Assembly: GCA_030248065.1 (NCBI GenBank) | Contig: JASAMV010005825.1 | Location: 1 to 64,000 of the forward strand | Direction: 5' to 3' | Length of the DNA: 64,000 nucleotides | Source of the DNA: Rhynchonema sp. JSB1_4 | Taxonomy: Eukaryota > Nematoda > Chromadorea > Monhysterida > Xyalidae | Shown: positions 1 through 64,000 of the stretch, piece by piece | Numbering within the stretch: the first letter of the stretch is position 1 | Layout of the letters: each line of letters starts with the position of its first letter | Made by a program: the position numbers and the translations under genes | The notes under the pieces: model-generated | Seen by the model: the letters and a program-made list of their open reading frames with translations, nothing else | Database searches by the model: none | What the model was told of the DNA's origin: nothing

Positions 1-192
1 AACGGGCAAGCAGAAACACGCCGCACAATATATGTATGTACGTCCAGATGTGAATCGTCCTGTTCACTTGCGCTACTTTTGCCGAAACTTCGTTTTTGGC
101 GTTTTTGACACTGCGACTGATGCGTCAGGGTCAAGTCACCGTCAGTCCTAAGCGCACAAGATGACAGAAACTGGCAAATCGCATTGTGCAAT

Positions 193-711
193 TTGTTTGA
201 ATTCCAGTTTGTCTGGGACCAAACCTGGCAACTGGGCTGCGGAGCGAAGATGTGCGGCCGAGAGTTTAACCTCGTTTGTCGATACTATTTCCCGTGAGTG
301 ACTTCCGTGTAGTTTGAATATCAAAGAGTCATGCTGCTTCGTGTATAATGTAAATTAACTTTTATGCACTCAGCGGTAACTTCTACAACAAGCCGATCTA
401 CAAGCGAGGCCAGCCGTGCTCTGGCTGCTTGAAGTCGCAGAAATGTGAAGACGGGTTATGCGTTGGCCGACCGTTTGGTGCGTTGTTTTTTGGCCTTTTC
501 GGTTTCCGAATTGCAGATTTTCTGATTGAAGACATTTCGAGCATCTATAATACATCTGAACAAAAATGATCCAAAAGATTCCTCTATTACAGAATGCAAA
601 GACGCGGACAACTGCGACTACTTTGTCGGCCAACAGGGCTGGTGCAACAAGGGCCGATTTCAGACCTGGGTCAGACAGCAGTGCCCGAAAGCGTGCAAAC
701 AGTGTGATTAA
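193..711 (+). CDS. CAP/SCP domain protein with C-terminal ShKT domain, 3' part of gene
   Basis: Three exons are visible: 193-289, 374-477 and 593-711 (stop TAA 709-711), joined by GT-AG introns with consistent phases (2, then 1). The first encodes the end of a CAP domain, with the typical run WQLGCGAKMCGREFNLVC followed by RYYFP. The second encodes the hinge, starting GNFYNKP and containing four cysteines. The third encodes a ShKT domain with six cysteines, starting ECKDADNC and ending CPKACKQCD at the stop. Such proteins are normally secreted; the signal peptide and the rest of the CAP domain lie before the window. The family includes nematode SCP/VAL proteins and cysteine-rich secretory proteins; target and activity cannot be read from this fragment. 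The domain assignment is sure; the gene is partial because the window starts inside it. Confidence 0.88.
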
Positions 712-2929
712 TCTGTTCATGAAGCTGTGAAATGTTTGTGGCAAAGGAAAAGCACTGAAACCATACAAAGCTTTATTCATCGAAGTTTGTCACTTTTTAT
801 GACAGAAAATGAAGCCAGAATCTGGAAACTGACCGTGGTTTCTTGCGCAAGTGTGTTATCTGAGTTTTCCGGTTACAGCCCCAGTGCTCATTCAGTAGAC
901 GTGGAAAATCGGATTTTGAAAATTATTTTTATTCCAAAAGAGAGCCCCATAGGGCTCCGTTCGAACCATTCCGAAATGAGCTCCTTTAAATTTTTGAACT
1001 TGGCGAAAGTGGTTGAAACGCAAATGCAAGATGGTTTCATGTCACAAAACATCTGAAAAGCGACTATGTATCTGTTTTGTTCCACTTTCCAACGGTAATT
1101 TTCGCAATCATAGATGTGCTCGGACGAAAAAAAATCCCGAATATGGAGCCACGGAGGCTCTATTCGGTGAGGGGCTGTAACAGGAAAGCTCCGGTATGTT
1201 ATGACGAGACCACTTTATTCTTCAAATATAAAAAATACTTTTTCTCTTGGAATCATAGCTGGTGCGGCGAGAAAAACTGGCTGATATTACAGCGGTCAAG
1301 TCAAGTCGTCAAGCAGAGTCGTCAGCTCACCGCGAATGCCGTGTGTTATTTCTCGCGCTCGTTTGGAGCTGCTTTGAGTTGACGACTTGACTACTGTAAG
1401 ATCAGCAGCAAAACTGCTTATTGTTTCTGAAATATACAGGAATTCATTGTGCTTGCAGTCAAACGCTTAGTACAAATTATACAGGCAGGTAGTCCTGGCT
1501 TTCAAACAAAAAGTGGACTGCTTCTATTTTGACACTTTCCTGTGTGGGTTTTGTTTTACTTGGTTGCTTTACCACATTACCATGGCACAATAAAGTTTTT
1601 TGTAATCCCGTAGTGCAGAAAATGCGCCAATAAAACCTCAGATAACCAGACGACTCTCGGTCATATTTATTCAATCAAGAATTGTAACATTACTTATTAT
1701 GATCCTTGACTGATACTCTCTCCATCAAAAGGTTACACCCTTATTTTAGATAAGTTCGCATGGCATCATAAACTGACCAATTCACTCATGTGCATCAGTT
1801 TTGTTCTAAGAAATTGCGTACAAGATACTAGTACTCTATCAATATAATCATCACAGCAACTTCCATGTAAAAAATGGAGTTTTTTCGCTGCAAATATATG
1901 GTTGAAAGATCCGAGAAAATTATGGTTTGAAATCAGCTATGGCAAAACAGTTCTTAGAGGTTGCACAAGTAGAGTTAGTCGGAATTAGTAGCAAAATTTA
2001 TACAATTTAATAAAGATCTGTGAACAAACAGCTGCACAAATAAATTTTAGAACTCTTTAGGAAACTATCTAAAACTTCAAATCAAGCTGGATCTATGGTA
2101 CAAGACTCGAAACCAATCTTCGGTAAGAACAGCAGTACAAGATATAGGAAATACGAAAAAATATAAAACTCTTTGACAAAAAATTATGCGAGAATTCTGA
2201 GGCAAAAAATGCATTCACAATATCCAAACTCACAACAGAAATATGGCAGGTGTAGGTGTATATACATAAAACACAAAAACGACGTATTTATTGCACATGA
2301 ACGAAAAATAAAACGATGAAACTCGTTTTTCAGGTAACACGAAAGCGGAAATGTATATTGAACACCGGCACTAGACCCACAACAATCAAAATACTCGTGC
2401 TGCAACAAAATACCGAAACGGTTTTCCTTGCACTAAAAACACTTCAAAGTTGAGAAAGCTACAGATCGTTGAGAAGGTAGAAACTTCCAATGAGCTCTCG
2501 GTGACAAATTGAGTGGAAAATAAACATCTATAAAAAACAAAGGACGTTGATCTCGATCATCCAGAGGGGATAGTAAGAATATTACTGTAGGAGGATACAG
2601 ACAGGGAGAGCACCAGTTGGCTGGCAGGATATAATTCGAACCAAACCAGCACTGCTTACTGTGTACAATGTCGCGAAAAAAAGCACAAAACAACAAGCTA
2701 ACAGACACGAAGTCGAAAAAATACTGTGTATCTTCGGCTGTACGAAACATGTTGCTGAAAAAACCATAACACTAATAGTTTCGCTCGCGCAGCCGTCGAA
2801 AAAATCGGGAAATAAACATATGTACCAGTGACAAACGTGAGTACAAAAACCACGCTATTTTACATTGTGTAATGTATAGAATTTGTCGGCAAAATATGAT
2901 AGATTCGGAGGTTAGTCTCATCCAGTTTG
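712..2929. other. Intergenic region between two converging genes
   Basis: No coding exon was recognised. The ORFs here are short and lack family motifs. One small inverted repeat is listed separately. The region separates the 3' ends of the CAP-ShKT gene (+) and the BCAT gene (-), so it probably holds both 3' UTRs. AATAAA occurs near 1588 and 1631, but no polyadenylation site can be fixed. Confidence 0.5.
1282..1408. repeat. Small inverted repeat (hairpin)
   Basis: CTGATATTACAGCGGTCAAG near 1282 is mirrored by the complement of TGACTACTGTAAGATCAG near 1390-1408. The arms are about 30 bp around a 65-bp centre. It may be a remnant of a palindromic MITE; no target duplication was identified. 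Confidence 0.5.
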
Positions 2930-5900
2930 TTATGTGACCGTGTACTGCCATTCTGAGCGGATAACACGACCGTACTGAAACAAGTTTATAAATGAAGCAA
3001 TGATATAAAATCGGAACGAAAGAAGTCAAAAGTGCAGAAAAAATGAAATGAAATGATATTAGCTTCACTTTAGCATTTCGTCTCAGCGCTCTCTCAAACA
3101 TACACCAAAAAGACTACGAATCTAGAAAATTGGAATGGAAAGGGAACTAAACATAAGAAAAGTACAAGTAAGAAATAAACCGAGATGATTACCTGAATAT
3201 CGCTGATAGAGTCGAATAGTCGTTGCATTAAAGATGATTTTTGTTTCATTGTCGGGATTTCGAGCTTCTCGGTAAGATCACCTAAAAGTCAAGTGCAAAT
3301 TACCAAGGTTAGCAGAGCAAAAAAAACAAGCGTAAAACGCGAAACTACTGTGCGTTCGAGAAGTCAACCAAGCTTGGTGACATGACAGGCTAAAATCCCA
3401 ATTCCGTATCCATCAATAAATATTTTATTGATGGGATAAACACCAGCGCGAGGTTGGACGAAACAATGGCAGTTCTTCACTGTTGACAACAAATAAAACT
3501 GCCGAAATCTCAAGTGCCCCGAACAACCGTGCAACGCCCACTCTTTTTGTGGTGAATTGGTCACTCCAGCAATACCCTGTGATCATGAAAACCAACCAGA
3601 TTTGTACAGGATCCCATCGACGGGACACACAATGCACGCCGTACCGGAACCGAACATTTCGTACAACTGAAAACGAACTAATAATGTGCCTGCTTCTTTA
3701 TTGGCGATGAACGTTGTACTTTCCCAGCCGTACTAAAACTGGTTTTCATGCAGACTTTCGACCGTGAAAATGATTGTTTCAGAGTAAGCGCGAGGCGCGC
3801 TCAATATTTATGTCGCAATCCAAGAACACCCGCGTCGGGCTGCATGATGTTTCAAAATACTGACACCACCGACCCTTTCCTCCTTGATCGCGTTGCGTAT
3901 CTGTGCCATGGTCGGATAGTCCTCGGTGACCTTGAATTCATTCCACTCCCTGCACATGTCCAATAATGTCTGTCGCACCACACCCGGCAGAATGATGCCG
4001 TCCTTCAGCGGTGGCGTGATTAGCTCTTTTTCTGCAACATTTCGCCGGCTTGCAACGCAAGTGCTACGTGCCTGATCATGTGCGTGCACATCAGGGCAGG
4101 ATAAAGAAATACTCACTCAAAACGTCACTTTGCGGCCAAACCAAACCAGTGGCGTGGCATGAACCACCACAAATGATACCGATGTTGCCCCACTGGCCAC
4201 ACGTTCAAGAAACGGTACCTACCGCCATTTTCATTCGTCCAAAACAGAAATATATTCATCGTGCCGACTTCGGTCAGCTTTTCATCCTTGTCATACAACC
4301 AGAGCACTTGTTGACAGCCCAGTTCCATCGCTTTCTTCGCGATCAGAATGGTCGGAGCGTAGTTACTGAAATTTGCCATTGTCTCTCCAGTACCATTTGA
4401 GAGCTGGTTGCAAAGATGCTGAAACATCGCAACTGTTTCACTGACTGTACAATCTGTTGCTGGATATTACACTGCGATTTTTCAGCACCCAGAAACAAAA
4501 GACGAATGCACAAACGATCAATCATGCCTACAACAGGTATAAAAAACTGCACTCAATCAATCAATACCTTACTCTACATTACAAAAAATCAATCCATTCA
4601 CTTACAAATTGACCTGTCATGCTTGCATGCCTCGTAATCAGTGGTCCACAAAGCCATCGATAACAAATTCAATCAGCCAGAAAGCCATTTATGAAACAAA
4701 ATATTTCAGATTCCAAGAGAAAATGCAAGCGAGATAATAACTGTTCGCAACAGCAAGCCTGGGCCCTGCATTTTTGCTGGTTGGTTGATTGTGGCACATC
4801 TAGTCCTGCCCACTCACACAACTGCTTGCCGGGCTGATGTTTCAACAGACAGACTGCTCCTACATATACACCCGCATACCATCCAAGTTTGTGTCCTCCA
4901 CATATGCCCACCGCCGTCCGCACGTACTGTGGATCGGCCAGTAACTGAACGGCCCGAAATCCGGTGGGAAAGTAGGCGCCAACGGGGCCGATGATCACAA
5001 ACAGCATCGCCTCTGGACTCACTCCGATGCCGACGTTGGGCTACCAAGAGAGGAGAACCTCGAGTCTGGCATCATTCAGGGATGATAGGGCCCTTATTTG
5101 CTCAGAAACAGATACTTTACATTCTTTTGCGAAATAAATACGTAACTGTGCGTGTTTGCAAGTGCGACGCGAAAGTACAGTATAAGCAGAGTTAGTTAAT
5201 TATTACATAAGCGGACACAGTGCAAACATAGAGACAAGCGCGGTCCCTTTCACGAGCTCAAGCTGAACTTAGCAAGCACACGCTAAGGTTCATGCGTTTG
5301 TGGGTTTCATGTTCATCTGCGATTCTTCATCGCAAACATCCGAAATTCGCGTGTTGACCCCAATTATACAGCTTCAACAATCTTTGTCAGCCTCCAAACT
5401 TCAGACCGCATACGTGTGTAACTGTGTAGGTCCCCGCCAATGTGGGTCGTGTGTTTTGCTGCTGAGTGTCCCGTGCTTGTGCCGTGTCTACGCAACCACG
5501 TGGCTGCTTACTGACTGGCCTATATGCATGGGTATGGTATGACGTCAACCAGTCAGCAGCAGCCGTGTCAAAAACGTGTATTCACATGTATGTCCCGCCA
5601 TGTATGTATGTAAGCCAAGCCAAACCAGGAAAAAAACGGCAAAAGCGTCAGCTGGCTAGCCGACCAGCCAGCTTGCCAGGCTATCTTCAGTTCATGTGCC
5701 CCAGAAAAATAGCTGTTACCCAACAAGGTATTACGATCAATACAGACGCAGGAACAATTGTGTCACAAAATCTACGTGTGGAAGTTCGAGAATTTGAAGC
5801 GCTTTTGAATAATACGTGTGGTGTGTATCACTTTTTACAGAGTGCACCTTCACGTTGGCTAAAGCCCTTAAACGAAGTTAATCTTCGTGAAAAACGCAAA

Positions 5901-8759
5901 ACGCAGCATCCCGCCTCCCTAGAGAACACAACCAACCAAACTTCCCACTTTTAATTAAAGCTCAGAAGCACCTACTGCGTGTGGTCAGTCATAAAAGCAC
6001 ATCTGCGCTGCCACAAAAGTTTATTAGTTTTGTTTGTTTTGCAAGAATCACAGACGGTAGCATGAAACCCACGTGTGCTTAGCAAAACAGCCGCTAAGTG
6101 AGTGTTTTCGTGCTGTTGACCCTTGTTTAGTATCTATCATCGGTTAAAATAGAGCAGGCATGCAAGCAAGTAGAGGACAGAATCAATGCCAAACGAAGGA
6201 AATTAACAAAAAAAGGAGAAAACGACCAAGCAAAGCATCGTGCCAGTGTGCAAAAAGAAAATATGCAAAGAGAGTGTTACGCACCACCCCATTTTGTACT
6301 CGCCGGTGCCTCCGATTCCGGCTCGAATGAAAGCACCGTTGGCCATGAGTTGAACGGGTTGAAAGCCGGTCGGGAAGTACGGACCAACGGGGCCCTGGAC
6401 GACGAATAACCTTGCGTTCAGACTGGTGGACACACCGAGATGCGGCTGAAATCAATGAACAACAACACGACGGTGAAACTCGTGACAATCAGCGCGTTGT
6501 ATGCTGTGAACAACACGCAGTCAACAACAACAACTGCAACAACACAACAACAACAAACAACACTAAATGTGTTGTATTGTGGATCATAAGACTTAGTGTT
6601 GAACAACACCTAGATTACACTGCATCGTGCTGCTTCCGGAGTTGGGGGAGAAAGAAAAAACAGAAACAGAATGTTGTTTCGAGTGACAGTCCAAGCTACA
6701 CAGCAATCGTGGTTGTCGAACTGATGCGCTGAGCAGAGGAATTATAATATCTCTCAATAAAAATGCGCCTAACCTCCCCAAACGTATGGAACTTATCACA
6801 ACACTCAAAGCGCAATCGGTTCGTGGCCAATACAACAACGGCTTTTGTTCAAAAACCCAAACCATTGCAATTTTAATCGAAAAATTGTTAACATTTGGGC
6901 TTTCGAAAGCGATCTGGGGCATGACAATATCAATGCGACAGCCGGCCTAACTTACGATCCCATCTTAAACTCGCCGACTCCGCCGGGCCAGGCGCGCACG
7001 AAAGCCGGATCGGCGAACAGTTTTACGGGCTTGAAACCGGTGGGAAAATACGGACCGGCCGGGCCGAGCACAACAAACAGCGTTGCCTTGTAGCCGTGCG
7101 CTACGCCAAGATGGCCCTTTGAGGGTGGACAGGGGTAGGTAGGTTGTAAATTGCATTATACGAATTTTCGGAATGGGATGAACATCAATGCTTCTATGTA
7201 AATACCTCCCAAGTAACAAACTGGCAATCAACACAGGCAATGCTTTGACTATTTAGGCTCCGGCGCCGGCAGATCGATCACGGCAAAATCTAACTAAACT
7301 ATGAAGCAGGCTTACTAATCTTTGTAACCTACGCAACATCTTTTTGGCAAACCAATAAAACAAGACTTCAACAGCCTTGCTGGATATCTACACAGGTAAT
7401 CTAATCAGTCCGCTGTGCTAGTGCTATGTTGTGCAGAAACCAAGTAAAGAGTGTCCCTTCACCAAATCTAGATCTAACTGTTGTGTGTGAGAACCAAATA
7501 AAAGACTATATCACCCCACCCACCACCATCAAAAAAGATAGACCACCACAGAAACTCGTTCTGTTCGTTGGTGTTGTGTGAAAATGAGTTGGTTAGGTTA
7601 GTTAATTAATAATCGAGTAATTCTCAAACCTTGCTCAAGAAAATAGTCTGGAACAAATTAAACTACGTACATCTGTGCCAATCATGGTGGGACGAATGTA
7701 TAAGGAACTGGTGGTCGAATAGGGCACCCATTCCTGGTCGATTTTTATCAGCTCACCGATGCATTTCAGCAACTCGTTTTTGTCAAATGTCTGCAAAAAT
7801 AGTGAAACGGAATGTTTGCAGTTCACTGGAAATGAGATATCACCGTCATCGATCGAACAAAATTAAATGATCCAGTTTCAAAGCAATTTACCGGCAGCGC
7901 GGCCCGTTCAGCACTGCGAACCATGCGTTCCATGTTCATGTGTGGTCGGAACACGCGAATGCGATTGTCGACGCCGCGATACGCTTTCATGCCTTCGAAC
8001 AACTGCAACAAGCAACCAACACGCATATCGGCCATGCGACTAGCGGTTCACACAAGACAGCATATTACCTCAATGGCATAATGCAGCACTTTTGCGCCGG
8101 GATGAATTTGCAGATCGTGCATCGGCACAATCCTCGGTTTTGTCCAGCCATTCTTCGAGTCCCAATCCACCTGGACGACAAGAACAATCTCAGCCCTATT
8201 TTGCACGCTAAGATAACATCTCCAATTCCAACAAGGTCCATGGTTCATCTCAAGGGCTGGGACTTTCTCACCTCAAGCATATGGTCCGAGAAATGATGCC
8301 CGAACACAAGGTTATCAGGATCGGGTTTCGGTGCCGGATCAGACGTTTGTTCCACTTGCAGATCGTTGAACTGCAAAGGTTATGAGATCTGAGATTTACA
8401 GATTCAGGAAAAAGTCACTTCTTAAGGCAAGAATTTGATCCATATTTGTCCCTTTTTCGAAAAAATAACAAAATAAAGATTTTTGGGGACTTTTGACAAC
8501 CTTGACATAAAAATGCATATTTTGGGCAGAAATTTGGGGGAACTTCCCCAAAGCAACTCACCGGTTGAGATAGAATGAATAACAATAATAATAAAAGTCC
8601 AGATTCAGCGTAAACAACGAAGAAACTGACAGAGAAAGACGTCATAGACGATTGGAATCGCTTGATGTGAGACGACGGTATGCGCAACGTCGACGATGAC
8701 CGCAACAGACGTGACGCATGATGTCGGACCGCTCGTGAACACACAGATGCTGGCGACAT
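2930..8759 (-). CDS. Branched-chain amino-acid aminotransferase (BCAT) with three alternative sixth exons
   Basis: This PLP enzyme moves the amino group between Leu, Ile or Val and 2-oxoglutarate, the first step of branched-chain amino-acid breakdown. Exons on the minus strand: 8631-8759 (start ATG), 8272-8370, 8069-8170, 7892-8002, 7671-7790, one of 6956-7116 / 6285-6445 / 4880-5040, then 4223-4365, 3874-4031, 3597-3666, 3193-3281 and 2930-2974 (stop). All phases join without gaps, giving 408 residues, close to mammalian BCATs of about 390. The N-terminus is rich in Arg and Ser with no acidic residues in the first 40, as in a mitochondrial transit peptide. Landmarks: [32 protein letters not shown], the PLP lysine in [27 protein letters not shown], the redox CXXC in GTACIVCPV, and the end [12 protein letters not shown]. 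Family and exon chain are near certain; mitochondrial location is inferred. Confidence 0.95.
4880..5040 (-). other. BCAT alternative exon 6c
   Basis: Length 161 nt, phase 0 in and phase 2 out. It encodes [20 protein letters not shown], then [19 protein letters not shown] and GICGGHKLG, with a split Cys codon (TG|T). The PLP lysine is kept, but the residue before it is His instead of Phe or Tyr. The donor is GTATGC. It lies 514 bp upstream of exon 7 and 1,244 bp downstream of 6b. Confidence 0.92.
5285..6085. repeat. Possible diverged inverted repeat in the BCAT 6b-6c intron
   Basis: GGGTTTCATG followed by CTGCGATTCTT near 5306-5330 is mirrored by the complement of AAGAATCACAG near 6043 with CATGAAACCCAC near 6060. 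The arms are short and imperfect. It may be an old foldback element that enlarged this intron. The rest of the intron holds no exon I can support. Confidence 0.35.
6285..6445 (-). other. BCAT alternative exon 6b
   Basis: Length 161 nt, phase 0 in and phase 2 out, the same as 6a. It encodes [20 protein letters not shown] and on to GGTGEYKMG, with a split Cys codon (TG|T). Catalytic Lys and GPYF are kept, but the usual LADP is changed to MANG and RAW to RAG. The acceptor is TTTCAG and the donor GTGCGT. Its upstream intron on the sense strand contains a long UGUUGU-rich tract (see the regulatory entry). Confidence 0.92.
6446..6560 (-). promoter_or_regulatory. UGUUGU-rich intronic tract just upstream of BCAT exon 6b
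   Basis: The plus strand carries many CAACA and AACAAC units up to about 6560, so the pre-mRNA has a dense UGUUGU run ending at the exon 6b acceptor. Such UGU-rich runs are typical binding sites for CELF/Bruno-family splicing regulators. A role in exon choice is inference; a simple-sequence expansion serving as the polypyrimidine tract is the alternative. Confidence 0.4.
6956..7116 (-). other. BCAT alternative exon 6a
   Basis: Length 161 nt, phase 0 in and phase 2 out. It encodes [10 protein letters not shown] and 43 more residues ending GGVGEFKMG, with the split Ser codon completed by exon 7 (TC|T). The PLP lysine is residue 51 of the exon and GPYF is conserved. It keeps [11 protein letters not shown], the most family-typical middle segment of the three versions. 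The acceptor is CAAAG and the donor GTAAGT. It lies closest to exon 5, 554 bp downstream of it. Confidence 0.92.
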
Positions 8760-8944
8760 TTTGGTTTATCTTTATCGGGTACTGAACGCAGTTTATGCGT
8801 TTTCTGTGCAATCACAAATTAGTGGTTGGTTCGTCGGCTTGCCTGAAAAAAAAGCAAAATTTGTGGAAATATTCTTGCGAGGTGCGAGCTTTCCGACGTG
8901 GTGCTGGTGACATCTTCTTTACCACCACAGGCCACAGTGGTGAC
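8760..8944. other. BCAT 5' flank
   Basis: This stretch lies between the BCAT start codon (8757-8759, minus) and the first transposon terminus at 8945. The minus-strand promoter and 5' UTR must start here or within the repeats beyond. No TATA box was recognised. Less than 190 bp of unique DNA separates the ORF from transposon sequence. Confidence 0.4.
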
Positions 8945-9333
8945 CAGTGTAGTGGCAGGCCCATGTGTGGGAGGTAAGTATGACGCGGGGTTGGGACCGG
9001 ATGCGTGAGAGGTATGATTTTGGTCACCCAAAAAGGCAAAAAAAACACCGTTTTTGTGATACAATTTTGGCCAAAAATTGAGGTAAAAATAGTACTTTTT
9101 CCAAATTTTCGCCGAAAATCGCCTAAAAATAGGTATTATGGGTGCGCGATTTTTGGGAAATTAAGGTCGAAAAACACCGATTTTTGCCTTAAAAAGTATA
9201 AAATTGCTTGTGAGAGGTATGACTTGGAGTTGTGAGAGGTAAGTACTCAACCCCCCCCAACCCCCCTCGGGTTTTGTGGTAAGTAAGTACTCAGAGGGGG
9301 GTAACCCCCCCAACCCCCCCAGCCACTACTATG
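8945..9333. mobile_element. hAT-type MITE, 389 bp
   Basis: The left end is CAGTGTAGTGGCAGG and the right end the decayed complement AGCCACTACTATG. The flanking octamers GTGGTGAC (8937-8944) and GTCGTGAC (9334-9341) differ at one base and fit an hAT 8-bp target duplication. No transposase is encoded. The same left end in reverse occurs near 33793. Confidence 0.75.
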
Positions 9334-9341
9334 GTCGTGAC

Positions 9342-10742
9342 TAAAATTACGGCAGTTTACATTGTCGGGAAATTTCGGCCCCGCATAGACGCGGCCTGCC
9401 CACAACAACAACTACATTGTCGGAAAAACGTCTTTCTTTCAACAAAAACGTAACGCGGCTTTTTCAGTCAAACTATATACTAGCACGAGCACGTAAGGAA
9501 TTTTTGCCCCTTTTTGGAAAAAATTCTTCATAAACAGGGTACCTATTTCGGCGACTTTTGAGAGCATTGGCCTGAAAATCACACTTTTTAGGCCTAAAGA
9601 TGCCCATTTTAGGTCCAAAAATTCCTATTTTAGGCAAAAATTGGGGAAATTAGTGTACCCGCCGGGAGGCAGTGGTGTAGCTACCCAGGCGGGGCGGCGG
9701 CAACCTACTGTACCACCAAAATGTGAGCGCGCGAATTTTGTGTAATTTGAGGCAAAAACCACTGATTTTACACTAATTTTGGCCATTTTGGTAAAAAATT
9801 GGCACTTTTGGGGCAAAATCGGGGGGATACCTACTGTACCGGGGTGAAAATCGGGGGATACCTACTGTACCATGCCAAACATCGGGGGGGATACCTACTG
9901 TACCAGGCGAGGGGGGATACCTATACTTGCGGGCCGGAAAAAAACCGTTTTTTTCGAAAAAAAACCGTTTTTTCCGAGGCCCGGAAAAATACGTTTTTAT
10001 TTTTCCGGAAATTTTTCCAAGTGGCAACTTTGGAAAAAAACGGTTTTTTTCCAAAAATTTCCGAAATATTTTCAAAGGTTGCGAAAGGATGTTGTCAAAA
10101 CCAATGTAAATCGGTGTTAAACAGTTCAAAATGAGCACTTTTTAATCTCCAAGTGCATTTTTAGCCTGTTTCAGGCCATTTCCCAACAATATTTTCTCCA
10201 AAATAGGCGTTTTTGGACCATGGGTATCCTTAAGTACTGGAAAAATATTTGGAAAAAAACGGTTTTTTTTTTCGGAAAAAAACGGTTTTTTTTCCAAAAA
10301 TATATTTTGCGGAAAAATACGCAAGTATAGGGATACCTACTGTACTCCCCCAAACCCCCACCTCCAACACTGTCATAGTGTCATTGACCTAAAAATCACC
10401 CATTTTAGTCCTAAAAATGGCCATTTTAGGCCTAAAGATGCCGATTTTAGGCAAAAATTGAGGCGGTTAGGGTACCTGGCGCGGCGGTTAGTGTACTAGT
10501 GTACTTTGGTCGCGGCGGTTAGTGTACCTTAGGGGGACCCCCTCCCCCCAGGAACTACACTGAAAACACTCAATAATGACCAGTAACACCCTGACAGAAC
10601 TCCATTTTAGGGGCATTTTTGGGAACATTTTTTGAGATTTTGGGCAGCGAAAAATGGGTCAGTGAAAAAATACAGCCCCCTTGAATTTTAGATTTTACGG
10701 TACCTACTGTACCGACCGGCCGAGCTGGGGGGGAACAAAAAT
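9342..10742. repeat. Overlapping MITE fragments rich in G and C runs
   Basis: This region is a mosaic of pieces seen elsewhere in the window. Examples are GATACCTACTGTACC units at 9825-9925 (again near 12545-12660 and 24770-24860, reversed), a piece starting CAGTGGTGTAGCTACCC at 9671, an end ACCTCCAACACTG near 10376, and an end CCAGGAACTACACTG near 10562. TTTTAGGCCTAAA motifs repeat in the spacers. Whole-element boundaries could not all be resolved. No gene is present; the ORFs here are translated repeats. Confidence 0.7.
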
Positions 10743-10835
10743 TACCGTAAAAACCTTAAAATACAGCCCCCCCCCCGGAATAGAGCCCCCTCCCCAAAAA
10801 GGGGGGCCGGTGAATTAATAGAGCCCCCCCCCAAG

Positions 10836-11696
10836 CAGTGCTGTGGCTGGGGGGTGGGGGGGTCCCCCCCAATGGTACCCTACCCGCCCCGGCCTGGTAC
10901 GCTACCCCCTACCCGCCCCGCTCTGGTACCCTACCCCCCTACCCGCCCCGCCCTGGTACCCTACCCGCCCCGATTTTTACCCCCAAAATGCCCGTTTTTC
11001 GGTCAAAAATGCCCAAATTTCGACCGAAAACCCTAGAAAGTGCAGAAAATTTCTTATATGTACTTTTTAGTACATAAAAACAGGCACGCGAAAAAACTTG
11101 TGTTGTACCCTACCAGTGGTGTCGTTGATAAATCGAAATTTTCCCATACCCAGCCCAATTTTCGGGAAATTTCCCATACATACCCCCAAAAATCTTCAGA
11201 AATACCCCCAGAAATTTCCCATACCAGGGGGGTTTTCCAAAAACTCAAAAATTTCCCATGCCCGAGGGTGGGGGTTTTGAAAAAAATGACCCCAAAAATC
11301 TTCTAAAAGTGCCAAAATTGGTCTAAAAAGTGCTTAAAACAAAGTTTTCTTGCGGCAGCAAGCGATTTTTGACATTTTTGGACGAAAAATGGCCAATTTT
11401 GGTACTTCTCGGGGTCAAAAAGTCATTTCTTAGGGGTGCTTGTTCCAAAAGTGAAAAATTTCCCATACCCCATACCCCCGGCCGATTTCCCATACCCCAT
11501 ACCAGGGGGGGGTAACCCCCCCAACCCCCCCCCCCCAACGACACCACTGTACCCTACCCGCCCCGAAAAATCTTCCCCCCTCCCCCCAAACCGGATTTCC
11601 CCCCCCCCCAAAATCCCAGGTACACTACCCGCCTACCCGCCCCGATTTTTTCCACCTATGTACCCTACCCGCCCCGCCCAAGTAGCCACAGCACTG
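10836..11696. mobile_element. hAT-type MITE, 861 bp
   Basis: The terminal inverted repeats are CAGTGCTGTGGCT and AGCCACAGCACTG. A perfect 8-bp target duplication CCCCCAAG lies at 10828-10835 and 11697-11704. It is inserted in the mariner-like element 10745-14357 and hosts another MITE at 11114-11549. It is non-coding, with many TACCCTACCCGCCCC units at both ends. Confidence 0.9.
11114..11549. mobile_element. hAT-type MITE, 436 bp, nested in the previous one
   Basis: The terminal inverted repeats are CAGTGGTGTCGTTG and CAACGACACCACTG. A perfect 8-bp duplication TACCCTAC lies at 11106-11113 and 11550-11557. The body repeats TTTCCCATACC motifs. No coding capacity. Confidence 0.9.
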
Positions 11697-12069
11697 CCCC
11701 CAAGTAACACCCCCTGGCGTATTAAGGCTTGATAGTGGTGCACACTGCACAGGTACATTTATGCACGTTTGTTGTTCGTTCAGAGCACATAATACGCCTC
11801 TTATTGACGAATAGGCACGAATAAATGCGATTACATCATTACAAGCGAAAAAACATCCTTTCAAACCCCTTTTTGGGGGGTTCTGGGGGCAGAGATCGGA
11901 AACGGGCCGCGATTTTGGAGTTGGTCGACCGGGCCGGGCAGCCCGGCCCGGTCCGGCCCGGTATGCCTAAATTTGAACGAAATTACCATTTTTTGAACCA
12001 AAATTTTTGCGCTTCGCGCAATAACATTTCCTAGTTCTTGATCTTTTCAGTCATAGTTAGTTAGTTTAT

Positions 12070-12205
12070 AGCGTCGACGCCCACTCAATAATACATAAAT
12101 AAGAAGATTAAGTGAAAGAAGCATAATTACAAGACCGGGTGTGGAGTTTACGGACATGAAAATAAATACAAAACAGGGTGTGCAAGTTAGGTCATAAACG
12201 GCAAT
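12070..12205 (-). repeat. Fragment of a retroposon family related to 50947-51119
   Basis: It shares AGCATAATTACAAGACCGGG, ACGGACATGAAAATAAATAC and the following AACAGGGTG with the copy at 50947-51119, in the same orientation. No target duplication was found, so this is a fragment or an old copy. Confidence 0.55.
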
Positions 12206-12501
12206 AAAATCTTTTCAGTCATCGTTTTGAAGAAAGAAGCAGTAGCTACCCATACCCAGGCCTTTGCTTTGCAGCAATCAACCTACTGTACCACCAAAAA
12301 AGCCTGCCTGCAATCAACCTACCTACTGTAGTACCGACCGGCCGAGCTGGGGGGAGTCGTCCGGGAATTTATGTCTACATATTGATGAGAATGTACTCTT
12401 AAGCGCTAATTTCGCGCGTCACGCGCGATTTTTCGCCTATATGGAGTGAAAATACCGATTTTAAACCATTTTGAGCAAAAATTATACCATACCTACTACA
12501 C

Positions 12502-13759
12502 CAGTGTTGGAGGTGGGGGGGGGGGGGGTGTGGGGGGGGCCCCCCCCCAGTACAGTAGGTATCCCCCTCGCCTGGTACAGTAGGTATCCCCCCCCGATGT
12601 TTGGCATGGTACAGTAGGTATCCCCCCGATTTTCACCCCGGTACAGTAGGTATCCCCCGATTTTGCCTCAAAAGTGCCAATTTTTGACCAAAATGGCCAA
12701 AATTAGTGTAAAATCAGTGGTTTTTACCTCAAATTACCCCAAATTCGCGCGCTACGCGCGCAAATACTACGTTTTCACACGATTCCGTACCCTCCACTAT
12801 TTTCGGAGGGGGAACAGACGTACCTACCTGGGGGGGGGAAGGGGGGGAAGTCCCAATTTGGGGGGGGGGGTACGGAAAAAAGTCATTTTTTGAGGTCAAA
12901 AAATTGGACTATTTTTGCCTTCTTTTGCGAAAAATCCCCTATAAAAAGGGTATTTTGGCGTTTTTTTGGAGGTTTCACCTAAAGTTTACCTATTTTTGGC
13001 CTAAAAATGCCTATTTTTAGGCCTAAATTTGCCCATTTTAGGAAAAAATTGGGGGAGCAGACGTACCCGGAGGGGGAACAGTGGGGCAGGCGTACCTCGG
13101 AGGGGGAACAGACGTACCCGTGGGGGGGTTCCCCCCCCCTCCCCCCCCAAGGAACTACACTGATTCAAAACATAATAACCACATAAAAATTTTTCACCCC
13201 AAACCCTACCCCCCCCACCCCCCCCCTGGGCAGTGTAGTTCCTGGGGGGGGGAGGGGGGACCCCCCCTCGGGTACGTCTGTTCCCCCTCCGAGGTACGCC
13301 TGCCCCCCTGTTCCCCCGCCGGCCGCCGGGTACGTCTGCTCCCCCCAATGTTTTCCTAAAATGGGCCAATTTAGGCCTAAAATAGGCATTTTTAGGCCAA
13401 AAATAGGTAAACTTGAGGTGAAACCTCCAAAACACCCCAAAATACCCTTTTTATAGGGGATTTTTCGCAAAACTCTGCAAAAATAGGACAATTTTTCGAC
13501 CTCAAAAAATGACTTTTTTCCGTCCCCCCCCCCCCCCCAAATTGGGACTTCCCCCCCCCCTTCCCCCCCAGGTAGGTACGTCTGTTCCCCCTCCGAAAAT
13601 AGTGGACGGTACGTCTGTTCCCCCTCCGGACCAGGAACTACACTGCCCCTGGGTACATAACCCCCCCAGGCCATCGGCTCTGGTACAGTAGGTATCCCCC
13701 TCTCCGAGCGCGGTACAGTAGGTATCCCCCCTCCAGAGTCCAGAGTACCTCCAACACTG
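12502..13759. mobile_element. hAT-type MITE group with a long internal inverted repeat
   Basis: The left end is CAGTGTTGGAGGTGGGG and the right end ACCTCCAACACTG. The left flank TACTACAC also occurs at 13765-13772, 5 bp beyond the right end, so the target duplication is probable but shifted. Inside, 12785-13162 and 13231-13645 are two copies of one element in opposite orientation, separated by about 68 bp; they form a hairpin with arms near 380 bp. Confidence 0.6.
13231..13645. mobile_element. hAT-type MITE, 415 bp
   Basis: The terminal inverted repeats are CAGTGTAGTTCCTGG and CCAGGAACTACACTG. The 8-bp duplication CCCCTGGG is perfect (13223-13230 and 13646-13653). The inverted sister copy at 12785-13162 keeps the CACTG end but has lost its other terminus. 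Confidence 0.9.
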
Positions 13760-14358
13760 TACTGTACTACACTACTGTACCAACCGGGGCGGCGACTTAC
13801 GTACTGCATCAGGATGGCGCGTCAATCTACCTACCTACCCTTCCCCCAGCCCCAGCTGTACCAACCAGTGAAAACAAGTATTCTGCAGAAAATTTTCGAA
13901 TTTTTTTCAGCTTTTTGGACTTTTTTAGTTTTCAGCCCTTGAAAATTGGCTGACCGGGCCGGGCCGGGCCGGGCCGGGCCGACCTCAAGCCAAAACGGGC
14001 CGGGCCGGGCCGGGCCGACCTGCAGCCCTCCACCGGGCCGGGCCGGGCCGACTTTACCCGGCCCGTTTCCGATCTCTGTTTGGGGGTATTTTTGGGAACA
14101 ATTTTTTCAGGTTCGGGTCAGTGAATTAATAGAGGCCCCCCGGAATAGACCCCCCAAAATGGGGTCAGTGAGTTAATAGAGGCCCCCCTTCTACCGTAAA
14201 AACCTAAATACAAGGGGGCTCTATTAATTCACTGACCCCATTTTCAAAAAATTATTTTCGTTTCTCAGCGAGAGCGTTCCAAATCCGGTGTTATTTTCGA
14301 TCGATATTCCGAGGGGGGGCTCTATTCCGGGGGGGGGCTCTATTTAGGTTTTTACGGT

Positions 14359-16992
14359 ATATTGATGAAAATGCACTCTAAAACGCTATTTCGCGCGTAG
14401 CACGCGACTTTTCGCCTATTTGGAATGAAAAATACCGATTTTATACCGATTTGAGCCAAAAATCGGAACTTACTGTACCTACCTCCCGGGGGACGGCGAC
14501 CACGCACTGTACAAGGAAAAGGCAGGATAAAGCGATTACGTCAACCTTGATTTTCAAAAAATTTCTCTGGCTATTTGAGAAAAACGCACGGAGCAGTGCT
14601 CAACGGTTAGGGTAAACATAGGAAGGAGAGAAATTTGGGAAAAACAGAGAGTCTCAAAAGTATCCTGTCACTTTCATTTGCATGTCGTAAACTTCTGTTA
14701 CACCGATTAAATTTTATTAGTTCACAGCACAATCTGCTTGATGCTTGCCGGATGATTCTGCGTATGATAAACGTACACAATGCCTCATTACGCCAATTGC
14801 CTGATGTACTGCACTGCCTCATTCAAGGTCCTGTATCAGAAAGTGGTTGCTCCCTTTCAATTCATTCCTACCAGACTGTGCTAAAAGTGGCACAACCAGC
14901 CAAGCCTCAGAAAGTGGCCTTGAAACATCAGGGAACTGGTCCATGGAGGCGTTTCGCGCTATTACCACACGCAGAATCGCACAAAGATTCAATTGCGCTG
15001 TAAATCAACAAACTCCAGCCGCTATAACATTATTTATGGCGTGCCATAAAAGGTGACTATTAAGGACGTCTGATATTTGATGTTCTTCAGGTCTTCTTTC
15101 CTGCTGGGCCTGCGGATGGATGAGAAGTTTGGACAAGCATGTTTACTTCACATGTTTTCTATTTTTCTGGAGCACACGTTTTTAACGTTTACCGGGAGTT
15201 TCCGTTCAAACATACACAACCAATTATCATTTTTATGGGGTGTTTATGGCTGATAACAGTCTTATGCCGGTATTGATAGACTTGCTATTGTTATCACTGC
15301 ACCTTGACCAAGCAAAAATTGAAAACAACAATAACAACAGTGGCCTCGTGTGTGACACGTGGTGCACAGTGAAGAAGCGGTGTGAGTGGTGTTATTGAAT
15401 TTCTTGTTTTGGAACTTTTTCGGTGCACCACAAGTAACCTCCCTCGCGAATACCGCTGCGTGATGTTTCATTTGTAAACTGTACGACTGCATCGCATGCT
15501 ATCCTATTTCTAATATTCATTCCCTCAGTTTGCTTCAACTGTTGTTGAAAATGATTGGCGAATTTTTGGCATAAAACATGAGGAGCGCAATTGCGCAACA
15601 ATATTCATTTCGCAAATGACCCAACATTGGCGATTTACGATAACACAACTTTCGTGTGAAACGAGTGTCAAGCAAATGTGGTAATTTTCTGCACACAGAA
15701 AAAACGCGTATGAATTGAAAAAGCGAAGCTGATGCGCCCACTTGTTGATTAAACAGTAAAGTGTAACATCAAACATGGAAAAAATCGGAAACTTTCAAGT
15801 TCTGCTGTGAGAGTTTCGTGTCCGAATTTACGACTGAAAGTTACAACAGAGTCCAACACAACGTGAAAGGGCTGCACATTATTACACGAGGAAATATTAT
15901 TTGTTGTAGGAAAACACCTTAACAGTGGTTTACTATACACATCACATCATGTTGGTCAGAAAATAAGAAATGTTTTCTCCACGCAATTTTTCCCGCCCAA
16001 GCATGACGCACATTTTTGCGAGTGTGCGTTCGAAGTGCGTAACGCCGCTCATACTTTTTGGCAAAATTTTGTGAACTTGGTTTCCATGATGGTCTATGTA
16101 TTTGATTCAATTTTTTGCAAAATTTTAGAACAAAATAAGCAATTGAAGTTTTTAAAATAAAATAACCACAAAATCGCAGAAGCCCAAGCGCACCACTGAG
16201 CGCCATGGTGCGGCGCAGCTCATGCATTTTTATGATTTCTGCCCTTTGCGTGGTGCAAGTTCGATCACAGTTATTCCCCGTGGATGAATTCTATGATTAT
16301 TTATTGACTGGCGATCAAGACGGTAAACTTTATTCATATGAACATTCTGTTTTGTAAATGTATTCTTTTCAACATGTCTCAGTTCCCTTATCTGCAAGCA
16401 AAAGCCGTGCCAGGCCAGACAGTGTAAATGCACAAACTCGTATTCTGTCAACCCTGCGTTGTTATCCTGCCCATCGATAAACCGATGCACGATTGAAACC
16501 ACAAGAGCCCAGAAACAAATTACAAATTTTTCACCAATTTCCAGCTGAGCAGAGCCGCGTGGCGGCACTAGATCTATTTCGTCACGACGGCAACAAACTG
16601 GCCAATAGCACAGCAGCGCCAAGCACGACAAAACGGACGACCACCGTGACTGCAGTGTCACAGGAAGAGGTGGTTGATGGTATGATGTTTCAGACATTGG
16701 CAGTGGGAAACAGTTGCCGTGTGTGCGCAGTCCTTCTCCAGTCAGGCTGCATTCATGCAGATCGTTCTTATGTTTACCACACATAGGCAGGCGAACAACA
16801 ACCGGGAGAAGTTATGCTGGTTTCTATTTGCTTCATGAAAAATTGAAAAATTAATTAATTAAAAATTAATTGAGCGCAAGAATTCCAACCGCATAAATCT
16901 TGCAGTTTTTTGGAATAAAATACCATTGTAAAATCTGCTGAGGAATTTCAAGACAGCTCGCATAATCAAGCAATATTGCAGCGTGCATCGAC
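14359..16992. other. Intergenic, no gene recognised
   Basis: The first 150 bp still carry repeat debris. The longest ORF (16230-16784, minus) has hydrophobic stretches but no family motif and no clear splice partners, so I do not call it. A short AT-rich palindrome of TTAATTAA type lies near 16850-16872. The last part should hold the promoter of the gene starting at 16993. Confidence 0.45.
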
Positions 16993-17756
16993 ATGGACGG
17001 TTCCGAGTTGCGGTCGGAGTTTGCGTCCGCCTTGTCTAGTCAGGGACAGTCAAGTTCAGTGGGTTTGATCGCTGATCGAATGGCCGATGACGTCAAAACG
17101 TGTCGCGATAAACAACGCAAATTTGTATGGGATGATGTTTCATACGTCATACATATTGGCAAGGTCGACGGTCCGACCATTGAACAACAGAACGAATGTC
17201 TGACGGCGCTCGATCGGGAAAGTCACGCGTGTGAGACGATCACCAGGGCTGCGTGTGACATGATCAAGGAACAGGGGTTAGTAGAAAAGGGGGTTTGCCT
17301 TGGCAGTCTGGTTATGATGCTTGAACTTTTGTCAAGTTATTGACCGGATTGCGTACTGCTGTTTACCACCATCCACCCGAATATAATATAATAACATAAT
17401 AACTTTCTGCTGCTTGTTATCATGCCCATCGAAGCAATTAATCCCTTGGTAATCAACAAATTGTCTTCGTCACCGGAAGGAAAACACAACAAGTACACAT
17501 ATCGATCCATTCCCAAGTTTGCAGTCTGCCCGCAGCCCTGGTCACCACCATATCCTCAAGTGCCCCACAGTCAATCGAGTCGCACTCAAAATGTGCGCCG
17601 ATAGGCGAGGCCGTCAAAGCACTGCCGGACTCAGAACGCTCCAAAATCGTCACCGACGGTGCCATGGTCATTCTGGGTGACCCACTGGCGCAACCCGCAG
17701 CCGGGGCCCGCGCTCGTCGATGGTTTCTTAATCATAAAAGGTTCATCAGAAATTGA
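16993..17756 (+). CDS. Two-exon orphan protein, 171 aa
   Basis: Exon 1 is 16993-17276, beginning MDGSELRSEF. It has an even polar composition and ends KEQG at a GTTAGT donor (phase 2). Exon 2 is 17525-17756, after TTTGCAG, beginning LPAALVTTIS and ending FLNHKRFIRN before TGA. The join is in phase, and both halves show codon-like amino-acid composition with no low complexity. I do not recognise a domain. There is no signal peptide or membrane segment, so a soluble intracellular protein is likely. The first half contains three Cys and a run of acidic helices (CRDKQRKFVWDDVSYV). The start is the first ATG of the open frame. Gene reality is probable; function is unknown. Confidence 0.6.
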
Positions 17757-19713
17757 CCGATGTCCTGTTGGATTGACTTTGCATTCGCTCGCATTATCCC
17801 ATCGTTCTTTTCATACATGAACACAGCCCGGGAGAGCGGACGAAAATGCAAACAAACACCATTGGAAACATCTGGTACTGCAAGTTTATTTTTGCTGATA
17901 ACACTCAACATTGTGTGAATTGGGCGATATTTCTTACAGCAATGTACATATATATTGAATATGAAACTTCACAATTGTCCGTGCTGATTTCGCTGATAAT
18001 TTCGATAAGAATAGTAAAAACACTCTGCTCTCGATACCACACGTTTGATTTTGCCTCACTGTGATTTCTTGCATGAAATGTGTTCACTTTTTATTGATAA
18101 TCTTGTTTCGCTCCAGTTGCATAAAAACGTAAAAATATGGTAATATAGGATATTATGCAATCCCTATAGAACATATGAATATGCAAACATATTATTAAAA
18201 ATAGGAGTAAATTAGCATGAGAGCAGAGGACATAAAAAAAGAATAAAACAGGTATTTGCAGCAGAGCAATGTTGTAAAGTGACTTGTCTTACAACAAACG
18301 TACGCAAATTGTTCACGTTAAACCGGAAAATCTTCACAACATAAAAAGAGATTAAAAAATATAAAAATCAGTTAATCTGGATATATTCTGAACTGAATAG
18401 CACGCCTCAAACGCGACACCCATTTGAAAATTCTCAATTTTAAATATGTACGAAAAAAACGTGGAACAATTTTAGGCAAAAAATCGGAAAACGATGACTA
18501 AGAACAAGCAGAATTCCGAAGATCATGATAAACAACAAATAGAAACATAACCAGATCATGTAGAACGACTAAGACGAGAAGAATAGAATAGAATAATACT
18601 GTTAATGTGAGATAACGGGTGACGAGAAGCACGAGAAAACGGAAACAAGAATGAAGAAAAGTAACAAAAGCCGCGACAAATTGCAATGCACTGTGGGTAT
18701 AACTCTAACAATCTAGCAAAATATTGATCTTCATTTAGAAATATCATCAGCAATACAATTATCAGTACTAAGGCCGAGTTACAAGAGCGTTCATCTCGAG
18801 GTTTCGAACCGTTCAGCACATTACTAGCCCAACACGCACTCAGCTCTCAACGAAATATCATCGAACCTCAATTCTTAATGTGCCAAAAAAACAACAAGAA
18901 AACATGACTGATTAGAAGATTACATAAAGCCACGGGTAATGCCTGGCATACTTGACGAGATAAACACCAGTACGAAATATAAATGATAAATTCTTCGGTA
19001 TTTCATAATTGCAGTAGACACACAAGTATTATCTCATAGCATTAGTGGGCATGAACAGCGGTACCATGCCTCAGTTCACTATTGGATTCTTCCCCTCACG
19101 CAATTGCCGAGGATGGAAAGTGCTGCCACAATCAGATGAGACAGAAACAAAGCACTCTCGATAGATAAATTGGCTAGAGCTGAGCACTACAAGAATTGTC
19201 TATGTATAAGACAACCGGATCACATTTGAACATAAGGGCTTTGAAGTATCGTGACATGTGCAAAAGTAGATGCCCTAATTTCAATTGTTCACCAAAGCGA
19301 GGGGAGATGGGCACTATCTTGAGCTGATACGAGATCAGCAAGCAACAAGCATAAAGGTGAGCAAGTCTAGATTTCATAATATCAACCTAGCGAATATGGG
19401 CTGCTTCTTGGTTACATGACTAAATCTACAGATTTGATTCAGCAAATTGCAGATGGTCAGAACAACCAACAACGGTAAGTTTCAACACTACTATAGCGAA
19501 TGGCTTTCGGGTTCAACTTCAAACAAGAAAGTACACAGACGTCGAACCGGAAAACCACACACCTGTGATAGATAATCAACGTGAAGGTCACCAACGTAGG
19601 ATTGGAAAATTGTTGAATTAAGCAACGAAAACTTGACACATTTCAACTTCAGCAAAGCCACATTCCATCAAGGCAACCTCCACAAACACACCTACGCCCC
19701 TAGCTACCTAACC
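17757..19713. other. AT-rich intergenic region
   Basis: No exon, RNA gene or repeat end was recognised. The ORFs are short and show no family motif. The end of the region should include the 3' UTR of the elongase gene on the minus strand. Confidence 0.45.
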
Positions 19714-22700
19714 CTAATCGGCGTGCATTTTGCCATTCGGCAGCACATTGCCATTCACTTCATAATGCACGCCATTCCGTATGAGCCCATTGGCCAGCTC
19801 CTTCTTGTCACGTCGTTGTTTCGGCTCGGCGACAGCCGGAGACTTGTGACGTTTGCTAATGTACGCCAAATAGAAATACCGTACGAACAACGCACAGTAG
19901 GTGGAGTACATGACAGCGCAGAAGTAGATGTTCTCCCACGTCTGATGGCAGTACTGGCCGGGCGTGGTCTTGAGTCGGTAGGTCTGCCAGCTGACAAAAC
20001 AGCCGACAAACATCTGCGCAATCTGCAGCGTCGTGATACTGGCTGATATGAACTTTGGCAGTCGCGGTCCGCCGGATGACATGTACGCGTAGTAGGTGTA
20101 CATGATGGCGTGCACCGTGTAGTTCATCCAAATGAACCACCGTCCGGCCACCGTGTGATCGCGCACCGCGTGCCACGTGTACGCCAGCACCGTCACGTGA
20201 TGGTACCAGTGTAGGAACGTCACCGGACTGCAACAACAGTGGTCGTGGCATACGCAGGGTTGGGCAAAAAAAACGACGGCGTTTTTTCTCAAAAAAACGA
20301 CGTTTTTCAAAAAAACGCCTGGGTCGTTTTTCGTTTTTTTAAATCCTGAATTTTCTTGATTTTCCCTGATTTTTCAGGGGAAGTACCCTGATTATCAAGG
20401 AAAATCAATTTTTTGTCCCATTTCTTTCAAAAAATTTTCGACCAATTTTTACTTTGTCGAGATACGTCGATATACGGAGTTTGACTTTCAATGATGACCC
20501 CGGCCAAAGTTGGTCCCATGATGCGGGTCTGATATGGGATCGCTAGAAAAGGGTTGAAACCCGTTTATTTTGCCTCAGAACACATAGAATTACTTCATTT
20601 AACCACGTTTTCTTCCCAACATGAGCGTTTTCCAATTTTTTTGGGGGCATATTTTGGTCATCTGGGCGTGTCAAAAAAACGGTTTTTTAAAAAAACGTTT
20701 TTTTTAAAAAACGATTTTTTGAAAAAAAAAACGTTTTTTGCCCAACCCTGGGCATACGTTTTCGAATTGCTTACTACTTTAAAGTGACTGAATGTTGACC
20801 GCGTTTGTTTGCAGCCATATTTTTAGTAAATGAAGACAAGGTATCAGAAACCCAGATTTAGGGAATGGATTTTCAACTCGTTGCTTTGTGATGTTTCACG
20901 GAGCCCACATATTTTCACAGGAGAAAAAATGAAAAAAGTTTGAGGCGGGCCTGTGCAAGACACAAGGTAATCCAATCTAAGATATATTCAGCGTTTTATG
21001 CACAGACGTTTCTCTGTTAAACCAGATATGAAGCATTGTAGGAAACGCCAGGTGTGACAAATGATAAACGAAACACTCCGAAAAATCAAGCGTTTTTGAA
21101 GCACCCTTTTACTGCTGTATAATTTTAGGCATCTGTGGTGAATGAAATAAGTTGCCAATTGCAAATAAAAATCGCCCAGTTGTCCTGTGTTCAGAATGTG
21201 CTTTTCGTTTTTCAAAACCCTACACAGCTCACACAATGTTTACCACAGCATGCGCAAGGCAGCCAATCCACAGCGCACACACACAACAAAGCTTGCCAGC
21301 TGAAACATTGCTGTGTTGTCGCTCTGCCGGCTGTGTGTTGTCGTTGTGTGTGCGATGTGGAATGGCTGCCTTGCGCATGTTGTAGTAAACATTGTGTGAG
21401 CTGTGTAAGGTTTTGAAAACTGAGAAGCACAAACACTGGACTTGATAATTAGACGATTTTTATTTGCAATTGACAACTTGTTTAATTCACCACAGATGCC
21501 GAAAATTATACAGCAGTAAAAAGGTGCTTCAAAAAGGCTTGATTTTTCTGAGTATTTCGTTTATCATTTGTCACACCTGGCGTTTCGTACAATGCTTTAT
21601 ATCTCGTTTAACAGAGAAACGTCTGTGTATAAAACGCTGAAAATATCTTAGAGTGGATTACCTTGTGTCTTGCACAGGCCCGCCTCAAACTTTTTCCATT
21701 TTTCTCCTCCCGTGAAAATATGTGGGCTCCGTGAAACATCACAAAGCAACGAGTTGAAAATCCAGTTCCTAAATCTGGGTTTCTGATACCTTGTCTTCCT
21801 TTTCTGAAAAAATGGCTGCAAACAAACGCGGTCAACATTCAATTGTAGAGGCACTTTTGACGGGTATAGTCGGGCAACATCCAGCACAGTTCCCCAGAAG
21901 GGCAAATCCTATACATTGTAGGCGAAACATTTCGACAAAAGATCTGGAACCGCACACTTAAACAGCACCAAACAGTTATCCAATCCTCTTAGCCGACCCA
22001 AAGCCGCACCGTTTTCTCAGCACCAGGAACATGGTATCACCGAGCTCGACCACTTTGCTGAACGCGAATTGTTCACCCCAGAATGCCACAACCGAGTAAG
22101 ATAGCGACACTGTGCAGGCGGTGCCGATGAATCCACGGTTACGGTAGACGAACCTGTGACAAACAACAAGTTGAATTGTTTGAATGGGCTTGGTGCCAAG
22201 TGCGATCATGATTAATAGTCTTCATAACCACAGCTATGCATCAAAATTTGATTGCAGTTTCGCAGCTGGGCATAAGTGAAACAATCATCGACAATATCGT
22301 TGCACTGCACCATTTCCAAATCACCCGTGATTTCTGTTGTGTGTATGGGAGATAGACTTGAGAATTAGGCTTGGGGATGGGCATGTTAGGCTTTAGCCTC
22401 GGGTTGAGTGAGCACCGGTCAATCAGTCGGGCCTGCGTATGCAGGCACTGTGTCACGCATTCAGGCTTAGTTTTCAGGCTTATATTTCGGCGTAAACTCC
22501 GCTCAAGTTTGGCTCAGCCTTGGGATTAGGCCTTCATATGGTGAACCGCACCCCACTGGACTGGACGACACTGGTGCTGTCCTCCGACGCGGTACGGACT
22601 ATGGGTGGGCACAATACCCAATACCCAATACCACCCAATACCAATACCAATACCAGTGTTCGGTATTGGTATTGGGTCTAATTCTGGTATTGGGTATTGG

Positions 22701-25700
22701 TATTGAAGCTGGACTGGTATTGGTATTGGGTTTGCCCAGGTATTGGGTCAAAACCAATACCCAATACTAATCCAGAAAAACCCAATACCAAACCAATACT
22801 AAGACCAATACCCAATACCAATACCAACCCAATACCGATACCAACCCAATACCAGGCACTTCAGTAGTATTGATCTGGTATTGGGTATTGGGTCTCACCC
22901 GGTATTGGTTTGGTTTGGTTTATTGCTCTCAGTGACGCATAAAATCATGCACGTAAATTAGTGATAGAAGCAAAGTTACAAGACCGGGTGGGACAATTAC
23001 GGAAATGAAAATAGTTACAACACTGGTTATAACAAAACCACAGCAAATAAAAGCTACAAAAAGCGCCAAGGAGAGAGAAAAATCACGGACATCGGGACAG
23101 ATCACAGGACATGTTAACAGAACTGGAAATTATGCATTAATCCTCGTCCTCGTCAAACGACAAATGTCGGGCTCAGAGGGCCCATATTGGGATCAGTCCA
23201 TATTGTCAACAGTCCAGAACAGATGGTGGGTTGGTGATTGTCCGTCACTTCCGTGTACCACCATTTAGCGACGTGGCTGGCGTCCCCAGGCTGACGTGAA
23301 TGCGTATCGAACGAGACATCGCCATATACATCCCGTTGACCGCATCCGGACGCGGTGGCGATAGAGCCCACCCGGTATTGGTATTGGGTCCCCAATTTGG
23401 TATTGGTATTGGGTATTGGGTATTGGGTGTCAAAAGTGGTATTGTGCCCAGGCCTAGTACGGACACAGCAACGGGTGTAAAACAGCTGGGGCTAAAGCCG
23501 GAGGTGACACAACACCGGTCCTCTAAATTGTGGGTTTGGTGAGAAGCAGCACACGTTAAATCTATTTGCCCCGAATTTTATTTGGCTAAAATTCGAAGCC
23601 GGCTGTTTTACCCAAGCTGTTTTGTCCCCGCTGTTTTTACCATGCCACCTTCCCAATTGAATTCGATGCTAGTCACAAGTCTGAAACGTAGTTTGGTTCA
23701 CACTTGCAGCAGCGGAAAGAGAACAGGTCAGAAACCAGTTAGAACGTTAAGCGCTGAAAATGTTTCAATTCTAAGATAAAAAAACAGGTTTTGCTCAGCT
23801 TCGATTTCATACGACCTGTGATTGTGAACTCTGAACCGCCACACCAAACGTATGCTCCCGGAAGGACTCGAACCTCCGACCTCCCAGCCACCAGGCCTGG
23901 ACAGCCAGTTGCTCTACCAACTGAGCTACGGGAACGCGGTCTGGCTGCGGCTCAAAGTTGCACTTATACCCATGCAACCGTGCAGACACACACTGCTTTA
24001 CTCGCCACAGCGCTACACATTGCGCTGGCTAGCAGACTCCCAGTCCACAGACCCAACGTTTGGATAACAACAACCAAGTTGGACCAACCAAAGTTCGACG
24101 GTCTGTCTCCAAGCACCAAGTAGACTGAATATTGCGAGACCGTAGTTCCACAGTTGTAGTGCACGTCGTAGGTCATATGCCGGTCGGTTGCGCATGAAAC
24201 GTTGGCCTGCAGGGATAATAAGATGGATAAATTCAGGAAAATTTAATTCACGACTCATGACAAAAATCTTCTGCTTTGTTTGTGCTCAGCAGATGTGTTC
24301 TCAGCAGCACCATACATCATGGTCTAAGCCTGGAGCGGTACACATCACAATGGTAGCATCATCGCACAATGTACTTAGGTATGACACGCATCATGTAGCG
24401 GCATGAAGTTGAGGGCAAATCGTACCATAACTTATTTTTCTGTGCACGAGCTAGATGAATACGCAAAAATAATTGTTTTCCATACATTTCATACTTTTCG
24501 AGATCTTTCTTGGTTTTTATTTTTCGGAATTTTTCGGTTTTTTGGGACTTTTGACCCCACCCCAAGGAAAAGCTGCATTGAATGTTACTACCTAAGTCTC
24601 ACTCAAGGTTACCATCTCTGCAAGTTCCAAATTGTCAGGTGTTCGCCGTCAGTCCGACGTCACAAAGCCAGACCAGAAAGTGTATAGCGTCAGTGATCGC
24701 ATCGCGAAGACAACAATGCCATCCAGTGCTGGAGGTGGGGGGGGGGTTTGGGGGGTAGCCCCCCAGTACAGTAGGTATCCCCCTCGCCTGGTACAGTACG
24801 TATCCCCCGATGTCTGGCATGGTACAGTAGGTATCCCCCCTATTTTCACCCCGGTACAGTAGGTATCCCCCCGATTTTGCCCCAAAAATGTGAATTTTTG
24901 ACCAAAATGGCCAAAATTAATGTGAAATCAGTGCTTTTTGACTCAAATTACCCAAATTCGGGCGCTATGCGCGCAAATACTACGTTTTCACACGATTCCA
25001 CGCATAATAAAAACATTAAAAATTTTCACCCCAAAACCTAACTCCCTCAACCAGGGTTGGGCAAAAAAAAAAATTTTTTTTTTTTTAAAAAAAAATTTTT
25101 TTTTTTTTTAAAAAAAAAAGGTTTTTGAAAAAAATTTTTTTTTTAAAAAAAAAATTTTTTTTTTAAAAATTTTCGGGGGAACAAAATGTTCTAAAACGTC
25201 CAAAAATGGCCTTTTTGGGGGTTATTTTTTGTCATTTTTTCTCAAGGGTCGAAAAATTTTCTTCACAAAATCACCTTTGGAGCATGTATTTGGTACCTAA
25301 GATACCCCAAATGATGTTATTATACCTTCCCGTAATACATGGGACACAGTATGCATGTGCCTACATGGTACTTCGATGTCATACCCCATCAGGTCAGTCA
25401 TATACGACTGATTCAGCTACCCGACAAGTATTTCTGCAGCTTATATTCTCAATTCTGTGTGGTTTATGAGTGAATCTTGCTTATTCGGCCACAAACTGTT
25501 GTGTCCGATACCACAGAGCAGCAATCAGCGGTCCATATCAAGCACAGACTGTTGGATCGCACCGAAATGACGTAAACACCCTTCATAAGTGATGCAAACC
25601 AAGTCACAAAAGTGACTTGCCAATTAAAGTTGCATTTTTTCGCGATTTTGCGCGTTTTTTAGGCAAATTTGATAAAATTTCCCCGAATCTCAGACTTTTA

Positions 25701-26961
25701 AAAAAAAAAATTTTTTTTTAAAAAAAAAATTTTTTTTAAAAAAAAAAACCTTGTTTAAAAAAAAAATTTTTTTTTCCAACCCTGCCCTCAACCGCACCGT
25801 TCAGCTGCAGCAGCCCGCGTTCAGCTACTGCCGGGCTGCACCTGCTGCAGCTGCTCGTGCATGTCTGCCCTCCAGAGTAAAGGCAATCCAGCCGCTGATG
25901 TCACCGCCGCGAAATCTACAGTATACCAGAGTCTGAGCCATTACACCGTTTTTCGACTTATACATGAAGCGATTTTTATTTAGTTCAATGTTTCATGCTG
26001 TTTCATGCCACGCAGCTGAGTACTGTGTAATCCGAATGGCTCTAAAGAGGTACAATTTTATAACACAGGGAATTTTTCTTTGGGTCATAGTTTGAGATCT
26101 AGCTACTCCACTAATTTTGACCAGCGTAAAAGTTATTCCTCTACAGCTAATGAACATCTTTTAAGCTGGTCGAAATTAGTGGAGCAGCAACTCTATCTCA
26201 AACTGTGTCCTAAAGAAAAATTCCCTGTGTTGTAAAATTGTACCTCTTAGAGCTGAGCATAGAGCACTCAGCTCAGCCGCGTGGTTGAAAAACAGCCTGA
26301 AACATTGAACTACGTAAATATCGCTTCATGTCTAAGTCGAGAAGCGGTGGAACATCTCAGCCTCTGGTATACTGTAGATTTCGCGGCGGTGACATCAGCG
26401 GCTAGATTGCCTATACCTCCAACACTGATGCCATCCAAACCAACCGATATAAATGAGCGATAGATAGACGACCGATATGCCAATGACGGCCGGCCAGTAG
26501 TAGTTGTGTAGAAACGTGGTTGTCGGACGCACATCGAAGTTGCGCTCAAACGGCAGCCAGTAGCCGTCGTAGTCCAGCCGCTCGTACTGCTCGTAACCTG
26601 AAAAAACTTGTTGACTTTCGAAATTTGTGTGTTTTTACACACATCGAGGCCGGGCACGGAACGGTGCCGTCCCAAGTCGACATCGGCCTTGAAGCTGCAA
26701 AGTTATGTAGAACCGCGCTTAAGATAACGATACGAATAATTGAGTTGTAATCGGACTTGTACTGTCTCAAGTCTCACAGTGCCAGGCTAGCAGTCAATAC
26801 CATGGCTACTGGTACAACTACCCAACCCACAAATTGAATGAAGAAAAGAACGATTGAACTTCTAAAACGAATACAAAACCACACCATTAGCAGAATGAAC
26901 ACTTGCCTGGTTCTCCAGGCAAAGGGAACTTGACATAATTAGGTTCTGGCTCGACGGACAT
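19714..26961 (-). CDS. ELO-family very-long-chain fatty acid elongase
   Basis: The enzyme is the condensing 3-ketoacyl-CoA synthase of the microsomal elongation cycle, a multi-pass ER membrane protein. Minus-strand exons are 26907-26961 (ATG), 26445-26597, 24089-24206, 22010-22153 and 19714-20227 (TAG), 327 residues with all phases matching. Motifs in order: NRPAYDLRRALQLWN, FSLLGAWR, KVVELGDTMFLVLRKR, the histidine box HWYHH near residue 163, and MNYTVHAIMYTYYA. The His box with this context resembles the ELOVL3/6 branch; branch and chain-length preference are inference. Intron 1 appears to use a GC donor (GCAAGT). Introns 2 and 4 are swollen by transposons, and intron 3 holds a tRNA-like sequence and another hAT. 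The C-terminal tail is polar and ends NGKMHAD, with no KKXX signal. Confidence 0.93.
20255..20750. mobile_element. hAT-type MITE, 496 bp, in elongase intron 4
   Basis: The terminal repeats are CAGGGTTGGGCAAAAA and TTTTTGCCCAACCCTG. The 8-bp duplication GGCATACG is perfect (20247-20254 and 20751-20758). The ends contain AAAACG/CGTTTT palindromic runs. The same family sits at 54545-55001; an A/T-only variant is at 25052-25784. It begins 27 bp upstream of the last elongase exon, inside its acceptor region. Confidence 0.93.
20780..21857. repeat. Large foldback element, arms about 500 bp
   Basis: The arm starting TGAATGTTGACCGCGTTTG near 20788 is mirrored by the complement of AAACGCGGTCAACATTCA near 21828. 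TTTATGCACAGACGTTTCTC (20994) pairs with the region 21605-21640, and the centre lies near 21300 with TGTGTTGTCG/CGACAACACA symmetry. The left edge is TTTAAAGTG; the right edge has CACTTTT. A related arm fragment lies near 33340-33405. It lies in elongase intron 4 and could form a long hairpin RNA. Confidence 0.8.
22600..23456. mobile_element. hAT-type element with inverted (CAATAC)/(GTATTG) arrays
   Basis: The ends TATGGGTGGGCACAATACC and GGTATTGTGCCCAGGCCTA are inverted copies. The octamer GTACGGAC flanks both sides (22592-22599 and 23457-23464). The left arm (22610-22930) switches several times between CCAATA and TATTGG orientation, and the right arm (23374-23445) is TATTGGG-rich. A retroposon is inserted at 22909-23368. 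It lies in elongase intron 3. Confidence 0.85.
22909..23368 (-). mobile_element. Short retroposon, longest copy (460 bp), ACC-type tail
   Basis: It is flanked by the perfect 13-bp duplication CACCCGGTATTGG (22896-22908 and 23369-23381). On the minus strand it ends AATAAACCAAACCAAACC. Copies at 45997-46354 and 53407-53749 share the 3' part but start later, as 5'-truncated copies do. The extra head here contains GTTCGATAC, similar to a Pol III B box, so a SINE is possible. No reverse transcriptase is encoded. Confidence 0.8.
23854..23935 (-). tRNA. tRNA-like sequence, probably a pseudogene
   Basis: 82 nt. The acceptor arms GTTCCCG and CGGGAGC pair, the D arm GCTCAGTTGGTAGAGC is intact (A box TAGCTCAGTTGG), and the T arm GGAGGTTCGAGTCCTTC is intact (B box GGTTCGAGTCC). 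The anticodon arm is irregular: no clean 5-bp stem with a 7-nt loop can be drawn, and the region is about 9 nt too long. An unusual intron-containing tRNA or a tRNA-derived SINE head are alternatives. It lies on the sense strand of elongase intron 3. Confidence 0.5.
25052..25784. mobile_element. hAT-type MITE with A/T homopolymer ends, 733 bp
   Basis: The left end is CAGGGTTGGGC followed by long A and T blocks; the right end is T and A blocks followed by CCAACCCTG. The 8-bp duplication CCCTCAAC is perfect (25044-25051 and 25785-25792). It is a relative of 20255-20750 in which AAAACG runs are replaced by pure A and T runs. Confidence 0.9.
25866..26420. repeat. Palindromic core of the 24724-26427 element
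   Basis: The outer arms contain GCCGCTGATGTCACCGCCGC (25889) and the complement GCGGCGGTGACATCAGCGGC (26383). The inner arms are GGTACAATTTTATAACACAG (26049) and its mirror near 26223. The spacer includes two CTGGTCGAAATTAGTGGAG-like blocks in opposite orientation. Confidence 0.75.
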
Positions 26962-29900
26962 TTTGCAAAAATCGACTGATCCGATTCCAATTAAAACACC
27001 TGAAAAATAAACCAACAGTAATAATAATTTGACAAGTTCGTCCGTCAATAAAAACCTGTATCTTCACAACCTGTACTTCTCAGTTCACGATCTGTTTCAC
27101 ACCGGTGGGCGGGGGGGGAGGGGGGCAGGACAAGGTTGATGATGCACTTTGGTCCACTTTCGCAAGCAAACGCGATGAGTCAAATTTTTCAATAATTATT
27201 TAACGAGATAATGCAGCGGCAGGAGCAAATATAACCATTTATTGTTGTAAATGTTGTATATTTATTAGGTTTATTGTCGACTAAATTATCGAAAAAATTT
27301 GTGAAAAATAAACTGTATCGGCAGTGAGACAAGCAACAACCAACTTGACTAGGTATTATTGAAGAGGTGGACTGATTTATTCGGCCGCTGTTTACCCTGA
27401 AAAATAACATGGGAAATTATTCAACTGGAAGAATTTTCAGCAAAAGCAAAGCATTTCTGTGGGCGGGTTTATGCGCGCCAGCGAACAGCTGCTCTTGCTT
27501 GAATGTGAACGAATTGCGCACATGCACATATCACACAAAAATATAGCTAAGGGACAAAACGGCAATGAAAAATAAAGAATATAAAATCAATATTGTGAGC
27601 AATTGTTAAAAAATTTAATCTCCAAGAGCGAACAGATTCAGGGACTAAAATTTTTTTATTTTATCCAGAGAGAACAGGCGCGGGCCTGCACCTGAGCAAA
27701 CAAAGATCGGCCAAACCCATCCGGTGTAATCGAAATCAATAATTCACAAAAGCTATGAAAACGAAACCACAGTTGGGAACAGCTGAATGAATAATGTGTC
27801 GGCATAAAACTAAGCGATCGGCTTGGTCCGAACAGGACAGGAAGACCGGAACTGTTTCTCAATCAGATCCAAATCTGATCTGACCTACTTTGGGTAGAAT
27901 CAAACAAGAAAGAACCGCAACCGCACCGATAGGAGAATCTGGCATAAAGGCAACAAGCGTTGGTCTGACTCTAACTGATTCCAAAAATAACAGCCAGCTA
28001 TACGTTGAAAAAAGAGTGGCACCAGACATGTTGCTCGATGCACATGTCACATGAGTTTGGGCATATGTATGACATTACGGTTGATAAAATACTTATGGCA
28101 CATTGAAACGGAACGCTGTCCGTTACACTGACGATGTCTACGACTATGAGCGATATTCGTTTATTGGGGCTGCCTGATTCTTAATTAGGTTCACCATTAC
28201 AAAGAGTACCCACACCAGACGACAAACTTGGTGGGGTTGATGGATGCGAAACCCTTTTGCTCGCCCGCCACCACGCTGACAAAGAGAGCATGGCAATAAA
28301 ATTTAATTAACATCAAGAGGGAAAAAGAAAGAGAAGATTCCAGCACTCTGGCGTACAAGAAAAAAGAAACGGTCCGCCGCTGGTATGCAAAAAGAAGCGC
28401 ATTTTGCTGTGCGCACACATGAGCAAGGATCTCCCGCCACGAGAGTAATTCGAATGAGAAGGTTGAATAATACATGGAGCCACATCAAAATCGCAATCTG
28501 GGTCGGCATGGTCCTTTGGTTCAGGGACTGTCTGCCAGATAAACAGAACACACATGGGTAGCCGGTTGGTGCTTGGATGTGCGTGTGTACGCAGTGACGG
28601 TAACCATGGCTGGTCCAACAAGTAACCTGGTATATAGGCATATACATTGGTACACCTCCAGCAGCAGCTTAAAAGTGGCAAACACAATGTGTACGAAACA
28701 GTTTCACCTGTCTCTCACCGCACATAAGCAGCGTGGGGCTCTGGCCGCCAGCTGCCAAGAATAGAACTACTCGTGCGTAAGAATGAATAAAAGAAGACAC
28801 CTAGTTTGAAACTTTGGAAGAGAACAATGTTCATTCACGGGTTCTTTCACAGAGAGAAACACACCAGCAAATGATACAATAACGGTTTCCGACTGGTGAC
28901 TTATCATGACGTCATCAAAGGAAATATGTGCAGCATGTACATACCGTACCAAATGGGAGGCCCCAAAGTTGGCGCATAGCGTGGCGGCATCAAGTCAAGA
29001 GCGTCCATGATTGATTGCGAACGATACTGTTTTCCGACGCATTTGGCGCCGAAGGACAAAATTATGACACAAAGTGAATGAACACGCGTTTTACGTATGG
29101 TCAATCCATCGGCTCATGGCACTTTTTATACACACAGCGCATGCAGCAGCACACGCCATTTTCTATGTACACTTTGAGCGAGTGACATATACTTTGATGA
29201 CCACTTTTTAATTTATCCGGTTTACGTTTGCTGCTTGCCATAACACTTTTCTGCACTGTTGCAAAATTTGGGGATGTTTCAACGGACAACTGCAGAGAAT
29301 AGATGCATTCATTGACGGCAGTAATGAGCATGCAGCGTGTGCGTGCGAGTGCCATGAGGTGGCGGATTGCCTATAACTTCGTCACACCACAACAGTGTCG
29401 ATTCAACCAACGAATGGGAAAATATTTTGCTATCTATGATTGCTCGAAAAAAAACCCGACTGAACAGATCCAAATCCGGCAACTTAGCGCAAGGAAAACA
29501 AAATAAAAAATAGAAAACCAACCAAACAAATGGGCAACAACGAGCAAACAAATATGCGCAAAATATTGAAAACGGCTTGCAATTAACCGTTAATAACTCA
29601 CAAAATATTCAAATCCAGATTTACAATTTGCTTCTTTATTCTTATGAAAACAGTACTGAACGACCTTAACGTCTGACAAGTAACCCGACAGTAAAACAAA
29701 TTTGGACGAAAAAGAAGCAGGTTCAAATTCAACGCCAGCAATAAAGCAGATAGATTCTCTGCAAAAGCGCAATTTTGCATACGCGGAAAAGTCGAAACAG
29801 AGGAAATTAAGACAATATAAACAGAAAGCAGTAACGTTGTGCACAGCATCACTGGATTAGAACATCAGAGTGGTCTCAAGCAAACAATACATTCTCGTAA

Positions 29901-30171
29901 GTGCAATGTGTTCTGAGAGCCACGCTCAAGTTGGTAATAAATATGAGGCATCAAACAAAAGTAATCTGCTCGATTCCATATAAAAAGTGGTCAGCTGCAC
30001 TACACGCTCCCAGCAAGTAAAATCTTACTGATGTTTAACACTTGAGTGACCCAACAACGATATGAGCCAAAATGTCGCTTGCTCTCAATCTCACGTCAAC
30101 GTTTTGGCGCCAGGCAAATGATGACAATACAAAGAAACAAACAATACAAAATTTTGTGTGAATGAAGCAAA
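26962..30171. other. Intergenic region, no confident gene
   Basis: No known family was found. One weak candidate is a first exon on the minus strand at about 28946-29008, with codons starting MDALDLMPPRYAPTLG before a GTATGT donor, but no convincing downstream exon joins it. A GGGGGGGAGGGGGGC run occurs near 27111. The 5' flank of the elongase gene lies at the left edge. Confidence 0.4.
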
Positions 30172-33018
30172 TCATTTGGCGTCGATGTTCACTTGTTGTT
30201 GTTGCGTGTCGTCCAGAGCTGACGGTACCGTTAGCGAATAGTCGTAGAAACTGACGGGGTCGCGAATTTCAGGCACCTGAAAATTTTTTTTAAAACCAGA
30301 CGTAAAAACGGTAAAAACAGCCGTAGAGCATGCATTCTACCTCGTAATTTCTCTCGGTCAAAAATTCTCCGACGTTGTTGTGCACTTGGACGTGTTGGTC
30401 GAACGCTTTGCGATCAGTGAACAGGATTAGGCACACCTGCAATCGATGGGGCAATTATTTGCTCTGCTAACATGTGACCTCATATGGTATTATTCGTCAA
30501 ACCAGAGATAAGACCACGTTGATCTGATAAAAAATACGTGACAATTATACTACAAAGCTGTTGGGCGACAGGTGGACATGAGAACAAGCGCCATCAAGGC
30601 GAGAATTTGTTCTTTGTCCTCTGAGGGAACGAAGTATAGTTAGGCATTTAAACCCAAAAAACAAAGCTCTAGCTCTTGTCATTCGACCAACACGACACAA
30701 CAGCTCGGTCTGTTCGAGATCGATCTGATGTTCCATAGCCAAATGTTCCTCGGCTTCGACACGCGACAACAACTGATTGCGACACGATGTGACCGGACAG
30801 TCGTATTGTTCGAATGGCGCCGCTTCGATCAATTTGAATGTCTCCTCGAACGCGAAACACTTGTGCTCGGCGCAACGCAACAGCTCTTGCAGTCGGAGCA
30901 GCTGCAAAATAGGGGACTGCGATCGTGCTCTTGTGCTCGATAAAAGTCTGTCAATTAGGACTTGTTTCCACTGACATTCGCACAACAATATTGATGGCCA
31001 GGAACACCGAAGTCATTGCAAGAAACCTTCACGAAAAAAATGAGAAATGTTTCAGTGTTGGCATGCTTACGTACAGGAATAAAATAGAAACAATTTTGAC
31101 GGATTTGGGGCCAAGCAACACAGAAAATTTCATGTACATAAACTGGAGATAAAGCTTGCCACCCCTATAACAAGACTTCAAAAAACGAAAAGCTGAGATG
31201 GCGCTGGGTGTGCGGGTGAGGGACAGGGATCGAAAACGCTAATTGGTGCTCACGCGCGCGCCAGGCAATCAGCGCGCGAGAATTTGTTTCGCGTTGCGTG
31301 AGAGAAAGAAGTCTAGTCAGGACACACCGTTGCAAACCCACTGCCAACCTTGTCATGAATGTTCATCTGAGGCAATATATCGCCGCGTTTGATCCTGTCC
31401 ACCCAAACACGGCTGTCGTCTCCGAGTCCGAGCTTCTTGCGTTTTCCGTGTCGCGAGATTGGCGTGGGCATGAACGGTTCACCACGAGCACTGCGCACAA
31501 TGATTGCATCCGATGGGATCTCGGCCGGGCCGCGACGGTTGCTGGAATGCCTATAGTTTAGCTTTTGTCTGAATTTGTACAGAGTTTCGTTTCGTCCCAC
31601 GAATAGCAACCAAGAAGGTGCGTGCAAGTAACAGGTGAAAAGACCCAGCCCAAAACTATTCAATGATTGGTGGATCAAAAATAGGTACATTTGGATCCTT
31701 TTGGGAAAACATTCGAGGCATCCCACAGAACCACGATTACTGATGATCTGTGCGTGCCACGCCACATTCTGCTTGACAGAAACTTCATCCTGTCCCGGCG
31801 AAAGACATCAAAAGGAAAAGGAAATCCAAAAAACGCCAGAACGAACCTAGCGAACGGTTTCCAGGCCTCGTCCAGTTCTTCCTTACTGGACACATGCGTC
31901 TTGAGATGTTTCTTCAGATTTCCCTTCAGTCGACACTGTTTGTTGCAATACGGGCACGTGTGGACGACAGAGCCGGAATGGACGGACTTGTGTTCGAATA
32001 GATTCGATTTGAAACGGAATGCCTTGCCGCACAGCTCGCACACGAACGGCTTCTGGTCGGTGTGAATGACCGCGTGTTGCGATAGACCTGAATAAGAAAA
32101 CAGCGATTAATGGTTGCGAATACGACAATACGAACTACAGGACACGGGCAGTCAAAAAATGCGCTATGCGGTCTGCCTTTACACCGCGACTTCATTTCGC
32201 AGTTTGGAAGACACTTGATATAATAAAAATTAGTGAACCTCTCACCTTTAAAAGACACGAAAATTTTGTTGCATGTACCACACTGGTGCACAGCGCGAGG
32301 CGGATAGTTGTTGAGCGAGCCAGCAGATCGAGGTGTCAAATTGGTCCCGATTACCTGCAAGAAGCGAATTTGCAACTGATGGTAGTTTTTCGGACATTTT
32401 TAGGTGCAATTTACACCTGAAAACTTCGATTGTCGTCACCCACAACCATCACCGAGCGTTCTCAGTTTGCGCTAAAAATATGTTGATTTCATGGCGCAAA
32501 TTACACCTGAAATTAAATAAATCCCTGCAGAACTAAATACTTGCACGATTCAATAACTGCTGACAGCACATAACTTCCCGTGTCTAACGTGCCCAGCATC
32601 AAAGGTAAATACAGGATTAAAAGGGGACAAAAACATAGTGACCGACCACCATGTTGGGGGTTGGGGCCGTACTTCGGGCAGGCGGACGGGCTTTATTTTT
32701 CACTGATTTGCAAAAAGATTTCCCAGAAATGCGCCTGTCCGTTTAATGAGGTTGAAAATGGTTTGCTCTCATGCAATCGCACTTATCCATCTGGTGTGTA
32801 TGGTTCGAAATAACCAGTGCTTCATATATCGCGAAAAAACACAAACGAAAAAGAGCTGGAGTATAAACTGAAAAGAAAATTTAAAGAGCTGGCACCTTAA
32901 TTCCCGGATGTCCCGGCGTCACAACGGTGGTCAGTTCATCCTGGTGCACGTCCCCAACGAGAAATTCCGCATCCGCACTCATTCCATCCGCATCGTCGCC
33001 GTGCGGATCGTCGTACAT
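30172..33018 (-). CDS. C2H2 zinc-finger protein, seven exons, 367 aa
   Basis: Minus-strand exons are 32896-33018 (ATG), 32246-32354, 31847-32087, 31349-31568, 30692-30901, 30341-30436 and 30172-30276 (TGA); every junction is in phase. Five C2H2 units are visible: CGTC with HAVIH (split by intron 2), CELC with HKSVH, CPYC with HLKTH, a CX4C unit CPVTSC with HLAMEH, and CRVC with HVQVH (split by intron 5, donor GTTGGT). Fingers 1-3 are adjacent with TG(E)KP-like linkers and probably bind DNA. Fingers 4 and 5 are separate. The N-terminus is acidic (MYDDPHGDDADGM); a basic patch RHGKRKK in exon 4 may be a nuclear signal. The C-terminus has a short Q4 run. A nuclear transcription factor is inferred; orthology is unknown. 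Confidence 0.85.
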
Positions 33019-33122
33019 TTTGCTTGTTGCTGATTTTTTTTGCCAAAGACTCTGCTTTGCTGTGTAAATCTGTACCTGAAAGTTCAGATTCGTGCTCTTA
33101 TTGTTGTTCTTGAGCAGAGCAC

Positions 33123-33793
33123 AGTGTTAGAGGTGGGGGGTTAGAATTAAAAATAATTAATTTGAAATTAAATCACCTAAATTAATTGAATTATACTGGC
33201 GGATGGAAAAAACCGCTTTTTTCACGAAAAAGCCGGAGGTGGGAATCGGGCCGGACCGAACGGTCTGCTCCAGAGGGGTCCTGGGCCCGGTCCACAGAAG
33301 GGGATTACATTAACCTTAACACTACTAACACCAACATTAAAGTGACTCTACAATTGATCGTTGACCGCGTTTGTTTGCAGTCATTTTTTCAGAAAATGAA
33401 GACCAGGTACAACTCTCAGTACCCCCTCTCAGTACTTACCTACCACAAAACCCGAGGGGTGGTTGGGGGGGTTGAGTACTTACCTCTCACAACTCCAAAT
33501 CATACCTCTCACAAGCAATTTTATACCTTTTTAAGGCAAAAATCGGTGTTTTTCGACCTTATTTTCCCAAAAATCGCGCGCTCCGCGCGCAAACCCACCC
33601 ATAATACCTATTTTTAGGCGATTTTCGGCGAAAATTTTGAAAAAGTACTATTTTTACCTCAATTTTTGGCCAAAATTGTATCACAAAAACGGTGTTTTTT
33701 CGCCTTTTTGGGTGACCAAAATCATACCTCTCACGCTTCTGGTCCCAACCCCGCATCATACTTACCTCCCACACATGGGCCTGCCACTACACT
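33123..33793. repeat. MITE fragments 5' of the zinc-finger gene
   Basis: It starts with CAGTGTTAGAGGTGGGG, an hAT-like end. It contains a foldback arm fragment near 33340-33405, and ends with the reverse of the 8945-9333 element (CACACATGGGCCTGCCACTA then CACTG near 33793). The left edge of that last copy is missing. No complete element can be delimited. Confidence 0.6.
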
Positions 33794-34032
33794 GGTTAGT
33801 GTACTAGTGTACCTTGGTCGCGGCGGTTAGTGTACCTTAGGGTGGGACCCCCCTCCCCCCCCCCAGGAACTACACTGATAGAGGCCCCCCGGAATAGAGC
33901 TCCCCAAAATGGGGTCAGTGAGTTAATAGAGCCCCCCCTTCTATTTAGGTTTTTACGGTAGATTGGGACCCGAAATGTGTTGTTGACGATAGATGGATGA
34001 CCCAAGTCCGAAATCTGGGGGGTCGGTCGACC
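33794..34032. repeat. MITE remnants with GGTTAGTGTACC units
   Basis: The end CCAGGAACTACACTG lies near 33873, followed by a fragment of the CCGTAAAAACCTAAATA family ending TTTTTACGG near 33958. It forms the landing site of the next hAT element. Confidence 0.6.
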
Positions 34033-34864
34033 CAGTGTAGTTCCTGGTCCGGCGCGGCGGTTAGTGTACCGTAAAAACCTAAATAGAAGGGGGGGGCTCT
34101 ATTAACTCACTGACCCCATTTTGGGGGGCTCTATTACGGGGGGGCTCTATTCCGGGGGGGGCTTCTATTAATTCACTGACCCGAACCTGAAAAAAATGTT
34201 CCCAGAAATACCCCCGAAAACCCCTAAAAAGGGGTTTGAGAGGATGTTTTTTCGCTTGTAGTCGCATTTATTCGCGTCTAGTCGTCAATAAGAGGCGTAT
34301 TATGTGCTCTGAACGAACAACAAACGTGCATAAATGTACCTGTGCACCACTATCAAGCGTTAATACACTCACTACTGTATAGGGGATGTTACTTAGGGGG
34401 GGCTCTATTCCGGGGGGGGCTCTATTAATTCACTGACCCCTTTTTGGGGGGGCTGTATTACGGGGGGGCTCTATTCCGGGGGGGCTGTATTTAGGTCTTT
34501 ACGGTACCTACCCCTTTTTTCCGTGCGGCGGTTAGTGTACCTACCTGGGGGGAAGGGGGGGGAAGACCCAAATTCAGGAAAAAGTCACTTTTTGAGGTAG
34601 AAAATTTGACCGATTTTTTGCCCTTTTTGGAAAAAATTCTCCATAAAAAGGGTATTTTGGCGACTTTTGACAACATCGACCCAAAAATTACCCATTTTTG
34701 GCCTAAAAATGCCCATTTTAGGCCTAAAAATGCCTATTTTGGGCAAAAATTGAGGCGGTTAGTGTACCTGGCGCGGCGGTTAGTGTACTAGTGTACCTTG
34801 GTCGCGGCGGTTAGTGTACCTTAGGCGGGGGACCCCCCCTCCCCCCCCCCCAGGAACTACACTG
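34033..34864. mobile_element. hAT-type MITE, 832 bp
   Basis: The terminal repeats are CAGTGTAGTTCCTGG and CCAGGAACTACACTG. The 8-bp duplication GGTCGACC is perfect (34025-34032 and 34865-34872). It contains GCGGCGGTTAGTGTACC units near both ends and a nested mariner-like MITE at 34069-34504. Confidence 0.92.
34069..34504. mobile_element. Mariner-like (TA) MITE, 436 bp, nested
   Basis: The ends CCGTAAAAACCTAAATAG and TATTTAGGTCTTTACGG are inverted, each next to TA. The internal motif GGGGGCTCTATTAATTCACT repeats in both orientations. Its centre holds a block (GCGTATTATGTGCTCTGAAC and surroundings) also found inverted near 11785. Confidence 0.75.
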
Positions 34865-34872
34865 GGTCGACC

Positions 34873-35838
34873 CAAACTTGTTGACGATAAATAGATGGTG
34901 GGGGGTCGCCAAAAATCAAGGTATAGTATAGTGTACTAAGTAGGTAATAATGTGTGAATGTGAATATTAATGAAAATGTACATAGATGTAGCAAATCCGC
35001 GCGATTTTTTGCCTATCTGGGGTAAAAAAATACCGATTTTGAGTCAACAATGTCAATTTTGAAAATTTCTGACGGATTCGGCAAGTAAGTGATCAGTATT
35101 ATCTATCTGACGACTTTTTCATGGAAAACAATTTATTTTCAACCAAAAAAATAGATTCAAAAATCGCAAAAATTATGACAAGGATTGGGTTAATCTGAGC
35201 CAAAAATTCGGGCCGGGCCGGCCGGAGATTTGGGGATTCGGGTCGGGCCGGGCCGGAGATTTGGGGGCTCGGGCCGGGCCGGCCAAACCCGGCCCGATTG
35301 CGACCTCTGTCTGTAGTACACCTTGGTCGCGGCGGTTAGTGTACCTTAGGGGGACCCCCTCTCCCGTCATCTGGAGCCTGGAGCGGGCTCTGTTCTCTTC
35401 CAAATCAAAATGTCCGTTCTTGACAGCACTCAACTTCGGACTCCGCATAGTACCATTGATGTGCCGGGCAGAAGAACGATCGCTCTGCCAAATGAAGCGC
35501 GTTCCCCAGAGGAAATGTTTATATTTTGTCAACCTGCTGTTGCGGTGCACTTACAGTTTCCCAATATTACAAGTTTGCTCACAGCGTATCAGCAGCAGCA
35601 GCTCGATGTTCTCCACTGCATATTTTTCAGCTCACAATCCATGCAAGGCCTGGTATAATAGGAACGTATTGTTATTTCGTAAGCCTTTTAGCGCGTGGAA
35701 GTTTGGGTTACCGTTTTCGCTGGTAAAAGCACCACGCTTTATTTTTGCGAGTCCAGCCGCTATGAGAATAATAAGAAAGATATATCCATTGCCACACTTA
35801 CTTTCAGCCCCATTACAACGGAAGCTATGAGAATCAAA
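34873..35838. other. Repeat tail and intergenic region
   Basis: The end of a second GGGCC-type hAT is visible near 35311 (CGATTGCGACCTCTG, complement of CAGAGGTCGCAATCG). Its other end was not found. After 35370 the sequence looks unique, with no exon recognised before the next gene. Confidence 0.45.
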
Positions 35839-36516
35839 ATGCGTCCCTCAGCAAGCCACGTTCTGTTGTCGTTGCGCACATTGGTGTCGCTGTTACCGAG
35901 TCCAATTGATTGTGGGTCACTGCCGAATGACAAAAATTGTGAGAGTATGAATCGAAGTGTGCTCGCCGATCGGGAATACGTTTCTTGCGTTGTTTTCATT
36001 TCAGAATTTAGAGGTGTTTTCTTCCATGACCTGACCCCATATGTCATGTACCTTGTGTCCTGCAAGAGTAGACGATTACTTTGAAAACATTTGTACGATG
36101 TTTCATTGACGGCGATGTATGCATACGTTCATATAGTCATACAGTGACATTCCAGTTATTGAGGGCAGTCCGTTTGTTTGTGTTCATCAAGATTAGATTT
36201 GATTTTGACAAAACTCAAAATACATGCTTGGAATCGGTACATTTTCAAACTGATTCAATGCATTCGTGCGTTACAAAGCAAGCTCTTTGTTGCAAATTGA
36301 GACAGCCTTGGTGAAACACGTGTTATTTTGATTGAATTCCATTTCCAACATTTGTTCATTTTGCAGCTGTCACATGCCCACCATCTGGCCATTCTGCCGA
36401 ACACGGTGCATCCACTTGCGCATTGTCATCACCCGACGACGAGTCATCTTTGGATAGTCTGCGCCAATATCTCTGTTGAAGTTGCGCCAGATAAAGTGAT
36501 AACTTTGTTGTTATAA
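35839..36516 (+). CDS. Possible secreted peptide, diverged member of the 4-Cys family
   Basis: Exon 1 is 35839-35979 (starting MRPSASHVLLSLRTLVSLL, a signal-peptide-like stretch) and exon 2 is 36367-36516. Exon 2 starts LSHAHHLAIL, close to LSRAQHLAIL of the gene at 38834-39273 and preceded by the same GCAG|CTGTCAC junction. Past that point the frame diverges and the Cys spacing differs. It is either a fast-evolving member or a decayed copy with a frame change. The predicted product is 96 aa. Confidence 0.45.
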
Positions 36517-36942
36517 TCACATTGTATTTATGCACATTAACAATTGAGTGCTGAAAATTGACCTGTGTCATAGTTAACGTGAATTGGATATTTTCCAATT
36601 TACCAACCATCGAGGTTGATCGGTTCTCCTCAGGTGATTTTTATCGGTCGTAAGCCAAGATGAAAGACAGTTTACATTGTATACGCAGCAAGGAAGAGCA
36701 ATCATGTTTATCACGGCATGGTGGTGGTGGTACTGCCATCCGAAGAGAACGTGTTTTAGACTACGAGAAAAAGCTCAAATTGCAAAGCAATATTTACATA
36801 AAAATGTTTACCACGATATATAACAGTCGCACATCCTTGCGTAAAATCTTCAAGAGAAAACTGAATCGAGGCAAAAAGTGAATCGTCTGAAAAATGGGCG
36901 GCAGCAAAATCAAGTTCGAGCAAAATCCAAGTTCGATCATGG

Positions 36943-37380
36943 TTAGAAGCAATAGACGGGCAGACAGTAGCCAGAGATAAAACAGGCCCAGAATCCGTCT
37001 TGTTGGGCCTTGAGATGGCACCACTCAATGACGTCCTTCCACTCTCGTGGACGTGGGGGCAGGCCACCGGCGAGAGCGACCGCTGGCGGTTGTTCGTTGC
37101 CAATCGTGACCGACTCATTAATCGGGTCCTACAGTGAAACATCGTTGAATTCATCAATCCATTTCATTCCATCTTCGTTTTGTTACTCTGATTACAAGTA
37201 CTGACTTTTGGTATCATATCACATGGCCCACTGCCAGCCGTAAACTAAAACCAAAGCCTGAAGTCTGCTCTGACCCAGGCAAGACTGCGGGCTGACAATG
37301 GGAAAGAAACTGACCGATGCCTTCATTCCGTGAAACATCAGCAGCGCCAGCGGCAACAGGTGAGAAGCGATGTTGAACAT
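36943..37380 (-). CDS. Small secreted Cys-containing peptide, 83 aa
   Basis: Exon 1 is 37315-37380, coding for MFNIASHLLPLALLMFHG and four more residues, a typical signal peptide. The donor GTCAGT is in phase 0. Exon 2 is 36943-37128 after CTGTAG, starting DPINESVTIG and ending in TAA. The mature part is Pro-rich (GGLPPRPREWKD), then has four Cys in the last 27 residues (EWC, WAC, GYC, VYC). No known family is recognised. It lies inside the cluster of plus-strand secreted peptide genes but shows no sequence similarity to them. Both exons are open and phase-matched; expression is unproven. Confidence 0.5.
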
Positions 37381-37469
37381 GGTGATTTTGAATGATATAC
37401 TGTACAGGTCGATTTCTTGGTTGGTGTTTGGTTTTCTATTTGAAATCTTTCTTCATAGGTTTTCTTTAA

Positions 37470-37665
37470 TAGATAGTTTTTCTACGCGTGGCAGCACCGT
37501 AACGTTTCGACGTCCTTTTCTTTCTTCGATAATTTTTCTACGCGTGGCAGCACCGTAACCTTTCGCCTTCCTTTTCTTCGATAGTTTTTCCACGCGTGGC
37601 AGCACCGTAACCATTCGCCTTCCTTTTCTTTATTCGATGGTTTTTCTACGCGTGGCAACCCTGAT
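37470..37665. repeat. Tandem repeat, four units of 52-56 bp
   Basis: The core TACGCGTGGCAGCACCGTAA or a close variant starts near 37483, 37539, 37591 and 37647, joined by T- and C-rich spacers with TTCGCCTTCCTTTTC. The last unit is degenerate (CGTGGCAACCCTG). It lies 90 bp upstream of the minus-strand secreted peptide gene, in its likely promoter, so a regulatory role is possible but unproven. Confidence 0.8.
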
Positions 37666-38344
37666 GCAACCTCCTTGTCGTGGTGACAGACAGTTTAGTG
37701 CCCAGTCTGCCGTCAGTGTGTGCTACGGATGTGTGCAAGCAAGGAATCGGTGCAAGTGTGATAAACGAAAAAGCGTAACAAAACACGCCAGTTATTCAAC
37801 ATCAGTGTAAATTTAGATCATTTATTTAGCAAAACCTAATAGGCGACTGTGGGCATGGGCAGTGGAGTGGTTTCGACTTGTTTTGCTTTGATAAGCAGGT
37901 GGTGCGGAAACTACTGTGGTGCTTTTTATGTGACGTTTCACTGAAAAGTTGAAAACACAGTGATTCATTTCAAAAGAGCCCAACCACACGAAATAAGTAT
38001 AAAATCATGTCAGTATACCTATGTAGCTACCATAATCGCAAAATTTTCCACAAATAATGAATTGTCCAATAAAAGTGTTTTCGTCGCCAACGCCAACTGG
38101 TTTGGCTGACGTACGACGCTCGCTGAGTTGATAAGAGTATATGCTCATCCTCGCATGCAAAAAGTTCGGTAATCAGTTTACCAAATTTAGCTAAAAGCTG
38201 CTTGTCCTGATTTGAAAAAACGCAAGAAACATTCTGTGGTGACCTGATGCTTACATTTATTATAGCTATTTGTAGTGACCCACTATTGAGAACCTGAAAA
38301 ACTTGCACGTTTGTAGTGAATATTGTTTTGAAAACGAAAATATG

Positions 38345-38632
38345 GGCTTTATATAGTAAATTTCTAATTTCGTTGCCTCATACACTTTTACAGACGCAGG
38401 GAAACTGCGGTTCGAAGTCGAGGCAGGCAACAAGCTCAACACACAGTCAACAAGCCACGCAGCTGACTCGTGTGTCTTTTCGAATGTTTCAGTCACACAA
38501 GCTGTGTGTGTCAGCTGCGTGGCTTGTTCACTGTGTGTTGAGCTTGTTGCCTGCTTCGACTTCGAACGGGAGTTTCCGTGCGTCTGTACGAATGCATGAG
38601 GCAACGAAATTAGAAACTTACTATACCTATTT
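38345..38632. repeat. Palindromic MITE, arms about 120 bp
   Basis: TATAGTAAATTTCTAATTTC at the left is mirrored by GAAATTAGAAACTTACTATA at the right. GTTCGAAGTCGAGGCAGGCA (38410) mirrors TGCCTGCTTCGACTTCGAAC. It shares its TATAGTAAATTTC end with the element at 39725-39977, and TA repeats flank it. Confidence 0.8.
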
Positions 38633-38833
38633 TTTGTACCTGTTTTGTACCTGTTTACCTAAAAGAAGCCCATCCGTTTAGGATGATGTTTCCTGCGGGT
38701 AATTGCTGATTCTGCGGACTTGCGTTAACGACAATAGAATTAGCCAAAATGTCGGATCACGCGTTCTGAACAGCTTGACAACAGTGTCCATTTTTCTTCA
38801 GCCGCGCTCCATCAAAATATAACACGGGTCAAA

Positions 38834-39273
38834 ATGCGCTCGGCTGAGAGTGCAAATCACGCTCTATTGTTAGTCTGTATATCATTGGTGACGCCAAGTG
38901 AATGCCGTGCGCCACAGTCCCTAATTGATATGACCAAGCTGATCGGAAAATGTGCGGAACTGTGCAGGCCAATCGCTGGACAGGTCGGTTAGGCTTCAAT
39001 CGGTTTTAATGCGTATACAACGGGACACATGAAGGATGGAACCGTGATTGCTTTGGTACTGTCACTGAAAAACACTGTCAAGCTAGCCGAAGTTAGAAAT
39101 ATCGAATGTACTCTTTTTAAATAACGTCACGTGACCCGGGATGATCTCACCGGTCACTGTCAACATTTTCTCTCCATTTGCAGCTGTCACGTGCCCAGCA
39201 CCTCGCTATTCTAGCACGATGCGTCGCGAGAGCGCGGAGAACTGGCATCTGGACATGTGAACCCCTTGGATAG
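38834..39273 (+). CDS. Small secreted 4-Cys peptide, 79 aa
   Basis: Exon 1 is 38834-38983 and exon 2 is 39184-39273 (TAG), phase 0, donor GTCGGT, acceptor TTTGCAG. The N-terminus MRSAESANHALLLVCISLV is a signal peptide with likely cleavage near SECRA. The mature part has SLIDMTKLIGKCAELC in exon 1 and LSRAQHLAILARCVARARRT, then WTC, in exon 2. The four core cysteines follow C-x3-C-x~19-C-x~11-C in a predicted all-helical chain. The same exon break and Cys frame recur in the gene at 42709-44204, which supports real genes. No named family is recognised; a secreted signalling or defence peptide is a guess. Confidence 0.65.
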
Positions 39274-39724
39274 AGTCCGTCACCAACATCGGCTTCCATC
39301 CACGTTGTGATTATTTGATGAGATCGTTGCTGGTGACACGTTGTGGCCTATATATTTATGTGGTGAACGCATGTTGTCAAAGCAGGCTGTCTGGTATAGC
39401 CTCCAACGCGGATCGTCTGTGTTTCTGGGCTGTGCGTTTGCTTTTCTTCCGTTGATGTCGTTGGTATCAATAGTATCAACGAATCGACTACCCAAATCCA
39501 GAGTCGAGTAACAAGATATTACACCTTTGTCTATGTGCACCCCCCCCCCCAGATTGAACTCGGTGACAAGTAGCTTTAACGACCAGCGTTGATCATTTAC
39601 GTTGACAATCAAACAATAATGAGCCTAGGTATTCAATATCTGTATATTTTGAGTGTGATTACCTGCTCAGGTTGGAGGTTGGATTACCTTGCGCTCGTCA
39701 TCCCAGTGTTACATATTTTATGCA

Positions 39725-39977
39725 GTATATTTAATTTCCAAATTCGCTGCCGCACAATGAATAAATACGCCCCGTAGTTAGGTAATGTCAAGTTCTAAAC
39801 CCGAACGCTAAGCACGCGCAGTCCTGAAACATTGCGCGCAGCTGCCTGGCTGGCTGGCAAGCTGCACGTGCGTCTGCTGCCCGAATGTTTCAAAAGCTAA
39901 ATTTCGGGTTTAGAACGTGACATTGACTATGCGGCGTATTTTACTGTGCGGCAGCGAATTTGGAAATTTACTATATA
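39725..39977. repeat. Palindromic MITE, arms about 100 bp
   Basis: TAATTTCCAAATTCGCTGCC at the left mirrors GGCAGCGAATTTGGAAATTT at the right, followed by ACTATA. The centre is GC-rich (GCTGCCTGGCTGGCTGGCAA). Same family end as 38345-38632. Confidence 0.8.
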
Positions 39978-40244
39978 AGGTTCCCAACTGGTGACGGCAT
40001 GGCATCAAAATGGTGACGCCAGATGTAACCGTGCACAAAATGTCGCAACAACAATTTCAAAGTATTTGCAATATTTTTTTGAGTTCGGTATTGGTATGAT
40101 TCATAAATATAAGGGTGTTACCTCTCCCACTCACTATCTTTTTGTGACTTTGATTACCTCAATCTGACGAAATAACTGTGGATTCAATGAAATTATAACC
40201 CAAACAAACAAACCCCAACCAGCAGCATTGATCGATGGCATACG

Positions 40245-40429
40245 CAGGGCTCAGCAAAAAAAATCTTTTTTAAAAACATTTTTTTAAAAAAAAGGTTTAA
40301 AAATTGGGGGTTTAAAAAAAAGTTGCATTTTTTGCGTTTTTGCGCGTTTTTTAGGCAGGCTTGGTAAAATTTCTCCGAATCTCAGACTTTTAAAAAAAAC
40401 TTGTTTAAAAATTTGTTTCCAACCCTGGG
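40245..40429. mobile_element. Decayed hAT MITE of the CAGGGTTGGGC family
   Basis: The left end is CAGGGCTCAGCAAAAAAAAT and the right end GTTTCCAACCCTG, with A/T blocks between. The left flank GGCATACG is not duplicated on the right (GGAATAAG), so it is old or deleted. GCGTTTTTTAGGCA is shared with the inner part of 25052-25784. Confidence 0.6.
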
Positions 40430-40561
40430 AATAAGAACCTCACACACCACTCACTTGTTTATTTGCAGTTGTTGTTTTCAAATTTAAAGTTGCACATGCA
40501 AGTAATTCGTTTATGACATAAGATTTCAGATGAAGACTGAGCAAACGAACGAGACAGTACT

Positions 40562-42238
40562 CTTTAAAGGGCTCAGGACATAACCGTAGGAAGGATATCA
40601 GGCCATAGTGTCACACATCGTTGGAAAGCATTCTGACCGCAGATGTCACGCACAAATTTTAAGCTTCTTGGAGAATCGCTATCTCTTGGTAGAGCGACTG
40701 TTCGTTCCAGAAAAAAGTGAATTTTCGTACAACTTGGAACGACCGGTGCAGAAACCCCAAATGAGCTGAAAGTGAAGTAACACGTGGATAGGATTACAAC
40801 AGCTTCTGAATAACTTATCATCACAACTTCAGTCGCTCAAGCTATTGCTTCACTTGGTGAGGGTGCGAAACGTTCCAAATATGGGCCATATTTTTCGAGA
40901 ACACAAGTTTGTCTCTAAATTTTGAGGCCGCGCTTTGTGTTGCATGAATGACAATGCAACAGAAAATTAGAGCATTATCGATAGTCTCACAAAATAAGGT
41001 TTTAAAATTTGGAAACACTTAGGTAGCGGCGTGACAGGCCGAAATAAACCCAAAAGTCGGCCCTAAACTGCATAGTTGCATTCATTGACGGAAATGTGAT
41101 GTAAATTGGCCACGTATTGCATATTGCATCGCATTGGACGAGAAAGTCAGATAAACGGACAGTCCAACAATCTAGACAAATTTCAAGACTTCAAACTCCA
41201 TGGACCGGCTGCTGCAGCCATGCCAACCTGAATAAGGTAATTGGCTAGAAGTCGTTACTGTTAAAGACCATTGCATGTTTGATAGCATCAAACGATGTAG
41301 CTTCAAAATAGCTATCGAACGATATATGGCTTATGGCATGCCTACACTACCTCATACTACGGACAAGAAACGGTCAAAATCCCGAAATCGCGCATGGTGA
41401 CGTGACAGTTCATTCCAGAATCGTCAAACAAGCAATTTTTTAGCCTCTGCCCTTAAGCCTAAGAATTTATTAGGGCTTGTCATATATCGTTCGAAAGCTA
41501 CTCTCGAGATACATTGTTTGGTGCTATTACATTTGCAATAGCTATTAACAGTAGGCATTTTAGCTGAATATTGTATTTTTCAGGTTAGTATGGCTGCCCC
41601 GAGAGATCTGTTGACCTTGCGGTCTTCGGACCTTCATAGGTTGTTAAACCAGACGTTTCTCTCAATTTTTTGTTTCGAATGCGACACATTCTGTGGCCTT
41701 TATATGTCACAATTCTGGCGATGAATGTAACCATCTAGTTTTGTGGCAATTTAGTGGATTTTTAGGCCTGCCACAGAGCTAGCCATGACATGAGTGTCAA
41801 AGTTTAAAAACCTTATTTTCAAGCACTTTCCACCATGCTCTATTTCACCATTGAATTCTTATTTCTACAGCGCAAAGCGCGACCTCAAAATTCAGGAAAA
41901 AACTAGTGTTCTCGAATCATATGACCGAGTTTTGGAACGTTTCGCACCCTCACCATGGCTTGAGCGACTTAAGTTGTAATGATAAGTTATTCAGAAGCTG
42001 TTGTAATCCTATCCACGTGTTACTTGACTTTCAGCTCATTTGGGGTTTCTGCAAGGGTCGTTCCAAGTTGTGCAAAAATTCACTTTTTTCTGGAATGAAA
42101 AGGCCCTCTACCAAGAGATAGCGAATCTCCAAGGAGCTTAAAATTTGTGCGTGACATAAATTCTCAGAATGTTTTTCAACGGTATGTAACAATATGTCCT
42201 GCTACCCTTCCTTAGGTTATGTCCCGAGCCCTTTAAAG
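40562..42238. repeat. Large foldback element, 1.7 kb, TTAA target
   Basis: CTTTAAAGGGCTCAGGACAT at the left mirrors TATGTCCCGAGCCCTTTAAAG at the right. The match can be followed inward through AACACGTGGATAGGATTACA (40780) against TGTAATCCTATCCACGTGTT (42003), to a centre near 41400. TTAA lies at both ends. Its two long ORFs are arm translations. It lies between two secreted peptide genes. Confidence 0.85.
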
Positions 42239-42708
42239 CAGAAACAGCCTTACACTGGTGCGCTGCGTCATTTGCAGTTGACGATGTTCCGAGTTGCTCA
42301 CACCAGCAACCAGATCATTTCTACACTGTTCGTTTCAATGTTTTCAAATTCAAATTTTGATCAGTACACGTTCCGACACATTACGTGGCTCCCAGCCAAT
42401 ATTTCCCAGGCCAAAACTTGTCATAAAATCATTTCCTTTTTTGAGTACTATGTGTATCACGTCAAGAATTAGTGTTCTTCCCATCAACCTGGCCGATGTC
42501 AAACTTGGGCATCGATCGATTCACATCCAATCGGGCCACTCTTGTTCCACGTTCGCGCAGATCGAAATTTGTGGCATCTGTAAATCTTGAGATATCCTTG
42601 TTGACACGAAAATTGACGCCATCCGTGCGGTGGTAATGCTCACCCAGTCTCATATGGTACATGCCCATCGGCTTTTGCTTTATTTCAGCATTTGTTCGGT
42701 CAGCCAAA

Positions 42709-44204
42709 ATGCAAGTTCGCTACGTTCGACTATTGTTAGGCATGATGTTGCTGTCACTGACCACTACTCCCATTGACGGCAATCCAACTGCGGTGCCGGG
42801 CTTACTCGATTTGAACACAATCATCGGCAGATGCTGCGACCTGTGCAGTCGGGTCGAGCCAGCAGCGGTTGGTGTTGGGAAACATATGTAAGTCGCACAT
42901 ATGTAGCTTATAATAAGAGCGTGAAAAGTAAAGGACGGGGATGGGCGACCGGTCCATGGAAGGCGAATTTACCCATACTATGTACGTATTACCAATAAAC
43001 CTGTCCCTAACAACCCATACCAATTTTTTGGCTGTTTGATCGCTCTGCTGCGGCTGATACTTGCAATATCGATGCAGTTACAACATCAACATTAACAAAA
43101 ACAATGCTCTGATTAGCTATAAAATTATAAAACGCGACGCGTTTAGGTAAGGTTTATGTGTAGGTATGTATATGTATTAAAATTATGCAACTCGGGTTCT
43201 GTGGACCGAGCCCTGCATGTACCCACAAGCCAGTCCTGCACCGAAACAAGCCTGAGGCCTAAGCCTAGGCCTAAATAAGCCCATGGGGCAATCTTTCAAC
43301 TTATACGTATCCAGCAGCCTTCGGATTAAAGGGGGCCTTTCGCATTTCAAACCGCCTTCAAACTTTGCACGCATTTGAATATTGTTCAGAGCGTTATTAA
43401 ACGCTCACGCAGCAGAACCCAATCTGCAGCATGCGACCGGGAGATGCCCTTCAAGAGTAACATCCGGGAACAAAATCAAATGTTGGGACCAGCCCAATTT
43501 CTACCTGCGCATTCAGGCAAACTGCTTGATCAACAATGTGTCAAGGCGAATGAATGTTTCGCATGAAACTTGCAACGCCGCCATGGAATTTCGCTTTTCT
43601 TTTTATTTCGAATTTCAACGAATTGTTCCAGCGTGACAAGCAGACCTTGAAACATTTAGCAGCCAAGCATGAACAATTCGTTGCAATTCGAAATAAAAAG
43701 AAAAAGAAAATTATAATTAGGGACGTGGCTTCTTGCTTCGCACGAATCATTTGGGCTTGACACATTATTGATCAAGCAGTTTGCCTGAATGCGCAGGTAG
43801 AAATTGGGCTGGTCCCCACATTTGATTTTGTTCCCGGATGTTACTCTTGAAGGGCATCTCCTGGACGCATGCTGAACGTTAGACCTCCGGTGTGTTTGAC
43901 TTTTATGACGCCTTGACCACTGTCTGAACACATGCGAGGTTTGAAGGGGGTTTGAAATGCGAAAGGCCCACTTTAAGTCAACATTGAGTTTTGTTTCCAG
44001 CTTGATCTCAGGCATCGGCCGAGAATACCGGCACGCGACACCCGCGCATTAGGTACAACAATTTTAATCAGCACGTGATATGTGAATTGGGGAATACATA
44101 GCTTCCTTATTCTGCAGGTACCAGCCGACAAGTACCTGAGAGCTCTCGTTCAATGCATTGGTAGAGCGCGTAATCATAATTCGTGGCACTGTCAACTTTC
44201 GTGA
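42709..44204 (+). CDS. Small secreted 4-Cys peptide, 81 aa (paralogue)
   Basis: Exon 1 is 42709-42867: MQVRYVRLLLGMMLLSLTTT signal peptide, then PGLLDLNTIIGRCCDLC. Exon 2 is 44118-44204 (TGA), starting VPADKYLRALVQCIGRARN and ending WHCQLS. Donor GTTGGT, acceptor TCTGCAG, phase 0. The alignment with the gene at 38834-39273 runs through both exons: LLDLNTIIGRCCDLC against LIDMTKLIGKCAELC, and YLRALVQCIGRAR against HLAILARCVARAR. An extra Cys follows the first core Cys. The 1.25-kb intron contains a complete foldback element. A competing downstream donor GTAAGT (42882) would lead to a stop early in exon 2. Confidence 0.62.
43325..43981. repeat. Foldback element, TTAA target, about 650 bp
   Basis: TTAAAGGGGGCCTTTCGCAT at the left mirrors ATGCGAAAGGCCCACTTTAA at the right. 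TTCTACCTGCGCATTCAGGC (43499) mirrors GCCTGAATGCGCAGGTAGAA (43784). Shared blocks show it is the same family as 62233-62884. It lies wholly inside the intron of the second 4-Cys peptide gene. Confidence 0.85.
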
Positions 44205-44580
44205 AAAGTCACCAGCCATGCGGATTATTGTACAATCAATTCGTTGTATCTGGTTGATATGTGCAGTATTTTGCTCGGCTCAATTGTGGTTTAGATATCG
44301 TTGTATTTATTTTACTCTCGTGTGCATTACTGCACGTAATGCTACCAGTTTACTTGCTTGTCGACATTGTACAGATCACCTCGTTGTATATTCTGTGACA
44401 TGAACTGAACCCTTGAACAATCTGCAATGAGAGAAATTTATGTGAAAGGTGAATTGTGAATGGAAAAACATGTGAATGTGCATCGCTATAATCAGTATAC
44501 CATACTAAAAACCAGAGTAATAAAGGTCAGTCGAAAATACACAGCCAACGATCGAAAATGGGAATCAATAACAAAGAATT

Positions 44581-45510
44581 TCAAACAGCATCCAAAAGCA
44601 GCACAGCATCATTGAGCCAATAATACGCCTGCGTGGCGTCACCCTGACACAAATAAGGCAGTTTGGTCCATTTGATCACTCGAAAACCAGCCGGTTCAAG
44701 CACCCTCTCAACGATATCCGTAACTTGATGCTCAAAATCTGGCCCCAATACAGCTAGACTCTCATCCAGACCCTTGCTGAATTCGCTGAATTGACTGAAA
44801 GGCAGCACAAAGGCCAAAAGCACGGGAATGCGATGTTCCAAAGCGACGCGATGCAACTCGGATAGCAAATGATACGGTTTGGGATGTCGGTCGAGCAAAT
44901 TCAGACAAGAAATCAGTCTGCATTGACGAAGTATCGATTGATCGGTCGCCCATTTGTCGATTTCCATAATCGAATATCCCCTCTGCCGCAGTCTGTACTG
45001 CATCGGGATGGATGGCTCGGTCACATAGACCCTGCCGTCACCAAACATGGGCGCCAGCATGGCCGTCACCTCGCCGTCGCCGGCTCCAAGATCGAGCAGA
45101 GCTGTTCTTTCATTCGAATCACCCCGATTTGAACCGTATTTCGTTTGATATTGGATCAAAACCGGCTGTAGGAATTCGTTAAGATGGTCGGATGAGAAGA
45201 TGAACATTTGTCCACGATTCAGAATGCCATTTATGGACGTTTTCGTGAGCACAACACTCAAAATCGCACTTGCCACCGAATACCAAAGTTGGAGACAGAC
45301 TGAGTCGGCGACAGCAGTTGAATCGTCGAGAAATTGTTCGGTGGCCGAATCGAAATTCAATTGATGAAATTTTGAGCACAATTCTTTCGAAGGCAGGCGA
45401 TCCAGCTCAACCTGGTACCATTTTGAGCGGTCGAATTTGGCCAAATTGGCGTCGTTTTGCTGCCGAGTGTCGATCAGCTGCAACAGTTTCTGGCCTCGCG
45501 TCGTCGACAT
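44581..45510 (-). CDS. METTL9/DREV-type protein-histidine N-pros-methyltransferase, intronless
   Basis: A single open frame of 309 aa, starting MSTTRGQKLLQLIDTRQQ and ending NDAVLLLDAV. The family uses S-adenosylmethionine to methylate the pros nitrogen of histidine in HxH motifs of target proteins. Visible landmarks are the SAM-binding LLDLGAGDGEVT, the second acidic strand VTEPSIPMQYRLRQRGY, the family signature ISCLNLLDR, VLLAFVLPF, and the C-terminal KLPYLCQGD with YYWLNDAV. Length is close to human METTL9 (318 aa). The frame stays open 55 codons upstream, but the chosen ATG gives the usual N-terminus. Every other gene here has several introns, so absence of introns may indicate a retrocopy that stayed intact. 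Confidence 0.92.
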   Translation of the reverse strand: MSTTRGQKLLQLIDTRQQNDANLAKFDRSKWYQVELDRLPSKELCSKFHQLNFDSATEQFLDDSTAVADSVCLQLWYSVASAILSVVLTKTSINGILNRGQMFIFSSDHLNEFLQPVLIQYQTKYGSNRGDSNERTALLDLGAGDGEVTAMLAPMFGDGRVYVTEPSIPMQYRLRQRGYSIMEIDKWATDQSILRQCRLISCLNLLDRHPKPYHLLSELHRVALEHRIPVLLAFVLPFSQFSEFSKGLDESLAVLGPDFEHQVTDIVERVLEPAGFRVIKWTKLPYLCQGDATQAYYWLNDAVLLLDAV

Positions 45511-45996
45511 ATCTGGAAGAGTTGAGAAGAATGGCCATTTGTGCCCAAATAAACCACAGTTGAGAATACAGCACGAACAGTTCGTTACGAGTGAAACATT
45601 TTTCTGCCTGGCCCGTGAAAGCGTCACGACAGCTGGCTGGTAAAGCAAACATAAATACATATATGCACACAGCACACCACAGCGCTCACTGTGACTACAG
45701 GACTGCCCATGTACGTGAGAAAACAGTGTACCATATAAGGTATACGCACCCTAGCTGCCTACGGTTATGAGAAACTGGTTACATGAACTGACACCATCAC
45801 CAAAATACGCAAACGGCTAGCCATTTCGGGGAACAGAAATAATTTGAAAAGTGGTGTACGTACTCAAACAATGTTGAAAGAAATACCAATCCAAACATGA
45901 ACAACCAGAACATGAAGTTTCGGATAATGGCCCTTGAGGGTGCACGGTTCGGTTGCACGCGCTTGGAAGAAGTGAACATAACGAAAGGGAACAAAA

Positions 45997-46354
45997 TGGT
46001 AAATGGTGGTACACGGAAGTGACGGACAATCACCAACCCACCATCCGTTCTGGACTGTTGACAATATGGACTGATCCCAATATGCGCCCTCTGAGCCCGA
46101 CATTTGTCGTTTGACGAGGACGAGGATTAATGCATAATTTTCAGTTCTGTTAACATGTCCTGTGATTTGTCCTGATGTCCGTGATCTTTCTCTCTCCTTG
46201 GCGCTTTTTGTAGCTTTTATTTGCTGTGGTTTTGTTATAACCAGTGTTGTAACTATTTTCATTTCCGTAATTGTCCCACCCGGTCTTGTAACTGTGCTTC
46301 TATCACTAATTTACGTGCATGGTTTTATGCGTCACTGAGAGCAATAAACCAACC
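45997..46354 (+). mobile_element. Short retroposon copy, 358 bp
   Basis: A perfect 13-bp duplication AAAGGGAACAAAA lies at 45984-45996 and 46355-46367. The 3' end is GAGCAATAAACCAACC. It matches the minus-strand copy 22909-23368 over its whole length but lacks the first 100 bp of that copy. It lies upstream of the serine protease gene. Confidence 0.85.
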
Positions 46355-46537
46355 AAAGGGAACAAAACGTTTTGAAACATGTCGGCAGTGTAGTGTATGC
46401 TCCAATTTACAATTAGTTACACGCAAACTAAAAGTCACCACGTGCGTATTAGGACGAAGCAAACCAGTTCATGACGTTACTGGTTGAATTTTTTAACCTC
46501 AAAGTTAAAACTGCTTCCTGAGTTTCATTATGCCAAA

Positions 46538-47756
46538 ATGTTACGCAGCATCACAGGCATAATTTTCTTTCTATTACAATTCCAAGTGCCTGTCACTGTG
46601 CAACTCCGCACACAAAACAACGAGAACTGTGGATTTTTGAACTTCACAACTTCCCTGATCTACAAAGGCAACCCTGTACCTCAAGGCCAGCATAAATGGC
46701 TCGTCAACTTTCGTCCCAAGGACGGTTCGAAACGTTTGACATGTGCGGGTGCTAAAATCGCCGATAATCTAGTGCTCACAGTCAGACACTGTTTCCAAGA
46801 GAAGATACAAGATGGATATTATGGGTAAGTGGCAGCTGATAACAAACTACACACATATACAGACACAACGAGGCCAGATTGTGAGCCTTCGTTCTTGTTA
46901 TCATGCCCATGTGCGCGCACTGGGTGTCCAAATGGAGCAAAGGGGAAAATCTTCTGACTTGACTTTAATTGAACTGCAGGATCACTGACCCGAAGTCGCT
47001 TTGGGTATATTATGGCACTCACCATCTCAATGGACCACAAAGTGACGGTATAAGAGTGCCAATCGATACAATACACATGTGTGCGTATGCAGATCTGGCG
47101 CTGGTCACAACACAAGGCTCAGGTCCTATCTGTTGCTAGTATATTCTGACACACAGAAATTCTTCTGGGTTACTGAACTCAGATGTTTCAGTGACCAGCA
47201 TCCCAAACCTCTGTCTACCATGTGGCACTGACGCATTTGAGCCACAAGCCAACGAACAATGTCTGGTAATTGGATGGGGCTATGATGAAGGTGCGTGAGA
47301 GAATGAAGCGGAAATTTTGAAACAAAATGAGAAAATCAGACTATAAGCTACGAAACAAACACATGAAATCTGAGAAAACAAACTTAGTGCAACGTAGAGG
47401 GCACCAGGCAAGGCAGAAAAGCGAGATAATAAAAATGAAGCGGCAGTGTATGGACAGACAGATAAGAGGTGCGGCGTCCTGCGAAAACAACAAATTTATT
47501 CTCGGTATATAGCCTGTTCGCTCTTCACAGCTTATCAGCCATCTAACGTACCTCGTCAAGCCAAAGTTCGTGTCAACAGCAACAACTACTGCCAGAAGCA
47601 CAGTCGAATTGCCAATTATGATGACTCGATGCTTTGTGCCGGCACCAGAGGCACTCCGAATGCCTGTTGGGTAAGTAAACTGAAAAAGTATTTGAAATTT
47701 GTTGGTAATAACCGGCAATACTAGCAGCATGGTGTGCTGCACCACCGATGTGAACG
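46538..47756 (+). pseudogene. Trypsin-like serine protease, decayed 3' end
   Basis: Exons are 46538-46824, 46980-47122, 47183-47290 and 47531-47670, phases matching. The N-terminus MLRSITGIIFFLLQFQVPVT is a signal peptide. An S1 fold follows: LTCAGAKIADNLVL, the histidine in TVRHC (for TAAHC), the aspartate in ADLALV, LCLPC, CLVIGWGYDEG and DDSMLCAGTRG. After ACW at the next donor, the only matching sequence is 47725-47756, coding SMVCCTTDVNG in another frame. The block for the catalytic serine (GDSGGP) is absent, and no C-terminal WI-type exon was found before the neighbouring gene. It is therefore a pseudogene or, less likely, an inactive serine protease homologue. Confidence 0.75.
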
Positions 47757-48050
47757 GTAAGAATAACTCGTATCGGCACGGGAAGAAACAAGGTGGCGTT
47801 TTTTATTTGGTTAGCAAACGCGCTAAACACATAATAACTTGGTCAATACAATCTAAAATAAATAAGAGCAATACCTTGCGAAAACATGAATATCCCTGAG
47901 CAAAATTTCATCAATCAAAACCAGAAACTTGAAAGCTTGACGAAAATATACCCGCAAACTCTCCAAACAATGCAGAGAAAGATCTAAATCACAACATCTG
48001 AACGAAACTCAGTAAAAGTGATGGAAAACGATCAAATCATATCAAATGCC

Positions 48051-49913
48051 CTAGTCTTCGACTAAGCACAACGCCGACATCGGTGTGTGCGTGGCAGCAC
48101 CGTTGCTCCACAGCACATAGCAGCACACACCCTTGTCGACATGTGGCTGTTTCACATCTTCTAGCTGAAACACACAGAAAAATGTTACAGTATGTCAAGC
48201 TCTGCTAATTTTGAGCATCCCACAGATGCCGATACTGAATAGCCATGGGAACAAGCATGATAAAATTGGTCACCGAGCGTGATGCTACTTCGAACGGTTC
48301 AAATAAGCCGTGTGCAAAATCAATTGTCGTCACTTTGAAAGACCGAACGATTTCAGCCTTGGGCATCTATATCACCAAACGAAATCGTGCTAACCATAAC
48401 TCACGCGCACTGTAACGCTTGTGATCACGATGCAAGAAACGATGTACAAGTGTCCCCAAAATATCAACCGATCGACTAACATCCTCGTGTTTGACGACTC
48501 CATTAACAGTGCGCATGGCGTGCATCACCACCGCCTCCCATTGTTGCACACTGTTGTCGCATGATGGGGCATAGGCTTTGTTCTGTACGTAGTAGTTGGA
48601 CGCACCTTTGTAGCCGCACGTGTAGCAGATACCGTACATCTGCTTGGCCTGGTCGCGATTCTGCACCTCTGCAACATACAATAAACTTTTAGGTATTTTA
48701 TCACGGCAGCAAGCATGAAGCAAGTCATCATTGAAAACTGATCGGAAATCGGCACACTTCAAAGATACTGCATTGGCTGAGCAGCAGGACAGACAACAGT
48801 AGGCCGCTCATCAGCCGGATGCATGCAACAATACGTTGTGATCTCGTGAAACATTAAAACCACGAACCATAAACCGACGGCAACGTATAACCAGCGCCCG
48901 ACAGCCCGCTGCGAATGCAGGCACGTGCGAAACAATGCCAGAATTGTTTGATTGCAGCTGAAATAGTTGTAGAATGATGCCCATTGTCGTGAAATAAATT
49001 TTCTCACAACAAGACAAAACAATTTTCGAAAGATTGTTGACCTGGTTTCCACATGACGTGGTCGTCAGCTCTGAACATTGGCACAGTCGGTGATTTGATG
49101 ATGGACGCACTGTTCGTGGACAGACGAATAGCGGCCAACATCGAGCTCATTTGGTAGAACTGAATCAGATCTCTGTCTGGTTGTCGCGTGAAAAGTATTA
49201 CGAGCAAATCTCATGTCGATGATGAATGTAATGACGACTGTGACAAAAGTCAAAGTTCCGAAGCGACCTGTGTATTTGACGGGGCCAAATCAATGGATTG
49301 GAATGACGATTGCGAAACGTTTTGATTACCGACTCGGAAACAACTATCACCGCCAAAATGGGCACGAGTGGCATCACAACCTCTGAACATCACACAAACC
49401 AAAGTCTGTAAATTGTACAATTGACCCAAACATGCCCACCCTCGCCGCACCTCGGCCTCAATCTCCAGCAGTTTCATCAGTGTCGCATCATTCCTTGGCA
49501 GGGCCCGTTCACCATTGCGCATATAATTGAGAATGTGACCGAACACGTCGCCGTCGCGATCGATAAACAGCTCGTCGTTGGCGTTGCGATCTTTAGAATC
49601 GATCGGCGATCTGGCGAAAGTTGAATTATTAAAACCTGGCCCAAAATTGGTGCCAGGGGCACCTAAAACTGCTGTTTAAGTTATTTTGTCCCCTATTTAT
49701 GTGCCAGAACGTCTTCTCAGCACCTAAAAATCGCAGGTGGCACGGCGCGTCTCGTTTGCAAAAAAAACCAGAAGCGAAGGCAAAGAAAGGAACACACTTG
49801 ACCAATCTTGCCACCATGTTATTCGGGTCAGCCATCAAAGTCCCACGCGTCGTTTCGTAATGACGACCACCGACATTCAAACGGACGTGATCATAGCCAT
49901 TCACCACACTCAT
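48051..49913 (-). CDS. KCTD-like BTB/T1 domain protein, copy 1 (261 aa)
   Basis: Minus-strand exons are 49798-49913, 49451-49610, 49042-49159, 48868-48957, 48481-48668 and 48051-48164 (TAG), all in phase. The BTB (T1) domain begins VRLNVGGRHYETTRGTLMAD and continues FIDRDGDVFGHILNYMRNGE. FYQMSSMLAAIRLST follows, then a conserved C-terminal part: MYGICYTCGYKG, MHAMRTVNGVV and CCYVLWSNGAATHTP. KCTD proteins often act as adaptors for cullin-3 ubiquitin ligases or as channel partners; which applies is unknown. This is the most diverged copy: shorter exon 4, longer last exon, donor AA|GTGTGT in exon 1. ATG at 49911-49913; upstream in-frame ATGs exist. Confidence 0.85.
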
Positions 49914-50946
49914 TGTTGCTAGAGTTCGTAATGGGTTGATTGTGATCAAAATGGAGCTGTAGGATCTGAAAGTCGTTCACATAGATTCACACAGAATGGA
50001 ATGCCGATGAAAATTAACATAAATTTTCGTCCACAATCAAAAAATTACTTAAATCACATGGTAATTGCCAGCTGGAACTGGAAATCGGACGGAAACCACC
50101 ACCAGACGATTCCGACTACACACAGTTTTCACTTTTTCAATTTCATCGAGCCACACAAACAGTGAAATGGACGGGAAAGATAAAAAAAGACGTTCATGAC
50201 CATTGTTCTGCAACCTAGACCGTACTAAAGTAAAAATTGCATCATATGAGCACTCAAAACAAAGCAATAACAATAGATCAAAAAAACAAATTAAATCCCA
50301 CAGGACCGGAATCAAGAATAAATTATTCTAAAAAGGCACCCAAAATACGCATATTTTACACAGCTGCTTAGTCTTCAATCTTACACAGCGCAAACTTTGG
50401 TGTATGGGTCGTCGCACCGTTGCTCCAGCGAACGTTGCAGCACAAGACCTGTGGAAAGGAAAAAGCAAATTGGTTAAAAATTAAAAGCAAATTGATAACA
50501 AAAATTAAAATGTTGGAAAAAAGTACGAAGCTCAATTTGGTTGGGCGGTTGTGATGTGATTCACGAATTTAAATCGGGCTCTGCCGTTGCCACTGATGGC
50601 GATGCTGACCGAAACTAAACGCCATGGCGCGATTACAAACAAAGGCATGAACACCGGCACACCTCGGCCTCATATTCACCCTCGACGACGCCTTTGACAG
50701 TGCGCATTGCTTGCATCACAGCTGGCGACCACTGTTCCTGACTGTTGTCACCCGTCGGCGCGTACAGTTAGTCTTTAGTGTAGTAACTGCCAAAACCGAT
50801 CGTACCGCATGTGTAACAGATGTCGTACAGGAATCGACCATTGACCCTCGGTTGCACTTCTGGAACACCGGGATGAATTCGTCGCATTTCCTATCCCAAT
50901 CAATGACAGGTATGCACTTTGCTGCCATGGTCGGGTCGGGCTTTGT

Positions 50947-51119
50947 TGGTTGGTTTATTGCGTCGCCACCCCTCAGAAATACACAACAGAAGAAGGTTAA
51001 ATGGAAGAAGCATAAATACAAGACCGGGTGCGAAATTTACCGACATGAAAATAAATAAAAAAACAGGGTGAGTAAGGTACGGAATTAAAATATAAATACA
51101 AAACCGGTACAGGAAAATC
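50947..51119 (-). mobile_element. Short retroposon, diverged subfamily, 173 bp
   Basis: A perfect 13-bp duplication GGTCGGGCTTTGT lies at 50934-50946 and 51120-51132. On the minus strand it ends GCAATAAACCAACCA. It shares GCATAAATACAAGACCGGG-type core with 12070-12205. It lies in intron 4 of KCTD copy 2. Confidence 0.8.
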
Positions 51120-52109
51120 GGTCGGGCTTTGTCGTGTAATGCAAAATGGGTTGGGCCATATCTTGCGATTTTGTTGTTTCCACCAGCGTGCAAAAGTTGC
51201 TCCCATGTCAGCTATGAGAATTTTTTAAGCTGGTCGAAATCACAGGAACAGCGAAATCGAAGCATATGAGCCAACTCTTTTTCACCCCCGACTGACTACA
51301 CCCGACCCGACGATGCCAGCAAAGTACATACCGGCCAAATGTAAAGGCAAACTACGCGAACACGAGCCCGATTTCGAAGGTGGTGTGGATTCAAAACGAA
51401 TAGAAAGAGAAAATCATCATGCTCCACTTTTGTATTCTTCAACGTGTAACATTTCCCAAATCAGCAGCCACGTCAGAATGTTTCACCATTCGGCCAGCTG
51501 CGAAATCGAGCTCATGTTGGTGTAGCTTGCCTTTTTACTACATTTATGCGCCTTGGGATTCAATCTTCCATTGCAAAACAGCCACAAGCTTCTCCGCTTG
51601 GCTGATGTCTCCGCAGTGATTCCCGTGTGGGTGGTGAGCCACTGCCACTTTGAAAAAACCTAACCGTAAACTGATGGCAACGCGTAGACACGACCGTCAG
51701 GCAATTCTTGGCGAATCAATGCGCGCGCAAACCCTGGCCAGTAGTCCTTGATCACATCTGCAATTCGAGGCCGGTCTTCGGTCTTGATCAGGTTTTGGCC
51801 CAGGGCGTGGATTGATGTCTGGCAGACGCCCAAAGGAAACAAACACGACGAAGGCCGAAACACCAACTTAGAAACTTCCGTGCATCCCAAGTTGGTTGTT
51901 CGGCTTTTGACGTCTAACCTGGTTTCCACATGACTATATCGTCCGCACTAAACATCGGCACAGTTGGTGATTTGATGCTCGAAGCACTGGTGATGGACAG
52001 GCGAATAGCGGACACCATAGAGGTCATTTGGTAGAACTGCACAAACGAAAATACAAGGTAGAAAAGCCCCGAGCGAAGTGACGACAACATTCAAAAACCA
52101 CTTTCGTAA

Positions 52110-52958
52110 GGGCGCGCCCATGTAGGCCAGGGCCAGGGCCGGGGCCGGGGCCATGAAAAATAATCTATGTCCGAGGCCCTGGCCCCGGCCCTGGCCTAAT
52201 GGGCGCACCGACAGGGCCGGGGCCGGGGCCGGGGCCGGTGCGAAACATTTTTCTGGATAGGCGACGTTAGAACTACAGGGTTGTCAATAATCCAACATCG
52301 GTTTCGTATACATATGCAGCTGTGCGTGTGTGTTCGTGTTGGGTGTGCTGTTGCCTGATGTATCAAGGGCACGGTCATTTTGGGGTTTTATTTAGGTTAT
52401 GCATATGTATTTGTTCAAGCAAATTAATATAAAGCGCTTTATTCTTAAAATACTGGCTGATGAAAAGTCACCAGATGACATAAATTTTTTGAGCAACCAC
52501 AGTAAACGACATGTCTGCGCGAAATTCGAGTAACCTATAACTCAACCAATCAGCGAAACGCGCACGTCGTGTATGTGCACGGTCAAAAGCAAACTGTATG
52601 TGTGTAATTGCAGGTAGAAACTCAGTGTTTTGTCAACCATATTTCAAACTGCAGCCCGAATTTGCAATTTACAAAAAAACACAATATAGCCATGCCCTTG
52701 ATAAATCAGGCAGTAGCGCACCCAACGCGAACACACACGCACAGCTGCATATACGAAACCAATGTTGGATTATGGACAACCCTGCAGTTGAAACGTCGCC
52801 TATCCAGAAAAATGTTTCGCACCGGCCCCGGCCCTGGCCCCGGCCCCGGCCCTGTCGGTGCGCCCATGTAGGCCAGGGCCGGGGCCAGGGCCTCGGACAT
52901 AGATTATTTTTTATGGCCCCGGCCCCGGCCCTGGCCCTGGCCTACATGGGCGCGCCCT
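52110..52958. repeat. Inverted repeat with GGGGCC/GGCCCC hexanucleotide arrays
   Basis: The left arm starts AGGGCGCGCCCATGTAGGCC and the right arm ends with its complement at 52958. Both arms carry GGGGCC and GGCCAGGGCC arrays (near 52130-52240 and 52820-52940) and a shared segment with TTTTCTGGATAGGCGACGTT. The arms are about 265 bp and the spacer about 310 bp. The TAA flank on both sides may be a target duplication. It lies in intron 2 of KCTD copy 2. Confidence 0.85.
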
Positions 52959-53262
52959 AAGTTTGTTTCTGAAGATTGGGTCCCAGCTGAACGCAAGCAC
53001 AAACTATTGAACTGCACCTGCGCTTCATTCAGCAGTTGATCCAACAGCATCTCATCATTTATTGTCACCATTTTTCCATCACGAAGGAAGTCGAGCACGT
53101 GCACGAACAGGTCGCCGTTGCGGTCAATGAAATACTCGCTGGTTGACGCGTCGTTGCTCCAGCTGACAAAAAAACAAGTTGGTGGAATAAAACAAAACTC
53201 TGGTACGTTCGACCAGACATGTGTGTCACGACTTTTGGCAACAACGAACTCTACCGTCACAA

Positions 53263-53396
53263 CAGTGGTGTAGCTACCCAGGCGGGGCGGCAACCACACC
53301 ACCCAAAAGCGGGGGACACCACACCAGCAGGGGGGACGGGGGAAAAAAACACCCCAAAACCCCCACCCCCCCACCCCCCCCCCAGCCACACCATTG
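53263..53396. mobile_element. hAT-type MITE, 134 bp
   Basis: The ends are CAGTGGTGTAGCTACCC and the imperfect complement AGCCACACCATTG. A perfect 8-bp duplication CGTCACAA lies at 53255-53262 and 53397-53404. A third CGTCACAA follows the adjacent retroposon. Confidence 0.8.
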
Positions 53397-53406
53397 CGTC
53401 ACAATA

Positions 53407-53749
53407 TGCTAAATGGTGGCACACGGAAGTGACGGACAATCACCAACCCACCATCTGTTCTGGACTGTTGACAATATGGACTGATGCCAATATGCGCCCT
53501 CTGAGCCCGACATTTGTCGTTTGACGAGGATTAATGCATAATTTTCAGCTCTGTTAACATGTCCTGTGCTCTTCCGTGGTCTTTCTCTCTCCTTGGCGCT
53601 TTTCGTAGCTTTTATTTGCTGTGGTTTTATAACCAGTGTTGTAACTATTTTCATTTCCGTAATAGTCCCACCCGGTCTTGTAACTGTGCTTCTATCACTA
53701 ATTTACGTGCATGGTTTTATGCGTCACTGAGAGCAATAAACCAACCAAC
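53407..53749 (+). mobile_element. Short retroposon copy, 343 bp
   Basis: Flanked by CGTCACAATA (53397-53406 and 53750-53759). It begins TGCTAAATGGTGGCACACGG, 5'-truncated like 45997-46354, and ends AATAAACCAACCAAC. It lies in intron 1 of KCTD copy 2. Confidence 0.82.
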
Positions 53750-54544
53750 CGTCACAATAACAAAGTGTGTAACACAAGACAAATTATTGTCATCAAACCT
53801 GCACATTTTTGCCAACATACTGTCGGGATCAGCCATCAAGGTTGTGCGCGTGGTTTCGAACACTCGACCACCGACATTCAGACGAATGCGATCTTTGGCG
53901 TTCATTGTTGGCAGGATTGGTGATCGTGGATTGACAGGGGGAAAGCTCTTGAACAGATATTCACTCGAATAAATAAATCGTGAATAAATCCCAAGTGAAG
54001 TGGTGTACTGCACTGCATTTCGTGTGCACATGTGGAATAAAACCATGATTATCAAACTTATGCTCTCGCCATAATTTGTTCACCATGAGAAAAATTTATT
54101 CACGACAAAGACAAACGATAGTGACAAGGACCAACCGCCAACATCACGCGAAAACTGAGACTAAATTCGGGCACCAACAAATTCAGGTGTTTGGCTGAAT
54201 GAAAACTGGGGATTGGGCACCAAAATAAATGCGGGCAGATGACAGGTAACAGCAGAGCTGTGCAAATGTAATATTTGAATCGTATTATTATCTTGGGAAC
54301 CACTATCCTGCAATATAAATACTACAGCGTTAAAAAAACTTTGCAACCCTTGATTTTTTGGCAAGAAGAACAAATTCTTACATAAAATACAATGGGTCTG
54401 AACAGATCTGAGAAAATCAAAAACCTTCATGAAACCGATTAGAAGCAGCGAGACAATAAAAACGATCACAGTGAAAAAGTAAAATTCACAGCCCGACAAC
54501 CCGTAAATACCAAGAATAATAACCATGAGTGGAATAGTTGCGAC

Positions 54545-55001
54545 CAGGGTTGGGCAAAAAAAACGACGGCGTTTTTCTTAAAAAAACGACGTTTGAAAAA
54601 AACGACTTTTTCGTTTTTTTAATTCCTGAATTTCCTTGCTTTTTCAGGGAAAGTACCCTGATTTTCAAGGAAAATCAATTTTTTGTCCCATTTTTTTCCA
54701 AAAATTTTCGACCAATTTTTACTTTGTCGAGAAAAGTCGAAATACGGAATTTGACTTTCAATGATGACCCCGGCCAAAGTTGGTCCCATGATGCGGGTCT
54801 GATATGGGATCGCTAGAAAAGGGTTGAAACCCGTTTATTTTGCTTCAGAACACATAGAATTACTTCATTTAACCACGTTTTGTTCCCAACATGAGCGTTT
54901 TCCAATTTTTTTGGGGCATATTTTGGTCATCTGGGCGTTTAAGAAAACGTTTTTTTGAAAAAACGATTTTTTGAAAAAAAAACGTTTTTTGCCCAACCCT
55001 G
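54545..55001. mobile_element. hAT-type MITE, 457 bp
   Basis: The terminal repeats are CAGGGTTGGGCAAAAA and TTTTTGCCCAACCCTG. The 8-bp duplication GTTGCGAC is perfect (54537-54544 and 55002-55009). It is nearly identical to 20255-20750, including GATGACCCCGGCCAAAGTTG in its centre. It ends 50 bp downstream of the KCTD copy 3 stop codon, so it is probably in or near its 3' UTR. Confidence 0.93.
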
Positions 55002-55051
55002 GTTGCGACAGGATCTTGTATCATATTATACAGTATACCGAGTTGCTTGGT

Positions 55052-58000
55052 TCAGTCTTCAACTTTGCACAGTGCGAACTTTGGTGTGTGAGTCGTAGCA
55101 CCGTTGCTCCAGATAACGTTGCAGCACGACGCCTGCGTGGAAAGTGCGGTTCTAACGCTTTTAACCCTGGTTTCAGCTGTCATGGCTTGGCTGCTAACTG
55201 CAGGCACTCCTGGAGCACACGGCATCGTCCTAAAAACGGCCGAAATCGCACTAAACTGCAGCAACGCTTTTTACTTGGGGTTTTCCGCACGCTGAAAATG
55301 ACGGTGGAAACAATTTTAAAGGAGTTGTACGGGGAATTTCAAAAGCGTTTGCCCGAATTGAATTTCATATCATAATATGAGGTTATCAGTGCGACTTTTT
55401 TGGCACAGGTTTTGGGCACGTTCAAATTCGCTACTCTTCCACCCAATCAAAAACGTGATTTTTTTAAGTCGAATTTTTGAACTTTTGTTTGAAGCGCTCT
55501 GTCAGATAGAAATTGGATATTAATATCTATGTTGCCTATAATATATTGCGGAGGGTATCTGCTTTAAATTGATACCAAATTTTACTTATTAGAATAGCCC
55601 AAGCACATGGCACGGGCAGAAATGTACCAAAAAAACCCTTGATTTTGTTGTAGTCTTCACTTTACTTGTATTTTTCTCAAACAGTGCGGCGTCGGGGAAA
55701 ATCGTAATATATGGCGCTAAGCGCCCAATCGCCTGAACCACTAAGAAACTTGGTTTTCGTTTCCAGGAGTACCATAGCCTTTCTACAAAAACTGCAAAAC
55801 TCCAAAAATTGTCAAATAGTCAGATTTCTGCGTGGAGGAGATATGCCTGAGATTAACTTTGCCGAAAAACTTGTTTGTGCATAACGATAATATAGTCATG
55901 TTATATATCGTTAAATAGGTAATTAAATAAGCTAATTGGTGGCCGTAAAGATATTTGGTTGGTTCAAAACAAGTAGCCGTGACATTGTAGTGAGTGGCTT
56001 CAGTTTACACCAAACTACTCCGTGCATTAAAACGAAATCTTTAAGCTGTAATGAAAAGTGGTTAGCATAATCAGTTAGCTCATGCGATTTCCTTCTCAAT
56101 GATATTTGACATCGTCATGTTACATTTATTCGTAATAGAGTTTTCGGCCAATCTGCAACATCCCTTCATTCCTCCACAACTCATCCCACTTTCAGCTGGG
56201 TAATCGGTGGCTGCTGTGGAGGAATGAAGGGATGTTGCAGATTGGCCGAAAACTCTATTACGAATAAATGTAACATGACGATGTCAAATATCATTGAGAA
56301 GGAAATCGCATGGGTTGACTGATTATGCTAGCCAATTTTAATTATAGCTTAAAGCGGCCCCGCCGCTATTGTTTTTTTTGGTTTTCGTCCTCGGGTTTTT
56401 TCACTTAAATCGATTGTTGGCATCGAGATCAAGAACATCAGTTTTGACGAACTTCACCAAAACTGGTGATTACCCACCGATATCGATCCGCCAAGATGGT
56501 CTATCGGGAACAAAACTGTCCGATATTGACGCACATTTGCACATGATCAGGAATGACAAGAGAAATTCAAAATCACTGGGGCGTGATATAGGCGGCGGGT
56601 TACGGCAGTCCGATAAAACATTAGCCCTCTTGCAAATAACAAATGTTTTGTCAACTACCGTACCGCGCCGCCTATACCACACCTCTGTGATTTGAATTTT
56701 GCTTTGGAAATCCTGATTTCCATGCACACATAGTGCGTCAATATTGGGATAGTTTGTTCCAGTGCGGCCATGTTGGTGAATCGATTTCGGTGGGTAATCG
56801 CCATTTTGGTGAAGTTCGTCAAAACTAATGTTCTTGATGTCGATGCCAACAAACGATATAAGTGAAAAAACCGAGGTCGAAAACCAAAAAAAACAATAGC
56901 GGCGGAGCCGCTTTAAGGATTTCGTTTTAATGCACGGAGTAGTTTGGTGTAAACTGAAGCCACTCATTACAATGTCACGGCTACTTGTTTTGAACTCACC
57001 GTCGTTTTCAGCGCCCTCGAAAACCCAAAGGATAAATTTTATTGCAGTAAATCGCGATTTCAGCGATTTTGGCCGCGGTCCCGTTTACTCCAGGACAGGT
57101 TTGTCAGAACTTGAATTCCAATCTGACCCTAACATTACCGCCACAACGGCAAATCAAGCACAAAGCGTACAACGTTAACTTGTGGGTACTGTACCCCGTC
57201 TGGTGTAAGCAATGTTTGCACTGTTCTCGCCTGGGTTCAACACCCAACAGCGCAAGCAAACATCTTAGCCCAAGGCAAACCCAGCCTTTCATCCCTAAGT
57301 GGACCAAGTTATTGGAGAGATGTCTCACAGCTGCTCAATCGAGGTGCGCTGTCATCTTCGTGCTGTGTCCTTTTAGCGGCGCGCTAAGCAGAATATGTAC
57401 CAGTGGTGCCTAAATTACCATGAATTTAAAAAGGTAAACACGAAAATGAACCTCATCTCCATGACCATGTTCCTCGACCAGCCCTTGGACAGTGCGCATT
57501 GCGTGGAAAATAGCTGGCGACCAGTGTTCCAAGTGGTTATCACAAATCGGCGTATACAGTTTGTCTTCAGCATAGTAATTGACGTCACCCGTACAGCTGC
57601 ATGTGTAACAGATGCCGTACATTTCCTTCGGCAGATCGTGACCATTGACCGTTGCTTGCACTTCTGCAATAATTACCACACAGCATAGAACTATATTTGA
57701 AATGTCAAGACTGTTCGTGCGCATTGACGCTTTGTGGAACTAGCTCATGGCACGTCGCAGGGCTTGCGGGTCGCGGATACCGCTGGTACGACAAAACTTT
57801 CACATCAAGCTTCAGGGAGGCAAGACTTCGCTGTGGTTGCTGCTGGCACTACCTAGCCAATGTGTTATGCGGTTTTTTAGAAGGAAACTAACCGTAAACT
57901 GACGGCAACGTGAACCTAAGAGCGTTGGGTAGTCGAGCTCGAATGCGGGCGCGCGCAAACCCAGGCCAGTAATCCTTGATCACATCTAAAAGTCGACACA

Positions 58001-58749
58001 ATTCGACGTGCTGTTTTGCTCGCTGTCTTGTGAGTAATAAAATTCTCGATCGATCGACATGTCAATGTTTATCCCTGACCATATTATGTCCCTGACTGCA
58101 AGCTAACCCGGTTTCCACATGACTTCATCGTCCGTACTAAACACCGGCAGAGTCGGTGCTTTGATGCTCGGAACACTGTCGGTGGACAGGTGGATAGCGG
58201 ACAACATGGAGGTCATTTGGTAGAACTGAGTGAATATAATGCAGGGTTAGAAGCTTGCCTGAACGAAAACCGTGCATGCAAAAAATATTTTTCTCTGTTC
58301 CGTGAACAAACCTGAGCTTCACTGAACAGTTGATTCAACAATGTCGTGTCGTTTGTCTTCACCAATTTCCCATCACGAAGGAAGTCTAGCACGTACATGA
58401 ACAGATCACCGTTACGATCAATGAAATACTCACTGTTTGACGCGTCGTTGCCTGGTTTGGATTCGTTGCTCCAGCTGACAAGAAAAGCGACTTTAAAAAA
58501 CAACAACAAACATGTACAGTATCAGCACGTCAAGCTCGGTTATGTATACAGGCTTTAAAGCAACAGCGTTCTTACCACTAAAGATCTAATACCAAACACA
58601 CAGGAGCACGCAACTGAAAACAAACAACTGAAATGTGCAAACCTGAACATCTTGGCCAACATACAGTCGGGGTCAGCCATCAAGGTTGTGCGTGTGGTTT
58701 CGAACAATCGACCACCGACATTCAGACGAATACGATCTTTGGCGTTCAT
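55052..58749 (-). CDS. KCTD-like BTB/T1 domain protein, copy 3 (257 aa)
   Basis: Exons are 58643-58749 (ATG), 58312-58474, 58108-58225, 57893-57985, 57452-57663 and 55052-55132 (TGA), with phases 2, 0, 1, 1, 0. The BTB domain starts MNAKDRIRLNVGGRLFETTR and continues EYFIDRNGDLFMYVLDFLRD. Then come FYQMTSMLSAIHLST, DEVMWKPG, DVIKDYWPGFARA, LPSVYG, MYGICYTCSC, AMRTVQGLV and the end CCNVIWSNGATTHTP. An insertion SKPGNDASN in exon 2 is absent from copy 2. Intron 5 is 2.3 kb because of palindromic elements; other introns are under 1 kb. The gene appears intact and is the reference member of the array. T1 domains usually assemble as tetramers or pentamers; the partner is unknown. Confidence 0.88.
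55965..57005. repeat. Interrupted palindrome enclosing two further palindromes
   Basis: CGTGACATTGTAGTGAGTGG at the left (55979) mirrors CCACTCATTACAATGTCACG (56962). Between the arms lie 56041-56352, an almost perfect hairpin (GGCCAATCTGCAACATCCCT near 56149), and 56353-56912, an inverted-repeat element between TTAA sites. The whole is in intron 5 of KCTD copy 3. Confidence 0.85.
56353..56912. mobile_element. Inverted-repeat MITE with TTAA target, 560 bp
   Basis: The ends AGCGGCCCCGCCGCTATTG and CAATAGCGGCGGAGCCGCT are inverted. TTAA is present on both sides (56349-56352 and 56913-56916). CATCGAGATCAAGAACATCA (56423) mirrors TGATGTTCTTGATGTCGATG-like sequence near 56840. The same end recurs at 62885, next to the reverse transcriptase. 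TTAA targets are typical of piggyBac-type elements; no transposase is present. Confidence 0.75.
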
Positions 58750-60003
58750 TGTGGGCAGGATCGGTGATGGTGGAATGACAGAGTTCTTGGAAAACCTTCA
58801 ACAGCAAGCCATTCTTCAGAACAGAAATGAATAACTTGTAGCTAAATTTGCAAGTAATGCATAGCATGCATGCAGCGGTTGATCAAAACTATAGTCATGG
58901 TCAAAACTGAAACACTTTCGGCGAAGTTCTTGAGAGCATACTTATTTTATAATCAGCATCACCAAATTCATTAAAATGACAAGGTGCGTATTTTACAGTA
59001 ATTTCACCACAAATACCGGGCCCTGCAAAACAACAAATTCAGCACAAGTAACGAACACCAACATCGAACGAATTCATGGGCAAACTCAGCAATAAATCGA
59101 GCTAAGATGGGTGACGAATGACAAATGCCCACAGAAAATTCATGAAAAACGAAATGGCAAGAAACGATAAACGCAAGAAAAACCAACAGACAAAGACCGA
59201 AACTCAAAGAAAGACACAGCAAAGAATAACAGGCGCACATTTATCGAAAATTCATGACAAACACAATTACCACGTCAAATAACACACTCGAGAAAATCGA
59301 CACACAAAATTCACGGAATGGGCAGAATTCACAAAATTCAAGCTCGCCGTCAAGCTCAACGTCAAAGTTCAGTCAGATGTTTAATACGCTGGCTCATGCA
59401 GCAGGCGCGGCGATTTCCCAAACGAAGGGTCAACTTTGAATCGTAATTGTGCAATTGGCTGCTTTAACGCCGGGATGTAATTAACACAAGCGTTTTGGCA
59501 GATTTTCCGAATTTATGAATTTCTGAAGAGAGGCAAAGAAATGAACAGGCGATCAACAACGGCGGTGCAAAAAAATTTTCAAAAACGGTCGATGGTCGCT
59601 ACGTTGTCTCAATACAATCGGTCAGAAATTATTATAACTGAGAAATAATCTTTAGAATCGATTGTGCTGCGTCCCCAAAATAACTGTATTCCGAGAAAAG
59701 CATTCAACCAAGCACTTCCTGTCATACTTGACCCTTCGATTCGAATAGAAAAGCGAGTCTGTTGCATCAGCCAGCATGAGGCTGGAACATCTGACTTTGA
59801 ACTTACACGTTGAGTTTGACTTTGTTTTGTGAATTCCACCCAATAACAAATGCACACATGCACAAACAAGGTTAACAGAGCCATCAACAAAGGCAAGAAA
59901 ATCAACAGACAAAAAGGAAGCCAAAGCCAAACCGCACCGTTGCAAAAAGAAACAAGTGCACGCAAAAAATTCAGGACATGACAAACAAACGATAAGAAGA
60001 ACG
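58750..60003. other. Intergenic region with one weak ORF
   Basis: Contains 5' flanking sequence of KCTD copy 3. An ORF at 59254-59439 (+, 61 aa, starting MTNTITTSNNTLEKIDTQ) is Ser/Asn/Gln-rich and could be a small gene, but has no supporting homology. Overlapping minus-strand ORFs here are Phe- and Leu-rich, as expected from an A-rich plus strand. Confidence 0.4.
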
Positions 60004-60249
60004 ATGTGCAATGGTGTCGCAACGATCTTTGTGGTCAGTGGTTACGGTATCTTGGCCGGAGTCGCAACAGTAGCTAGCAAGAACCAGACTGAGTTATTTT
60101 ACGCGCGACCAAGTCAAAACGCGCGACGATATCCCCGGACCTTGATTCACAGAGTTGGCAAAACGATAAAAATGATCATAGAAAAACAACAAGATGATTT
60201 ATATGATTTGATTACTACTTTAAATGACAAATGCAACATGGTAAAATGA
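60004..60249 (+). CDS. Hypothetical small membrane protein, 81 aa
   Basis: The open frame starts MCNGVATIFVVSGYGILAGV, one hydrophobic segment with small residues, followed by a basic helix (RRYPRTLIHRVGKTIKMI) and an acidic end (QQDDLYDLITTLNDK). The composition looks protein-like rather than random, but there is no family match, no paralogue in the window and no splice support. Start chosen at the ATG before the hydrophobic stretch; earlier ATGs lie in the same frame. Confidence 0.35.
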   Translation: MCNGVATIFVVSGYGILAGVATVASKNQTELFYARPSQNARRYPRTLIHRVGKTIKMIIEKQQDDLYDLITTLNDKCNMVK

Positions 60250-61910
60250 ACGCGGACGTTGCACGTGTTACATAGAATCAAATTTAGGAGTGGCAGCGCA
60301 GTAGAGACGTAACGAAACCTTTCTTCACAACGCCTTAGGGTTACATTTCGCTGTTGCATTGCTTATTTTGGTCTTCTTGCTTTCACCAGCGCATTTGCGA
60401 AGGTAACGCACGGGCACGTGACTCGACAACGATGATTTTGTCCAGACAACATCCACGCACGAGATGGGCCCACACTGTGGATAGACCTGCAAAAACTGCA
60501 CTCACTTGGGGTCATTGACTATGTATATGATCACCATTAAGAGGACAGAGGACAGGTTTTAGGGAGTACAGGCACCCCCTCAGCCGCTCAGGGATATCGT
60601 ACCCCTTCCGACCGTAACCAGAAGGAAAAATCGCAAAATTTTTACTCTCGAACACTGAAAGTCAAAAAATCGCGAGGGTCAAACACACGCATTTTCGCTG
60701 GCTTCTAGTGGTTCCAACAACAAAAAGTCAAAATTTCCCCGCGCTACGCGCGCTTTTACTGCTTTGTCTGATACATGGTTCAATAGGTGCCGAATTTTGA
60801 ACAGGAGCGTAGGAGAGGGGTACCTGTGGTACCGGTTCGCCTCTCAGCCCGTTGGGGGTAACGTACCGACCGTCTTCTTCCATAAGTCACGAGAAAAAAG
60901 AACCCCCTAAATAGCAAGATTTTCACTGTCGAACGCGACAAATGTCTAAAAATTACGCGCTTCAGCCGTCGAATATACGCATTTTTACTGGCTTCTGGTG
61001 GTTCCGGAAACAAAAAAGTCAAAATTACGCGCGCTTCTGTCTATTTGACTGAAACACGGTTTAAAGTGCAAGGGACATAATTCATATTTGCAAAACCACT
61101 TTTTTTTTTAAACCCACCCCCCCACAAAAACTACCAACTATATCAAATAAAACCAAACACACTCCCTAAACCCCCCAATACCCCCCCCCCCCCTCTTTAC
61201 CACACCTCACCACGAACCAACAGATAATTCCTTCTCCCCCCATTAAATTTCTTATCATCTTCTCACCTACTGCCTTCCATTCCTATTTTTTCTTCATTTC
61301 CCCTCTCTTCCCCTTCTCTACTTTCCCCCTGTGCGCTTATATATATCACCGAAACATTTTCATTTGCTTCGATCGTTGCCTTGTTGACCATCGAACTGAA
61401 TGTTTGTATCTATATGATATGCTTGGGGCGCACAAGGTGGTCCCCAATATCCCTCTACGGGACCTGACCTGGTGCCTTCAATGAATACATGTTCCGGTCA
61501 GAGTTTCAGATCGTGAGCCTTTTTGAGGCTTTTTTTTCCTCCTCCGTCGGTGTGGTCCTCGTGCCTCGATTTTTTTTCGTTCGGGGCTCTCCGCGATCGT
61601 CTGTCGGGCGGTGTGTCGGGCTCTCCCAGAGGGCCCTTTGGCCATTCGTTCTTTGACCTTTCGCGGCTTCTTTTGGGTGGTCCTTGTTCGGCTTTCGTTC
61701 CGCACATGGTCCCTTTTCCAATATGGCCCCTTTAACAGACATCGGATTTTGAACGAGCGCTGGATAAAAACATTTCATGAATGGAATAAGAACTGAACAA
61801 AAGCGATTTTTTCGTCCAAATGAGTTTAATCTACACTATACTCACATAAAAACAGATGAACAATGCATTAACGAATAAATGCATCATCCAACAAAGATTC
61901 AAATGCGAAC
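60250..61910. other. Direct repeats and pyrimidine-rich intergenic DNA
   Basis: Two related blocks (about 60575-60780 and 60830-61065) share ACTGGCTTCTGGTGGTTCC, AAAAAGTCAAAATT and GCGCGCTT motifs and the TGTC/TGACT ACACGGTT end, spaced about 280 bp. A C- and T-rich tract runs 61100-61330. From 61480 to 61740 the sequence is unusual in base use, but its long ORFs on both strands show no family features. No gene is called. Confidence 0.5.
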
Positions 61911-62131
61911 CTGTTTCACGTAACCACAATCGCTGATCATCAGTCCGTGCAGCTGCTTATCGTTCACCGTCTTTGGTCCCCAGACTACGTTGCTTGTGTC
62001 AGCGATAGCAAACCCACTCCTGAATGTTGTTTGTCCACCACATTTCAAAACACAAGCCGGGGGATGCAGTCCACCACATTCCGTAAGCAGGGACACGCGC
62101 ATATAGCCGGCGAGAAAGTCCACCAGTTTGC
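61911..62131 (-). CDS. Isolated coding exon of an unrecognised gene
   Basis: A 73-codon open exon between a good acceptor (TGTTCAG) and donor (CAG|GTTCGC). It encodes KLVDFLAGYMRVSLLTECGG, then CVLKCGG and NVVWGPKTVNDKQLHGLM, ending CGYVKQ. The phase is 1 in and 0 out. The composition is that of a folded globular domain with five Cys. The 3' half contains a second possible acceptor (ACACAAG) before NVVWGP. The neighbouring exons were not found; the upstream ones would lie beyond the foldback element at 62233. It could be part of a real gene or of a degenerate copy. Confidence 0.4.
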
Positions 62132-62232
62132 CTGAACATGAGTTTGGCTCGAATTTGTAAAACTAGAAGATTCAAGATTATCGCACATTATGTGCACAGG
62201 TAGTGCTGCGGTTCGGCTGGCACGCCCTGAGC

Positions 62233-62884
62233 TTAAAGGGGAAATTGCACATTCCTAATCGCCCTTCAAGTTTTACAAGTGTTTAGACAGCAATGTGGGC
62301 ATCACAAAAATCAAATAGTTTGGTACAAACTCTCAAACATGTACCCAGGAGATTCCGTTTAAGACAAGCCACTGGGAACAAAATTTGGCGCGGACCGGCC
62401 GAATTTCTACCTGCGCATTCAGGCAAATTGCCTGATCAAAAAGCTGTCAAGGCGACAGAATGTTTCGCACGATTCTTGAAACTCACTAACTATAGAATTT
62501 CGCTTTTCTTTATATTTCGAATTTCGACGAATTGTTCCAGCGTGTCTGCTAAATGTTTCATGCTCTGCTTGTCACGCTGGAACAATTCGTCGAAATTCGA
62601 AATATAACAGAAAAGCGAAATTTACCATAGTTAGTGAGTTTCAAGAATCGCACTATTCTGTCGCCTTGACTTTTTTGATCCCCCACCATCTGCCTGATCG
62701 TCAACAGNTGGAAATTCGGCCGGTCCCGCCGAATTTTCTTCCCGATTGTGCCCTTTAAACTGCTTCTCCTGGGTACATGTTTGAGAGTTTGTACCAAGTG
62801 ATTTGACTTTCATGATGCCCACACGACTGTCTAAACACTTGTAGAGTTTGAAAGGCGATTAGGAATGTGCAATTTCCCCTTTAA
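62233..62884. repeat. Foldback element, TTAA target, about 650 bp
   Basis: TTAAAGGGGAAATTGCACAT at the left mirrors ATGTGCAATTTCCCCTTTAA at the right; both carry TTAA. GGTACAAACTCTCAAACATG (62322) mirrors CATGTTTGAGAGTTTGTACC (62778). It shares TTTCTACCTGCGCATTCAGG and TTCGACGAATTGTTCCAGCG-type blocks with 43325-43981. An unresolved base (N) lies at 62707 in the right arm. Confidence 0.85.
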
Positions 62885-62971
62885 AGCGGCCCTGCCGCTA
62901 TTGTTTTTTTAGTTTTCGACCTCGGTTTTTTCACTTATATCATTTGTTGCCATCGAGATCAAGAACATTAG
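62885..62971. mobile_element. Single end of the AGCGGC TTAA-MITE
   Basis: AGCGGCCCTGCCGCTATTG and the following CGACCTCGGTTTTTTCACTT and ATCGAGATCAAGAACAT match the end of 56353-56912. The second end is not in the window. Its left TTAA is shared with the foldback element next to it, so two elements abut at one TTAA. Confidence 0.65.
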
Positions 62972-64000
62972 ACACGACCATAAACCGTCACCATCGCGAA
63001 CAATGGCGCGACAGCCTCGCAGATTTCAGCCATCGCACCAACGCCAGCAAACTGTGGCGCCTTATCAAACGTCTGGCTGGTACCCCGCAGGCACCTAACA
63101 ACCAGTCAATCTGCTTCAACGGCAAATACATCACCTCAAACAAGAAAGCCGCCAACAAATTCAATCGTCAGTTCACCGCAGCCAACACACACAAATCGAG
63201 TCGACTGTCCCGAAAAGTAACAAGAGCCGTGAGAAGATTAAAAGCCGACAACAAGACCAGGCTTTCCCTCGCCGAAGTCAGCGTTGCCATCAAGAACGCA
63301 CGCAACTCCAGGGCCAGCGGGCCAGATGGCGTCTCCGCTCTCCACATCAAACATCTTGGCCCAGTCGCTCGACAATTCCTCACAGACATCTACAACCTCT
63401 CCCTCAACCGCACATCATTCCCCGCATCTGGAAGCAGGCGACCATCATCCCCCTACTAAAACCCAACAAGCCCGCTGACAACGCCAAATCATACCGCCCA
63501 ATCTCACTCCTCTGCCCAGCGGTGAAGGTGCTTGAACGGTGTCTCCTGCCGCGTATCCTGCGCTACCTTCCGCCCGAAGACCACCAACACGGCTTCCGCG
63601 CTAACCACTCAACAACAACAGCGCTGTCTACCATTGTCACAGCCGCAGCTACAGCAATGAACGATGAGCCGACACGACACACTATCTTGGTGGCAATCGA
63701 CCTATCGAAGGCGTTCGACTGTGTCGACCATGACCTCATCGTCGTCGAATTCATGCGCGCGGGGCTGGAAACGTTCTCGTTAAATGGCTGGCCAATTACG
63801 TCCGAGGCAGACAGGCCAAAACGCTCTTCCGCGGGGTCCTGTCGTCCACCTGCATCGTGCGCAGTGGGGTCCCACAAGGCTCAGTACTGTCTCCATGCCT
63901 CTTCAACTTTTACGTCCGCGACATCCCCACCCCTCCGCCGTTCATCAAAGTCGTGTCCTACGCAGACGACTTCACCGTGCTAGCCAGCGGCAACGACCTT
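62972..64000 (+). pseudogene. Non-LTR retrotransposon reverse transcriptase, fragment with two frame breaks, runs off the window
   Basis: Three consecutive frames together give an endonuclease-RT linker and RT domain of the Jockey/CR1 kind. The first frame (to about 63420) has KLWRLIKRLAGTPQ and SGPDGVSALHIKHL. The second (about 63415-63765) has KQATIIPLLKPNKP, SYRPISLLCP, HGFRANHSTTTAL and VAIDLSKAFDCVDH. The third (about 63768 to the end) has VRSGVPQGSVLSPCLFNFYV and the catalytic YADD in SYADDFTVLA. These are RT motifs 1 to 5 in order. The frame shifts near 63415 and 63766 mean this copy is inactive. The 5' part (ORF1, endonuclease) is missing, as in a 5'-truncated insertion. It is inserted in or next to the MITE end before it. 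Confidence 0.88.

Follow-up and report, generated by a model that had tools for sequence, protein, structure and literature searches.

The 64-kb window (the whole 64,000-nucleotide stretch of DNA analysed) carries a complete branched-chain aminotransferase (BCAT) gene at 8759..2930 on the minus strand (Table 1). BCAT begins the catabolism of leucine, isoleucine and valine. The gene has 11 exon positions, and exon 6 is present in three diverged copies (6a, 6b and 6c). By eye, the leader encoded by exon 1 looks like a mitochondrial targeting peptide. The CXXC motif of exon 9 corresponds to what excerpts of PMC6957111 term the CXXC center. Short tandem repeats lie at 9586-10452, and the nearest of them is some 0.8 kb upstream of the ATG of the BCAT gene.

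Table 1. Exons of the BCAT gene and a repeat within it, in window coordinates
Feature	Position	Strand	Remarks
Exon 1	8631..8759	-	Start ATG; leader rich in arginine and serine
Exon 2	8272..8370	-	Joined protein matches BCATs
Exon 3	8069..8170	-	
Exon 4	7892..8002	-	
Exon 5	7671..7790	-	Phase 0 end, adjoining the variable exon
Exon 6a	6956..7116	-	161 nt; canonical version, C-terminal GVGEFKMG; acceptor CTCAAAG (weak), donor GTAAGT
Exon 6b	6285..6445	-	161 nt; C-terminal GTGEYKMG; best acceptor among the three copies
Exon 6c	4880..5040	-	161 nt; C-terminal GICGGHKLG; most divergent copy
Exon 7	4223..4365	-	Contributes the final base of the codon that is split after KMG/KLG
Exon 8	3874..4031	-	Carries the PF01063 match
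Exon 9	3597..3666	-	CXXC motif (GTACIVCPV)
Exon 10	3193..3281	-	
Exon 11	2930..2974	-	Stop codon
Microsatellite, TTG/GTT-rich	6509..6563	-	Within the intron preceding 6b; may be a mere repeat

Elsewhere in the window, a BTB/POZ gene (BTB_2, KCTD-like) occurs as three tandem copies at 49253-49976, 52907-54079 and 58216-58797 (-). Two of these gave a Pfam match and the third was assigned by similarity to the others. An exon of an ELO-family fatty acid elongase (19714-20373, -), a C2H2 zinc-finger exon (31675-32106, -), a DREV methyltransferase occupying a single long open frame (44581-45750, -) and a trypsin-family serine protease, matched over its first part (46475-46828, +), were also found. 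A dispersed DNA repeat at 20360-20784 and 54630-54955 shows similarity in several frames and on both strands. Two overlapping frames at 62863-63983 (+) resemble, by eye, a non-LTR reverse transcriptase; a Pfam scan of the first of them (62863-63459) gave no match.

Among the 120 listed relatives of the protein containing 6a, the 12 best-scoring entries with an organism label are all nematodes, at 59-65% identity. Entries with no organism label rank among and above them, reaching 66% identity. In a midpoint-rooted tree of the constant part, built from 43 of the 120 listed proteins, the BCAT groups with nematodes and several unlabelled entries (27 rows, support 100/96), and it is drawn, with weak support (84/34), as sister to the remaining nematode group. 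Judged by this placement, the gene is a nematode gene that is not close to the listed nematodes. It also looks like a single-copy BCAT. Six-frame searches of the 204-Mb assembly, in which the first-look candidates alone were scored, returned one match to exon 7 (one candidate) and one match to Aminotran_4 (PF01063; two candidates), the latter being exon 8 of this same gene. A second, strongly diverged BCAT in the assembly is unlikely. A second BCAT gene as the origin of the copies was rejected, none having been found among the first-look candidates of these searches.

All three exon 6 copies are bounded by GT-AG, and each enters in phase 0 and leaves in phase 2. When any one of them is joined to exons 1-5 and 7-11, the frame stays open over 1227 nt to a single stop at its end and encodes 408 amino acids. 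Each of the remaining five combinations (none, ab, ac, bc and abc) runs into an early stop, at residue indices from 144 to 206 counted on the exon 2-11 reading. With triple inclusion the length is a multiple of three, yet the reading still stops, since copies 2 and 3 are then out of frame. The initial annotation had described three homologous 161-nt exons with phases 0 and 2 that join exons 5 and 7, and recomputed coordinates, lengths and phases agree with it exactly; its statement that skipping or double use breaks the frame is borne out by the early stops in all five combinations. It had also seen here the signature of mutually exclusive splicing, and the sequence marks of this (length, phases, compatible sites, homology and frame) are present.

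Copies 6a and 6b are identical at 101/161 nt and 34/53 amino acids, 6a and 6c at 89/161 nt and 25/53 amino acids, and 6b and 6c at 89/161 nt and 26/53 amino acids. A search of the 204-Mb assembly with the 6b peptide recovered both other copies, with E values of 4.0e-16 for 6a and 4.1e-11 for 6c; on these values, the homology of 6a, 6b and 6c exceeds chance. The same search disclosed no fourth exon 6 site at E<=10 (three first-look candidates, all scored). We rejected an assembly artefact, since 37-45% of bases differ between the copies and the region checked (4000-9000) had no reported direct DNA repeat of at least 30 bases. Excerpts of Pillmann et al. (2011; PMC3228551) list comparable length, conservation of the splice sites and of the reading frame, and homology as the criteria for mutually exclusive spliced exons. 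The copies described here share their length, have compatible splice sites and reading frame, and are homologous without an in-frame stop.

To place the exchanged segment, human BCATm numbering was inferred by matching query residues 3-363 to chain residues 9-364 of 1ekf, plus a one-residue loop gap. The letters at 153, 155, 173 and 202 agree with the residues named in the excerpts of PMC6957111, according to which Leu153, Val155 and Tyr173 of human BCATm lie in the substrate pocket and PLP is bound on Lys202. Exon 6 corresponds to BCATm residues 151-204. It thereby takes in the last part of the small domain, the interdomain loop (171-181) and the first part of the large domain, reaching slightly beyond the Schiff-base lysine. 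The lysine that the initial annotation had assigned to this segment is indeed there: equivalents of K202, Tyr173 and Arg192 occur in all three copies. L153 and V155 are retained in 6a and 6b and replaced by V and I in 6c. Of the 120 listed database BCATs, 118 have L at residue 153 and 117 have V at 155, and none has the double change.

Conservation declines from 6a to 6c. Twenty exon 6 columns show at least 95% invariance across the 120 listed BCATs, and 6a matches 20 of them, 6b 19 and 6c 16; at a threshold of at least 90% (24 columns), the counts are 23, 22 and 18. The changes in 6b are D187N and W194G, the latter placing G where 118 of the 120 listed proteins have W or F. Those in 6c are L153V, V155I, P181A, W194A and G197I; G197 is found in 118/120. 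We also compared mean identity to the 120 listed database proteins in exon 6 with that in the flanks. By this measure, 19 of the 120 are more divergent in exon 6 than 6a, two are more divergent than 6b, and none is more divergent than 6c. The exon 6 region is likewise divergent in the database proteins P0001 (8/120) and P0006 (lowest of 120), which counts against such divergence being a property of the extra copies only. These two proteins may represent alternative exon 6 versions in related nematodes. Homologues of 6b and 6c were not found elsewhere, the searches having yielded just five (6b) and two (6c) candidates, too few to show absence. The isoforms read from exons 2-11 with 6a, 6b and 6c score 328.9, 331.8 and 322.3 against PRK13357 (cut-off 307) and 259.5, 259.3 and 253.2 against ilvE_II (cut-off 250.05). 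By these NCBIfam cut-offs, all three predicted isoforms belong to the BCAT family.

Splice-site strength was scored with a small matrix built from nine other introns. Acceptor scores were 7.9 for 6b, -1.6 for 6c and -4.7 for 6a, compared with 1.8 to 10.4 for the nine other introns, each left out in turn. Donor scores were 3.7 (6a), 2.0 (6c) and 5.4 (6b), compared with 0.0 to 7.1 elsewhere. The differing strengths would fit regulated use. Copy 6a has the weakest acceptor, though it is the canonical version, which counts against its easy use. Known means of enforcing exclusive choice were also considered. Steric hindrance by a short intron is not supported because the introns between the copies are 510 and 1244 nt long. 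Incompatibility of U2 and U12 sites (mixed spliceosomes) is not supported either; none of the four cluster introns matches the words typical of the 5' site or the branch site of U12 introns. In all six pairs of cluster introns, the best intron-intron duplex did not beat the best of six shuffles. For the pair formed by introns 6b-6c and 6c-7, the duplex surpassed the shuffle mean by 3.0 kcal/mol (six shuffles; DNA of one species).

Several short motifs are linked to C. elegans splicing factors, namely GCATG, TGCATG, GTGTG, CTAAC and TTAAC. Relative to shuffles, the cluster introns show no excess of GCATG, TGCATG, CTAAC or TTAAC, and GTGTG is rarer in them. TTGTTG occurs 11 times in these introns (3.9 expected), a count reached in 1/300 shuffles; seven of the 11 fall in the microsatellite. 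ACACAC is in mild excess (4 against 1.4; reached in 17/300 shuffles).

Taken together, these features make us confident in reading the locus as a tandem array of three duplicated exons, used in a mutually exclusive way, within an apparently single-copy nematode BCAT gene. The array was read from genomic DNA, and we infer one-at-a-time use from the frame consequences. The pre-mRNA would take in exactly one exon 6 copy. Products with none, two or three copies would carry a shifted frame and would probably be lost to nonsense-mediated decay; the early stops in all five wrong combinations are observed, and the decay is predicted. The choice of copy would be set through regulated use of splice sites unequal in strength, with 6a as the putative housekeeping form and 6c as the most altered form.

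Both the catalytic lysine and the interdomain loop lie within the 53 swapped residues, together with two residues of the pocket wall, and the isoforms therefore probably prefer different substrates or work at different rates. The more specific proposal is tentative: one nematode BCAT gene may yield three isoforms with different substrate ranges by swapping the segment with the catalytic lysine and a portion of the pocket wall. Should the two pocket-wall residues extend across the dimer, as in other BCATs, mixed dimers would add further enzyme types. A different outcome, which we regard as unlikely, is that only 6a (or one copy) is active and that 6b and 6c are occasionally included as unproductive or dominant-negative switches lowering BCAT activity. 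The glycine of 6b at a position otherwise W or F and G197I in 6c would suit such a role, as would the mean identity of 6c relative to its flanks, below that of any of the 120 listed proteins. Against this, the open frame and the lysine, Tyr173 and Arg192 equivalents are common to all three copies, and most near-invariant residues persist even in 6c (16/20) as well as in 6b (19/20).

The case for three coding versions is strengthened by the pattern of substitution. Synonymous differences are saturated (pS 0.781, 0.750 and 0.782 for 6a-6b, 6a-6c and 6b-6c), and pN is 0.230, 0.339 and 0.337 for the same pairs. Saturation at synonymous sites together with low pN indicates that all three copies have long been held as coding sequence. 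In a neutral simulation that placed every change on one branch from 6a (5000 runs per copy), the observed amino-acid identity was reached in 0/5000 runs for 6b and 0/5000 for 6c; 1439/5000 (6b) and 1097/5000 (6c) runs remained free of stops. GC3 is 0.68, 0.66 and 0.64 in 6a, 6b and 6c and 0.61 in the constant exons; it resembles that of the constant exons, not the GC of the four cluster introns (0.40-0.45). In a dating tree (54 columns), all three copy branches are long and their order is not separated. By these measures, the duplications are old in neutral terms and each copy has been coding for most of that time, on a test that is blind to decay or loss of use begun only recently.

These results bear on whether 6b and 6c are leftover duplicates that splicing no longer uses. 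Such a history would accommodate the low acceptor scores of 6a and 6c and the position of 6c as the most divergent copy; the loss of four near-invariant residues in 6c counts against the main reading. We consider the relic history very improbable, given that the copies carry no stop and no indel and keep GT-AG intact despite saturated synonymous sites, and that no neutral run for either copy kept the observed amino-acid identity. That the copies are cassette exons usable together deserves almost no credence, since each of the four multiple inclusions meets an early stop, even though the introns separating the copies (510 and 1244 nt) have sufficient length for splicing.

Tandem-duplicated exons that are spliced singly are already known, including in enzymes and in C. 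elegans, as excerpts of PMC3228551, PMC5740500, PMC9741552 and PMC6071210 describe, and the frame rule of the BCAT cluster is itself ordinary in the light of PMC5740500. Like the tandem-duplication sets of PMC3228551, the present cluster consists of neighbouring copies in one gene with similar length, conserved sites and frame, and homology; it differs from those described in the excerpts in that the host is BCAT and the swapped part bears the cofactor-binding lysine. The sets in lev-11, slo-1, mrp-1, Ate-1 and Y39G8B.1 of C. elegans (excerpts of PMC9741552) are also in nematode genes, some of them encoding enzymes. The PKM and PFKP exon pairs (PMC9741552) likewise concern metabolic enzymes with interchangeable homologous exons, but the difference described there lies at an allosteric fructose-1,6-bisphosphate site and separates two isoforms, whereas the BCAT gene has three versions of an active-site segment. 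The word 'BCAT' has no match in the main texts of PMC5740500 and PMC9741552. A search of open-licence PMC papers, mostly by title, found no BCAT with mutually exclusive or duplicated exons, which is consistent with the remark in the initial annotation that no such set had been described.

The distinguishing feature here is the place of the proposed swap, the catalytic centre of BCAT; the kind of exon is known. Vertebrate BCAT1 and BCAT2 belong to the same enzyme family, with several isoforms and with solved structures for both proteins. The vertebrate isoforms come from two genes, not from alternative exons of one. If the tentative proposal of three substrate ranges and mixed dimers is true, splicing would do in this nematode what the BCAT1/BCAT2 gene duplication does in vertebrates. 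The exchanged part would be the catalytic centre itself, compared with an allosteric site in PKM and PFKP (excerpts of PMC9741552). If spliced as proposed, the gene would amount to an experiment of nature in which a segment is swapped and substrate choice can be compared, and it would offer an alternative to duplicating the gene.
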